This document shows, one piece after another, positions 1-56,356 of a DNA stretch of 56,356 bases. Both the position numbers and the translations under genes were made by a program. The DNA is taken from NCBI GenBank assembly GCA_028704635.1, contig JAQWFB010000003.1, forward strand, positions 1 through 56,356. The letters run 5' to 3'. Below the pieces are notes generated by a model. It was not told the DNA's origin and did not search any database. It saw nothing but the letters and a program-made list of their open reading frames with translations. Each line of letters begins with the position of its first letter. Position 1 is the first letter of the stretch. This DNA comes from Candidatus Shapirobacteria bacterium (GTDB lineage: Bacteria; Patescibacteriota; Microgenomatia; UBA12405).

Positions 1-5
1 AAAGA

Positions 6-1268
6 TTATTCAAAAATATATTGAGAACCAGGGTAAAAAAGATTCAGGGCAAACTTTATTTTAATTTTAATAAAGTTTGAAATGATCCCTAATACCCCGA
101 CCGTAAGGTCGTGGGTGTGTTTTATTATCAAAGCATGAGTTAAATACAAAGCATAACTATATTTACCTAAAAATACTAAAAATTTATTTCCTAGCCACCT
201 TCCCCAAGATTGCTCTCCCAAAGTCGCTGCCACCAATAAAATTCCTGTCGGAATTGTCAAAGATATAAACATTAACTGAACCAAATTTTCATTTGAAATA
301 GAATAAACAAAAACTCCACTCAAAATTATTAATAAAATCGGAATTAACCCAATTGGTTTTAAAATAATTTTTGGTAATTTTAAAAATTTTTGTTGCCACC
401 AATCTAAATTAGATCCAATAGTGACCCCAACTATAAAATAAATCATCAAAGAGGGAACCATCATTCGCATTGCCAAAATCCTTTGACTGATAAGATTTAA
501 ACCATAACAAAATAAAAAACTAGACAAAAATAAAAAAGCTTTCCATTTTGATGATTTTTTTTGATTTATATACAAAAAAATCGGCACAAATAAAACTGGA
601 TACAAAATATAAAAAAATGTTTCTGTGATTAAACTCCAATAAACACCATCTAATTGACCAATATAATTTCCAAAAGGAAGCGTTAAGGTTGCATTAATTA
701 TTCCAGTAATAACCCATTGTAAGTTTTTATCCCAAGTTTCATAAAAAACTGGTGATGGAATTTTTAATAAATAAAACACATACCAACCGGCCACCACTAC
801 CTGAAAACTTATCCAAAAATAGGTCAAAATTTTTCCAATCGGTATTTTTTTTCCTATATTTAAAACTAATTCCCAAATAATTCTTGCTATCATTCCCACT
901 CCCAAAACCACCAAGATTTGATTCAAAATCGTTAAATTTCCATTTATTTTAATAATCGTTAAACTGACCACCATCACTAAAAATGCCGGAAATAATCGGG
1001 CATATCGTCTCGACCAAAAAGCAATCTTTGATTTTGGTCTGGGATATAACCACGCCATCAGAAAACCAGTTAATAAAAACAAAATTGATACTCCAACTTT
1101 TCCGTTAACCAATAAAAAATCCAGGTACCTATGAATTATTACCGGCGTTGATTCGTACCAAATTTTCAACGGAATATGATTAAAAATTACTAATAAAATT
1201 GCAACTCCTCTCAATCCATCCAATGCTGTTAGCCTAATATTTTTATTTTTCATTAAACTTTTCTTCAA
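6..1268 (-). CDS. Acyltransferase family 3 (OafA/YrhL-like) membrane protein
   Basis: N-terminal LTALDGLRGVAILLVIFNH and many TM segments; C-terminus altered by a palindromic element (HTHDLTVGVLG). Confidence 0.85.
   Translation of the reverse strand: MKKSLMKNKNIRLTALDGLRGVAILLVIFNHIPLKIWYESTPVIIHRYLDFLLVNGKVGVSILFLLTGFLMAWLYPRPKSKIAFWSRRYARLFPAFLVMVVSLTIIKINGNLTILNQILVVLGVGMIARIIWELVLNIGKKIPIGKILTYFWISFQVVVAGWYVFYLLKIPSPVFYETWDKNLQWVITGIINATLTLPFGNYIGQLDGVYWSLITETFFYILYPVLFVPIFLYINQKKSSKWKAFLFLSSFLFCYGLNLISQRILAMRMMVPSLMIYFIVGVTIGSNLDWWQQKFLKLPKIILKPIGLIPILLIILSGVFVYSISNENLVQLMFISLTIPTGILLVAATLGEQSWGRWLGNKFLVFLGKYSYALYLTHALIIKHTHDLTVGVLGIISNFIKIKIKFALNLFYPGSQYIFE
94..116. repeat. Short palindromic element (cgacc-gtaa-ggtcg core) inside the 3' end of the acyltransferase CDS
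   Basis: ccccgaccgtaaggtcgtgggt hairpin, GC-rich in an AT-rich gene, read as THDLTVGV. Confidence 0.6.
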
Positions 1269-1827
1269 ACCTCTCCATTAAAGAATAACAGCAACCACAA
1301 AATATTTGTTTATAAAAACCTTTAGTTTCTAAATGTTTACAAATATTTTTGGGCACCAAAAATTCAATTCCTACTTTTTCTCCAATTTCTTTTCCAATCT
1401 TTTCAATCATTTCTCCGTTCTGATATTCACTAGTCAGTAAAGTCGAACTAAAAGCCCCAAATCCATTTTCTTTGGCAAATTCTGCTGTCTTTTCCAATCT
1501 CAACCTCCAACATTTCTCACATCTTATTCCTTTTTTTAAAGCCTCCCTGTCAAGGGAGGTGGCTCCCGATTTATCGGGAGACGGAGGGTTTATTTCATCA
1601 AACCATTCCCTTGGCTTCCAATCAGCCACCACCATTTTTAAATCTCCAATCATCAATTGCATTGCCTTTAATCTCGATTGATATTCCGATCGGGGATGAA
1701 TATTTGGATTGTAATAATAAACCTCAATTTCGTTTTGTAAGGGCGAATCATGATTCGCCTCTACAGTTATCGACTCCACCATTTTTAATAAACAATCAGC
1801 ACAACAGGCATGAATTAAAAGTTTCAT
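1243..1827 (-). CDS. queH: Epoxyqueuosine reductase QueH-like (DUF208)
   Basis: MKLLIHACCADC start, YYNPNIHPRSEY, RCEKCWRLRLEKTAEFA, Cys-rich C-terminus. Confidence 0.85.
   Translation of the reverse strand: MKLLIHACCADCLLKMVESITVEANHDSPLQNEIEVYYYNPNIHPRSEYQSRLKAMQLMIGDLKMVVADWKPREWFDEINPPSPDKSGATSLDREALKKGIRCEKCWRLRLEKTAEFAKENGFGAFSSTLLTSEYQNGEMIEKIGKEIGEKVGIEFLVPKNICKHLETKGFYKQIFCGCCYSLMERFEEKFNEK
1541..1591. repeat. Palindromic repeat copy 1, two hairpins (cctccct-gtca-agggagg; ctcccgat-tt-atcgggag), in frame within queH
   Basis: Shares first hairpin and cggagggttt tail with 53572..53622. Confidence 0.85.
1737..1766. repeat. Palindromic element gtaagggcgaatcatgattcgcctctac, in frame within queH
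   Basis: Near-perfect 28-bp palindrome, translated as VEANHDSPLQN. Confidence 0.8.
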
Positions 1828-2963
1828 TTTTTAGCTAAAAATTCTTTCATCTTCTCCAATCCTTCTTTTACTTCTGCTTTTTCAAAATGTTTTCTGGCTG
1901 GTTCTAATTTTTCAATCAACCAATCCGCTAGTCCATTTTTTAAATCCAATGGATATAATTTTTCATTTTTATAATCCTCAATCAATTCATCCACCTTAGT
2001 GTAGACAATATCTCCACCAAATTTTTCTGGTCTACTAATTTTAAAATTACCTGTTTTTTCTCCCCAAAACACCAAAGTTTGTACCCAATTAATTAATGGA
2101 TTAAATTCAATTTCCTTTGGTGGCCCGTAAGCTTTTTTAATTTTATTTCTAATTTCCTCTGGTGTATCGTGAATAAAAATTGCACTACCCGGTTTTGATT
2201 TACTCATTTTCAACGATTCTTCATCATATGTTTGAAGCGAAGCGGAACCCCGCTCCTGCGGGGCCGGCCCAGTTAATCCCGCAATTAAATTTTGATGAAT
2301 TGCCACTGGGGCAATAATTTCACCTTTATTATTTTTCAATGGATTAATCGTTAATTTTTTGGCCACATCTCTAGCTATCACATGAGCTTTCCTTTGATCC
2401 ATTCCCGCATGAGCTAAATTGACCTGCATCGTAAAAATATCCGCCACTTGCAATGGGGGATAAAACAATGTTGCCATATCCACATCATTACCTTCTTTTT
2501 TTCCCATTATTGAAATTGATCTCAAATCTCTCGACAAAGTTACATGTTTACCCACTTCCATAAAAGTTTCCCAATGAACAAAATTTTTCTCGTACAAATC
2601 TTTACCAGTCACAAAATTCACTTGATTTTCTTCCACCCCAAAACATTTTAAAGAGGCGATTAATCCTTCTTTAAAATAATGTTCCGTTGCCCAACGAATA
2701 TTTTCCCAATTTCCCCCTAATTTATTATTTAAATAAGAGTGAAAATCTGCCATTAAAATATTACATTTAACTCCCGCTTTTAAAAAATCAGCAATCTTTC
2801 CCATTGAAATTAAACCAGTTCCCAAATGTACCATTCCTGATATTTCAAAGCCAATATAATGATTTAATTCAGTTTCGTTTTCTATCAATTTTTTCAAATC
2901 GTCTTCAGTTAATACTTCCTGACAATTACGGGTAATTAGCCTAATTTTTTCATTTATCTCCAT
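1824..2963 (-). CDS. tyrS: Tyrosyl-tRNA synthetase, archaeal/eukaryal-like type
   Basis: HLGTG (HIGH-like), KMSKSKPGSAIFIHD, and DFHSYLNNKLGG as in archaeal-type TyrRS. Confidence 0.85.
   Translation of the reverse strand: MEINEKIRLITRNCQEVLTEDDLKKLIENETELNHYIGFEISGMVHLGTGLISMGKIADFLKAGVKCNILMADFHSYLNNKLGGNWENIRWATEHYFKEGLIASLKCFGVEENQVNFVTGKDLYEKNFVHWETFMEVGKHVTLSRDLRSISIMGKKEGNDVDMATLFYPPLQVADIFTMQVNLAHAGMDQRKAHVIARDVAKKLTINPLKNNKGEIIAPVAIHQNLIAGLTGPAPQERGSASLQTYDEESLKMSKSKPGSAIFIHDTPEEIRNKIKKAYGPPKEIEFNPLINWVQTLVFWGEKTGNFKISRPEKFGGDIVYTKVDELIEDYKNEKLYPLDLKNGLADWLIEKLEPARKHFEKAEVKEGLEKMKEFLAKK
2231..2270. repeat. GC-rich palindromic element (ccccgc-tcct-gcgggg plus ggccggcc), in frame within tyrS
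   Basis: Local GC spike translated as GPAPQERGSASLQTYDEE just before KMSKS. Confidence 0.7.
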
Positions 2964-2976
2964 AACTTAGAGTATA
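2964..2976 (-). promoter_or_regulatory. -10 box TATACT 7 nt upstream of the TyrRS start codon (leaderless-type promoter)
   Basis: Minus strand: TATACTctaagttATGGAG. Confidence 0.5.
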
Positions 2977-2996
2977 AATTATTTTTTCAAATTTTA

Positions 2997-3473
2997 CTAC
3001 TTATAATAGCTTTTAATTTGAAACAAAATATACCAAGATAATCCAGCTCCAATTATCAAACCTCCCAAATCAAACTTTAATAAACTTAATAAAGCGCTAA
3101 TTAACGAAATATAAAACAACAACCTCCAGGATTTAATTTTTCTTTTAAATAATCCCGGTATCGCCATTATTTGCAAAATTATCATTACTACTCCTAATAA
3201 AACTGAAACAATATAAAAACAACCTTTAACCCCACCCAAAAACACCAACGATGTCATCGTTATTGCCACTCCCATAAAAGCCAATATCACCGGTACCGAT
3301 AAAATCAATAATATTACTGCCAAATATGGACCACATTTTACTATTATTTTTTTAATTTTTTCTGGCAATGAGGGAAACTTATTAATAAATAATTCCGATA
3401 GTTTTTTTTCTAAATCATCCAAAATCATTTTCCGTTTCTTATTCTTTATAGTCATTTTGACCAACTCTAACAT
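2997..3473 (-). CDS. Hypothetical multi-TM membrane protein
   Basis: Intact ORF with several hydrophobic segments. Confidence 0.55.
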   Translation of the reverse strand: MLELVKMTIKNKKRKMILDDLEKKLSELFINKFPSLPEKIKKIIVKCGPYLAVILLILSVPVILAFMGVAITMTSLVFLGGVKGCFYIVSVLLGVVMIILQIMAIPGLFKRKIKSWRLLFYISLISALLSLLKFDLGGLIIGAGLSWYILFQIKSYYK

Positions 3474-3497
3474 CTATTTATTAAAAAACATTAAAAA

Positions 3498-4157
3498 CTA
3501 AAATTTTCCAGTTCCAAAAATCAAACAAGTTGCCAATCCATCCACTCCAATTCCCACATAATTCCATCTATTATCCAATTGATTGTCGTTATGAGGTTTA
3601 TCACCAGCATACATCCATTCAATCACATGAACTCCGTTTAATTTGAATCCATAACTAATATTTTCTCCCAAAGCTGTAAATCCCAATTTATCAAAACCAT
3701 TTTGATTTTCCACAAAATCATTAAAACCTTTATGCTGATCGACTGATTTTATCCCATTTAAAAATTTAGCCCTATCTTTGGCATAATTCCCCAATTTTTC
3801 ATCCCAATTAAGTATTTGTGAACCGTGCACTTGTCGGTATTCATTTAAAGCCACCAATATTTCTTTAGCCGTCGCCATGGTTGCATCTTCACCTATTTTC
3901 ATTGTCCAAGTATGTTCACCCACTTGTTTCGCCACCCCCCAAGTTTCATTATCTGGGGTTGGGGTTAATATTATTTTTTTAGTTATTTTTTCTTCTTCCT
4001 GAACCATTTCCGATTCGTTTTTTATTTCTGATTCTTCCGCAATTACCGTCGGTATCGTCTCTAAAACCGGCGCCAAAACTTCTTCTTTTTGAATCAAAAC
4101 CACTCCCAAAATTTCCAGCAATAAAACTGTTAATACTATTCTTACAATTCTCCCCAT
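3498..4157 (-). CDS. Secreted CAP (SCP/PR-1-like) domain protein
   Basis: Signal/TM start; LVALNEYRQVHGSQILNWDEKLGNYAKDRA..GENISYG pattern. Confidence 0.75.
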   Translation of the reverse strand: MGRIVRIVLTVLLLEILGVVLIQKEEVLAPVLETIPTVIAEESEIKNESEMVQEEEKITKKIILTPTPDNETWGVAKQVGEHTWTMKIGEDATMATAKEILVALNEYRQVHGSQILNWDEKLGNYAKDRAKFLNGIKSVDQHKGFNDFVENQNGFDKLGFTALGENISYGFKLNGVHVIEWMYAGDKPHNDNQLDNRWNYVGIGVDGLATCLIFGTGKF

Positions 4158-4173
4158 TAATTCTATTTTACTC

Positions 4174-7100
4174 TTACAGTCCAGTTGTATCTAAAGTCGC
4201 TCCCACTCCTGTCGGCGTTGGCATTGGTGTTGGTGTTGTTCCTCCAATATCCATTTTCAACAAAATCTGATCCAATTGCGATTTAGTAATACAGGTTTCA
4301 TTGTTTTCTTCACCCACACACAAGTTTTTAGTTTGAGTTTTATCAGTCACGATTTTTGGGGTAATTATCTCCACTCCCGCCACCAATCGATCAGTTATTA
4401 TTTCCGATAAATCGGTTAAAACTAAATTATCTTTCTGCCACATCAATTCATCCAAAATTTGCTTTGCAAAATCCGCTGCATTTTCATCTACTCCTGGTAA
4501 TAAATCCGCTATTTTAGTTCCATTCCCCACACCATTTTTAATAAACACTAAAACGTGTCCTGTTCCTTCTCCATCAAAATCACTCATCGCCGTTCCAATA
4601 ATCGCCCCTGCTTTAGTCGCTTTCATTGCCACGCCCGGTGTCGAAGAGGAGGTCAGGGGATCACCTGCTTTTATCGGTCCATTTTCTGTATTTACTTTTA
4701 CTGGCACTCGCCCCGACAACGCCACTGGCACCGCCGAAGTTTCATTATCATCAACACTCCCAATCGTAATTGCTGGCGTTGAAGAAACCACTCCCACTAA
4801 ACCTTTCTCGTAACTCCCTGTACTTTTTTTAACCCCCGATTTTAAATTGGAATCTAAACTAACCACATCACCCGCCCCAATTGTTTTATCTGTAGCTGAA
4901 TACACCTCCGCCAAATCAGCGTTACTGTTGCTAACCTCAATTAAGGTAACAGTCGCGGATGTTTTATAAACTGTGTCTGCCATAACCGAAGTACTATCTG
5001 TACATAATGTATAGTAAACCGTACTAGTAGTTGCTGGATCATCCAAAAAAGTATTAGTTGCAGTAAGACTAACGGCATCACTACTATATCTACCGAAAAA
5101 AGAATCAACTTGGCCTGTATGGGCATTATCACAAACAGGTGTCGCCCCAATACCTCTTCTAATTGTTCCAACTGGAGTATCATTGCCAGTACCAGCCGCA
5201 CTTAGTCCCACACTAATCATAACTAAAATTTTATTAGAAGCAGACGATAAAGTAATATTTGGTCGAGTTGCCCCGATAAAGATTGTAGTTGTATTATTGT
5301 CTGCAAAAGTGGTCACATTAGTATCCACAAAAGATCTTGTTTTTTGAATTTCTGAGGTCACACAATCCTTCCAAATACTATTTTCGTAGCAACGGAATTT
5401 ATTAGTTGAAGAATTGTAATAAGTTGCTCCATTAGTTCCGGTTGGATCCGTTGTTCCATTATCCAACACTAATAAATCTGGCGCTGTTGTTCCACTATTT
5501 CCAATAATCACTTTTCCACTGGAATTAACTCCACCCACTGTAAAAGCAATATTTCCACTTCCAGATTGAATCGTTGTTGCCGAGGTCGTATTTGTCGATC
5601 CAATAAACATGGTAATCGCTGCCGCCCCTGTACCAATGTTAATTGTCTTTGCTGTTGCTCCGGATCCAATATTAATTCCACCTGTTCCCGCCCACAGATT
5701 TAAACTCGATGTCCCCGAAGTAGTTCCAATTGAAATCACATTATTTGCTGCTCCTGTTCCAATATTTATATTTTTATTTGCCGTTCCAGTTCCAATATTT
5801 ATACCTCCAGTTCCCGAAATCAGGTTCAAAGCAGCCGCTCCAGTTGTCGTCCCAATTGAAATCGTTTTTGCATTTGCATCTGTTCCAATATTTATTGTTC
5901 CTGTTCCAGACTGCATTGTAATCGATGAATTAGCTGTTGTACTCCCAAAAGTTAATCCACCAGCACTGGTTGTATCCAAAATAATATTTCCTTGTGCTGA
6001 GACTTTTAATGGTGCCGCTGTTGATCCTGCTAAGGTTGAAATTCCTACCAAATATTGTGACCCAGCTCCGTTTGTTGATGCCACATTTTCTCCAAAAGTG
6101 AAAGCTGTCTTAGATGCTGAAGTCATATTCCAATTCCAAACCTGTTGGTTATCACCATTATTTATTGTATTTGTTCCATCCGCCGCCGTAATCGAATTTA
6201 AGCTCGATGCCCCGCCACTCGCGTCTGATTGGCAAGCCCAGCCACCAGCATCCGTATATTTTAAAATTTGCCCATCATTACAACCCTTAAGCAGAGTTAA
6301 GCCAGATGCTGATACTTCCAAGCCAGAATTTGAAGCAGTTGACCCTACTGTTCCCGAAGTAGTTAAATTAACTGCAACAGTCGCTGTTCCTCCTAGAGAT
6401 ACTGTTCCACCACCACTCATACCAACTCCAGTGGAAATCGTAATTGAACTATTAACCAAATTTGCATTTGATATTGATCCAGTTGGTAAATTCACCGTTC
6501 CTGATACTCCTATTCCACCATTAAATGTTTGTAAACCAGTCCAAACATTACTATTACCTAAGTTAAGTGCAATTGTATATGGGCCAGCGCCAGACCGAGT
6601 TAAGCTCGAATCAGTCACATTGTTAACATAAGGAAGAGAACCTGTTTGTCCCACACTAATAAAATTACCAGTTTGTCCAATTCCCACAAATCCACTCGAA
6701 CTAATTCCATTCAAATAATTAGAATTGAGATTAGTCACTAAATCACTCGACCCAATCCCTATTCCACCATTAAATGTTTGAAGTCCTAACCAAACATTGG
6801 AAGAACCTAAATTAAGGGAAAAAACATTACTTGAAGACAAAGTTAAACCAACTCCAGCTGTATAACTTGACCCAACATCAACACTACAAATAAAAGCTGA
6901 ACCATTCCACTGTAATTTATCAGTCCCAGTACAAGTAGGGGAAGATACTCCAATCGAACGAGATGTTCCTGATCCACTAATAATTATTCCATTCCCATTA
7001 GTAAGCGTGGTAATAAAATTTCCTGTTTGTCCAATTCCTATAAATCCAGCCGAACTAATTCCATTTAAATAATTAGAATTGAGATTATTCACTAAAGCAC

Positions 7101-8769
7101 TCGACCCAATTCCAATCCCACCATTAAAAGTTTGTAAACCTATCCAAACATTAGATGAACCTAAGTCTAAATTCAAAGTCGCTGTTCCTCCTAGAGATAC
7201 TGTTCCACCACCACTCATACCAACTCCAGTGGAAATCGTAATTGAACTATTAACCAAATTTGCATTTGATATTGATCCAGTTGGTAAATTCACCGTTCCT
7301 GATACTCCTATTCCACCATTAAATGTTTGTAAACCAGTCCAAACATTACTATTACCTAAGTTAAGTGCAATTGTATATGGGCCAGCGCCAGACCGAGTTA
7401 AGCTCGAATCAGTCACATTGTTAACATAAGGAAGAGAACCTGTTTGTCCCACACTAATAAAATTACCAGTTTGTCCAATTCCCACAAATCCACTCGAACT
7501 AATTCCATTCAAATAATTAGAATTGAGATTAGTCACTAAATCACTCGACCCAATCCCTATTCCACCATTAAATGTTTGAAGTCCTAACCAAACATTGGAA
7601 GAACCTAAATTCAAATTCAAAATTGTAGTTCCACCTAAAGCCACTAAACCACCACCACTTAAACCAACACCAGCCGCCACTGTCAAACTAGAATTAGTTA
7701 ATGATGAATTGCCAATATCCATAATCGTATTCGAGTTTCCCGAAATAGTTTTACTAGTTAAAGTTTGCCCTACATCAGTCATTACCACTTTATTTCCAAT
7801 CCTAATTCGAGCCACTCCACCTGTTTGATCAGTAATAATAAATTCATCAGACGAATTTGAAGCCGGTCCAAATTCTATTGCCGAAGCTGGATTAACTGAA
7901 GGGGAGCCATCAGTTTCCCTTATTGTTAATGTTCCTGATGATGGAGTATTAATTGTAAATGTTGACCCTGAAACCGTAATAGTAGTTCCACCACTTCCAT
8001 TTAGCTTTATCACCCCACCCAATGATACTGAGCCACTACTTGAATCACCCGATAATCCAATTGCACTATTAACCAAATTTGAATTGGATATTGATCCGGT
8101 TGGTAAATTAACTGTTCCCGACACCCCTATTCCACCATTAAACGTTTGTAAACCTGTCCAAATATTAGATGAGCCCAAGTCTAAAGCCAGAACAGTCGTT
8201 CCACCTAATGAAACTGTTCCACCTCCAGACATTCCCACTCCAGTATTAAAAGTAACCGAACTGTTGGCTAAATTTGAATTAGTAATTCCAGCCGTTCCCG
8301 ATAAATTACTATTTGTTAATCCCGAAATTGCTGTTGTTGTTACATTAGTCACTCTTCCTTGAGCATCAGTGGTTATTATTGGAATATTTAAAGCACTACC
8401 ATAAGTCCCAGAAGTTCCAATACCAGATAAAGCTAAACTTATACTTCCTCCCAAATTAACCAAACCACCTCCAATCAATCCATTTCCCGCCGTTATTGTT
8501 AAACCGGAATTTACCAAAGAGGAATTACTAATATTTAAAATAGTATTTTCACTTCCAGAAATTGTTTGATTAGTTAAAGTTGTTCCTATCGATGCCACCA
8601 TTGGTGCCGTCACTGTACAATCCGGATTTGTCGGTAAACAACTTGGATTTAATGTTTCTCCCGGAGAATATAATGCTGTCGCCTTAACTTCCTTAGTAAA
8701 AACCAAAGACAATAATAGAACCAAAAAAAATAAGGGGTATCTGTTCAATCTCCCCAGCTTCAATAGCAT
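4174..8769 (-). CDS. Giant repetitive secreted surface protein (tail-fibre/adhesin-like beta repeats)
   Basis: 1531 aa, signal peptide, recurring NVWTGLQTFNGGIGVSGTVNLPTGSISN and INIGTG repeats. Confidence 0.8.
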   Translation of the reverse strand: MLLKLGRLNRYPLFFLVLLLSLVFTKEVKATALYSPGETLNPSCLPTNPDCTVTAPMVASIGTTLTNQTISGSENTILNISNSSLVNSGLTITAGNGLIGGGLVNLGGSISLALSGIGTSGTYGSALNIPIITTDAQGRVTNVTTTAISGLTNSNLSGTAGITNSNLANSSVTFNTGVGMSGGGTVSLGGTTVLALDLGSSNIWTGLQTFNGGIGVSGTVNLPTGSISNSNLVNSAIGLSGDSSSGSVSLGGVIKLNGSGGTTITVSGSTFTINTPSSGTLTIRETDGSPSVNPASAIEFGPASNSSDEFIITDQTGGVARIRIGNKVVMTDVGQTLTSKTISGNSNTIMDIGNSSLTNSSLTVAAGVGLSGGGLVALGGTTILNLNLGSSNVWLGLQTFNGGIGIGSSDLVTNLNSNYLNGISSSGFVGIGQTGNFISVGQTGSLPYVNNVTDSSLTRSGAGPYTIALNLGNSNVWTGLQTFNGGIGVSGTVNLPTGSISNANLVNSSITISTGVGMSGGGTVSLGGTATLNLDLGSSNVWIGLQTFNGGIGIGSSALVNNLNSNYLNGISSAGFIGIGQTGNFITTLTNGNGIIISGSGTSRSIGVSSPTCTGTDKLQWNGSAFICSVDVGSSYTAGVGLTLSSSNVFSLNLGSSNVWLGLQTFNGGIGIGSSDLVTNLNSNYLNGISSSGFVGIGQTGNFISVGQTGSLPYVNNVTDSSLTRSGAGPYTIALNLGNSNVWTGLQTFNGGIGVSGTVNLPTGSISNANLVNSSITISTGVGMSGGGTVSLGGTATVAVNLTTSGTVGSTASNSGLEVSASGLTLLKGCNDGQILKYTDAGGWACQSDASGGASSLNSITAADGTNTINNGDNQQVWNWNMTSASKTAFTFGENVASTNGAGSQYLVGISTLAGSTAAPLKVSAQGNIILDTTSAGGLTFGSTTANSSITMQSGTGTINIGTDANAKTISIGTTTGAAALNLISGTGGINIGTGTANKNINIGTGAANNVISIGTTSGTSSLNLWAGTGGINIGSGATAKTINIGTGAAAITMFIGSTNTTSATTIQSGSGNIAFTVGGVNSSGKVIIGNSGTTAPDLLVLDNGTTDPTGTNGATYYNSSTNKFRCYENSIWKDCVTSEIQKTRSFVDTNVTTFADNNTTTIFIGATRPNITLSSASNKILVMISVGLSAAGTGNDTPVGTIRRGIGATPVCDNAHTGQVDSFFGRYSSDAVSLTATNTFLDDPATTSTVYYTLCTDSTSVMADTVYKTSATVTLIEVSNSNADLAEVYSATDKTIGAGDVVSLDSNLKSGVKKSTGSYEKGLVGVVSSTPAITIGSVDDNETSAVPVALSGRVPVKVNTENGPIKAGDPLTSSSTPGVAMKATKAGAIIGTAMSDFDGEGTGHVLVFIKNGVGNGTKIADLLPGVDENAADFAKQILDELMWQKDNLVLTDLSEIITDRLVAGVEIITPKIVTDKTQTKNLCVGEENNETCITKSQLDQILLKMDIGGTTPTPMPTPTGVGATLDTTGL
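6380..6812. repeat. Long direct repeat copy A inside the giant surface gene (offset 798 bp from copy B)
   Basis: About 430 bp appears identical to 7178..7610. Confidence 0.85.
7178..7610. repeat. Long direct repeat copy B inside the giant surface gene
   Basis: See 6380..6812; 798 = 3 x 266, frame preserved. Confidence 0.85.
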
Positions 8770-8804
8770 TGTACCTATTTAACAATTTTTTTATTAAAAA
8801 ATTA

Positions 8805-9305
8805 TTATTTTTTCTTTTTAGACACAATGATATCTACAATTGCCAAGATCGCCACCAAACTAATTACTCCCAACAAAATAAAAAAATATGTTTTTAATTC
8901 CTCATCTTTTCCCGCCACCACATGAAAACTAGTCAATACTTCTTCAGTTAAATTTTCATAATCACTTATTCTTACGTTTAAATTATAAAATCCAGTTTCA
9001 GAACTTTCTGGAATCACAATAAAATCCAAAAATTGAGCCTGTGTTTCTACTGCTTTTAAAACTTGTGATTGAGCGATTATTTCATCACCTTTAGTTACCT
9101 CATAATTTAGCCGCAAATCTTTTCTTTGTGGGTTTTCTGGATATTTAATATCTATTTGAAAATAAAGCCGATCGCCAGATTGAATCTCTGTATACTTTTC
9201 TGAAATATTTGTTGACACACTTAAAGCCCTGGCATATGGCGCATTAATAAGCATTTCTACATAAATAAAAACAACACAAATTACTTTAATTATCTTAACC
9301 ATCAT
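8805..9305 (-). CDS. Secreted Ig-like protein with C-terminal TM anchor (family member 1)
   Basis: SEKYTEIQSGDRLYFQIDIKYPENPQRKDLRLNYEVTKGDEII; paralogous to 12877..13392 and 40935..41459. Confidence 0.7.
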   Translation of the reverse strand: MMVKIIKVICVVFIYVEMLINAPYARALSVSTNISEKYTEIQSGDRLYFQIDIKYPENPQRKDLRLNYEVTKGDEIIAQSQVLKAVETQAQFLDFIVIPESSETGFYNLNVRISDYENLTEEVLTSFHVVAGKDEELKTYFFILLGVISLVAILAIVDIIVSKKKK

Positions 9306-9762
9306 GACGAATATTAATTAAAAAACTTAAAATTAAAAGATAAAGAAGTATATTGTAAAAAGCAAATAAAACCAAATTTATATAATAAATCGTAATCATA
9401 AATGGCACAAATAAAGATAAAAGATTTAAATTAAAAAAAATAACAAAGCATATAAAAAAAGCATAAAGTAATAATATATTAGTCTTTTCTCTATTAATAT
9501 AAAAAAACATTCCCGGAATCACCGCTAACAAAAAATTAATACAAGAAACCCAATTAATAATATTTAACGAAAAATATAATATATAGACATCGAGGGAAAT
9601 TCTTATTAAAACTACCAGATAAATAAAAAATATAAAAACTATTTGTTTTTTATCAGCTTTCTTAAATAATTCCACCGTTAACAAACCCATCATCACAATT
9701 ACCAAAAGGACACAAACAAATAAGACACTTAACTCCATGTTTTGAGTAAAATTAAACGTCAT
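9295..9762 (-). CDS. Small multi-TM membrane protein (155 aa, module component)
   Basis: Overlaps neighbouring genes; positional equivalent of 13385..13870. Confidence 0.6.
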   Translation of the reverse strand: MTFNFTQNMELSVLFVCVLLVIVMMGLLTVELFKKADKKQIVFIFFIYLVVLIRISLDVYILYFSLNIINWVSCINFLLAVIPGMFFYINREKTNILLLYAFFICFVIFFNLNLLSLFVPFMITIYYINLVLFAFYNILLYLLILSFLINIRHDG

Positions 9763-10015
9763 TTTTTATTAAAATGATTAAAATCCACAAAGCAGATATT
9801 GTTAAAAGTGATTCAGGTATAAACCAAGCTTTTTGGTCGTTAATGCCATAAAAATTTAAAGCCACATTTATGCAATAAGATAGACTTATTACAAAAAAAG
9901 GCAAAAAAATTACCATTTTTTTCGAACAAATAATATTCAGAGAGGCGATCCACATTAATATAATTGCTGCCATCAACACCATAGCTATCGTTAAAAAATT
10001 TAAAAATATCGTCAT
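9752..10015 (-). CDS. Small TM protein (87 aa, module component)
   Basis: SKKMVIFLPFFVISLSYCINVALNFY resembles EKKVIIPFVPFFMIGLAYCFTSVFSFY in 13857..14123. Confidence 0.6.
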   Translation of the reverse strand: MTIFLNFLTIAMVLMAAIILMWIASLNIICSKKMVIFLPFFVISLSYCINVALNFYGINDQKAWFIPESLLTISALWILIILIKNDV

Positions 10016-11853
10016 AATTTCATTTCCTTTTTAAATCCATAAAAAATTAAAAACAAACCCACAAATCCCACCATTCCCACCGGTAACCAAAAATAAAGCG
10101 GAAGAGTTTCGAAATTATTATTGTATTCTTCAAAAAAAATTTGGATTAACTTATCAAGTATAACCAGAACCGATCCCCATGGAATTAATTTTTTCGCAAT
10201 ATCATTTTTTAATTTAAACGTATAAAAAAATAAATTAATTAAAATCATTATTATTACTAAATCGGGAATATCATTATAAAATGCCGCTTTTTTCCAACCT
10301 TGGAAAAATGAAGTTATAAAAAGGAAATAACCAATTGTAAAAATTAAAGAAAATAAAACAGCATATCTAATTTTTAGCTTTATAAAAAAATTCTCAATTT
10401 TTGATATTTTTTTTATTTTTTCTTTTTCCATTAATTCTATTTCTTTTCTAATGGTCATTAAAAAACCAATCAAAGAAAATAATAAAAAAATTATTATTGA
10501 TGCAAATAATTCCTTATTAAAAGATATATCCAAAACTTCACTCTCTTTAATTTCCGTTATCAAACACCAAGGCAATCCAGTGATTAAAGAATTTGTAGCA
10601 ATAGTTCTTTCATTATTATAATTAATTAAAATATTTGTTGTTGGGTTTTTTATTCCAGAAAAACAATTACGGATATTGTCTGTATCAATAGTTTGAACAA
10701 ACATATCAAAAGAACTATTCCTCAGCGGGCTAATCAGTAGTTTTTGATCACGACTTACTAAATAACTCTCTCCAGTTTCACCTAAATTTTCTTTATCTCC
10801 AGTTATTCCAAAAATAACATTCATATTTTTAATTAAAGCCACATATCCTAGTAATTTATTTTGGTCATATATTGGCAATAATACTAAAAATTCTGGATAA
10901 ACTTCACTATAATAATCAATATAAGCATCAGAAAATAAAATTTCTTTATTATTTTTTTCTTCAATAAATTTTTTTGTTAAATACCAATCTTGATTAACTG
11001 GCCAATTAAGATTTGAACCAACCTTTTCTTTAATTGTATTTGTATATACAACATAACCATCAGGATTTATTAAAAATAAATTATTAAAATCTTTCTTATT
11101 AACATTTTCTTCAAAAAACTTTAAATTCAAATCAGCCACTTCTTTGATCATTTTATAATTATCAATAGCAGCCGCTACTACCACTGTTAAATCAACTCCA
11201 TCACCAGTTTTTGTTTCTATGTGGGTTATTCGTAAATATTTTCTTATTATTTTTTTATTTTTTTGACTAAAATCATAAAAACCATAAATATTTTGATTAT
11301 TTTTTATACCCTCAACAATCAATTTATAAAGTTCTGGAGAATTATATATATCCTCATATGTTCTTCCAAAAAATGTGGTTTTTTCATTAAAAAGGGCCAC
11401 TTGTTGTTGGTAATTTTCAATCGAAATATAACCATCTAAACCAATTATTTTACTTTTAATTTTTTGAAAAACAGGATCGTCTTTAAATTCATCAAATTTT
11501 TTATTTGGATTTCTATTAATATAATTTTCTATTTCTTTAATAATAATTCTCGATTCTTCATCAACATTAACTTTCACTATTTCTTCATTGGAAACCAATG
11601 GCTGATTTAATAAATATTTTGCCTCATCCGAATTCGCAATTTTTTTAGCCTCACTTTCCACCATTGAAAAATACGAATCAATTTTATTTTTCTTTAAATC
11701 AGAAACTTCAACTAATTGTTGATGTGTATTTTTTACAATGTTATTTTTTACAAAAGTACAACTTACTAGCCAAAAAAGACCACCCATCAAAACACCAAAA
11801 AAACAAAAAAATATTTTAATTTTTACTTGATTTGAAATTATAATTTTATTCAT
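10012..11853 (-). CDS. Membrane protein with large Cache-like extracellular sensor region and C-terminal multi-TM domain; no output domain recognised
   Basis: ORF to 11931, but MNKIIISNQ at ~11853 fits the upstream stop better; ends IFFEEY..GFKKEMKL. Confidence 0.65.
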   Translation of the reverse strand: MNKIIISNQVKIKIFFCFFGVLMGGLFWLVSCTFVKNNIVKNTHQQLVEVSDLKKNKIDSYFSMVESEAKKIANSDEAKYLLNQPLVSNEEIVKVNVDEESRIIIKEIENYINRNPNKKFDEFKDDPVFQKIKSKIIGLDGYISIENYQQQVALFNEKTTFFGRTYEDIYNSPELYKLIVEGIKNNQNIYGFYDFSQKNKKIIRKYLRITHIETKTGDGVDLTVVVAAAIDNYKMIKEVADLNLKFFEENVNKKDFNNLFLINPDGYVVYTNTIKEKVGSNLNWPVNQDWYLTKKFIEEKNNKEILFSDAYIDYYSEVYPEFLVLLPIYDQNKLLGYVALIKNMNVIFGITGDKENLGETGESYLVSRDQKLLISPLRNSSFDMFVQTIDTDNIRNCFSGIKNPTTNILINYNNERTIATNSLITGLPWCLITEIKESEVLDISFNKELFASIIIFLLFSLIGFLMTIRKEIELMEKEKIKKISKIENFFIKLKIRYAVLFSLIFTIGYFLFITSFFQGWKKAAFYNDIPDLVIIMILINLFFYTFKLKNDIAKKLIPWGSVLVILDKLIQIFFEEYNNNFETLPLYFWLPVGMVGFVGLFLIFYGFKKEMKL

Positions 11854-11855
11854 TT

Positions 11856-12887
11856 TTAAAAGATTTTTTTTTCCATTAAAAGTAATATAAAAACAAATCC
11901 TTGAATTAGCATCTGTATAAAAATTGCCCACAAATAATCTTTTTTTTGTTGGGTAAAATCTTTTAAACCATCACTCTTATTAGTCACTGTAATTAATAAC
12001 CATTGATAATCATCTTTAAGATTTTCATTAACCGTTTTTAACCCTTCATATATTTCGAAATTACTTATTGTTGGGTTAATACAACGATAAGTAAAAAATT
12101 GCTCATCAGTTTCTTGGCGTCTCTCATTGCATTTATTAATTAAATCTTTAGAAATCATCGGGTAATCAACAAAAAAATTATTATTTTCATTTTCAGACAA
12201 ATAACCAAATTCTTTATTTTTATCAGGGTTAGCCAAATAAAAACCATTTTTATCAATTAAATAAGTTACTTCTCCTTCCCTTTGCGATCTTCTAATACTA
12301 TCTAAAAAATAATTAGCATAAACTTTAGTCAAAATTATACCTTTCAACTCATTTGTCTTCTGGTCAAAAATTGGAGTTGCATATTTCAATATCGGAATTT
12401 TATTTTCCAAGGTTAAAGGAAAAATATAAACCTCTCCTTTTTTCAAATTTTTTAATAAATCAAAATAAGAACTATCTTGTTGTTTATTATTGGAACCAGA
12501 AATAATTTGACGTTCCTTTCCATCAAACTCAGCTGTTAATAAAACTTTTTTATTACTTACCAGATAACTTATTTGATAATAGGCTTCACTTTGGGTTAAA
12601 AATTCCAAAAAATCTTTTTCAAGATTATTTATTTCAGCCGAACCCGTACTTATTTTTTGGAATTCAGATAATTTACTTAAAAATAATAGATTATCAGCCG
12701 CTCCAGAGGGAAAGTTGTTGACCTCATAATAAGTAGTGTTTAATCTTTGATCAATTATATCCAAAGCATCAGCTTTTATTTTTATATTTTGTTGTTTAGA
12801 TTGTTGATAAAAAAATATTGCGTTAAAAACCACCGATGTTATTAGTAAAATAAAAATCAAAAATAATAACGACTTTTTATTTTTCAT
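11856..12887 (-). CDS. Membrane protein with Cache-like extracellular sensor domain, two TMs, no output domain
   Basis: TM-extracellular-TM; YATPIFDQKTNELKGIILTKVYANYFLDSI..YLIDKNGFYLANPD. Confidence 0.65.
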   Translation of the reverse strand: MKNKKSLLFLIFILLITSVVFNAIFFYQQSKQQNIKIKADALDIIDQRLNTTYYEVNNFPSGAADNLLFLSKLSEFQKISTGSAEINNLEKDFLEFLTQSEAYYQISYLVSNKKVLLTAEFDGKERQIISGSNNKQQDSSYFDLLKNLKKGEVYIFPLTLENKIPILKYATPIFDQKTNELKGIILTKVYANYFLDSIRRSQREGEVTYLIDKNGFYLANPDKNKEFGYLSENENNNFFVDYPMISKDLINKCNERRQETDEQFFTYRCINPTISNFEIYEGLKTVNENLKDDYQWLLITVTNKSDGLKDFTQQKKDYLWAIFIQMLIQGFVFILLLMEKKIF

Positions 12888-13392
12888 TTTTTTTCCTCAT
12901 TCTAGAAATCATCCAAAATTCAATAATCACCAAAACATCAACTATTCCTATTGCCACCCCTAAAATATAAATATATTTCATTAAATCCGCCTTGCCTTTA
13001 ACCACTCTAAAATTAGCCGAAACTTCTTCATTTAAATTTTGATAATCTTGAACCTTATTGGCAATTGTATAAGTTCCTACTTCCAAGGATTCCGGTATTG
13101 TCATGTAATCCATAAATGAAGATTGAGTTTCAATCGCTTTAAGAACCTTACTTTCACTAATAATTTCATCGCCTTTTTTAATTTGATAAGTTAATCGCAA
13201 ATCTTTTCGACTTGGGTTTTCTGGATATTTCACCTCCAATTCAAAAGTCAGCCGATCACCCGCCGTTACTTCTAAATATTTTTCTGGGATATGAATAACT
13301 AAATTTAATGCTAAAACAGATTTGCTTATTACAAATACCGCTACTATTAATCCAAAAATCCATATTAATCCAAATATAATTTTATTATTCAT
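12877..13392 (-). CDS. Secreted Ig-like protein with C-terminal TM anchor (family member 2)
   Basis: PEKYLEVTAGDRLTFELEVKYPENPSRKDLRLTYQIKKGDEII. Confidence 0.7.
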   Translation of the reverse strand: MNNKIIFGLIWIFGLIVAVFVISKSVLALNLVIHIPEKYLEVTAGDRLTFELEVKYPENPSRKDLRLTYQIKKGDEIISESKVLKAIETQSSFMDYMTIPESLEVGTYTIANKVQDYQNLNEEVSANFRVVKGKADLMKYIYILGVAIGIVDVLVIIEFWMISRMRKKNEK

Positions 13393-13870
13393 ATTCAGGT
13401 TCGTTTTGAAATTTAATCAACACTGTTAAGGTTAAAAAATGTAAATCAATTACTGTTAATAAAGATAAAAACCCTGCTAATAACATCAATAAATTATTTC
13501 CAGTAATAACTTGAATAATAAAAACTATAAAATTTACAATTATCAATCCTATGGCTATTGAAATTGCCATTAATCTAACAAATTGTCGAAAAACTGAAAA
13601 TAATCGAACATAAAGCCAAATTACTAATATATTTATAGTGGCAAAAATAGAGACATCAATCATTCCTGGCCATCTAAAAAGAATAATAAAACCATAAGCT
13701 AATAATGAAATTATTGAAAAAATAGTTAAACTAAAAAACATTGATAATAGTATTTTTAATTCCTTATATTTAAATTGAAACGATAATAATATTCCAAATA
13801 AAGTAGTTAAAATAATTCCACTTCCTAAAAATAAAGATATTATTACAGCATCCAAATTAGTCAGAAACAT
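13385..13870 (-). CDS. Small multi-TM membrane protein (161 aa, module component)
   Basis: Overlaps neighbours; positional equivalent of 9295..9762. Confidence 0.6.
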   Translation of the reverse strand: MFLTNLDAVIISLFLGSGIILTTLFGILLSFQFKYKELKILLSMFFSLTIFSIISLLAYGFIILFRWPGMIDVSIFATINILVIWLYVRLFSVFRQFVRLMAISIAIGLIIVNFIVFIIQVITGNNLLMLLAGFLSLLTVIDLHFLTLTVLIKFQNEPEYE

Positions 13871-14123
13871 ATTTTTTTATAGTGAACACAAATAACCCAA
13901 AGCTGATTAATAAAAATAAATTTTTAAAAAACCAAAAAATATTAGTCAAAAGAAAATAAAAAGAAAATACTGAAGTAAAACAATAAGCCAGTCCAATCAT
14001 AAAAAAGGGGACAAAGGGGATTATCACTTTCTTTTCCACCATCGCTTGTGACGATAACCAAATCAACCATACTGCCAGCATTAAATCCAAAAAACTTCCT
14101 AAATTTAATAATAAATCACTCAT
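13857..14123 (-). CDS. Small TM protein (88 aa, module component)
   Basis: Paralogous to 9752..10015. Confidence 0.6.
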   Translation of the reverse strand: MSDLLLNLGSFLDLMLAVWLIWLSSQAMVEKKVIIPFVPFFMIGLAYCFTSVFSFYFLLTNIFWFFKNLFLLISFGLFVFTIKKYVSD

Positions 14124-15181
14124 AATTTTAAATTTTTCTTAAAACTAAAAAATAAAGATAAAAATCCTGTAATACTTAAAATCCGCATTAAAACTAAGAT
14201 TAAATTTCTCCAAACACTTGGTAAAGCATATGCTTGTCTGTATTCTTCAAAAAATATAGTTAATAAAAAATAAATCCCCAAAAACAACGCTCCAATTTTA
14301 AAATCATTTCCCTTTTTAAGAGGTATCATCACAATTAATAGGAAAAAAGAAAGTGTCGCCATTCCCCATTCCAAAAAATATGTTTCTAATGAAAAATAAT
14401 TAACTCCTCTGGTCGCCAAAGTTACAATGAAACAATAAGAAATTCCAGCTGCACCGCAAAGAATAAATAGTAACATTTCTTCTATGCTAAAAGATGAAGA
14501 AAAACTAGAAAAATATCCGCTTAAAAAAGTAATTGCTAAAACAAAAAGCATTCCCCAAAAAATATATCGTTTAAGGATTTGTTGTGCTGGTATATCAATA
14601 TTTGTTACCTTTTCTGTTTCTGAGAATAAACATAAGGGCAAACTATCCGAAACCTTTTGATATGTCCCATAAACAGATCTATTTCCTTCATCGATTCCAG
14701 TATAAAATTTTCGACTAAAATTATTCTCATTAAGACATTGATCAAGAAGTTCATTTCGAATAATTTTAGTTGTTGTTCGTTCACTACTGATATCAAATTC
14801 TTTTTGGGCTGTTAATAAAGCCCCTTTATCATTTACCAAATAAGCATTAAGACGAAGTGTTTTTTGTTGCTCCACATATAATAATTTTCTTAAATCATCC
14901 ATGGAAATCGCTTGTCCTTCGCTTGTTATATCAATAGTACTAACTGTTTCTTCATTTTCCACAAATGCTAACGGTTCATTTTTATTAGCTAAAAATTGAG
15001 AAACAGAATTTTCTTTTTCATTAGAAAAATTTGTCAAAGTTTTTTCAACTTGATCAAGTAATTTAGCGTAATCTTGGGTAAAAAAAAATTGAATACTTAT
15101 CACCGCAATCACCAATGCTACTGCAAAAGAAGTTATTGTAAAAAATTGTGATTCACTTATTTTTTGAAATGTTTTTTTCAT
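14120..15181 (-). CDS. Membrane protein with extracellular sensor-like region and C-terminal multi-TM domain
   Basis: ORF to 15217, MKKTFQK at ~15181 preferred; ends IFFEEYRQAYALPS..FFSFKKNLKL like 10012..11853. Confidence 0.6.
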   Translation of the reverse strand: MKKTFQKISESQFFTITSFAVALVIAVISIQFFFTQDYAKLLDQVEKTLTNFSNEKENSVSQFLANKNEPLAFVENEETVSTIDITSEGQAISMDDLRKLLYVEQQKTLRLNAYLVNDKGALLTAQKEFDISSERTTTKIIRNELLDQCLNENNFSRKFYTGIDEGNRSVYGTYQKVSDSLPLCLFSETEKVTNIDIPAQQILKRYIFWGMLFVLAITFLSGYFSSFSSSFSIEEMLLFILCGAAGISYCFIVTLATRGVNYFSLETYFLEWGMATLSFFLLIVMIPLKKGNDFKIGALFLGIYFLLTIFFEEYRQAYALPSVWRNLILVLMRILSITGFLSLFFSFKKNLKL

Positions 15182-18132
15182 TTCTTTTTCCTTTTTCCCA
15201 TCAACCCAATAATCCAAGAAATTAAAATTAATACTATTCCAGATCCAATACCAATCATCAATGGTTTGTTTGATAAGAAATTAGTTAATGGAGAAGTAAT
15301 AACAGTTTCACTAATTTCAAATGGTTGTTTAAATTCATCTCTAATATTAGTGTTATAAAGAGTGTTTAATACTAATGTGTATTTACCTTTGTCTAATAAC
15401 AATCCTTCAAATGTTTTATTAAAGACTCCTTCTGTTTGTATTGTTGTATTGTCAACCGATCTATAATATTCTTTTCCATTTGCATCAACTATAGTAAATG
15501 TCATTTCTACTGGGGTATCTTTATTACCAAAACTAACAAATGTTACTCTAGCAGTTAATTCAGATACATTAGTAATTTGTGGCTTATCTACAATTAGGGC
15601 GATATCAAAAAGTTCAGAGGGGATTTGAGAAACAGGCACAAATCCTTCAGCTGGAGTAGTTGTCGTTGTTCTGCCAGTAGTGGCTGTAGTTGTTTCTATT
15701 ACTCTTCCTCTTGGTGTTGCCGATACCTCATTTGACCAATCACCTGGCATACAATCATTAATAGCTTTTATCTTAAAGTAATATCTAGTTCCACCAGATA
15801 ATCCTTTGATTGTATAACTAGTAGTATCGGCATTACCTACATTTGGATTACCATATTCAATTGATCCAGAAGAAGTTCCATAAGCTACCAAATAATGAGT
15901 AAAGGGATTACTTGCTTTTGACCAAGTTAAAGTAATACTATTATCTCCATTTACTGTATTAGTAATAGTTGGTGCACTTCCTGGTTTAGTTGCAGTACAG
16001 GCTGGTGCTGCCCAACCAGTAGAGGTGGTAGAAGTTGAAGTTGACGAAGGGGAGGAGGTTGGTGTTGGTGTAGGTGTTGGAGTAGGAGTAATTACAGCCG
16101 AACTAAAAGTTACAAATTTAGTAAAATGTCTCGTCCAAACTACCAAATCATCACCCACATCAATTTTACATTCTTCATCTACCCCCAATGTCGCACCAGA
16201 ATCACTCCCACATGTCGTTATAATTTCAGTAAAGGATATTCCACTTCTAAGATATCCTACTCTATTTCCCTCTTGATTTGGAAATAAAATTCTTACTGCT
16301 TTATCAAAAGATAACTTAACATCAGTCACTCCAACGTCAATTGCTGTTTCCACAGTTCTTGTTTCACCTGAAACCTCAGGGATAGTCGTTGATATTGCTG
16401 TTGGAGCCAACATCATTCCATCCCAACCAGTATCTGTACTTGATATTGACGTTGAAGCCTGAATAGATATTCCTACACCACTAACATTATTTGCCACAAT
16501 ATTTACCTCTGGTAATGTTCCTGACCCACTGGAAATAAACCCACTAAAATCAATTGTTGGACTGGTTATTCCACTATTTATTGTAATAAAAGCTGGTGTA
16601 GTTGAATTTGTAATTACGGCTAAATATCGATTATTACTGCTGATTGTGGCGGTACCACCCACTTGATTAACCACTAAGTAATTTCTTGAATTTTCAATGT
16701 AATATGGAATAATAGTTGCGTTTCCATAAATTAATGATTTTGCCACCTGATAATTTTTACTTCCCCACCAATTATTTATTGCACTTACTGTATTTGCAGT
16801 ATTATTCCGTAAATTATAACTAGTATTACTAAATATCAAATTTTCAGTTATATCGTATCCACCAATTGAAGTTCCCACATCCAAAAAAATTCCTTTATCC
16901 CATCCGGAAATATTATTTCCTGTTATCGATGTTATCACCGCCCCACCACCCAGATCAAAAATAGCGGATGAATTACTAGTCCCATCACCAGTTAAAGTAT
17001 TTTCCAAAACACTCACTCCAACAGTATGGCTATTTGGAGTAAATCCCTCCAAACTAATACCACCACGAGGAAAACCACTCCCAATTGTATTTAAATATAG
17101 TGTTGAATTGCTAATATTTGCCTGTTCATTATCTAAATAAATTCCTGTTCCATAAGTATGTCCCGAACCAGAAATGTCATTATTTTGAATAGTTATTTCA
17201 GAACTATTTCTATTAGTAATTCCAAAATCACAATTAATAATTGTATTATTTTCAATCACCGCCCCATTCTTAATATTTATTACTTCTATTGCCGAATCCC
17301 AATCTGTTGTGTTGTAGTGTAGGTCGCTAATAACATTATTAGAAATTGCCGTAACTGTTACTCCATCATTTACTTTAATTCCATCTTGTCGCCTTGTCGT
17401 TAAAATTCCATCACCATTAATCACATTATTGTGAATATTTGCCGTTATATTTGTGGTTGTTTCTCCAATTTGAATTCCATTACTCAAAAAATTAGAGGCA
17501 GTACAACCACTAATTTCCACTGTTTTTGCCGAAGTAGTATTAGCATCTACCCAAAAAGCATGTATCCCTTTTTTCCATGTTTCCGAACCACTCGGTATTA
17601 CTACATGATCATTATGTATACTACTAACATTCTCAATTACTCCGCTAGTGTTATAAAAAAAGACTCCTCCAAAACGCATATCGGGTATTGTTGAACCAAA
17701 CCAATCCGCTCTGTCAGTCGACAAGGAAGACGCATCTACCTTTAAATTTTCCACTGTCACCGTGTCACCTATATCATTAACCACAATTATTCCTGTTGTT
17801 GTTCCAGATGGTGTTGTTACATATACATCTAATGATGTTGGTTTAATAATTGTCGTCCCTCCAGTTCCATTTAATACTATCGATTTAGTAATATTGACTT
17901 GCTCCGTATATTCGCCTGCTGCCACATTAACAGTGTCGCCATCAACAACTCTAGTATCACCTATTGCATACTGAATAGTTTGAAAAGCATCTGTTCCACT
18001 TGCAGTTCCATGAGATCCATCATCAGTTCCTGTTGAGTCAACATAATAATCAGTTGCCAATATTTGGATTGGCTTTATTAATAAAACCAATCCAAATAAA
18101 CCTATTACAATATATTTCCTAATCACATACAC
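15178..18132 (-). CDS. Secreted right-handed beta-helix surface protein with FN3 domain, PT-rich linker and C-terminal TM anchor
   Basis: VDSTGTDDGSHGTASGTDAFQTIQYAI, NosD/PbH1-like N..I repeats, FN3, C-terminal TM + KRKKK. Confidence 0.8.
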   Translation of the reverse strand: MYVIRKYIVIGLFGLVLLIKPIQILATDYYVDSTGTDDGSHGTASGTDAFQTIQYAIGDTRVVDGDTVNVAAGEYTEQVNITKSIVLNGTGGTTIIKPTSLDVYVTTPSGTTTGIIVVNDIGDTVTVENLKVDASSLSTDRADWFGSTIPDMRFGGVFFYNTSGVIENVSSIHNDHVVIPSGSETWKKGIHAFWVDANTTSAKTVEISGCTASNFLSNGIQIGETTTNITANIHNNVINGDGILTTRRQDGIKVNDGVTVTAISNNVISDLHYNTTDWDSAIEVINIKNGAVIENNTIINCDFGITNRNSSEITIQNNDISGSGHTYGTGIYLDNEQANISNSTLYLNTIGSGFPRGGISLEGFTPNSHTVGVSVLENTLTGDGTSNSSAIFDLGGGAVITSITGNNISGWDKGIFLDVGTSIGGYDITENLIFSNTSYNLRNNTANTVSAINNWWGSKNYQVAKSLIYGNATIIPYYIENSRNYLVVNQVGGTATISSNNRYLAVITNSTTPAFITINSGITSPTIDFSGFISSGSGTLPEVNIVANNVSGVGISIQASTSISSTDTGWDGMMLAPTAISTTIPEVSGETRTVETAIDVGVTDVKLSFDKAVRILFPNQEGNRVGYLRSGISFTEIITTCGSDSGATLGVDEECKIDVGDDLVVWTRHFTKFVTFSSAVITPTPTPTPTPTSSPSSTSTSTTSTGWAAPACTATKPGSAPTITNTVNGDNSITLTWSKASNPFTHYLVAYGTSSGSIEYGNPNVGNADTTSYTIKGLSGGTRYYFKIKAINDCMPGDWSNEVSATPRGRVIETTTATTGRTTTTTPAEGFVPVSQIPSELFDIALIVDKPQITNVSELTARVTFVSFGNKDTPVEMTFTIVDANGKEYYRSVDNTTIQTEGVFNKTFEGLLLDKGKYTLVLNTLYNTNIRDEFKQPFEISETVITSPLTNFLSNKPLMIGIGSGIVLILISWIIGLMGKRKKK
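15694..16021. repeat. 328-bp near-identical segment shared, inverted, with 39171..39498 (FN3 domain)
   Basis: GWAAPACTATKPGSAPTITNTVNGDNSITLTWSKASNPFTHYLVAYG; few nucleotide differences by eye. Confidence 0.85.
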
Positions 18133-18207
18133 ATGAAACCAAATATAAGTTAAAAAATGCTAAAAAGTTAACAAAATCTTAAAAATACTAGTGAAATTGA
18201 CAAAATT

Positions 18208-20034
18208 TTAGTATCCGCCTATAAACTTCATCGTTTCCGCCTGTTCCTCTATTGCTTTTTTAGCTGCTTGTTCCGGGTTTTCTAATATCGATAAAAGTAA
18301 TTCTGGTTTTTCAACCAATTTAATTTTAGCCATATTTTTTCTGGCTTTATTTATATTTTTTAAAATAATATTCGAAACTTCAATTAAAACTTCCTTCCAA
18401 AATATTTCTTTAAATTTTTTTTTATTGGCTGTTTTTTTAAAAATTTCTATTGCCACTGGATTAATAAATCCTTTTTTTAAATCATCTTCCCAATCATGAG
18501 CATCATCATTTAATTGTCTGGCAATCAGATAATTTTTAAAAAATTTCCAAAGATTTTTAACCTCAGGTGAATTTTTATCAAAACCCAATGAATACAAAAT
18601 CGCCATTGGCCCCAACGCATGGCCTAAAGATTTTTTTGCTAATTGCGAATAATCAACATAATTAGGCAATTTTTTATCATCATAGCAATTAACAACTTCC
18701 CAGTAATTAGCCGCATCAATTTCATCCATCGTTTTATTAAACACATCGGCAAAATCTGTTTTTGGCAAAATACTATTATATATCAGCGCCAATTCTCTCA
18801 AACATACATTCGCCATCGACAATGTTTTTTTGTCTCCATCACCATCTAAAAAATCATCATAAATCGTATACGCAATCCAACCATAAAGATTAGCCAATCC
18901 ACATCGAACAATTAATTTTTTTGATACTTTTGCCCCATTTTTTCCCAAAGACTTATAAAAAATATATGGCAATAAAGTAATACTTTTTTTACAATTTCTT
19001 TCTGGTATTTTGGACAAAAATTTTGTTCGATTATTAGCGATTTGTAGTATTTCTTGGTGAATTTCATCAGCCACTTTATCCTTTTTTTGAACAAGATTAG
19101 ACACAGTTTTTAAAAAATATTTATTTAATGCTTCAACACAAAAAGCTGTTGTCAGAGCCATTGAGCCAGCATAATAAGTTTCTCTGTTTATTGCCGGATC
19201 AATACAAAAAGCACTTGTCTTCCAAGAACCATTTTTTTTCTGATTCTTAATCAAATAATTAATACTCGATCGCACCTTTTTTGGATCCATTCCTAAATTT
19301 AAAAGGGCACTGATCGCCAGGGCTGTATCCAATGGATTTCCCCAATTGTCATCATTTTTCTTCATTAAAATTATTTTCACTAATTTTTTACATTCTGTTT
19401 TGCCGAAAAAAAATCTAGAGATAAAATAAACAATCGGATAAATTGACGGATAATAAGGCGATATTAAATCTTTTTTTTCAATTGCCAATTTAATTAATTT
19501 ATTAATATTTTCTAACTCAATTTCTTGTAATGACAAAAAATAACCTATATTACTATTTACTGCCAAATCAACATCTTTCCATGCTTCATCCACACTTTCC
19601 GAAACCAGCCAAGTTTTATATGGGCCACCTTCTTTTTTTTCCATCGTCGTCAATAACGTCACAATTTTAGCCATTGCCGCTCCGTCAATTAACTTTGAAT
19701 CATATTTATAAATTCCACTCAAAGCACAAAAAGTATCATCCAAATCATCGGGATAGGGCATTCTTTTACTTTCTTTTGCCTGGCGTTTCCAGTAATTAAA
19801 TGACCAATAATCACTTTTTTGAGATAAAAGAAAATCAACTAACTTCTTTTTAATTTTTTCTGACTTTTCTATCGAATCTAAGCAAGATAAAATTAAAACT
19901 GATGGAAAAATAGAATTATATTTTTTAGCCTTATCAAAATTATTTCTATCTAGACTCGACCAACTCCAAAAACCATCATCTTTTTTCTGTTGACTTTTAA
20001 TAAAACTAATTGCTCTATTTATATTTTTTTTCAT
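18208..20034 (-). CDS. Putative bifunctional terpene synthase-like protein: class II cyclase-like (alpha/alpha-barrel, DLDD) N-half and trans-isoprenyl-synthase-like (DDFLD) C-half
   Basis: QW-like QKKNGSW repeats, YPDDLDDTFCAL, IYDDFLDGDGD, LNDDAHDWEDDL. Confidence 0.6.
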   Translation of the reverse strand: MKKNINRAISFIKSQQKKDDGFWSWSSLDRNNFDKAKKYNSIFPSVLILSCLDSIEKSEKIKKKLVDFLLSQKSDYWSFNYWKRQAKESKRMPYPDDLDDTFCALSGIYKYDSKLIDGAAMAKIVTLLTTMEKKEGGPYKTWLVSESVDEAWKDVDLAVNSNIGYFLSLQEIELENINKLIKLAIEKKDLISPYYPSIYPIVYFISRFFFGKTECKKLVKIILMKKNDDNWGNPLDTALAISALLNLGMDPKKVRSSINYLIKNQKKNGSWKTSAFCIDPAINRETYYAGSMALTTAFCVEALNKYFLKTVSNLVQKKDKVADEIHQEILQIANNRTKFLSKIPERNCKKSITLLPYIFYKSLGKNGAKVSKKLIVRCGLANLYGWIAYTIYDDFLDGDGDKKTLSMANVCLRELALIYNSILPKTDFADVFNKTMDEIDAANYWEVVNCYDDKKLPNYVDYSQLAKKSLGHALGPMAILYSLGFDKNSPEVKNLWKFFKNYLIARQLNDDAHDWEDDLKKGFINPVAIEIFKKTANKKKFKEIFWKEVLIEVSNIILKNINKARKNMAKIKLVEKPELLLSILENPEQAAKKAIEEQAETMKFIGGY

Positions 20035-21398
20035 CAGGCTTCATTTTAATCGGAAATTTAATTGTAAATAATGTTCCCTTTTTTAATTTACTTTCCACCT
20101 CAATTTTCCCACCAAATTCTTTTTCCACAATAGTTTTAGTTATATAAAGTCCAATTCCAGTACCTCGCTTAGTGTCTTTAGTTGTAAACAACGGATCAAA
20201 AATTTTTTGTTTAGTTTCTTCATCAATACCGCAACCAAAATCCTCAACTATTAATATTACTTCGCTTCCATTAGTGTCTAATTTAATATTAATTTTTCTA
20301 TTTTCTTTTCTCTTTATTTCATAATATGAATCAATTGCATTAGAAATTAAATTACTGACCAATTGATAAAATCTAAGTGAATTACCAAAAGTACAAATTT
20401 TTTTATTACCAATAATATTAACTTGAATTTTCATTTCTTTAGCTTTATATTCAAAATTTTCCATCACTGTTTCAATTTCTACCCATGGCTCATAAATACA
20501 ATTCGTTTCTTGTTGTTGAACTTGTTTTCTCACTGACACAATCAACTTTTCCATTTGTCTAGTTCCTTTAATTGCTCTCCTAACAACTGGGTCAATTTTA
20601 TTTAATTCAGACGATATTTTATTTTTTGTTTGTAATTCTATATTACTTAAACTTAAAGATACTTGAGTTAATGGATTAACAATATCATGAAACATTCCCG
20701 CCGTTAATCGTCCAAAATCAGCAAATTTATATAAATTTACCATTCTTTCTAATTGAACTTTTTTTAGTTCCTTTGTTCTTTTTTCAACTTCAATTTCCAA
20801 GTTATCCCGCTCTTTTTTTAAATCATTTTCCGATTTTTTCGCCCGTTTTAACGCTTTTTCAATTTCTCTATTATACAACCAAGAAACAATAGCAATTATA
20901 AGAAGTGTAAAAATGGCTACTAATATTGACCCAATCATTGGTGATTGATCCCAAGTTTGATATTTTAATATTCCATTTTTTTGTAAACAAGTTAATAATA
21001 ATAAAACAATTCCATGAATAATTACTAAAAAAAAGGAAAAATTTGATCCAATCAAAATTCCACCAACTACTATGGTAAGTGCCAACAAAATCCAAGCCTG
21101 GGGAATAATTGTACCAAAACGAAATTCGAGATAATGTGCTGATAACGATAAAGCCATTATTATTATCAATGACGATAATTCTAAAAAAAAGACCTTTTAT
21201 TGTAAAAAAATTCAACCACCAAAAAACAACCAAAATCACCAATGGAAGAATTTTATTTAACGAATCAGCTGTTGTATTAAAATTTGGAGAAAAAACATTA
21301 ATAAGCGTAGTCCAAAAAGAAAGAAACAAAATCCCGTTTAAAACCACTTTCAATACTAATATTTTTTCGTTTTCTTCTTTTGTGGTTACAAACCTCAC
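20015..21398 (-). CDS. Sensor histidine kinase with multi-TM N-terminus; reading frame broken near a T8 homopolymer (ORFs 20015..21169 and 20871..21398)
   Basis: FHDIVNPLTQV H-box, NLISNAID, DFGCGIDEETKQKIFDPLFTTK, GTGIGLYI. Confidence 0.8.
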
Positions 21399-21405
21399 AT
21401 ACTAA

Positions 21406-21519
21406 TTATACTTGCCACGGAGCCATAGAAGAAGTTATTGCGGTAACTAAAAACATACCCAAAATAGAAGCATTTCTTGCCTTTTTATCAGTCAAAACTT
21501 TTTTCATTAATTCTTTCAT
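21406..21519 (-). CDS. Unannotated 37-aa peptide MKELMKKVLTDKKARNASILGMFLVTAITSSMAPWQV
   Basis: ATG with upstream AAAAAAGGAGAAAAAA; sits 7 nt before the kinase start; basic N-terminus and hydrophobic C-terminus. Confidence 0.55.
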   Translation of the reverse strand: MKELMKKVLTDKKARNASILGMFLVTAITSSMAPWQV

Positions 21520-21582
21520 TTTTTCTCCTTTTTTAATTAATAATTTAATAGTAACTTAATATTAAATTAATCAGTAATTAAT

Positions 21583-22251
21583 TCAAGCAGTTATTTTATA
21601 TCCTAAACTATGAACCGACTTAATCATTTTAATTCCAAACTGTCGGTCGATCTTGTTTCTTAAATAATTAATATGAACATCAACTGTATTAGTCAATTGA
21701 TTTGTATCACTTTCCCACACATGTTCCAAAATCATACTTCTCGTCAATACCTTACCAGCGTTACGCATCAAATACTCCAATAATCTAAATTCTTTTAATC
21801 TAAGCTCAATTTTGTCTCCCTTATATTCAGCTGTATTGGAAATTGTATCTAAAATTAAACCATTTACAGACAATCTATCAGACGAAAAACCATTAGGAGC
21901 TCGTCTTATTAAAGCTTGCAATCTGGCATGAAGCTCTTCAAAACTAAACGGTTTAGTTAAATAATCATCTGCTCCTAAATTAAGAGCATTAATTTTATCT
22001 CTGGTTTCCGATTTTCCTGTCAACATTATAATCGGTGTTTTAATCTCACCTTCTCTAATATTTCGGCAAACTTGAAATCCATCAATATCAGGCAAAACCA
22101 CATCCAGCACTATTGCATCATAATCATTATCAAACACTAATTCTTCTCCTTTTTGTCCAGTAAAAGCAATGTCGATTGCATAATAAACTTTTAACATTTC
22201 CTTAATCGAACTTGCCGTTTGTCTTTCATCCTCAATTAACAAAATTTTCAT
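21583..22251 (-). CDS. OmpR/PhoB-family response regulator
   Basis: Receiver DYDAIVLDVVLPDIDGFQVC..LGADDYLTKPF plus winged helix LTNTVDVHINYLRNKID. Confidence 0.93.
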   Translation of the reverse strand: MKILLIEDERQTASSIKEMLKVYYAIDIAFTGQKGEELVFDNDYDAIVLDVVLPDIDGFQVCRNIREGEIKTPIIMLTGKSETRDKINALNLGADDYLTKPFSFEELHARLQALIRRAPNGFSSDRLSVNGLILDTISNTAEYKGDKIELRLKEFRLLEYLMRNAGKVLTRSMILEHVWESDTNQLTNTVDVHINYLRNKIDRQFGIKMIKSVHSLGYKITA

Positions 22252-22366
22252 ATTTAATCAAACTTTGCTTAACAATAATTTAACTTGTAACCAATTAAAC
22301 ACTATAAAAATTAAAAAAATCTAAAAAAAAACCAAGTAAATTAAAGTTAAATGTATTTTAATCTAA

Positions 22367-23446
22367 TTAAAGTGCAGATACAAATCCAATTACAAAAACT
22401 ATCAAAATCAAAATAATTAAACTAGAAATTAAATAATTTTTTTTCAATTTAAACATCATCAAGCAAATTATTATTGTTGAAACAAAAATACTACCAGCTC
22501 CAATTCCTCCCAAAATTGATCCAAAAGATAAATTAAAAAGTAATAATGTTGCTATTGGTAAAAATACTGCTAGTAAACTAGATATTTTTTCTGGCACTTT
22601 AAAATCACGATAAAAAATTTCATGAAAAACATTCATAAAATTAATCGATCCTTTAAAAGTTGCCAGTAATCCAAAAACAGAGATTATTATCGCCACCAAA
22701 TAAGAAGTTTTAGCTAATCCTGTCACACTATCTTCAGTTAAATTGTTTCCAACCAATTTTATAATTGCGTAACTAAAAATTACATAAACTACAAAAGCTA
22801 AAAATAATCCCATAATTGATGCCCATGTTAATTTTATTTTTACTTTTTTTTCACCACGTAAAATTTCTTCCATTTCTGGAATTACAGTAAAACCAGACAA
22901 AGCAAAAACTACCACTCCAAAAAAGGCTAAATTAAAACTTTGTAATCCAATTTTTGGTAATGGATTAATTAAAACTATTTGCAATAATAAAAGAACAATC
23001 AATATCGCCACAAAAGGTAAATAATCCAAGATAATTTTTATTTTTTTTATTTTCAATAAATACCCCACTATTATCAATAATAAAAAGAATGCCACTGAAA
23101 AAAAACTATTTATTGGTAATAAAATTTGAATAAACCCTGACCCTAATTTAATACACGCCAACATCACTCCCAATCCAGAAATGATTAAACTCATCAATGC
23201 CAAATACTTAAATTTTTCACCTAAATATTTTTTTGCATAACCAGGTAACTGATGATCACCTTGTGTATTACAAATAATTTGTACATAAAAAATATTTACA
23301 ACCGCTGTTACCAGGGCAATCAAAAACATTCCAATTACTGACCAAAAAAAATTAGAATTATATAAAAAGTAGGGGAGAGCAAAGATTCCTGCTCCCATTA
23401 TCCCTGAAAACTGCAGTAATATCGCTCTTATAAATTTACTTTTCAC
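22367..23446 (-). CDS. Amino acid permease (APC/aromatic amino acid transporter-like)
   Basis: SGIMGAGIFALPYFLYNSNFF and ~10 TM segments. Confidence 0.75.
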   Translation of the reverse strand: MKSKFIRAILLQFSGIMGAGIFALPYFLYNSNFFWSVIGMFLIALVTAVVNIFYVQIICNTQGDHQLPGYAKKYLGEKFKYLALMSLIISGLGVMLACIKLGSGFIQILLPINSFFSVAFFLLLIIVGYLLKIKKIKIILDYLPFVAILIVLLLLQIVLINPLPKIGLQSFNLAFFGVVVFALSGFTVIPEMEEILRGEKKVKIKLTWASIMGLFLAFVVYVIFSYAIIKLVGNNLTEDSVTGLAKTSYLVAIIISVFGLLATFKGSINFMNVFHEIFYRDFKVPEKISSLLAVFLPIATLLLFNLSFGSILGGIGAGSIFVSTIIICLMMFKLKKNYLISSLIILILIVFVIGFVSAL

Positions 23447-23461
23447 TACATCAGTATAAGT

Positions 23462-23884
23462 TTATTCCGCTTTAATAGTAATTTTTTTAGGTTGTACTTT
23501 TGGTGACTTAGCAAAAGTCACTGTCATCATTCCATTTTTACATTTTGCCTCTGGCTCAGCCTTGTCGTCAATATCACCAGGCACTGTTAATTGGTAATAA
23601 AACGATTGCCTTGATTGTCGAATAATTTTTTTCTTTTCTTCTTTTTCAATCATTTCTCCTTTAATCGTTAAAATTCCTTTATTGTAAGTAATATCAATGT
23701 CTTTTGGATCAATTCCTGGAACCGCCGCTTTAACATAAACACCTTTTTCATCCTCAGAAATTGATAAACCATTATCATTATTTGATGTTATTAAATCATC
23801 GTTCCACCATGAATCTAAATCAGAGGGAAACCAGGGAGTCATTAATAATTTTTTGGGCACTAACATATTCATATATTTATACAA
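23462..23884 (-). CDS. Hsp20/alpha-crystallin small heat shock protein
   Basis: AAVPGIDPKDIDITYNKGILTIKGE; RQSFYYQLTVPGDIDDKAEPEAKCKNGMMTVTFAK. Confidence 0.9.
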   Translation of the reverse strand: MYKYMNMLVPKKLLMTPWFPSDLDSWWNDDLITSNNDNGLSISEDEKGVYVKAAVPGIDPKDIDITYNKGILTIKGEMIEKEEKKKIIRQSRQSFYYQLTVPGDIDDKAEPEAKCKNGMMTVTFAKSPKVQPKKITIKAE

Positions 23885-23926
23885 ACAATTAATTACCCTA
23901 ATCTAAAACACTAATATTAAAAAAAA

Positions 23927-24280
23927 TTAAAATATTTTCGGAATAAAAATTATCAAACCAACTATTGCCGCCACTATTGCAATTACTAATACTGATCCTG
24001 CGGCTATATCTCTCGATTTAGTTGTCGCTTCATAACTCAATTTATTAACATCCCTCACTGTATTACTTAATTCTTCCACACTGGAATTAACTAGTTCGGC
24101 CGACCAAACTAATGAAATCAATATTAAAACTATTATCCATTCATTTACCGACAATTGATAATACCAACTCACAAATATCACCACTAAAGTTGCCACTCCG
24201 TGGAATCTCATATTTCGTCCTTCAAAACCATTAATAATCCCTCTAAAAGCATAAACAAATCCCATTAAAAATTTCTTCAT
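23927..24280 (-). CDS. Diacylglycerol kinase (DgkA/undecaprenol kinase-like)
   Basis: FRGIINGFEGRNMRFH; AELVNSSVEELSNTV; KSRDIAAGSVLV. Confidence 0.88.
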   Translation of the reverse strand: MKKFLMGFVYAFRGIINGFEGRNMRFHGVATLVVIFVSWYYQLSVNEWIIVLILISLVWSAELVNSSVEELSNTVRDVNKLSYEATTKSRDIAAGSVLVIAIVAAIVGLIIFIPKIF

Positions 24281-24283
24281 AAA

Positions 24284-24628
24284 TTATTTTACCCCAATTT
24301 CTTTTAGATAACCCTTTATCCTTTCCCTGTCTTCATTTACCTTATCACCCTTAAAATATATTTCCAAAAAACAAATTTTATTTTCCTTTGGATAGTAAAC
24401 ATAAACTAATCTTAAGGTTGAACCTTTAAGATATCGACAAAACAATCGAGTTTTAACCACCTTAATTTCTTCACTATTGTAAATAATTTCTGAATTATTA
24501 CTTTGACCTGTCGGAAATAATTCCAAAGCGTCTTTCAAAACATTCAAATCTTTTTCCAGCGAAAGATATTTTTTAAACAACCGTTTAAATTCTTTATCAA
24601 AAATAGTTAAACTTTCATAATTGATCAT
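24284..24628 (-). CDS. RelE/HigB-like toxin of a PanA-type toxin-antitoxin pair
   Basis: MINYESLTIFDKEFKRLFKKYLSLEKDLNVLK; ORF extends to 24694 but internal ATG overlaps the antitoxin stop. Confidence 0.6.
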   Translation of the reverse strand: MINYESLTIFDKEFKRLFKKYLSLEKDLNVLKDALELFPTGQSNNSEIIYNSEEIKVVKTRLFCRYLKGSTLRLVYVYYPKENKICFLEIYFKGDKVNEDRERIKGYLKEIGVK

Positions 24629-25385
24629 GACTGTAATCTCGAACCGAATGAACCGAATCACGATAAAAAACCGATTCGTAATCCAACACTTCACCTTGTT
24701 TTTTAACCATCCAAGGAATATCTGTATGCGAGTAATCAGATAATTCTTTAGCTGTTTTATCGGACAAACGATTTAAAACATCATCAATATGAGCAATCTC
24801 TTGGCCATTCAATCTTGATAAATTAGGGGATACTTTTGGTAAATATTTTCTCTGAGGATATTCAAAAAATTTGCTTTGAACTTCTTCCAATTGACCATTT
24901 TTACTCATATCTTCAACCACTTTTTTAAAATGAATCGGAGTTGGCCCATAATTGTTACGAATATATTTAGCCCCAATTAATTGCTCCTCATATTTTTCAT
25001 AATAATCAAAATCAATAAAATAAAGTATTTTATAAATAGCCGTCTCGCCGATATTTGGCTTAGAGCCAATTTTAGTCAAAATATATAATAAAACTTGTTT
25101 AAATTTTTCTAAATTATTTTGAGGCACATCAATTCTAATTTCGTTTTTATCTTCTTTTGTTCCTTTTTTTCCACTAGACTCAATAATAATTTCTTGTTGA
25201 TTTAAAAACGAATCCAAAGACAATCCATAAAGATCAGAAAGTTTTTTTGCTTCAGTAATGGTCAAATCTCTAGAGCCTTTTTCAATTTCGAGATATGTCG
25301 GCCGAGAAACACCAATATGTTTGGCCACAAACGATTGATTAAAGCCATTTTTAAGTCTTAATTTTTTAATAAATTTGTCAAGCAT
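24615..25385 (-). CDS. Antitoxin: XRE HTH + Panacea/SocA-like (DUF4065-type) domain
   Basis: HTH NQSFVAKHIGVSRPTYLEIEKGSR; Panacea-like ILYFIDFDYYEKYEEQLIGAKYIRNNYGPTP. Confidence 0.75.
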   Translation of the reverse strand: MLDKFIKKLRLKNGFNQSFVAKHIGVSRPTYLEIEKGSRDLTITEAKKLSDLYGLSLDSFLNQQEIIIESSGKKGTKEDKNEIRIDVPQNNLEKFKQVLLYILTKIGSKPNIGETAIYKILYFIDFDYYEKYEEQLIGAKYIRNNYGPTPIHFKKVVEDMSKNGQLEEVQSKFFEYPQRKYLPKVSPNLSRLNGQEIAHIDDVLNRLSDKTAKELSDYSHTDIPWMVKKQGEVLDYESVFYRDSVHSVRDYSHDQL

Positions 25386-25390
25386 GCCCA

Positions 25391-25420
25391 AGTATAGCCA
25401 TTGTCAAATACTTTGTCAAA
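25391..25420 (-). promoter_or_regulatory. Sigma70-like promoter (TTGACA-17-TATACT) with ATTTGACAA direct repeats upstream of the antitoxin
   Basis: Minus strand: ATTTGACAAAGTATTTGACAATGGCTATACTTGGGCATG. Confidence 0.7.
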
Positions 25421-25441
25421 TGAAATGTAAAAAAAGTTTAC

Positions 25442-26122
25442 TCATATTAACCTTAATTCCACACAACTCGAATAATTATTTCTCGTGACAATTATATGAT
25501 CGACTACTGAAATACCTAATAATTTACCAGCTTCAATTAATCTTTTTGTTGTATTAATATCTTCATTCGATGGGGTAGGGTCGCCCGATGGATGATTATG
25601 AGCTATCACTATATGTGAAGCATTATTTAATATTGCCTTACTAAAAACTTCACGAGGATGAACCAAACTTGCATTTAATATTCCTATTGAAATTTCATCA
25701 AATATTAAATTATTTTTGGTATCAAAATATAAAATTACAAAATGTTCTTTTTTTTCTTTTCCTATTTTTTCTCGCAAAAATTCAAATATTTTTTTTGGGG
25801 AGTCTAATAAATTTTTTGGATCTATTTTTTCTTTTGTATATCTTTCAGAAATTGCTTGAAAAAGTTTTATTCCAAATGCGTTTGATGATCCAATACCCCT
25901 AATCTTTTGAAGTTCCTCCAATGTCGAATCAAGAACACCATTAAGTCCCTTAAAAGTTTTTATTGCTTCTTTTGCAGTTTGCTTGCAATCCTTACGAGGA
26001 GTTCCTAATGTTAAAAGAAGTTCGATTATTTCATAATCTAAAAAACCATCTAAACCAGATTTTAAAAATCTCTCTCGTAGACGTGCACGGTGCCCCGTAT
26101 TATTCACAATTTTATTTATCAA
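25442..26122 (-). CDS. radC: RadC-family JAB/MPN+ protein
   Basis: EIIELLLTLGTPRKDCK; JAMM SHIVIAHNHPSGDPTPSNED. Confidence 0.92.
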   Translation of the reverse strand: MINKIVNNTGHRARLRERFLKSGLDGFLDYEIIELLLTLGTPRKDCKQTAKEAIKTFKGLNGVLDSTLEELQKIRGIGSSNAFGIKLFQAISERYTKEKIDPKNLLDSPKKIFEFLREKIGKEKKEHFVILYFDTKNNLIFDEISIGILNASLVHPREVFSKAILNNASHIVIAHNHPSGDPTPSNEDINTTKRLIEAGKLLGISVVDHIIVTRNNYSSCVELRLI

Positions 26123-28022
26123 TATTTAATGATGTACCATCAGAAATATTATTATACGTGAAATTATCAGTAGAATTTATTAATAATTTATTTTTAAAAT
26201 ATTCTTGTGTCTCAGGATCAGTTGAATAAATATAGCAACCTTTCATTCCTCTCGTCATCAATGTTCTATATGTATTTTTTATTATTTTATCTGATATTTT
26301 TTTAGCCTCATCAGGGCTAATTTTCATTAAGGCTTTTATTCCTTTTAAAGATTTATCAGTCGATGCTCTTTTTGTTGAATCGGTGATTACTTTTCCATTT
26401 CTTATAACTAAATCGGGGCCAATAATTACACCGACATAATCAAGTTCTAATCCCTGACAAGTATGGATGCAGCCAACTTGATCTACTGAATTTTCTCTAA
26501 CAATCCAACTTTGACCATGAGAACTTAAATTCCATGTTGCCGAATAATTACCTATGGTAATATCTTTAATTTCAGGTTTATTTTTACTTATCCATTCCCA
26601 ACAATATCCAGCCACCATCCTTGATTTGTTATTTATTTTATTATGTTCGATTATTAATCCATGTACAACAGATGGGTTATCATACACTCGAAAGTCATAA
26701 TTTATCCCTTTTAGAGTATCGTTTGCTGTATCTCTTATCTGTAATATTTCATCTAACCAGGCCAAATATCCATCAGAACCATTACATCTAAATTGTGATT
26801 CAAGTTTTAATTTATATATTTTTGTATTTAATTTATTTCCCCAATAACTGATTACATCAGAAGTTCCAATATCCTTAGTTGTTACTTGTTGATCTTCATC
26901 TAAAAAAAATATTGTAAATTTTGAAGCATTAATTAACTCCTTAACTTGGTGGAATCCCTTACTAAACAAACCAGATTTTTCGGTGAGTCTATGAGCTTCA
27001 TCAACAATTAATGTGTCAAAAGTATTTTCACTTGTATTATAAAATGACCCAGAAGAAGAAAATAAATTTGCAATTCTTGTTTTAGTAAATTTTCCCGTTA
27101 ATTTTATTTGAAAAACTTCCCTAGGAGCAGAATTTCTCGTAACATATCGTGGGTTTTTTCCTCGGTTAATAAGTTCTGAAAGTAAATTAATTGCCACTAC
27201 CGATTTTCCTGTGCCAGGGCCACCTTCAACTATCAATACATTTTTTGATACGCTTCCAGACTCTTCAGACAATTTTAAAGCCGTTTCATAAACAATTTTT
27301 TGATTATCAATTAAAACAAATTCTTGATTATTTGAAAGCATGGAAGTAAGACTGTCGGCTAAGTGTTTTGATGGTCGAATTTTACCGTTTTCAATTAAAT
27401 AAAGTATTTCCCTATCATCACCATATTTGACGTATTTTTTAATAAAATCTTGTAATTTTGTAGCGTCATTTTTCAAAAATGCCGGAGCTTTCTTTAAATG
27501 TTCTTTATAGAAATCATTTACAATAATATTGTCTGGCGAATAATTATGAAGATAAGCACACGGCTGTAATCCAATATGGTTTGTTTCCACACTTTCATTG
27601 TAATCTTCAAGTAAAGTTTTATATGACCATGCTTGATATGAAGGATGTAATACCTCACTATTATTATAAAAACTTGCCTTCAAAATACCATCCATTTCTG
27701 TAGTACTAACACCTTCACTCCATTGTTTCAATTCAATTATTATTGCTGATCCTTTTTTGTTTTCATCCAAACCCGTAATAATGAAATCAATTCTATTAGA
27801 AGTGCCATTAATTTTATATTCAACAGCAACACCAGCGTTATTTGGAATATTTACATCATGCATAATTTCACTCATAAATCGTAAACTATCCCAAGATCTT
27901 TTTTCTTTAAAACCGACAGAATGACCAGTTTCTCTAACTAAAGAGGAAAGTATTTTATCTTTATATACATTATTTAAAACATCATCTAAGAAACCTTGTT
28001 TTGTTGAAGAATAAGTAATCAT
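26112..28022 (-). CDS. DUF2075/Schlafen-like helicase with N-terminal nuclease-like region
   Basis: Walker A VEGGPGTGKSVVAINL, DTLIVDEAHRL; N-terminal RIDFIITGLDENKKGSAIIIELKQW. Confidence 0.75.
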   Translation of the reverse strand: MITYSSTKQGFLDDVLNNVYKDKILSSLVRETGHSVGFKEKRSWDSLRFMSEIMHDVNIPNNAGVAVEYKINGTSNRIDFIITGLDENKKGSAIIIELKQWSEGVSTTEMDGILKASFYNNSEVLHPSYQAWSYKTLLEDYNESVETNHIGLQPCAYLHNYSPDNIIVNDFYKEHLKKAPAFLKNDATKLQDFIKKYVKYGDDREILYLIENGKIRPSKHLADSLTSMLSNNQEFVLIDNQKIVYETALKLSEESGSVSKNVLIVEGGPGTGKSVVAINLLSELINRGKNPRYVTRNSAPREVFQIKLTGKFTKTRIANLFSSSGSFYNTSENTFDTLIVDEAHRLTEKSGLFSKGFHQVKELINASKFTIFFLDEDQQVTTKDIGTSDVISYWGNKLNTKIYKLKLESQFRCNGSDGYLAWLDEILQIRDTANDTLKGINYDFRVYDNPSVVHGLIIEHNKINNKSRMVAGYCWEWISKNKPEIKDITIGNYSATWNLSSHGQSWIVRENSVDQVGCIHTCQGLELDYVGVIIGPDLVIRNGKVITDSTKRASTDKSLKGIKALMKISPDEAKKISDKIIKNTYRTLMTRGMKGCYIYSTDPETQEYFKNKLLINSTDNFTYNNISDGTSLNIDK

Positions 28023-28024
28023 TT

Positions 28025-28372
28025 TTATAATTCTGTGTACTTTTTATGATTACCCTTAGCCTTTTCTACTGCATATTTTTCTTCATTTTTATCCATTTTT
28101 TTATTTAACGCTTCAATGATATTTAAATCTAAATCATGACTCATTAATAAAACCCAATATAAAACATCAGAAAGTTCTTCGCCTATATGTTCTTTGTGTG
28201 TTTCTGCATATTCCTCCAATTCTTTACCATTTTTCCATTGAAAATGTTCTAAAACTTCTGATGCCTCCAAAGACAATGAAATAGCCATGTCTTTTGGATT
28301 ATGAAATTGCTTCCAATCTCTGGCATCTCTAAAATCAACAATTCTTTTTGTAAGATTTTTAATATCAGACAT
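28025..28372 (-). CDS. MazG-like/dCTPase-type nucleotide pyrophosphohydrolase
   Basis: ISLSLEASEVLEHFQW; HIGEELSDVLYWVLLMSHDL. Confidence 0.88.
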   Translation of the reverse strand: MSDIKNLTKRIVDFRDARDWKQFHNPKDMAISLSLEASEVLEHFQWKNGKELEEYAETHKEHIGEELSDVLYWVLLMSHDLDLNIIEALNKKMDKNEEKYAVEKAKGNHKKYTEL

Positions 28373-28385
28373 ATAACTGATTATA
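28373..28385 (-). promoter_or_regulatory. -10 box TATAAT 7 nt upstream of the MazG-like start codon (leaderless-type)
   Basis: Minus strand: GGTATAATcagttatATGTCT. Confidence 0.55.
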
Positions 28386-28468
28386 CCGCCTTAAAAACTC
28401 CAAAACCTCAACCTAAATTAAAAATTTTTAATAAATATTTAATCTTTTCGAATCTTCTTTTAATTTTT

Positions 28469-31400
28469 TTATTTAAAAAGACTCACCAGTGTTTTCAACT
28501 TATTTTTAATAATAGTTTTATATTTATAAATTGTGCTTTTTCTATTTGCCTTAGCCGGCACCCATTCTGACCATGGTCCCATCGTACAACCATTAACCGC
28601 CGCCACTTTAAAATAATAAGTTATTTTTGGATTAAGCATATTAATATCAATATTTTGTACTCCTTTGTTTTCATTAATAGTGTTAGTAAATGTTCCAAAT
28701 CGTTCATCTCCCTTTTTCAAACCATATAAAATAGCATAAGACGTTGCCTGTGAGGTTGGAGTGTAAAAAAGTTTAACACTACCCTTAGTCGTTTTAACTT
28801 CAAACAGATCAGGATTATCGGTTGGAGGAGTGTCGGTACAAACTTTTGGTCCAATATTATTATTATTGTTATTATTATTATCGTTTGAATTTTGTTGAGT
28901 TGAAGCCTCATAAGAAGCCGCCATAAAATAAGAAGCTTTAGTGGCCAAAAATTGGCAATAACCACTACTCACCACACAAGTAGCTGGTGACACAATCCCT
29001 TCATTTGTCCATCCAGAAGATCCATTTGGTGAGCGCAAAATATTTAAAGTTCTTCCATTTAGATCTGTTCCTACATAAACAGTAATAGTAATTGGGTTAC
29101 TAAAAACCAATGTTTTATCAGGAATTCCCCACTGAATTGCCGCCTCTTTTACAAAACCAGAATCAAGATTAGACAATGTACTTACATCAACTATTCTTGC
29201 ACTCAATTCACTTGCATCATATGACTGATTATCATGTTCAGTAATATCCGTTCCTTGGGGTAAATAAACAGTATCCTTAGCAACATTTTCACCAATATTC
29301 ACTGTTATATTGTTAGTTACCGATATTCTTGATATTTCCCCAGAATTATCACCACTTGGAGTAGTTGTAAAAGTCCCGTAAACCACTAAATCAGATAAAT
29401 TGGTCGCCCCAATATTTGAGGGCACTATTTTTGTTGCTCTAAAAGTAGAAACAGCATTATTCAAAGCATTTACTGCCAAATCTATTTGGTCTTGGTTTGA
29501 TGTTAAATTGTTTTTAATTCCTGTAGCTGTCGTAATAGCTGTCTGGAGATCAGTAATAGCATCGGTTGGATACTGACCATAATCAGTTCCAGCCACTGCT
29601 GAATTATGCCATGACTGAGCCAAAGTAATTGCAATATTCAAATTAGTAAAATTCGCCACTGGTGTCACTCCGTTAATAGAAGCATATACTCCTAATCCAG
29701 TCTGATTAATCGCTGCCACTCTAAAATTATAACTAGCCCCATTAGTTAAATCAGTTACAGTAGTAAACGTTTCAGTAAGTGAACTTCCATGACCCACAGT
29801 AACCCAACTATCACCTATTCCATAATCAATTTGATAATCAATAATACTCGAACCTACATCAGTTGGCCCCGTCCAAGACAATAAAACTTGAGAATCACCT
29901 GGGGCAGCCACTAAATTAATTGGTGCCGAGGGGACAGGAACTGGTCCGACTGAAACTGTCACAATATAATTTTGAATTGAAGTATCTTCAGCTGTGACAG
30001 TATAAGTTACTGGATTGGTAAAATTTTGAGCCACGTCAGAAAGGGGAGAAACAGATGCCCCATTAATAGTAATCGTCGGAGTCAGGTTTGTTACATCAGT
30101 ACTATAAGGAACAGTTATCCCTATATCAGTTCCATTAATTATTCCCGATACTCCAATTCCACTAAAACTAAATCCTGTTATTGTTTTATTATCGGAACCT
30201 ATTCTAATAGTAATAGATGAAGAAGTTGAGCCCACACCCGTTTGATTAATAGCACTAACCCTAAAATTATAATTAATGCCATTAGTTAGGCCATTAACAA
30301 CAGTCGGTGGCACAGTGATTTGACTTTCGTGAGTAAAAGTAACCCAACTATCTCCTATACCATATTCAATTTTATAATCTAGAATAGTTGAACCTACATC
30401 GACTGGAGCATCCCAACTTAAAGTAACTTGATTACTACCAGCAGTACCAGTTAGATTAGTTGGTGCCGAGGGGACTGGAACAGGAGCAATTGGTGCCACT
30501 CCATTACTACGAACATACGCACCCAGACCAGTCTGATTAACCGCTGCTATTCTAAAATCATAACTAGTTCCATTAGTTAAACCAGTTACCGGTACATTAG
30601 AAACATTAATTTCCGAAGTATCAATTACCTGTGTAGTCCAATTAATTTCAGTATCACCAAGAACACTTTCTTTATATCCAACTTGATATTGAATAATACT
30701 TGAACCTACATCAGATGGTCCCGTCCAAGACAATAAAACCTGAGAATCACCTGGCACAGCCAACAATACCCCAGGAGCAGAGGGGACAGGAACTGGTGTT
30801 ACGGTTGGTGTCAGTGTCGCTGTTGGAGTCGCTGTTGGAGTTGGAGTCACTGCTCCCATTTCTAAAACCGAATTATAAGCATTAATTCTTTTACCCGTTG
30901 TAGTTTTTCCAGCCAAAGCGTCAGTCGAATCACCATTATTTAAAATAATATCCCTCAACTGAGAATAAGTTACTAAAGGATTAATACTTAATAAATACCC
31001 AGCCAATCCAGTAACATGAGGAGTGGCCATTGAAGTTCCATCTTTAAAATCATAACCAGCATCGGTACCATTTTCAGGATAATCAATTATTTTAATATTG
31101 TATACATAACAACCAGTGTCGGTATTCAAACTAGAATCAGTCACCCAATGTAATCGATATTTAAAATTACTAGTTAAATAAGAACTACCAATGTCAACAT
31201 TAAAAGTATTACTGCAATAAGAAGATCCGCAAGAACCAGTCGACATTCCAGATATTGAAGCTTTATTAAATTTAGATACTTCCACAAAATCAGTCCCGTT
31301 ACCACTAAATTCCAGAGCTACATAATCAGAAGTTGCATCATCATTACTATCGGTAGTACCAACGTCATAACATTGTGCCTTAAAAATAAATTTAGTTGGA

Positions 31401-32728
31401 TTACTTGCCACCGCCGAAATATTTATATTTTCTGAGGTGATTGTGTAATCAGAATCATTTGAATAAGGAGTCCGACTATCAGTTACAAAAATTTTACCGA
31501 CATTTGAAGTATTTGCCAATTGCCAATAAGAACCACTCCCATTCGTATAATCTAAATAATCTTCAATATAATCTTTTCGAAAAGAAACAGTACTATAAAT
31601 ATTAACACCAGGAGCTCCAACATCCACCGAAGTTCCACCGTAATTAGAAAAGCTAGCCAACTGATCCTTATTATCAGTTGCCGCTACCGAAATAATATTA
31701 TCTAAATCATAATCACTTGGATAAGAATGGCTTGTTTCGTTATCAGTATTTTCATTTCCCGCCCCAGCAATAAAAATACCACCAGCTTCTTTAAAGCGAT
31801 TAATCGCATCATATAGTGAAGATGAATAAGACGTGCCAGCAAAACTCGCATTAATTACTTTTGCTCCATTTTTAATTGCAAAATCAATTGCCTTAATTTC
31901 ATCGCTACCATAAAAATGCCCATCTGCGGATTGAACATTAAGAGCCATTATTTTTATTTTTTGTCCCACCCCTGCAATTCCCAAACTATTATTTACTTTA
32001 GCTGCAATTGTTCCCGCCACATGAGTTCCATGAGAGGAACTGTCCAGATCAGTTAAAACCGGAGCCGGGTTAGTTGAACTATTAATAAAATTATAACCAT
32101 GTAGACAACCTCCAACAATTGCATCACCATTTTGGTCTAAACAATTAGTTCCATCCCACATATTATCCACTAAATCTGGGTGATTCCAAGCCACACCCGT
32201 ATCAATAACTGCTACGATAATTTCACTGGTCCCAACAGAAATATTCCAAGCTCTAGGTAAATCAATATCAGCTCCGCTAGTTCCCACACTCGTTGTTCCG
32301 TTGTCAAAAGTGATAGTTTGCCCAAAATTATCTAAACCCCACAAATTATTTTTATCAACATCATCAGTTCCCAGATCAGAAATATATGAATAATAATTTG
32401 GCTCAACTGTTTCCACATTAGAATCAATTCTAATTTCATTAATAACTTCTTCTACCGACCTACCATCTTTAATTTTATAAACCATCACATTTCCCGATTC
32501 TAATACTTCATTTTTTTCCAAATCATTATTTTTTCTGGTGTTATATTCTCTAAAAAGTGACATCAATCCAGGATTAGATAAATTTACTTGTCCTTTTTTA
32601 AATTTAACTAATACCTCATCCGGAGCATACTTAAGCCGACTATTTTCCGTAGTTGCCATCACCACTGTTGAGCCAAACAAAAAAAAACTTAACAACAAAA
32701 AACCTAAAAAAATACTCTTCTTAAACAT
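28469..32728 (-). CDS. Secreted S8 subtilisin-like protease with FN3/Ig-like/FIVAR-like repeats
   Basis: Catalytic AVIDTGVAWNHPDL, SSHGTHVAGTIAA, DGTSMATPHVTGLAGYL; PT-rich linker. Confidence 0.92.
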   Translation of the reverse strand: MFKKSIFLGFLLLSFFLFGSTVVMATTENSRLKYAPDEVLVKFKKGQVNLSNPGLMSLFREYNTRKNNDLEKNEVLESGNVMVYKIKDGRSVEEVINEIRIDSNVETVEPNYYSYISDLGTDDVDKNNLWGLDNFGQTITFDNGTTSVGTSGADIDLPRAWNISVGTSEIIVAVIDTGVAWNHPDLVDNMWDGTNCLDQNGDAIVGGCLHGYNFINSSTNPAPVLTDLDSSSHGTHVAGTIAAKVNNSLGIAGVGQKIKIMALNVQSADGHFYGSDEIKAIDFAIKNGAKVINASFAGTSYSSSLYDAINRFKEAGGIFIAGAGNENTDNETSHSYPSDYDLDNIISVAATDNKDQLASFSNYGGTSVDVGAPGVNIYSTVSFRKDYIEDYLDYTNGSGSYWQLANTSNVGKIFVTDSRTPYSNDSDYTITSENINISAVASNPTKFIFKAQCYDVGTTDSNDDATSDYVALEFSGNGTDFVEVSKFNKASISGMSTGSCGSSYCSNTFNVDIGSSYLTSNFKYRLHWVTDSSLNTDTGCYVYNIKIIDYPENGTDAGYDFKDGTSMATPHVTGLAGYLLSINPLVTYSQLRDIILNNGDSTDALAGKTTTGKRINAYNSVLEMGAVTPTPTATPTATLTPTVTPVPVPSAPGVLLAVPGDSQVLLSWTGPSDVGSSIIQYQVGYKESVLGDTEINWTTQVIDTSEINVSNVPVTGLTNGTSYDFRIAAVNQTGLGAYVRSNGVAPIAPVPVPSAPTNLTGTAGSNQVTLSWDAPVDVGSTILDYKIEYGIGDSWVTFTHESQITVPPTVVNGLTNGINYNFRVSAINQTGVGSTSSSITIRIGSDNKTITGFSFSGIGVSGIINGTDIGITVPYSTDVTNLTPTITINGASVSPLSDVAQNFTNPVTYTVTAEDTSIQNYIVTVSVGPVPVPSAPINLVAAPGDSQVLLSWTGPTDVGSSIIDYQIDYGIGDSWVTVGHGSSLTETFTTVTDLTNGASYNFRVAAINQTGLGVYASINGVTPVANFTNLNIAITLAQSWHNSAVAGTDYGQYPTDAITDLQTAITTATGIKNNLTSNQDQIDLAVNALNNAVSTFRATKIVPSNIGATNLSDLVVYGTFTTTPSGDNSGEISRISVTNNITVNIGENVAKDTVYLPQGTDITEHDNQSYDASELSARIVDVSTLSNLDSGFVKEAAIQWGIPDKTLVFSNPITITVYVGTDLNGRTLNILRSPNGSSGWTNEGIVSPATCVVSSGYCQFLATKASYFMAASYEASTQQNSNDNNNNNNNNIGPKVCTDTPPTDNPDLFEVKTTKGSVKLFYTPTSQATSYAILYGLKKGDERFGTFTNTINENKGVQNIDINMLNPKITYYFKVAAVNGCTMGPWSEWVPAKANRKSTIYKYKTIIKNKLKTLVSLFK

Positions 32729-32760
32729 TTTTAATCAAACAAAGTTAATCTCATCTAAAT

Positions 32761-32804
32761 GATATTATTAATTAAATATTAATTAATAACTAATTAATAG
32801 TATC
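32761..32804. promoter_or_regulatory. 14-bp imperfect inverted repeat between divergent genes
   Basis: gatattattaatta .. taattaatagtatc, one mismatch. Confidence 0.4.
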
Positions 32805-32814
32805 ACTAAAAAAA

Positions 32815-33147
32815 ATGAAAAAAATAACTCAAAAATCAATATTTTTTTTAATCGGAATTTTTTTATTGTTAATAATCGGAATAACAATTTTAATTGAAAA
32901 TAATAAAAATAAAGAATCAATAAAAATTAAAGAAAATACTAATCTTTGTCAAAGGGCAGGTTGTAGTGGACAATTGTGCGTTGAATCAAATTTCAAAGAC
33001 ACGGCCACAACTTGTGAATGGAAAGAAGAGTACACTTGCTATCAAAAAGCTAAATGTGAAAAACAATCAGACGGAAAATGTGGTTTTACTAAAGATGATC
33101 AGTTTAATAAATGTGTTGACGAGTCGATGGTAAAAATAGAAAAATAA
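32815..33147 (+). CDS. Small secreted/anchored cysteine-rich protein (eight-cysteine-cluster-like)
   Basis: N-terminal TM; LCQRAGCSGQLCVES..CEWKEEYTCYQKAKCEKQSDGKCGF. Confidence 0.65.
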   Translation: MKKITQKSIFFLIGIFLLLIIGITILIENNKNKESIKIKENTNLCQRAGCSGQLCVESNFKDTATTCEWKEEYTCYQKAKCEKQSDGKCGFTKDDQFNKCVDESMVKIEK

Positions 33148-33153
33148 AGGTTT

Positions 33154-33564
33154 TTGAATATGAATGAAAATAATTTAATCATAATTGTTAAAGATTTGAA
33201 CAATAATCTAGTCAAGGACGCCAAAGTAAGTTTAATAACTGAAAAATTAAGCGGCAAAACAGATGAAAAAGGGCAAATAGCTTTTCCTTTACCAAGAGCA
33301 AAAAAAATAAATGTCGAAGTTGAGTTAAATGGAAAAATTAACACTACTACTTATTATCCAACCGGTAATTCGGATCAGAAATTAGAAATAAATTTTGCTT
33401 CCTATGAAAAATTTCAGGAATCTCAACAAACATCACAATCTCTATTAATTAATAATAAAATTCAACCTAAAGACTCCCTTCATCCTCTTAGTTTTTTATT
33501 AATATTTTTAATAATTATTTTGGGTGCCTGGCTATTTTTTAAAAAATATCGAAAATCTAAATAA
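33154..33564 (+). CDS. Ig-like/carboxypeptidase-regulatory-like domain protein with C-terminal TM
   Basis: DLNNNLVKDAKVSLITEKLSGKTDEKGQIAF; hydrophobic tail + KKYRKSK. Confidence 0.55.
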   Translation: MNMNENNLIIIVKDLNNNLVKDAKVSLITEKLSGKTDEKGQIAFPLPRAKKINVEVELNGKINTTTYYPTGNSDQKLEINFASYEKFQESQQTSQSLLINNKIQPKDSLHPLSFLLIFLIIILGAWLFFKKYRKSK

Positions 33565-33617
33565 TTAAAACACTCATACTTTAAAAGTAGTTTAATTTTG
33601 TTGATACAATATAATCC

Positions 33618-34544
33618 ATGGTCTTAACTCTCCTAACTATTATTGGCCTTAGTCTTTTCGAAGTAGTTTGTAGTATTGATAATGCTATTGTTAATGCTAA
33701 AGTTTTGCGCACTGTTAGTGCTAAAGCCAAAAAATGGTTTTTGACTTGGGGATTATTTTTTGCAGTCTTTATTGTTCGTGGTCTTTTGCCATGGATAATT
33801 GTCTGGGCTGTCAATCCTCATTTAGGCCCAATTGGTGCTTTTACCGCATCTTTTAGTTCTGATCCTGCCATTGCTCATTCAATTGAACAATCAGTTCCAG
33901 TTTTGTTTATGAGTGGTGGTGTTTTTTTATTACTTTTATTCTTTAGTTGGCTTTTTCTTGAAAATGAAAACTATTGTATTAGGGGAGAATATTTTTTTTA
34001 TCGTAAAGGTTTTTGGTTTAACAGTATTGCTTCCTTAATTCTACTTTTTTTAACTTTTATTACCATTAAAATTGACCCAAACATGACTCTAGGTGCCGCC
34101 ATTGGTTCTACTATTTTTTTTATTACTCATGGTTTTCGTGAGCGAGCAAAAAGTATGGAAGAAGGGTTGGCAACTTCCAGCCGTTCAGATTTCAGTAAAC
34201 TTCTCTTTCTGGAAATTCTCGATACTAATTTTTCTATTGATGGAGTTCTTGGTGCTTTTGCTTTTACTCTTTCCATTCCCATTATTTTACTTGGCAACGG
34301 TATTGGAGCTGTAATTGTTCGTCAGTTGACAGTTGGTAATATTGATCGAATTAAAAAATATCGTTATCTTGAAAATGGTGCCATGTATTCCATTTTCTTC
34401 CTTGGATTTTTTATGGTCATTGAGTCATTTGGCATTCCACTTCCCAAATTTTTACCCCCAATTTTTACTATTAGCGCTATTTCTTTCTTTCTATATAAAT
34501 CAATTGTCAGACTAAAAATAGAACAATCATCTAAAATTGTTTAA
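33618..34544 (+). CDS. DUF475/TerC-like membrane protein
   Basis: LFEVVCSIDNAIVNAKVL and LEILDTNFSIDGVLGAFA. Confidence 0.8.
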   Translation: MVLTLLTIIGLSLFEVVCSIDNAIVNAKVLRTVSAKAKKWFLTWGLFFAVFIVRGLLPWIIVWAVNPHLGPIGAFTASFSSDPAIAHSIEQSVPVLFMSGGVFLLLLFFSWLFLENENYCIRGEYFFYRKGFWFNSIASLILLFLTFITIKIDPNMTLGAAIGSTIFFITHGFRERAKSMEEGLATSSRSDFSKLLFLEILDTNFSIDGVLGAFAFTLSIPIILLGNGIGAVIVRQLTVGNIDRIKKYRYLENGAMYSIFFLGFFMVIESFGIPLPKFLPPIFTISAISFFLYKSIVRLKIEQSSKIV

Positions 34545-34572
34545 TTATTTTAATTATAATTAATAAATTTTA

Positions 34573-35754
34573 CTAAAAACAAGGGAATATCTCAGTTAAT
34601 TCACCCGAATAAAAAAATTCGTAGGATAATCGACCAAAACTATACTTATTTTGACCGATTTGCACGGTCGATCCGCCAATTTTTGGATTGGCATTTGGTT
34701 TTGATTGAGGAAAGCCGACATTAAAAAGAGTTCCGACAATTTCTGGTCGAGAAGAAATATCAAAACCAGCATTTTTCCATTGAGTCATCATTTGCTTTAA
34801 ATACAGCCCAGCATACAAATAACTATAATAATGATTATTATCCATTAATCGGTTATATCTTTCTGTTGCCAGATTTTGTCCTTGATTGTAGTTCAAAATA
34901 TTTTCATATTTTTCACCCAAATAATAAGGCGAACTTCTGTCTTTCAAATGACTTTCAATTTGTGCGGCCGTGTCCTCCTTAATTGCCATCACTCCCAGCG
35001 AAATTTTATTCATATTCGACAATATTTTTAACGGTTCAAAATATTGTTTATAAAGTTCTCTAGCGGAATAATAAACTCTTAATTGTTCTACAACTAGATC
35101 AGACACAATTAGTCGGGGATCGATATCTGCCATTAAGGCGGCTCGATTAATAATATCCTTATCTTTAGTTATTGATTGGGACACTGTTTTCCATTGATCT
35201 TCATCTGGCCAAACAAAAATATTCTGGCTGTTTGAATTTTTAACCCTGGTGATTATTTCATCTTCGTTAACTTTTCTTGATTCAAAATTAGACATACAAT
35301 CGGAGACATTTTTATCAAAACTATCTTTATCAGTTAAATAAGTTTTAATAGCAAAAATCATTTGGGCCACTGTCAAATCTGATTTAATCTGTTTTTTTAC
35401 TGTCAAAATTTTGTCTACATTTTTTGGGGCGATATAACTCAATTCCTCTAATGAACACAAATTTTTAATTTTCAAATCTTTTTCTATTGTTAATTTATCA
35501 ATTTCTGTTTTAATATTATCTAATTCGCCACTAGATGTGGCAATCTTGTTACTAAAACTACCAATTATAATTTGATTTTCTTCAGCTTGGTTTTGAAAAT
35601 TTTGACTCAAATTATCCACCGATCCTTTTACATCGGTTATTTTTAATCTTATAGCAAAAAACATACCCACAAAAACAAATCCGACTATGGCAAAAGTATA
35701 AAGCATTAAAAAATAAGCAATTCTGGCAATTTTCTTAACACTTAAAACCATCAT
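34573..35754 (-). CDS. Membrane-anchored coiled-coil protein, possibly lytic-transglycosylase-like
   Basis: N-terminal TM + coiled coil; SLGVMAIKEDTA..PEIVGTLFNVGFP. Confidence 0.45.
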   Translation of the reverse strand: MMVLSVKKIARIAYFLMLYTFAIVGFVFVGMFFAIRLKITDVKGSVDNLSQNFQNQAEENQIIIGSFSNKIATSSGELDNIKTEIDKLTIEKDLKIKNLCSLEELSYIAPKNVDKILTVKKQIKSDLTVAQMIFAIKTYLTDKDSFDKNVSDCMSNFESRKVNEDEIITRVKNSNSQNIFVWPDEDQWKTVSQSITKDKDIINRAALMADIDPRLIVSDLVVEQLRVYYSARELYKQYFEPLKILSNMNKISLGVMAIKEDTAAQIESHLKDRSSPYYLGEKYENILNYNQGQNLATERYNRLMDNNHYYSYLYAGLYLKQMMTQWKNAGFDISSRPEIVGTLFNVGFPQSKPNANPKIGGSTVQIGQNKYSFGRLSYEFFYSGELTEIFPCF

Positions 35755-35818
35755 TAACTACAATTCTATATTAATTTTTTATTAAAAAAACATTAAAATT
35801 ATTTCAAAACCTATTACA

Positions 35819-35850
35819 GTGAGGAGGAAGTGAGTCTAGAATCTTTTTAC
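35819..35850. repeat. Repeat motif A, copy 1
   Basis: gaggaggaagtgagtctagaatctttttac; 23/30 match to 41671..41700. Confidence 0.4.
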
Positions 35851-36363
35851 TTTATCAATTATCACTACATAATTTTTTCCATATTTTTTTGCACACTTAG
35901 GACAAGTGGTGTACCACATATAACATTTTTCAATTTTCAAGTTTTTTGTTTTTGCATATTTTTTATAATCTTCACACCATTTATCTGTATCTTTAAAATT
36001 TCCTTCATAAACTTTACTCAAAAATTTTCCATTTAATACGACATTTTCAACTCCCTCAACCTTTTCATCTACTGACACATAAATATCCATATTCCATTTA
36101 GAGGTATGATCAGACAAACATATCATATCTTTTGATTGTATCCCTGCTTTTTCCATTTTTTTCATCAATTCAGATATCACTGCCCCAAAATTTATTGGCA
36201 TATAAAAAAAAGTAAAGACACTACCTTTAATAAATCGCTTATCCTTCCATTCAAAAATTTTTTCATTCCACAGTTTTGGATCAAGTTTTGGACAACACAC
36301 TTCTTTTTTAATTCGTCTTTTCATAAACAAATTATACCATTTGGAGGCGAACCGTTGACACAA
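35836..36363 (-). CDS. Hypothetical cytosolic hydrolase-like protein (start probably the internal MKRRIKK)
   Basis: Intact ORF; CxxC MWYTTCPKCAKKYGKNYVVI. Confidence 0.5.
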   Translation of the reverse strand: MCQRFASKWYNLFMKRRIKKEVCCPKLDPKLWNEKIFEWKDKRFIKGSVFTFFYMPINFGAVISELMKKMEKAGIQSKDMICLSDHTSKWNMDIYVSVDEKVEGVENVVLNGKFLSKVYEGNFKDTDKWCEDYKKYAKTKNLKIEKCYMWYTTCPKCAKKYGKNYVVIIDKVKRF

Positions 36364-36378
36364 TTAGAATTTTTTTCT
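36338..36378. repeat. Repeat motif B, copy 1
   Basis: ccatttggaggcgaaccgttgacacaattagaa; closely matches 44533..44573. Confidence 0.55.
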
Positions 36379-36432
36379 CTTTAAAATGTAATATTTAATA
36401 CTTTTTTAATTTATGTCTGTTTTTATACAGTT

Positions 36433-39400
36433 ATGAATAGAAAGATATTTTTATTTATATATGTTTTTTTAGTATTGCCTTTGTCATTTTTATTCCTTTT
36501 TAAAAAAACATATGCAGCTATTAGTTGGACCGATGATTTTAATAGTGGAAATAAAAATACTTGGATAAATATAGATGGAGGAGATAATAGTACTCATCTT
36601 TTTCAGAATAATAAATATGAATTACATACTGAAAGTAACAATGGTTCGGCTAAATCATTAGCAAGTTATGTTAATCAAACTAACGATAATTCAATTGTTC
36701 AAACCAGAGTACAGAAAATAAATTCTGGTGATAATTTTTTAACTTATCTTCTCTTAAGGATTAACCCCACCACCATGAGTGGTTATACCTGTGGCGTTAG
36801 TTCTGATGGAACCAACCATTTTTGGTTCGGTAAACTAACCAATGGAGTCTATTCCAATTTAACCACTACTGGAACAGCAACATATAATTCGAACGATTTT
36901 AAATTTCGTTGTGCTGCTATTGGCAGTAGTCTTGTAGCCAAAGTTTGGAATGCTTCAGATTCAGAGCCTTCCAGTTGGCAGATCAGTTCCACTGATAATA
37001 GCTACACAAGTGGATCAAATGGTGTGATGTTGGCTACTTATCCCATACTTGGCTGGAATACTGTTCAAGTAGCTGTTGATGATTTTTCCACACAAGGATT
37101 ATCCAAATCTGAAGTTTGGGTAGACGACAATTGGGTTGGAACTTCAGCCAATACTGAAGTTGAGTCGGGAAAAATTTTTGGATATAACGCTTTTGCCACA
37201 ATTCAATCCGGTGTCAGTGCGGTTGATGTTGAAGGAACCGTTAATGTAGCAGCAGGAGAATATAACGAAAATTTAACCATCACTAAGGCTGTTAATATTA
37301 TTGGAGCCAATAAAGATACAACTATCATTAAAGGAGTAAGCGGTAAAACCAGAGTTCTTTCTGTCAATGATGTTAGCACCACTATGAGCGTTCGTGGTTT
37401 TACCATAAATGCAGCCAATTGTGACTCTCCTAAACGAGGAATGCAATCAGTCTTGTCGAGTAATGTCACTTTCGAAGGAAATAAAATAATAAATATCGGC
37501 GATATGGGTATTTGGACCAGATCGGGTAATATTATTAAAAATAATAATATAAATTGTGATATTGGAACTAGTTTTGGAGGGATTTATATAGACGGTGCAG
37601 GCAATACTATCTCAGATAACACTATTAATAGTGTTACCACAAATAGTGGTATATCAATAAATGGTTCAAATAATTTTATCAAAAGTAATAACATTCAATG
37701 CTCAATTGAAGATTCTTTTGCTGGTTGTATATACATCAGCGGTATAGACAACATTTTAGATAGTAACACAATTACTGGATTTACTGGTTCTGCTTATGCT
37801 ATTTTTTCATATGGTGGAACAGCACCTGTTAATCAAAATAATACTTTTAAAAGAAACACTTTTATTGCTAATAACGCCGATGGTAGTGGTGGTGGAATTT
37901 ATTTATACAACTCGGGTGGTAATATTATTGGCGGTACCTTGCCCGAGGATGGTAATAGCTTCATTTTAAAACCAGATTCAAAAAAATCACCTTCGTATGG
38001 CTATGGCATAGACATTATTTCTTACCCTGATGGATACACAGCCAGTAACACTATTCAAAATAATAAATTTGATGGTGGTAATCGAGTTTTAGAGGTAGAA
38101 GGTTTTGTTGGTGGAACAACAACTTTTTCCAACAATATTGTTGGAGCCACCACTCCACCAAGCAATTATGGTGTTATCTTTAGTGGGGGAAGCGCCATTA
38201 TTTCCGGCAATACTTTTCACAATATCTCTACTCCAATTTTTTTTAGTAGATCTGGTGGTGTAGCAGAAATGAATATTTCTATTACTAATAATATTTTTGA
38301 TGATGGAGCTGATACTTATGCCGCAATTTTAGCTTCAAATTTTACTTCACTTGTGGTTAATGAAAATAGTTTTGATTTAAAGAGTAATAGAATAGCATTA
38401 AACAATCAAGGTGGAAACGTTGATGCTACTAATAATTGGTGGGGAAGTGCCTCTTTAAAAAAAATTAAATCTAAAATTCTAGGTAACGTTATTTTTACCC
38501 CTTATTATGTTAATTCTAAAAAAACATCATTAGTTGCTAGTATTATTCATGGAGCGGCCACCATTAATAATAATAAACCGCAAGTTTTAATTAACGATTC
38601 TACTTTGCCGGTAACTATTACTGTTGAAAGTGGAACAACTAACCCCACTTTAGATGTCAGTTCTTTAATTACTAATAATTCTGGAACATTACCTCAAATC
38701 ACTATAAATACAAATTCGGCTAATATTTCCATCCCTGAATCAACTACTATTACCAGTGACGACGAAAATTGGGATGGAATAATTAAAGCACCAACTGTTA
38801 CTACTATTACTCTCCCTGAAACTTCTGGTGAAACAAAAACCTTAGGTATGGCAATTGAAGTTGGACTTGGTGATACTAAATTAACTTTTGATAAAGCAGT
38901 AAAAATAGATTTTCCCGGTGAGGTAGGTAAAAGAGTGGGTTTTTCAAGAAATGATGTTTTTACTGAAATTACAACAATATGCAGTAGTGATTCTGGTGCG
39001 ACTTTAGGGGTAGATGAAGAATGTAAAATTGATGTGGGTAACGATTTAGTGGTATGGACGAGACATTTTACAAAATTTATTGTTTTCAGTTCTGTTTCAA
39101 CCTCAACTCCAACTCCAACACCTACTCCAACACCTACTTCCTCCTCTAGTACTTCAACCTCTACAACCTCTACTGGTTGGGCAGCACCAGCCTGTACTGC
39201 AACTAAACCAGGAAGTGCACCAACTATTACTAATACAGTAAATGGAGATAATAGTATTACTTTAACTTGGTCAAAAGCAAGTAATCCATTTACTCATTAT
39301 TTAGTAGCTTATGGAACTTCTTCTGGATCAATTGAATATGGTAATCCAAACGTAGGAAATGCTGATACCACTAGTTATACAATCAGAGGATTATCTGGTG

Positions 39401-39987
39401 GAACTAGATATTACTTTAAGATAAAAGCTATTAATGACTGTATGCCAGGTGATTGGTCAAATGAGGTATCGGCAACACCAAGAGGAAGAGTAATAGAAGC
39501 TATGACTACTACTAGTGGTGAAACAACAACTACACCGGCTGAGGGATTTGTACCGACATCAGAAATCCCTGGAAATTTATTTGATATTAAATTGACTATC
39601 GATAGTGCAATTTTAAATAAATCAAATGAGTTAGTTTCAAGAGTATCCTTTACTAATTTTGGTAGTTTGCCAACATTGGCTAAGCTTGTTTATAAAATTT
39701 TAGACGAAAATGGAAAAATTATTTTTACTGAAAATGGAGAAGTAACCGTTGAAACAGAAAATACATTAGTTAAAGAATTTAAAAATTTTGAGGCAGGAAA
39801 CGGAAAATATACTCTAATTTTGGAGACTATTTATGGAGATAATGTAAAAGATGAATTTAGACAGAGTTTTGAAATTAAAGAAGTGGTGAGCACACAAAAC
39901 AGATGGATAGTTTTGGTTTTGGGGATATTTGTTGGAATAATTGGAATTGTAATCTATAAATTATCTAAGGCTCGCAAACATAAATAA
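36433..39987 (+). CDS. Secreted beta-helix surface protein with FN3 domain and C-terminal TM (paralogue of 15178..18132)
   Basis: NosD/PbH1-like repeats, PTPTPTPT linker, shared FN3 segment. Confidence 0.82.
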   Translation: MNRKIFLFIYVFLVLPLSFLFLFKKTYAAISWTDDFNSGNKNTWINIDGGDNSTHLFQNNKYELHTESNNGSAKSLASYVNQTNDNSIVQTRVQKINSGDNFLTYLLLRINPTTMSGYTCGVSSDGTNHFWFGKLTNGVYSNLTTTGTATYNSNDFKFRCAAIGSSLVAKVWNASDSEPSSWQISSTDNSYTSGSNGVMLATYPILGWNTVQVAVDDFSTQGLSKSEVWVDDNWVGTSANTEVESGKIFGYNAFATIQSGVSAVDVEGTVNVAAGEYNENLTITKAVNIIGANKDTTIIKGVSGKTRVLSVNDVSTTMSVRGFTINAANCDSPKRGMQSVLSSNVTFEGNKIINIGDMGIWTRSGNIIKNNNINCDIGTSFGGIYIDGAGNTISDNTINSVTTNSGISINGSNNFIKSNNIQCSIEDSFAGCIYISGIDNILDSNTITGFTGSAYAIFSYGGTAPVNQNNTFKRNTFIANNADGSGGGIYLYNSGGNIIGGTLPEDGNSFILKPDSKKSPSYGYGIDIISYPDGYTASNTIQNNKFDGGNRVLEVEGFVGGTTTFSNNIVGATTPPSNYGVIFSGGSAIISGNTFHNISTPIFFSRSGGVAEMNISITNNIFDDGADTYAAILASNFTSLVVNENSFDLKSNRIALNNQGGNVDATNNWWGSASLKKIKSKILGNVIFTPYYVNSKKTSLVASIIHGAATINNNKPQVLINDSTLPVTITVESGTTNPTLDVSSLITNNSGTLPQITINTNSANISIPESTTITSDDENWDGIIKAPTVTTITLPETSGETKTLGMAIEVGLGDTKLTFDKAVKIDFPGEVGKRVGFSRNDVFTEITTICSSDSGATLGVDEECKIDVGNDLVVWTRHFTKFIVFSSVSTSTPTPTPTPTPTSSSSTSTSTTSTGWAAPACTATKPGSAPTITNTVNGDNSITLTWSKASNPFTHYLVAYGTSSGSIEYGNPNVGNADTTSYTIRGLSGGTRYYFKIKAINDCMPGDWSNEVSATPRGRVIEAMTTTSGETTTTPAEGFVPTSEIPGNLFDIKLTIDSAILNKSNELVSRVSFTNFGSLPTLAKLVYKILDENGKIIFTENGEVTVETENTLVKEFKNFEAGNGKYTLILETIYGDNVKDEFRQSFEIKEVVSTQNRWIVLVLGIFVGIIGIVIYKLSKARKHK
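39171..39498. repeat. 328-bp near-identical segment shared with 15694..16021
   Basis: See 15694..16021. Confidence 0.85.
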
Positions 39988-39988
39988 A

Positions 39989-40927
39989 GTGAAAAAAGTT
40001 TCTATTAGAAATATTTTTGGACTATTGGCAGGCGTGATTTTTATTTTACTAGTTGTTGAGGGAATTTATTTAGTTCAAGTTGGGATGTTGGTTGATGCTC
40101 GGCATAAAAGTTTGCAAATTACTGCAGATAATAAAGCACTGTTGATTGATACTTATTTAAATGAGGAAAAGCAAAAAATAATCTACATATCATCATTAAA
40201 AGAGTTTAAAAATGTTGCCTTGAATCCTAATAATAAACAAACGATAGCAATAGCAAAAAAGAAAATTGATGAATTAAATAGTTTCTTTCCAGGAATCTGT
40301 ATTACAGATAATAAGGGAATTGTAATTGTGGCAAAAAATGATTTGCCAGGAATGAATTATGGAAACCAGAAATATTATTCTCTTGAAAATAAAAAGATTG
40401 TTTTTGAACCTTATTATGACACTATTAGAAAAAATAATTATTTGGCAGTTGTAAGCCCTATTTACAATAATGATGTGATAAAAGATAAAATAATTGGCAC
40501 AATTGTTTTTGATTTGGATTTTGAAACAATAACAGGATTAATGAAAGTATCAATTGATAATAACAGTGAAGAGGCGTATTTAATTGATGAATCGGGTTTG
40601 TTTTTAAGTGGTTCAAAATATATTGGTGGTGGAAATAAAGATGGAATTTTAATTCAAGAAGCTAAAAGTGATGGAGCAAAAGCATGTTTGGATGATTTGA
40701 AAAAATATCAAAAAAGTAATGGTGATATTGAGGACCATGAAGAAAAAATAATTCCATATTTAAATTATATTGGTGAAGATGTTTTTGGAACTCATACTTA
40801 TCTTAAGACCATGACTGGTTGTGTTATAGCGGAAGAAAAGGTAGCTGAAGTAGCTAAATTTCCTTCTGTAAAAGACATTATTGATATTTTTAAAAATGTA
40901 TTTTATTTATTACTGAATAATAAATAA
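39989..40927 (+). CDS. Cache-like extracellular sensor domain membrane protein, no output domain
   Basis: ICITDNKGIVIVAKNDLPGMNYGNQKYYSL; VVSPIYNNDVIKDKIIGTIVFDLDFETI. Confidence 0.65.
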   Translation: MKKVSIRNIFGLLAGVIFILLVVEGIYLVQVGMLVDARHKSLQITADNKALLIDTYLNEEKQKIIYISSLKEFKNVALNPNNKQTIAIAKKKIDELNSFFPGICITDNKGIVIVAKNDLPGMNYGNQKYYSLENKKIVFEPYYDTIRKNNYLAVVSPIYNNDVIKDKIIGTIVFDLDFETITGLMKVSIDNNSEEAYLIDESGLFLSGSKYIGGGNKDGILIQEAKSDGAKACLDDLKKYQKSNGDIEDHEEKIIPYLNYIGEDVFGTHTYLKTMTGCVIAEEKVAEVAKFPSVKDIIDIFKNVFYLLLNNK

Positions 40928-40934
40928 ACAAAAA

Positions 40935-41459
40935 ATGAGGAAGATATATTTAGTGACATTTATTTTAATGTTTTTGGTAGTGTTTCCTAAATCAGTGATG
41001 GCTATGAACATTACTATCGGGGTGTCAGATAAATATTCAGAGGTAAATGCAGGTGAAAAAATATATTTTGAAACTGAAATTAAATGGCCAGAAAATGTTG
41101 ATAGAAAAGACTTAAAGATGGAATATTTTATTACAGATAATAATGGAAAAGAAATAGCTTATCTTAAAGTGTTAAAGGCAGTTACAACACAAGCGATTTT
41201 TTCGGATTCAATATTAATTCCAGAAGGTACTCCAAAAGGAATGTATAAAATTAGTCTAAAAATTAATGACTATAAAGAACTTAATCAAGATGCGGTGGTT
41301 AGTTTTAATGTGATAAAAACTGTTAATAAAAATACTTTAATTCTTTATATTATTGTTGGACAGTTTATTTTGACTTTATTTTATGTTGTGTTTGAATTAC
41401 CATTTTTAATTAAGAGACTTAAATCATTTATTAATTTATCTTTGAATACAAAGAAATAA
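40935..41459 (+). CDS. Secreted Ig-like protein with C-terminal TM anchor (family member 3)
   Basis: SDKYSEVNAGEKIYFETEIKWPENVDRKDLKMEYFITDNNGKEI. Confidence 0.7.
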   Translation: MRKIYLVTFILMFLVVFPKSVMAMNITIGVSDKYSEVNAGEKIYFETEIKWPENVDRKDLKMEYFITDNNGKEIAYLKVLKAVTTQAIFSDSILIPEGTPKGMYKISLKINDYKELNQDAVVSFNVIKTVNKNTLILYIIVGQFILTLFYVVFELPFLIKRLKSFINLSLNTKK

Positions 41460-41461
41460 CT

Positions 41462-41542
41462 GAACAAAATTTTGAAATCAGTGAAACAATAAAGACTTCT
41501 TTATTAACTAATTTTTTATTCCTTGGACAGTTGGAGTGGTAA
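41462..41542 (+). pseudogene. Remnant of the C-terminus of a beta-helix surface protein
   Basis: Reads EQNFEISETIKTSLLTNFLFLGQLEW*, matching KQPFEISETVITSPLTNFLSNKPLMIG of 15178..18132. Confidence 0.6.
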
Positions 41543-41582
41543 GAAAAAATAATATAAAGGTAATGTGAGTTCAAAATTTCTT

Positions 41583-41665
41583 TTGAAGCTAAACAGGAAC
41601 AAATCAGAAATTTCTTTAAGAGTGTCATTGCCTATATTACACGGTACAATAAGGTAAAAACGACA
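41583..41665. repeat. 83-bp perfect direct repeat, copy 1
   Basis: ttgaagctaaacaggaac..aaaacgaca, identical to 44453..44535. Confidence 0.95.
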
Positions 41666-41670
41666 CTTTG

Positions 41671-41700
41671 GTGGAGCATGTGAGTCTGGAACCTTTCTAT
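41671..41700. repeat. Repeat motif A, copy 2
   Basis: gtggagcatgtgagtctggaacctttctat. Confidence 0.4.
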
Positions 41701-41756
41701 CCCTATAACCGAATTCTAATTCCCGATCTCTAAAAACCTCTTTCTTTAAAGAAATC

Positions 41757-41838
41757 TTTAGAGGACGGGAATCGAACCCGCATGTCCTTGCGGACCATCC
41801 TTTATCAAAGGAATGCCCCACCATTAGGCGACCTCTCC
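41757..41838 (-). tRNA. tRNA-like gene, type II (long variable arm), anticodon-loop position reads GAU; possibly pseudo-tRNA
   Basis: GGAGAGG TC GCCTAATGGTGGGGC A TTCCT TTGATAA AGGAT GGTCCGCAAGGACAT GCGGG TTCGATT CCCGT CCTCTAA; two outer acceptor pairs broken, no CCA. Confidence 0.55.
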
Positions 41839-41955
41839 ATGGTTACCTGATAAAAATCAGGGGTATAGAGTTTGTGGATTTACGATTTGACTGTCTCGTA
41901 ATAAACACATGACTCCGTCTCATTCTATCAAATTTATAGTTAGATGAGATTATAA

Positions 41956-44355
41956 CTACTTATCAAGAAAATCAAAATAACCTTTAGCTTCTCCAGCAAG
42001 GAATCTTGATGGCAGACTAAAATATGCATCATAGCCCAAACTAAAGTGAGGTAAGGTAATGATTAATTTATCTTTGGCACGAGTGATTGCTACATAAAAC
42101 AGTCTTCTTTCTTCATCTATTTCTTTTAAAGTATGCAAACTACGGTGATTGGGCAATAAACCATCAATAGCCTCTATCACGAATACAGTGTTCCATTCTA
42201 AACCTTTAGCAGAATGAATAGTTGTAAGAGTGACATAATCGTCTATTTTTTCAACCTTATCAACATCTTTATTTTGGAATGCCTGATTAGGAGGATCAAG
42301 TGAAAAATCATTAATAAAATCTTGAGAATTTTTGTATTTTTCAGACAACGCTTGCAAAGCATCAAGATCAAACTTACGTATAGCAGCATCCTCTTCTGTC
42401 GCTTCTAAGTATGGGAAATAATATTGAATAATTTCAGAAATTTTTTCTTTAACCTCAGATGTTTCTTTAATTAGCTTTAATAACGACAACAATTTTACTA
42501 AGTCTGTATAAAATTTTTTCTGTATAAAATTAGTCTCATTAAATTCTTGTTTTCTAATCTTAAGTGAAATATCGGCTGCTGTTTTATCTCCAATATTGGG
42601 AATCATTGTTAGAATACGATTCCATGCTAATGAATCTTTAAAATTAGCAGTTACACGCAAATACGCCATAACATCTTTAATATGTTTTCGTTCAATGAAT
42701 TTAATTCCACCTACCGTTACAAACGGGATATTACGTTTCATTAATTCAGCCTGAAGATAATTACTATGATAAGATGCTCTAAATAATACAGCAATGTTTT
42801 TAAGTTTTTTTCCAGAAGAATAGTCTTTTTCAATTTCATCTGCTATCCAAGACGCTTCTTTTAATTCATCGCCAAATCTATAAACTTGAGGTTTATAATC
42901 AACGTTTTTCTGTGAATACAATGATTTTTTATACCCTAACGTTGCCTCATTTATTACTGCATTAGAGAAGGTAAGAATTTCTTGGTTGCTTCTATAATTC
43001 TCATCAAGCTTAATAACTTTTGCTTTTGGAAATTGTTCGTGAAATTTAAGAATATTGATAAAATTAGCTCCTCGAAAAGCATAAATACTTTGAGCATCAT
43101 CGCCAACTACAAAAATGTTATTATGTTTTTTTGCTAAAATCCCAATTAGTTCTGCTTGTACTATGTTGGTATCTTGGTATTCATCTACTAAAATATAATC
43201 GTAACTGTCTTGGATAAGTTTGCAAAAGTCTGCATTAGATTGCATTTTTTCAAGTAACACCTCTAAAAGATCATCGTAATCATAGATATTAGTACTTCTT
43301 TTATAGTCATGATATGCCAGAGCAATTTGTTGAATCATTTCTATGTGTGGTTTAAAGCGTGGATATTCTTTCTCTATATATTTACTGATGGAAATTGATT
43401 TATTTCTAGAACCAGAAATAATTTTTTGTAATTGCATTTTGTTAGGGAAAAGTTCATTTTTTTTCTTTTTTATATTCAATGAATATCGAACCAAATTTAT
43501 TGCATCTGCCGAATCAGCACTATCTATAATAGTAAAATTTGGTTCAATTCCGATTAGTCTGGCATGTTTTCGTAAAATTCTATTAGCAAAAGCATGAAAT
43601 GTTCCTCCGTCTACACGTTTAGCAGCTGGGCTATTAGTTAACTGAAAAACACGATCCAACATTTCATTAGCAGCTTTACGAGTAAAAGTTAAAAGCAGAA
43701 TTCTGTTTGGTTTAATATTTTTCTCTAAAAGATAACTTACTCTGTAGGTCAGAGTTCTTGTTTTACCGCTACCAGCACCAGCAATGACAAGGAATGCTCC
43801 ATCAATAGTAGTTGCTGCTAAAAATTGGTTCTGATTAAGCTCTTTACGATAATCAACTTTATATACTTTTTGTGAATCAAAAGTAGATTGCAATATATTC
43901 TTTGATTGATCTTCTAAAGAGGTAACAATTTTTTGTAGAGAATTAAGCTGTTTTTCTAAAATAGGGGAAATATCTGGTGTTTGATAGGATTTAATGTCCG
44001 GAATATCATTATCTTTTGTAAGATCTGTTTGCCTACTATCAGAAAAAAGGCTTGTAAAATTTGAAGTATCCACTTTGGGAGTATTCACTATTTTTTTAAC
44101 TCGTCGTTCATTTCTTTTTTGTTGAATATATGCATAATAAATTGCTTCAATCCATGAAATTGGAAACGTAACCACAGCAAGTACACCAAACGACAAAACA
44201 GTCGAAATAAGAAAAATTAAACCAGAAGTACGACGTTTAAGATAAAACCTATGAAATCCAAGTGGTCCAAAGAATATGGCAAGCATTGCTGCAACCATTG
44301 GGTGTTTATTTTGTGCTTCAAACTCATCAGAGTGAACAAAAAAGTTTCGCATCAC
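41956..44355 (-). CDS. UvrD/Rep/PcrA-like superfamily 1 helicase with N-terminal TM2 membrane domain
   Basis: TM2: PMVAAMLAIFFGPLGFHRFYLKRRTSGLIFLI; helicase: VIAGAGSGKTRTLTYR, ILVDEYQDTN, GDDAQSIYAFRGA, TIHSAKGLEW, YVAITRAKDKL. Confidence 0.92.
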   Translation of the reverse strand: MMRNFFVHSDEFEAQNKHPMVAAMLAIFFGPLGFHRFYLKRRTSGLIFLISTVLSFGVLAVVTFPISWIEAIYYAYIQQKRNERRVKKIVNTPKVDTSNFTSLFSDSRQTDLTKDNDIPDIKSYQTPDISPILEKQLNSLQKIVTSLEDQSKNILQSTFDSQKVYKVDYRKELNQNQFLAATTIDGAFLVIAGAGSGKTRTLTYRVSYLLEKNIKPNRILLLTFTRKAANEMLDRVFQLTNSPAAKRVDGGTFHAFANRILRKHARLIGIEPNFTIIDSADSADAINLVRYSLNIKKKKNELFPNKMQLQKIISGSRNKSISISKYIEKEYPRFKPHIEMIQQIALAYHDYKRSTNIYDYDDLLEVLLEKMQSNADFCKLIQDSYDYILVDEYQDTNIVQAELIGILAKKHNNIFVVGDDAQSIYAFRGANFINILKFHEQFPKAKVIKLDENYRSNQEILTFSNAVINEATLGYKKSLYSQKNVDYKPQVYRFGDELKEASWIADEIEKDYSSGKKLKNIAVLFRASYHSNYLQAELMKRNIPFVTVGGIKFIERKHIKDVMAYLRVTANFKDSLAWNRILTMIPNIGDKTAADISLKIRKQEFNETNFIQKKFYTDLVKLLSLLKLIKETSEVKEKISEIIQYYFPYLEATEEDAAIRKFDLDALQALSEKYKNSQDFINDFSLDPPNQAFQNKDVDKVEKIDDYVTLTTIHSAKGLEWNTVFVIEAIDGLLPNHRSLHTLKEIDEERRLFYVAITRAKDKLIITLPHFSLGYDAYFSLPSRFLAGEAKGYFDFLDK

Positions 44356-44452
44356 ATAAAGTTTATCAATTAAGAATAAAATAATCCTGTTTTCTTAAAT
44401 TTAAAAACTCGCTAATAATAGATATAGAACATGGAAGTAGTTTGAAACTAAC

Positions 44453-44535
44453 TTGAAGCTAAACAGGAACAAATCAGAAATTTCTTTAAGAGTGTCATTG
44501 CCTATATTACACGGTACAATAAGGTAAAAACGACA
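44453..44535. repeat. 83-bp perfect direct repeat, copy 2
   Basis: Identical to 41583..41665; followed by motif B. Confidence 0.95.
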
Positions 44536-44576
44536 TTTGGCGGCGAACCATTGACACTGTTAGAACCTATTTTATG
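44453..44576 (+). pseudogene. Possible remnant of a transposase C-terminus
   Basis: Reads EAKQEQIRNFFKSVIAYITRYNKVKTTFGGEPLTLLEPIL*; YN..GG..P pattern resembles integrase-core transposase tails (inference). Confidence 0.35.
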
Positions 44577-44660
44577 ACTGCAATCATAGAAAACAACATA
44601 ATATAAGACAGTATTCCTTTGTAATTTTATGATACCTAAATTAGGTGTATTATTCTCGTA

Positions 44661-45008
44661 GTGAAAAGATTCATAAAGCTTATTCGGTCAATTTTTAAGT
44701 CAATTATCAGATTACTTGTAATCTGTTTTTGTATTTGGATAATCTACAAAACAGTTATTGGGATATATAACTTTATGAGACCAAAATCCTGGACATTAAT
44801 GGTGTGTGAAGGTGAGATCATGAATGATGGTGGGTGCTACAACATAAGCTACGAACTTAAGGATTACCCTTCACAAAGAGCTTGCATGGAAAAAGGGTTA
44901 ACACTTCCTAAAATTGATGGGTTTGAATGTGGCTTTGATTGTAAAACTACCGAGTATGGCTTAAGAGTGTGTAAAACGATCTGCAATAAAAATGGGTGTG
45001 GCAATTAA
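44661..45008 (+). CDS. Small membrane-anchored cysteine-containing protein
   Basis: N-terminal TM; CEGEIMNDGGCYN..CGFDCKTTEYGLRVCKTICNKNGCG. Confidence 0.55.
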   Translation: MKRFIKLIRSIFKSIIRLLVICFCIWIIYKTVIGIYNFMRPKSWTLMVCEGEIMNDGGCYNISYELKDYPSQRACMEKGLTLPKIDGFECGFDCKTTEYGLRVCKTICNKNGCGN

Positions 45009-45089
45009 AAATGTAGAAACTTTTCAACTAGACGAATAAAACCCGAACTGATATATTTCAAATTTCAAAAATTGGTATAAAATCCAACC

Positions 45090-45174
45090 AAGGGGCAAAA
45101 CCTGAGTCTTTATCTAAACTAAACAATAATGCTTTAGGACGCAAGTCTGACTTCTCGTTATTAGTTTAGTAAGG
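45090..45174 (+). promoter_or_regulatory. Structured 5' leader candidate ahead of the 58-aa ORF
   Basis: ctaaactaa (45114-45122) / ttagtttag (45161-45169) enclosing ggacgcaag, right arm next to AAGGAG; preceded by ggggcaaaacc. Confidence 0.35.
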
Positions 45175-45184
45175 AGATAGACTT

Positions 45185-45361
45185 ATGCCAAATGGAAAAG
45201 TCGTTACCCGTACTGGTCAACCAGCTCCAACTTCCGGTCAATACCGTGCAGTTGGAAGTGAGGTAGAGTATACCCTCGCAAGAGGCAATATTACTCCACC
45301 AAACAGGTACAGTACCCAACAACGATTTGTCTTGGTTGATAAATCCAAGAACAAATCTTAA
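45185..45361 (+). CDS. 58-aa YjzC-like small protein (absent from the ORF track)
   Basis: RBS AAGGAG; MPNGKVVTRTGQPAPTSGQYRAVGSEVEYTLARGNITPPNRYSTQQRFVLVDKSKNKS; followed by a hairpin terminator. Confidence 0.7.
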   Translation: MPNGKVVTRTGQPAPTSGQYRAVGSEVEYTLARGNITPPNRYSTQQRFVLVDKSKNKS

Positions 45362-45367
45362 CAACAG

Positions 45368-45391
45368 GCAGGGGTTTTGCCCCTGCATATT
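45368..45391 (+). terminator. Intrinsic terminator-like hairpin
   Basis: gcagggg-ttttg-cccctgc followed by AT-rich tract. Confidence 0.65.
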
Positions 45392-45450
45392 TTAATAATA
45401 CACCAATACGAAACCATCAAATCTATAAAGGGAACAATCTTGGATTTTTT

Positions 45451-47229
45451 TTAGGCAAAGATACTTCTTATTTTCGATTCAAATTGGGTAGAAATCTGAA
45501 ATGTATCAATAGAAATGTGTTCGATGGCAATATGTGGTTTATTCTTATTATTTTTATCTGTAATACCTATCTCTTCTTCAATGTCATTTTCAAGAACAAT
45601 TGATGAGCCATAAAATTGATCAACTTTTGACGTTATACATTGTGTTGAAATATCCGCTGATGCAATACCGTTTGCATCTTTATAGGATTGATGGTCTTTG
45701 TCATAAACTGCAATGTAAGGTAGCTTAAAATTATTGAGTAAGTGTATATACAAAGGGATATTGTCTTTCGATCCGCAATCTATAATAGTGTAATCGTATC
45801 TAAAGCAACCTAATTTTCTCGCAAGATAGGAGAATACTGTTTTGTCAGTTTGACCCTCTACTAAAACGACTTTTTTAGCAAAAAATAATTCACCTCTATC
45901 AGGATTTATCCAATATGTTAGATTAAATTTTTGCTTGTCAATAACACTATCAAATATATCCGATGTACACTGAAGATGTTTTGTGCCTTCTGTTATATTA
46001 TCTTTATAGACTATGCACACCGATTTATACATTTCTAAATCGATAAAAGAACTTGAATGAGTGGATATAAATACTTGGCTGTTTGTTTCGGATAGGTTTT
46101 TAAGTGAAGAATACAATTCTCTTTGAGCTTGTGGATGTAAATAAAGTTCTGGTTCCTCAAATATGAAATAAGTTGATTTGGAGGCTTTTCTTTGTCCATC
46201 TTCTTCTTGAGCTAACTCTTCATTCTCTTTTTGCTCTTGACTAACTTTTGCCCAAGATTTAATCAAAGCAAAAATAAGGGAACGTTGTAAGCCATTACCT
46301 TTGTGGTTCACATCTGTCGATATGCCATCGTCAACCCAAACATTTGTGCCTACTCGCATTACCTCGTCCACATCTGGAGGAGTGATTTGAATATCAATGG
46401 TTGTATGCCAACTTGCCAATTCTGACTCTAATAATTGTTCCAGTTTGCAAATTTGTTCGGGTCTATTAGTATTTACTGATCCATCCGCGACGGTTTTGTT
46501 TAGACGTTGTGTAAGCGCTCGTACTTGGTTCTTCACTTCAATATAACTCTCATTGGTTTCAGACATATCATTGATAACATTTGTCAGCAATTGATTAAAA
46601 ACAGATTTCCCTTTAACACTAAATTCGTCTATTGCGTTTTTTACTGCTGGAACATAAAAAACATCACCAAAAATACCTTGAGCAACATTTTTTAGACCTA
46701 AAAAATTAGATGATTCCAACTCATACGAAAAAACAAGTAAATCTTTATTGTCATTAATATATTTTTGTTGTGCCTGATAAACTATATCTTTTGTTAATCT
46801 ACCAGCAGTAGGAACCAATTGATTTAATGGAGTAGCAGCAATTGCATCTCTACTAAGGTAATTGGAAACATTTGCCTCTTTTAACCATTCTTCTGATGGA
46901 GATTGAGTATAACCATGATACTCATAAGACTCATTTTTTTTGATTTGTTTCCTGACCGTAAATTCATTGGCAGAAGTTAAATACTTGGTAAACTGAGTTT
47001 TGTCATGACTATCTAAATCAGAGAATGTGATCTCAACATACAACTCGTCTCCACCCTGATTAAAATCTAAATCACCACATGAGATTAATCCAAAAAAGAA
47101 AAGAAGCCCCGATAAGATATTAGATTTACCGTGATTATTTTGGCCAATAAAAACCATCAAATCCTGGAACTTGATATCAATGTCTTTAATTGATCGCCAA
47201 TTATGAATTTTCAATCTATTAATTTTCAT
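45451..47229 (-). CDS. OLD-family nuclease (ABC-type ATPase + TOPRIM)
   Basis: GQNNHGKSNILSGLLFFFG; FEEPELYLHPQAQREL; STHSSSFIDL; TOPRIM-like VVLVEGQTDKTVFSYLA..AVYDKDHQ. Confidence 0.9.
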   Translation of the reverse strand: MKINRLKIHNWRSIKDIDIKFQDLMVFIGQNNHGKSNILSGLLFFFGLISCGDLDFNQGGDELYVEITFSDLDSHDKTQFTKYLTSANEFTVRKQIKKNESYEYHGYTQSPSEEWLKEANVSNYLSRDAIAATPLNQLVPTAGRLTKDIVYQAQQKYINDNKDLLVFSYELESSNFLGLKNVAQGIFGDVFYVPAVKNAIDEFSVKGKSVFNQLLTNVINDMSETNESYIEVKNQVRALTQRLNKTVADGSVNTNRPEQICKLEQLLESELASWHTTIDIQITPPDVDEVMRVGTNVWVDDGISTDVNHKGNGLQRSLIFALIKSWAKVSQEQKENEELAQEEDGQRKASKSTYFIFEEPELYLHPQAQRELYSSLKNLSETNSQVFISTHSSSFIDLEMYKSVCIVYKDNITEGTKHLQCTSDIFDSVIDKQKFNLTYWINPDRGELFFAKKVVLVEGQTDKTVFSYLARKLGCFRYDYTIIDCGSKDNIPLYIHLLNNFKLPYIAVYDKDHQSYKDANGIASADISTQCITSKVDQFYGSSIVLENDIEEEIGITDKNNKNKPHIAIEHISIDTFQISTQFESKIRSIFA

Positions 47230-47313
47230 ATATTAGATTTAATCCCTACTCTTTTCTCCATTAAAACCAACAACAATGCACATAGTCAATTTTATCACCA
47301 AAAATGTCTCTGA

Positions 47314-47541
47314 TTAGTTTTTGCCAAACAAGTCCGATATTTCTACACGCAGTTTTTTTGCTATTTTAACCAACACTTCCATTGATGGGTTTTTTCTTCC
47401 TTGTTCAATATGTCCAACATGAGTCCGACTTAAGCCAAGAGTCTCAGCAAAACTTTCTTGACTTGTATAACCCATCTCTTTTCTAAGTCTTTGGATCTTC
47501 TTGCCTAATTTTTTTGTAACCTTTTTACCAACAACATTCAT
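47314..47541 (-). CDS. XRE-family HTH regulator
   Basis: IQRLRKEMGYTSQESFAETLGLSRTHVGHIEQGRKNPSMEVLVKIAKKL. Confidence 0.88.
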   Translation of the reverse strand: MNVVGKKVTKKLGKKIQRLRKEMGYTSQESFAETLGLSRTHVGHIEQGRKNPSMEVLVKIAKKLRVEISDLFGKN

Positions 47542-47650
47542 GACACGATTATGTCTAGCTGTAGGGAGCTATACCACTAGCTTAAAGCGAGCAATTAGAT
47601 TCAAATATATGTATAATCACATAAATAATTAATTTTTTATTTTTAATAAA

Positions 47651-48037
47651 ATGTCAGTTGGTGGAAGAATTGTTGGACAACAAATTAGCAGCTATTGTCA
47701 AAATGAAGGAAACGGATCATTGTCGTGTGGTTTCCTTTCTTATGGAACATATATCTTGTATGGATTTTTAATAATTTTTCTCATTTTTAGATTTTTTAAG
47801 AAAAAATCAATTCCAACAAAAAACAAAATATTGGATAAAACTGAGTCTAGTAATAATTTTCTAAACAATTATTTTGCTTGGGCAAAAAAGAAATCAAATT
47901 TGAAATTTTCAATTATCTTACCGTTGTTTATTGCTATACTATTTTGTTTAGGTAATTTGTTGGCTTTTGTATTATTATTTTTAATTTTTAGTATTGTTCT
48001 CTATTTTCTAAAAAGAGAAATCAAAGATGGAAGATAA
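47651..48037 (+). CDS. Hypothetical membrane protein
   Basis: Three to four TM segments; overlaps next ORF. Confidence 0.5.
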   Translation: MSVGGRIVGQQISSYCQNEGNGSLSCGFLSYGTYILYGFLIIFLIFRFFKKKSIPTKNKILDKTESSNNFLNNYFAWAKKKSNLKFSIILPLFIAILFCLGNLLAFVLLFLIFSIVLYFLKREIKDGR

Positions 48038-48479
48038 AAATGAATATTTAATTAATACTGAAAATATTAAGATTAGAACTGATTTAGTGGTAAAAATTGT
48101 CATAATTGGAGTTGTTTTATGGATAATAATGAAATTACTCATTGGTTATTTTGGCAATAATGAAATTGGAAGTTTTTTTGAAAAAAGTAGTTACACTGCT
48201 CAATACTGGGTGTATCTGCAACCAGAAAATACTCAATCGAAAAATTACAGATTAAAAGCAGATATTCATCATTATGTAGAACCAGGAGACGAAGATTATA
48301 GTGGTGGAGATATGTATGTTTTAGAAAAGGTTTATTGGGAAAACGGAGGACATTCCGATTTTGATGATTGTGAAATCAGTGATTCTATTTTAAGTAAGAA
48401 TGACAAAAACAATTACACTAACTGTTTTGATGATAATCATAATTACTACAAAATAAGATTGGATGAAAAGGTAAATTAA
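48027..48479 (+). CDS. Hypothetical membrane-anchored protein
   Basis: Single N-terminal TM, acidic extracellular part. Confidence 0.5.
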   Translation: MEDKNEYLINTENIKIRTDLVVKIVIIGVVLWIIMKLLIGYFGNNEIGSFFEKSSYTAQYWVYLQPENTQSKNYRLKADIHHYVEPGDEDYSGGDMYVLEKVYWENGGHSDFDDCEISDSILSKNDKNNYTNCFDDNHNYYKIRLDEKVN

Positions 48480-48481
48480 AA

Positions 48482-49483
48482 ATGAAAAATAAGAGAAAAA
48501 ATATTTCCAACAAAATTAAATTAGCAATTCCTCTCGTATTGATTCTTTCGGTTCTGATTGTTTTCTTTGGCAATAATAATTCCAATAATTCAAATAGAGG
48601 CGTACCTGAGGCGTTATCAGGCGACCTAGGACGTGCAAACAAGTGTGAGACAGAGATTGTTAAGGCCTTCGATAAAAATGAAACATTAAAACTTTCAAAA
48701 CAGGTTCAAAACACAAAATTAATTTGGAAAGACAAAAAATATGAAACTTTTGTTTTAGATTGTCCAAATGAAGAGGAATCTTTTAATAAAGTTTTTCTTC
48801 TGACAAACAGCGAAGGCAAAATAATCTTTTCAATGACAGACGAAAGATTCGATAAAGCTGAGATCAAAGATATTAATAAAGATAGTCTTGCTGAGTTGGT
48901 AGTGGCTCATGGGAATAGTGGTAATTGTTTTAACTGCCAAGGCCAATCAGTTTTTCAGATAACTAATGACGCAGTAAAAAATTTATTATCAGATTTACCA
49001 AAACCTGAAGGTTCAGAATATGCCAATGTTTGGCTATCAGACATTAATAATGATGGGATTGAAGACATAATGCTTAGAGACAGTAGTTGGGAAATGCACG
49101 AAGGGTTTTTCCATTCAAACTCACCGAGTCATACTCAAATACTTACTTGGAATGATGGTGAGTATCGACTAGACGGTGAAATGTTTTCAAAATTTTATCT
49201 AAATCAAATTAATGAGAGAAACAAGGAAATTACAAAACTCTTAAAAGGCAAAAACACTGGATTAAATGACATTGTCAGCTTGGCAATAGAAAATTATTGG
49301 GATTATCAGGAAATTGGTAAGAATGATGAAGGCTACGCCAATTTTATTCTTCAAACAAATCTAGAGACTCTTCCAAAGACAATCACAATTAGTGACAGTG
49401 ATAAGATCTGGCTTTTGGGAATTAGAAATGAAATTGAGAAAGAATACAAAGAAGCCAGACCAACAATAACGCCATTGTATTAA
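48482..49483 (+). CDS. Secreted/membrane-anchored protein with FG-GAP/VCBS-like segments
   Basis: N-terminal TM; IKDINKDSLAELVVAHG and LSDINNDGIEDIMLRD. Confidence 0.55.
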   Translation: MKNKRKNISNKIKLAIPLVLILSVLIVFFGNNNSNNSNRGVPEALSGDLGRANKCETEIVKAFDKNETLKLSKQVQNTKLIWKDKKYETFVLDCPNEEESFNKVFLLTNSEGKIIFSMTDERFDKAEIKDINKDSLAELVVAHGNSGNCFNCQGQSVFQITNDAVKNLLSDLPKPEGSEYANVWLSDINNDGIEDIMLRDSSWEMHEGFFHSNSPSHTQILTWNDGEYRLDGEMFSKFYLNQINERNKEITKLLKGKNTGLNDIVSLAIENYWDYQEIGKNDEGYANFILQTNLETLPKTITISDSDKIWLLGIRNEIEKEYKEARPTITPLY

Positions 49484-49739
49484 GACCCCTCCTTGAAAAA
49501 TCTAAGGGGTGGATACAACTAATAGTTCTTTTACTACCACTAAACGAAAGCATCTAATTTAATGGTGTCATTAAGTCCTATTTTAAGACAATACTTGAGT
49601 ATTTAATATGTATACATTATTTACTCAATAATCTATATATCATGAGTACTAACGCAATTATTACTACACTATTTATAATTATTTCATCAAATTTTTGTTT
49701 TATTTTCATATTTTGGAATTATTTTTAACCCCTCTAAAA

Positions 49740-50380
49740 TTTTTATTTTATTAATGGCGTCATGAACTTTCTTGGGAATCATTCAATTCATCCAAACAAA
49801 AGAAACACGGGCGCCAGTTAATATCACTGTAGCTGAGTTTTCCAAGGTTCTCAGGCTCCCTGCCAACCCACCGTTAATCTTAATGACACAGTTAAAATTA
49901 CATATATATATCTTTAGATATATAAATTATATTTTTCTTTGGGATCTTCGAGACCCTGCGGTTCTCGAGCTTTTCGCTTGAGATTCCAGAGGCTTTACCT
50001 TTGAAGAGAACTGCCAAGTACCGAAGACGCATTGGAGCTCAGAAAAGGTAAATTTTGTAGTTTTTTCTGTTTTCTCTCAGACTACAATTAGAATACTGCT
50101 TGTCTCAAACCGTGGCTTACACGGACAAAGGGGCGGTCGTCACAGTTCTTGGCGAGACCCGCCTCACATTTTTCAATAAACTTAATCAAGCACTTGCCGT
50201 AGTCCTCGACGATTATCGCCATGAATATCTTATACGTTTACAGGATGACCCTATCTCTTCCCTATAAGCACCCCATTTGGAGGGTGAGTGTTAGAAGGGA
50301 ACAAGATTTCTCTCGTTCCTATCAATCTCTATATCCATGGCAAGAATTTCTTCTACCTAATATTAGGTTATCAAATAACA
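49740..50380 (+). ncRNA. ORF-poor, hairpin-rich region: candidate structured RNA (strand uncertain)
   Basis: gggatct..agattcc enclosing tcgagacc-ctgc-ggttctcga; ccgtg-gctta-cacgg; ggcggtc..gacccgcc; GC-rich against AT-rich flanks. Confidence 0.4.
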
Positions 50381-50629
50381 ATCTGTCGTGTCAAATTTAT
50401 TATAGGTACCACTAGTAAAATAATAATCAGTTCAGTGAAGAAACATATTTATCCGGACATACCGGATTAGGTTTAATATAGTACCTTGACAAGGAAAACA
50501 AAAAGACCAAAACTACATCTACTTATTGACAACCTATAAGGTAGTGATAATCTTTTCATATAGGAAGATAGATTTCTTTACTCTCTTTTATTAAAGGTTT
50601 AGGAAACATTTCCACGCTTAACAGCTTAT

Positions 50630-50827
50630 GTGGAGAATAAAGAACTTAAAAATCTATCAAATGAGAATAATTATATTTGCCGATTGTCGGAACAAACAGT
50701 CGCAGACTTTCAAGGATTATATCTTCGAAAAACTGGGGTTTTCTTATCTAATGAAGAAGCGGATATGAAGGCAATAGAATTATTGACTTTCATTAAATCA
50801 ATTTATAAACCAATTAAAAATGAATAG
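50630..50827 (+). CDS. 65-aa small protein coupled to the serine recombinase
   Basis: GTG start; last codons overlap the recombinase ATG. Confidence 0.5.
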   Translation: MENKELKNLSNENNYICRLSEQTVADFQGLYLRKTGVFLSNEEADMKAIELLTFIKSIYKPIKNE

Positions 50828-52586
50828 TCAAAAAGAAGAAAAAATTATTTGGGTTGAGTATAACCGTCGATCATCAGATGAGGGCTCAGGCAAACAAATT
50901 GTCTCTATAGAGAAACAACAAGAAGAATTAAGTATTAAATTCCCTGTAGTTAAGTTCAAGAGAACTCTCCATTTATGGGAAAGTAAAAGTGCTTTCAAAG
51001 AAAACAATCGTCCAAACTTTACAAAGATGGTCGAGTTAATTAAAAAAGGGAAGATCACTGGCATTATTTGTTATTCTCCTTGCCGTCTTTCTCGTAATCC
51101 AATAGAAGCAGGAATCATTGTTGATCTAATAGTGAAAGGACTTTTGAAGGACATTAAATTTGCTGGTTATACTTTTGATAATAGCGCCGAGGGTATAATG
51201 TTACTTCAATTTTCCCTTAGTCAATCACAATATTTTTCAGCCAAACTCTCAAGAGATGTAAGGGTGGGTAATAGGGTTCATTTAGAACGTGGTCAATGGA
51301 TAACTGTAGCTCCTCCAGGATATCTGAATATGGAAAATCCTATCACTAAAGAAAAATATATCGACAAAGATCCTGAAAGATTCGAAATAATTAAAAATGC
51401 TCTTCTCGATATTATTGCTGGCAAACGACCAATGGATGTATTACGTAAAATTCAGGATTCTGGATATAAAACTAGAAAGACTAAATCTCTCGGTGATCGT
51501 AAATTAAGCAGAGCTTCATTTTACAGAATTATTACCGATCCATTTTATTGTGGTTTAATGAGACGTCGTGAAGGTGATTTTGCTGGTAAACATCCCATTA
51601 TGATTACCCCAAAACAATATGATCAACTCCAAATCAGATTGGGCAGAAAAGGTAAATCAAGATATAGTAAAAATGAGTTTGCTTATAAAGACGTTTTGAA
51701 ATGTGGCGAATGTGGAGGGTCAATTACCTGTGAAGAGAAGTATCAAATAATTTGTCCTGTGTGCAAAACTAAATTTCATCGTGGAAAAAATACTGATTCT
51801 TGTAAGGGTTGTGAAACCAAAATTGAAGACATGAATAATCCTAAAATACTTCACTACATCTCATATCATTGCACCAAAAGAGTACATAAGGATTGCGCCC
51901 AAGGTGGTATCTCACTTGAAAACCTTGAAGAAAAAATTGATTCTGAACTGCAAAAGTTTGAGATTGATATTGATTTTCGAGACTGGGCAATCGACCATTT
52001 AGGTGAAACAAATTCTAAAGAAGAACAGATGGAACTTGATGTTCGAGAAAGACTAGAGAAAAATCTTAGAGAATGTGATTGGAATATTAATAATTTAATT
52101 AAATTGAGAACCAGAAGGGAAAATGTTGATTCTTATGAAGATGAAGAGAAACAACAAGCTTATGACTTTGAAGAGAATCGTTTATTTGCTGAAAAAAGAT
52201 CACTCAAAAAACAAATTGATGAATTGGATAAACACCAAGTCGATAGAATAGAATTAACTAAAGAAACTTTTGACTTTGCATTTTATGCTCGTCAGCATTT
52301 TGCTAATGGTGATGTAATGACAAAAACGATGATACTTTCAAGACTCGGTACGAACCTAGTCATTAGGGATAGAAAACTCCATATAGATGGGGAAACTGCT
52401 TTTTTTCTAATAGAAAAAGGCAAAAAAGAGATAAAGGATATTGTAGAATCGTTAGAACCTTCAAAAATACCCAATAATTCCAATGATTTATTATCTCTCG
52501 ATTCAGTTTGTCAATCTTGGCGGAGGAGGAGAGATTCGAACTCTCGGTGCCTTGCGACACACACGCTTTCCAAGCGAGCGCACTAG
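50820..52586 (+). CDS. Large serine recombinase (resolvase + recombinase + Zn-ribbon)
   Basis: YNRRSSDEGSGKQIVSIEKQQEEL; GIICYSPCRLSRNP; FYCGLMRRREGDFAGKHP; CGECGGSITCEEKY. Confidence 0.9.
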   Translation: MNSQKEEKIIWVEYNRRSSDEGSGKQIVSIEKQQEELSIKFPVVKFKRTLHLWESKSAFKENNRPNFTKMVELIKKGKITGIICYSPCRLSRNPIEAGIIVDLIVKGLLKDIKFAGYTFDNSAEGIMLLQFSLSQSQYFSAKLSRDVRVGNRVHLERGQWITVAPPGYLNMENPITKEKYIDKDPERFEIIKNALLDIIAGKRPMDVLRKIQDSGYKTRKTKSLGDRKLSRASFYRIITDPFYCGLMRRREGDFAGKHPIMITPKQYDQLQIRLGRKGKSRYSKNEFAYKDVLKCGECGGSITCEEKYQIICPVCKTKFHRGKNTDSCKGCETKIEDMNNPKILHYISYHCTKRVHKDCAQGGISLENLEEKIDSELQKFEIDIDFRDWAIDHLGETNSKEEQMELDVRERLEKNLRECDWNINNLIKLRTRRENVDSYEDEEKQQAYDFEENRLFAEKRSLKKQIDELDKHQVDRIELTKETFDFAFYARQHFANGDVMTKTMILSRLGTNLVIRDRKLHIDGETAFFLIEKGKKEIKDIVESLEPSKIPNNSNDLLSLDSVCQSWRRRRDSNSRCLATHTLSKRAH

Positions 52587-52605
52587 ACCACTATGCGACT
52601 CCTCC
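52518..52605 (-). tRNA. tRNA-Ser(GGA), encoded CCA
   Basis: GGAGGAG TC GCATAGTGGTCTAGTGC G CTCGC TTGGAAA GCGTG ... GAGAG TTCGAAT CTCTC CTCCTCC G CCA. Confidence 0.92.
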
Positions 52606-52628
52606 ATTTAAGGTACGATTATTATAAC

Positions 52629-53141
52629 CTACTTTTTCATCAACTTGTCCAATTCCAATTTTGCCTTTTTTAACAGAATTCTTTCACTTGCATAAGCCAA
52701 CTTTTCTTTCGCTTCTTCAAAGCTCAACCACGATCTTTCTAAAACCATTTCGCTATCGTAATATTTTAAATTACTTGGTCCTAAATATTCCATCAAAAAA
52801 AACGTTACTTTTTTGATAATTTTTTTATTTTTTTCTTTATCCCAAATAATATAATCATTAGATCCCAATTTAGTTATTACTTTTGCTTTCACTCGGCCTT
52901 CCTCTTCAACTTCCCTCAACGCTGCTTGTTTCAAAAACTCTCCCTTATCTAAATGGCCTTTTGGAAATTTATATATCGATCCTTCTATCTCTTTTCTTCT
53001 ATTTTTTTCCCTATTAAATTTAGAAATCGTCTTAATCACCAGCCAGAAAACTTTATTATTTTCAATTTTATAAACCAAGCCGCCAGCCGACCTCTCATCA
53101 TAATACATTTCGTCTCCTATTAATGCTGTCTCATTTTTCAT
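52629..53141 (-). CDS. NUDIX hydrolase
   Basis: GHLDKGEFLKQAALREVEEEGRVKA matches the Nudix box. Confidence 0.9.
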   Translation of the reverse strand: MKNETALIGDEMYYDERSAGGLVYKIENNKVFWLVIKTISKFNREKNRRKEIEGSIYKFPKGHLDKGEFLKQAALREVEEEGRVKAKVITKLGSNDYIIWDKEKNKKIIKKVTFFLMEYLGPSNLKYYDSEMVLERSWLSFEEAKEKLAYASERILLKKAKLELDKLMKK

Positions 53142-53153
53142 AAGTAGTCGATA

Positions 53154-53645
53154 TTATATCTTAATTTTATCAATAATTAGGCTTGTCGATTGATGTGGAA
53201 TTAATTTACTCACCTCTAACACTTTTGCCCCAATCTCCTTGGCTTGTTTTCTCTTTTTTTCTAAACCACTATCACCCTCACTAACCGCAATTATTTTTGG
53301 TTTTATTTTTTTAATTATTTCTAAATAATCTTCATCACTTTTCATTTCCGGCAATTTAATCACCCTATCTACCATTTTCAATTTAGTCAAAAAAGCGGCC
53401 CTATTCTCTTGATTATTTATTGGTCTATTTTGCCCTTTATTTTTTCTAATATTTTCATCCGATTCCAACAATACTATTAATATATCTCCTTTCGCTTTTG
53501 CTTTTTCCAAAAAAATCAAATGACCCAAATGAACAATATCAAAACACCCTCCAACAATCACGATTTTAGAAGCCTCCCTGTCAAGGGAGGTGATCTCGAT
53601 TCTATCGAGATCGGAGGGTTTGTTTATTTCAAAAATATTTTTCAT
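53154..53645 (-). CDS. Cytidylyltransferase-like nucleotidyltransferase (RfaE C-domain/TagD-like)
   Basis: VGGCFDIVHLGHLIFLEKAKAKGD. Confidence 0.85.
   Translation of the reverse strand: MKNIFEINKPSDLDRIEITSLDREASKIVIVGGCFDIVHLGHLIFLEKAKAKGDILIVLLESDENIRKNKGQNRPINNQENRAAFLTKLKMVDRVIKLPEMKSDEDYLEIIKKIKPKIIAVSEGDSGLEKKRKQAKEIGAKVLEVSKLIPHQSTSLIIDKIKI
53572..53622. repeat. Palindromic repeat copy 2 (cctccct-gtca-agggagg; gatctcgat-tct-atcgagatc), in frame within the nucleotidyltransferase
   Basis: First hairpin and tail match 1541..1591; second stem changed on both sides with pairing kept. Confidence 0.85.
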
Positions 53646-54538
53646 TTTACCTTTTTTCCTCTAGTCAAAATCTGTATTGGCACCAACATTAAATTATTAG
53701 TAATCGTATAAATTATCGATGGCAACGCCACTACTGGATTAAATAAGGTTAACGCTACTAAAGTTCCTAAAGTATAATTTTTATAACTCGAAGTCACTGC
53801 CAATGTAATTTTATCTTCCTTTGTTTTTCCAATTCTCCAACCCAACCAAAAATCAAAAGATATTAATCCAATCACTATTAATATCAACCCCATCGATCTT
53901 TCCCAATTATATAAAATTACCTGTCTTATGGGTGAAATTATTCCTATGATTATTAAAAATAAAAATATTACTGATAAACCCGAGGCTTGTTTCACTAAAT
54001 ATTTTGCCAAACCCATCCATCTCACCAAAATTGCTACCAATATTGGCACTGCCACTAACCACATAATTGTTGTTCCCATTTCTATTGGGTCCATCTTAAT
54101 ACTAGTTCTAGCAAACAACCACACCAACAATGGCACCACAATCGGACTTAAAGCATTTGAAATTGACGAAACAACTAGAGCTGTTTCTGGTTTTCCTCCA
54201 TAAATACTCACTAAAAAAACAGACGCTCTTCCCGCCGGGATTACTGAAGCCAATATTAACCCCAAAAATATTTCCTCGCTTAAAAATCCTTTCAAAAATA
54301 TTAACACTATTAAAGGTGAGACCAAGTGAACTATTAATAATAGTAATAGTTGAATCTTAAAATCTTTCAATGCCACCACAAATGCTTTTAGATCAATATC
54401 CAGACAGCTCAAAAACATCAAAATCATCAAAAAAATATTTAAATATGGACTTAATATTTTTCCAAAATTTGGTACCACAAAACTAATTATTATCGCCAAA
54501 AATATTACTAGCCAAGTATTTTTTACCAACAACTTCAT
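53642..54538 (-). CDS. Bile acid:Na+ symporter (SBF)-like transporter
   Basis: LASVIPAGRASVFLVSIYGGKPETALVVSSISNALSPIVVPLLV; ~9 TMs. Confidence 0.7.
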   Translation of the reverse strand: MKLLVKNTWLVIFLAIIISFVVPNFGKILSPYLNIFLMILMFLSCLDIDLKAFVVALKDFKIQLLLLLIVHLVSPLIVLIFLKGFLSEEIFLGLILASVIPAGRASVFLVSIYGGKPETALVVSSISNALSPIVVPLLVWLFARTSIKMDPIEMGTTIMWLVAVPILVAILVRWMGLAKYLVKQASGLSVIFLFLIIIGIISPIRQVILYNWERSMGLILIVIGLISFDFWLGWRIGKTKEDKITLAVTSSYKNYTLGTLVALTLFNPVVALPSIIYTITNNLMLVPIQILTRGKKVK

Positions 54539-54541
54539 TCC

Positions 54542-55105
54542 CTATCTTACCAATCCCAACGGCATATACCAACCGAAAGGTTTTTTACAAACAGGACACT
54601 CAGTTGGGGGAGTCTTACCTTTATGAATATAACCACAATTCACGCATTTCCATTCCAACTCAATTTCTCGGTTGTACAGGGTATTGGCATCCAAATGCGT
54701 TGCGATAATAATATATCTTTCCTCGTGTTTTTCTTCGACTTCTTTTACTTCTCTAAATAATCTTTCCGCCTCAGCATCACCATCAATTTTTGCCTGTTCT
54801 TCAAATGAAGGATACATTTCTGTCCACTCGTGATGTTCACCCTCAGCCGCCATTTTTAAATTATCAACCGTTTTTGCACTATAAGGCTTAATTGATAAAA
54901 CATCACTCACGCCCACTGGCTCTGTAATCATTTCAAATAACTCCTCAGCATGGGCTTTTTCTTGATCAGCCGTTTCCTCAAAAACCCTGGCAATCCATTC
55001 CAGCTCTTCCTTTCTCGCCATTTTGGCAAACATATTGTAACGATTCCTAGCTTGGCTTTCGCCAGCAAATGCTTTTAAGAGGTTTTCTTGTGTTTTATTA
55101 ATCAT
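54542..55105 (-). CDS. Rubrerythrin
   Basis: AFAGESQARNRYNMFAKMA; EEKHEERY; rubredoxin-like WKCVNCGYIHKGKTPPTECPVCKKP. Confidence 0.92.
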   Translation of the reverse strand: MINKTQENLLKAFAGESQARNRYNMFAKMARKEELEWIARVFEETADQEKAHAEELFEMITEPVGVSDVLSIKPYSAKTVDNLKMAAEGEHHEWTEMYPSFEEQAKIDGDAEAERLFREVKEVEEKHEERYIIIATHLDANTLYNREIELEWKCVNCGYIHKGKTPPTECPVCKKPFGWYMPLGLVR

Positions 55106-55129
55106 ATTAGTTAATAATAACACTTTTTT

Positions 55130-55176
55130 ATTCCAAGAAAAAACCGGTGGTCACATAATGTGATTACCCACCGGTT
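55130..55176 (-). terminator. Intrinsic terminator for purB (minus strand)
   Basis: aaccggtgg..ccaccggtt 9-bp stem followed on the minus strand by TTTTTTCTTGG. Confidence 0.75.
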
Positions 55177-55211
55177 AAAATAAAAAATCTAAGAAAATAT
55201 CAACGGTCAAA

Positions 55212-56351
55212 TTAATTAATAATAATTCTGGTTTTTTCTGCTATTTCTAATGCTTTTTTGGCCGCATTTCCTGTATATTGTTTTGGATCAGCCAACATTT
55301 CTCTAATCTCACTCGGAATATTTCCCCAAGCTTCCTCTAATTCTGAATCATTTATTATCAGTAGATTAATTGTTTCAACTAAATTAATATTTATCTCCTG
55401 AGACAGGGGAACAATCTGATGATTAACCACATGATGAGCATCTCCTTCATAACCATACATTTGTAAGGCAATATAAAGAGGTTCACTCAAGATATAATTA
55501 GCCACGTTGTCAAAGTTCCTTCGACAGGCTTTTTCATCAATGCTAATTCTCTTCAGGAAAGGAACTTTATTTTCTCCCCCTTTTTTCAATAAAGAATCCA
55601 TCTGCGATTGAAGATTAATTAAAATTATTGGAAAATCACGCATTAATCGGCTACCCACCAAATCGCGCTGCAAATCAGAAATCATTGTGTCTAAAACTTT
55701 TCCATATTCATTTTTCGTTCGGAGCCAATCTCCTTCTAAACCCTCAAACGTAATCGGATTGCGTTTATGAGCCATCGTTGAAGAACCACTTTGATTTTTA
55801 TCAAAAGCTTCCGCCACTTCGGCAATTTCTGTTCTCATCAGGTTCCTACAATCACGTCCAAATTGTCCTAAAGCTGCCGACATCAGTAAACATGAATGTA
55901 AAAAATAAGCCAACGGCTCAGGAGATAAAATTTGTGTTGAAATTGGTGTTGCCTTGAGCTTCAAAATATCCAAGACACATTTTTCGTAATCACCGTTTTT
56001 CCACAAACCTAATCCAACTTGAGCATTATAAGCACCCACCGCTCCTGAAATTTTGCCTACCAACAAATCAGCATTTCTTTCCATTTCCTGATAGTTATAA
56101 ACCAATCGGCTGAGTATTGTTGCCAACCAAAAGCCTACTGTTATTGGTAAGGCCGCCTGGAGATGAGTCCTGCCAATTTGTAACACATTTGCATTTTTTT
56201 CCACCAAATCAGCCATCAATAAAATAACCTCTTTAGCTGCCGGTTTAATTGAATTTTCAAAAGCCCGTTTATATTGCAGACATCTTCCAGTTTCAATTGG
56301 GTCATAACTTGTCAACATTACATGAAGCCATCGTCCAATTCTTGGGTCCAT
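55212..56351 (-). CDS. purB: Adenylosuccinate lyase (N-terminus truncated at the window edge)
   Basis: Fumarase/ASL signature GSSTMAHKRNP; GRTHLQAALPITVG. Confidence 0.88.
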   Translation of the reverse strand: MDPRIGRWLHVMLTSYDPIETGRCLQYKRAFENSIKPAAKEVILLMADLVEKNANVLQIGRTHLQAALPITVGFWLATILSRLVYNYQEMERNADLLVGKISGAVGAYNAQVGLGLWKNGDYEKCVLDILKLKATPISTQILSPEPLAYFLHSCLLMSAALGQFGRDCRNLMRTEIAEVAEAFDKNQSGSSTMAHKRNPITFEGLEGDWLRTKNEYGKVLDTMISDLQRDLVGSRLMRDFPIILINLQSQMDSLLKKGGENKVPFLKRISIDEKACRRNFDNVANYILSEPLYIALQMYGYEGDAHHVVNHQIVPLSQEININLVETINLLIINDSELEEAWGNIPSEIREMLADPKQYTGNAAKKALEIAEKTRIIIN

Positions 56352-56356
56352 TAATT

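Follow-up and report, generated by a model that had tools for sequence, protein, structure and literature searches.

A candidate split surface receptor of Cache-type sensors, small membrane proteins and Ig-like proteins in a Shapirobacterium and in DPANN archaea

Several described systems resemble parts of the locus considered here. Cache receptors, including histidine kinases and the chemoreceptors PctA, Mlp24 and KinD, carry an extracellular double-Cache fold flanked by transmembrane (TM) helices, and 7TMR-DISM receptors combine an extracellular sensor with multiple TM helices. The archaeal HAMP receptor Af1503 has no output domain, and the eukaryotic TRAP complex has a topology of Ig/TM subunits plus a 4TM subunit. 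In archaeal two-component/iKaiC networks, DUF835 is fused to REC (PMC5847659).

The stretch of DNA analyzed here (the window, 56,356 nucleotides) is the start of contig 3 of a Candidatus Shapirobacteria genome of ~1.0 Mb in 16 contigs, whose size, gene content and relatives point to a CPR (Patescibacteria) bacterium. Ten coupled genes on the minus strand, running from 18132 to 8805, contain two copies (A and B) of one core, in which a 4-helix domain placed after a Cache-type sensor (4TM) is followed by a 3-helix protein (3TM), a 5-helix protein (5TM) and a secreted Ig-like/one-helix protein (Ig), with TM helices counted by hydropathy scan. The gene products succeed one another in the order 984 > 353 > 88 > 161 > 171 > 343 > 613 > 87 > 155 > 166 aa (Table 1). 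An earlier sequence-only reading of this DNA had given the gene order and lengths correctly, and the stop/start overlaps that it reported are real: ATGA occurs at the 984/365, 365/88 and 639/87 junctions, and overlaps of 8-14 nt occur at the 88/161, 161/171, 171/343, 87/155 and 155/166 junctions. The more likely starts of the 365- and 639-aa open reading frames are the ATG codons at 15181 and 11853, which give proteins of 353 and 613 aa, respectively.

Table 1. Coordinates of the operon, the next operon gene and the third set in the window
Feature	Coordinates	Strand	Evidence
984-aa surface protein of beta-helix + Fn3 type, ending in an Ig-like domain (residues ~840-941) and a TM anchor	15178..18132	-	Pfam fn3 3.8e-13, Beta_helix 5e-6
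353-aa membrane protein, module A; short degenerate extracellular sensor region + C-terminal 4-helix domain	14120..15181	-	Weak paralogy to 639-aa; TM prediction
88-aa 3-TM protein, module A, family A9	13857..14123	-	BLASTP 2e-11 to 87-aa; adjoins Ig in DPANN
161-aa 5-TM protein, module A	13385..13870	-	Position and topology only
171-aa secreted Ig-like + C-terminal TM protein, module A, family A7 (also DPANN/CPR)	12877..13392	-	AF2 model, pLDDT 89.8
343-aa Cache-type sensor between two TMs, without output domain	11856..12887	-	PF21623 (histidine-kinase sensor domain) 3e-12, above cutoff
613-aa protein, module B; two tandem Cache-like extracellular regions + C-terminal 4-helix domain	10012..11853	-	AF2 pLDDT 82.6; Foldseek to chemoreceptor dCache
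87-aa 3-TM protein, module B	9752..10015	-	BLASTP to 88-aa; profile searches
155-aa 5-TM protein, module B	9295..9762	-	Profile of non-window members, E=0.005; topology
166-aa secreted Ig-like + TM protein, module B	8805..9305	-	46% identity to 171-aa, 53% to Woesearchaeal protein
1531-aa fibre-like surface protein, next operon gene after 35-nt gap	4174..8769	-	Position; link to module uncertain
1184-aa beta-helix surface protein with same C-terminal Ig-like/TM domain	36433..39987	+	phmmer 1.8e-33 to C-terminus of 984-aa
312-aa dCache_1 sensor, without output domain	39989..40927	+	Pfam dCache_1 7.5e-20, above cutoff
174-aa Ig-like + TM protein	40935..41459	+	41% identity, E 3e-28

An extracellular Cache or histidine-kinase sensor domain lies between TM helices in three window proteins, the 343-aa (PF21623), 312-aa (dCache_1) and 613-aa (AF2/Foldseek) products. 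The AF2 model of the 613-aa protein comprises Cache-like regions and C-terminal helices, and its best domain-sized Foldseek matches are the ligand-binding domains of chemoreceptors. The window sensors share with Cache receptors the extracellular double-Cache fold and its flanking TM helices, but they have no kinase, MCP or cyclase domain, they end in a polytopic C-terminus and their partners are encoded by separate small TM genes. That these sensors lack such outputs had been noted from the sequence before, and Pfam and NCBIfam searches agreed: none of the ten proteins encoded by the operon contains a HisKA/HATPase or MCP signalling domain. Af1503, likewise a sensor without output, gave a weak sequence match to the N-terminal sensor region (4cq4, E 2.6e-4); however, no HAMP domain was found in the window, whose module comprises multiple genes including Ig and surface proteins. 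The 7TMR-DISM receptors are similar in joining an extracellular sensor to multiple TM helices and were weakly matched by members of the 4TM (E 0.0015) and 5TM (E 0.066) families, whereas the window helices are split over separate genes without an intracellular output. No 7TMR-DISM_7TM match was above the curated cutoff; the best (E 0.0015) came from one of ten 4TM members, and none was listed for the full-length window proteins.

The modelled Ig protein consists of a helix, eight strands and a second helix, and Foldseek returned generic Ig, CARDB and macroglobulin-like matches only. The topology of the TRAP complex is alike, and Ig aligned with one chain of a Sec61-TRAP structure at a Foldseek TM-score of about 0.5, but this match is to a generic Ig fold without a sequence relation and is a lead rather than a sign of membership. 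No convincing Pfam or NCBIfam curated model was found for the 4TM, 3TM, 5TM and Ig families, nor any description of them in the open-access literature. Cache sensors are well known; part of the interest of the locus lies in these four families that have no matching curated model.

Two window copies of the core had been taken for a tandem duplication. Their paralogy is secure for the Ig pair (171/166 aa; 46% identity, Z=30 versus shuffled sequences) and the 3TM pair (88/87 aa; 33% identity, BLASTP E=2e-11), weak for the C-terminal 4-helix domains of the 365- and 639-aa frames (BLASTP E=0.002, hhalign probability 59%) and undetectable for the 161/155 pair (BLASTP E=3.3, hhalign probability 0.2%). 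The latter two proteins are equivalent by position and 5-helix topology only, and some core members are so weakly similar that unrelated small membrane proteins can be mistaken for equivalents. As a recent event, the duplication had to be rejected, because module B is closer to Woesearchaeal locus L009 than to module A (48% versus 35% for 4TM, 38% versus 33% for 3TM and 53% versus 46% for Ig). The 613-aa protein is 33% identical to its L009 counterpart, and the two operon Ig copies are not joined with starred support in the Ig tree. The possibility that 4TM, 3TM and 5TM are paralogues of one another was rejected as well, 4TM having no profile similarity to 3TM or 5TM.

A third, partial set, which the sequence-only reading overlooked, lies on the plus strand at 36433-41459 in the order beta-helix > Cache > Ig. 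Both beta-helix proteins (984 and 1184 aa) end in a conserved Ig-like domain and a TM helix, a combination likewise overlooked before that recurs in DPANN module loci. Profiles of this C-terminal domain and of the small Ig proteins match each other, and the two are therefore related. The window also encodes a secreted subtilase-type protein of 1419 aa (28469-32728). The 1531-aa surface protein matches no Pfam family; by inspection, it begins with PGETLNPxCxPTxxxC, as does a fibre-like surface protein (497-4630) at locus L015, from another CPR genome that also carries the module.

When GTDB genome contigs were scanned for Ig, the matches came from Woese-, Pace- and Nanoarchaeota, another archaeon, one Moraniibacterium and one Parcubacterium. 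The Ig family was found in 52 of 371 genomes of one DPANN phylum at E<=1e-10 and, under the less strict cut-off of E<=1e-5, in 6 of 380 Patescibacteria, just two of which had strong matches. Neither Ig nor 3TM was found among 57 close relatives, a number that includes the genome of the window itself and seven genomes of the same genus. This Ig distribution indicates horizontal spread. The 3TM family was present in 6 of the 371 DPANN genomes and 1 of the 380 Patescibacteria, and all six DPANN genes lay within 1.6 kb of an Ig gene, a count obtained with a profile built from Ig-adjacent copies. For this reason, the search was repeated with a profile derived solely from the two window 3TM proteins, which gave three strong matches (E<=1e-8), all Ig-adjacent, and two weak matches away from Ig (E 6e-5, with internal stop codons, and E 6e-4). 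Contrary to the refuting case set out with the sequence-only reading, the small TM genes are co-localized elsewhere: 3TM adjoins Ig in a second CPR bacterium as well as in DPANN archaea, mostly with the gene order kept. A viral origin was rejected, as no relative was present in IMG/VR; for Ig, none occurred on plasmids either.

The core recurs in the same order in Woesearchaeota, Nanoarchaeota, Pacearchaeota and one Parcubacterium. The succession 4TM > 3TM > 5TM > Ig, preceded by a sensor or surface protein (Type A), is found twice in the window and in L009, L015, L077, L078 and L082; L012, L013 and L017 have it with a solute-binding protein fused or inserted, and L112 is partial. The 4TM domain is fused to Cache in the window, L009, L012, L013 and L017 and stands alone in L077, L078, L082 and L015. 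In Type B, represented by six DPANN loci (L014, L081, L083, L086, L088 and L090), genes for a histidine kinase (HK), a response regulator (RR) and DUF835 adjoin Ig, mostly in the order HK > RR > DUF835 > Ig, although no RR was seen in L088. The HK architectures were confirmed for L014, L081, L086 and L088, and in two of the six loci the HK itself bears Cache or SBP_bac_3 domains. Archaeal iKaiC networks likewise have HK, RR and DUF835 genes; in the DPANN Ig loci, however, DUF835 is separate, and the available part of PMC5847659 does not mention Ig or small TM partners. Type C loci (the third window set, L010, L011, L016 and L085) contain a surface protein, an output-less sensor and Ig only. 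All three types reshuffle a common set of parts around Ig. The 4/3/5-helix core is missing from most Ig loci and so cannot be a requirement for Ig function.

The sensors beside Ig vary, including Cache, PF04392, SBP_bac_8, SBP_bac_3-type and, by inspection, four-helix domains, and they usually have no output domain. Orthologues of the 343-aa sensor are present at module loci elsewhere, L014 encodes a fusion of a Cache domain with Ig, and a sensor in L085 contains a PAS domain. The surface sensing apparatus proposed by the sequence-only reading is consistent with the Cache folds and with the swapping of Cache, solute-binding and four-helix sensors at the same position. Since output-less sensors of the kinase/chemoreceptor type recur with small TM proteins and, elsewhere, with HK, RR and DUF835 genes, we infer at roughly even odds (about 0.5) that the module forms a multi-subunit surface receptor complex, that it senses and that its sensor subunits are separate from the signal output. 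Exchangeable sensor subunits, here Cache and elsewhere also solute-binding or four-helix proteins, would bind ligands outside the membrane, while the Ig protein and the Ig-like C-terminus of the beta-helix protein would tie the sensors to the surface protein. The 4-, 3- and 5-helix proteins would build the membrane core, and the signal would pass to a cytoplasmic partner encoded elsewhere, e.g., a histidine kinase or a KaiC/DUF835-type protein. The kinase, regulator and KaiC-like genes that adjoin Ig in the six DPANN loci argue for this receptor, whereas the missing output domain in the window operon and the lack of the 4/3/5-helix core at most Ig loci argue against it.

A dedicated output might be sought directly upstream of the operon, where, unremarked in the sequence-only reading, a PhoB-type RR, an HK and a 608-aa gene (18208-22251, with RR and HK at 20015-22251) lie on the same strand with short gaps up to the beta-helix gene. 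However, the RR-HK-608-aa trio recurs in the CPR relatives G048 (same order, 39-49% identity) and G005 (33-35% for HK and the 608-aa gene), neither of which has Ig genes. The window RR and HK belong to a separate conserved unit and were for this reason left out of the module; their being its dedicated output is improbable, and the conservation of the neighbouring unit without the module also counts against the receptor reading. The window HK is ~105 aa shorter than its relatives (384 versus 489-491 aa), and its N-terminus continues in a different frame close to eight consecutive T (~21170-21400), a frameshift that is either real or an assembly error. The 608-aa protein has one half like an SQHop/TED toroid and another with the Asp-rich motifs DDFLDGDGD and NDDAHDWEDD, an arrangement reminiscent of a two-part terpene synthase.

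CPR bacteria and DPANN archaea are mostly episymbionts, and the same parts could form an adhesion or surface-display complex, in which the Ig-like and 4/3/5-helix proteins would anchor the beta-helix and fibre-like proteins and the role of Cache would be limited to adjusting how the cell attaches to its host. In most loci, Ig does adjoin surface proteins that share a homologous C-terminal Ig-like/TM domain, and fibre-like proteins precede the core in L077 and L078. However, these surface proteins already bear their own TM helix, no sortase or similar attachment enzyme was noticed, and sensor-type domains, with kinases and regulators in six loci, recur beside Ig; we consider this explanation unlikely, if worth keeping in mind. 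Less likely still is solute uptake through a split 12-helix permease (4+3+5 helices) fed by solute-binding proteins. It would account for SBP_bac_8, which L012 has as a fusion with the 5TM protein and which also occurs in L013 and L017, and for ABC_sub_bind in L009 and L012, but none of the module loci seen has an ATPase or a known permease family, solute-binding proteins are missing from the window copies and from L078, and Cache domains serve sensing, not transport. The ATPase and permease subunits of an SBP-dependent ABC transporter are absent from the window operon and from the annotated DPANN module proteins.

We propose, tentatively, that the split receptor represents an undescribed class whose ligand-binding, membrane-core and output parts are encoded by separate genes. 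Cache, solute-binding or four-helix subunits would plug into an Ig+4TM+3TM+5TM core that is linked to a surface adhesin and would signal in trans to kinases or KaiC-like proteins, and the module would pass between bacterial and archaeal episymbionts. CPR rows are scattered among archaeal rows in the Ig tree, and the supported branches force at least two changes; the third window Ig groups on a different branch with two DPANN rows and CPR genome G089 (99/94), and the Cache343 tree did not resolve. This placement fits repeated CPR-DPANN exchange, and the much higher frequency of Ig in DPANN favours, without proving, an archaea-to-CPR direction. Membrane-gene transfers between Patescibacteria and DPANN have been described (PMC12455944), and the exchange of a whole membrane module agrees with them. 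Archaea whose genomes are equally tiny have these genes in an unchanged order, but other bacteria rarely have them, a pattern that suggests a shared cell-surface sensing device. As a conserved multi-gene surface module crossing the bacteria-archaea divide between CPR and DPANN alone, it offers concrete genes for testing.

Two further observations concern the Ig proteins. The Parcubacterial L015 copy has an extra ~95-aa tail after its TM helix (10460-10744) with no convincing Pfam match, which may be a cytoplasmic output or adaptor domain. Divergent archaeal Ig proteins adjoin another small multi-TM protein of 104-144 aa (L062, 999-3126; L091, 3048-4139; L092, 7774-8670), and these neighbours may reflect a wider pairing of Ig with small TM proteins in DPANN.
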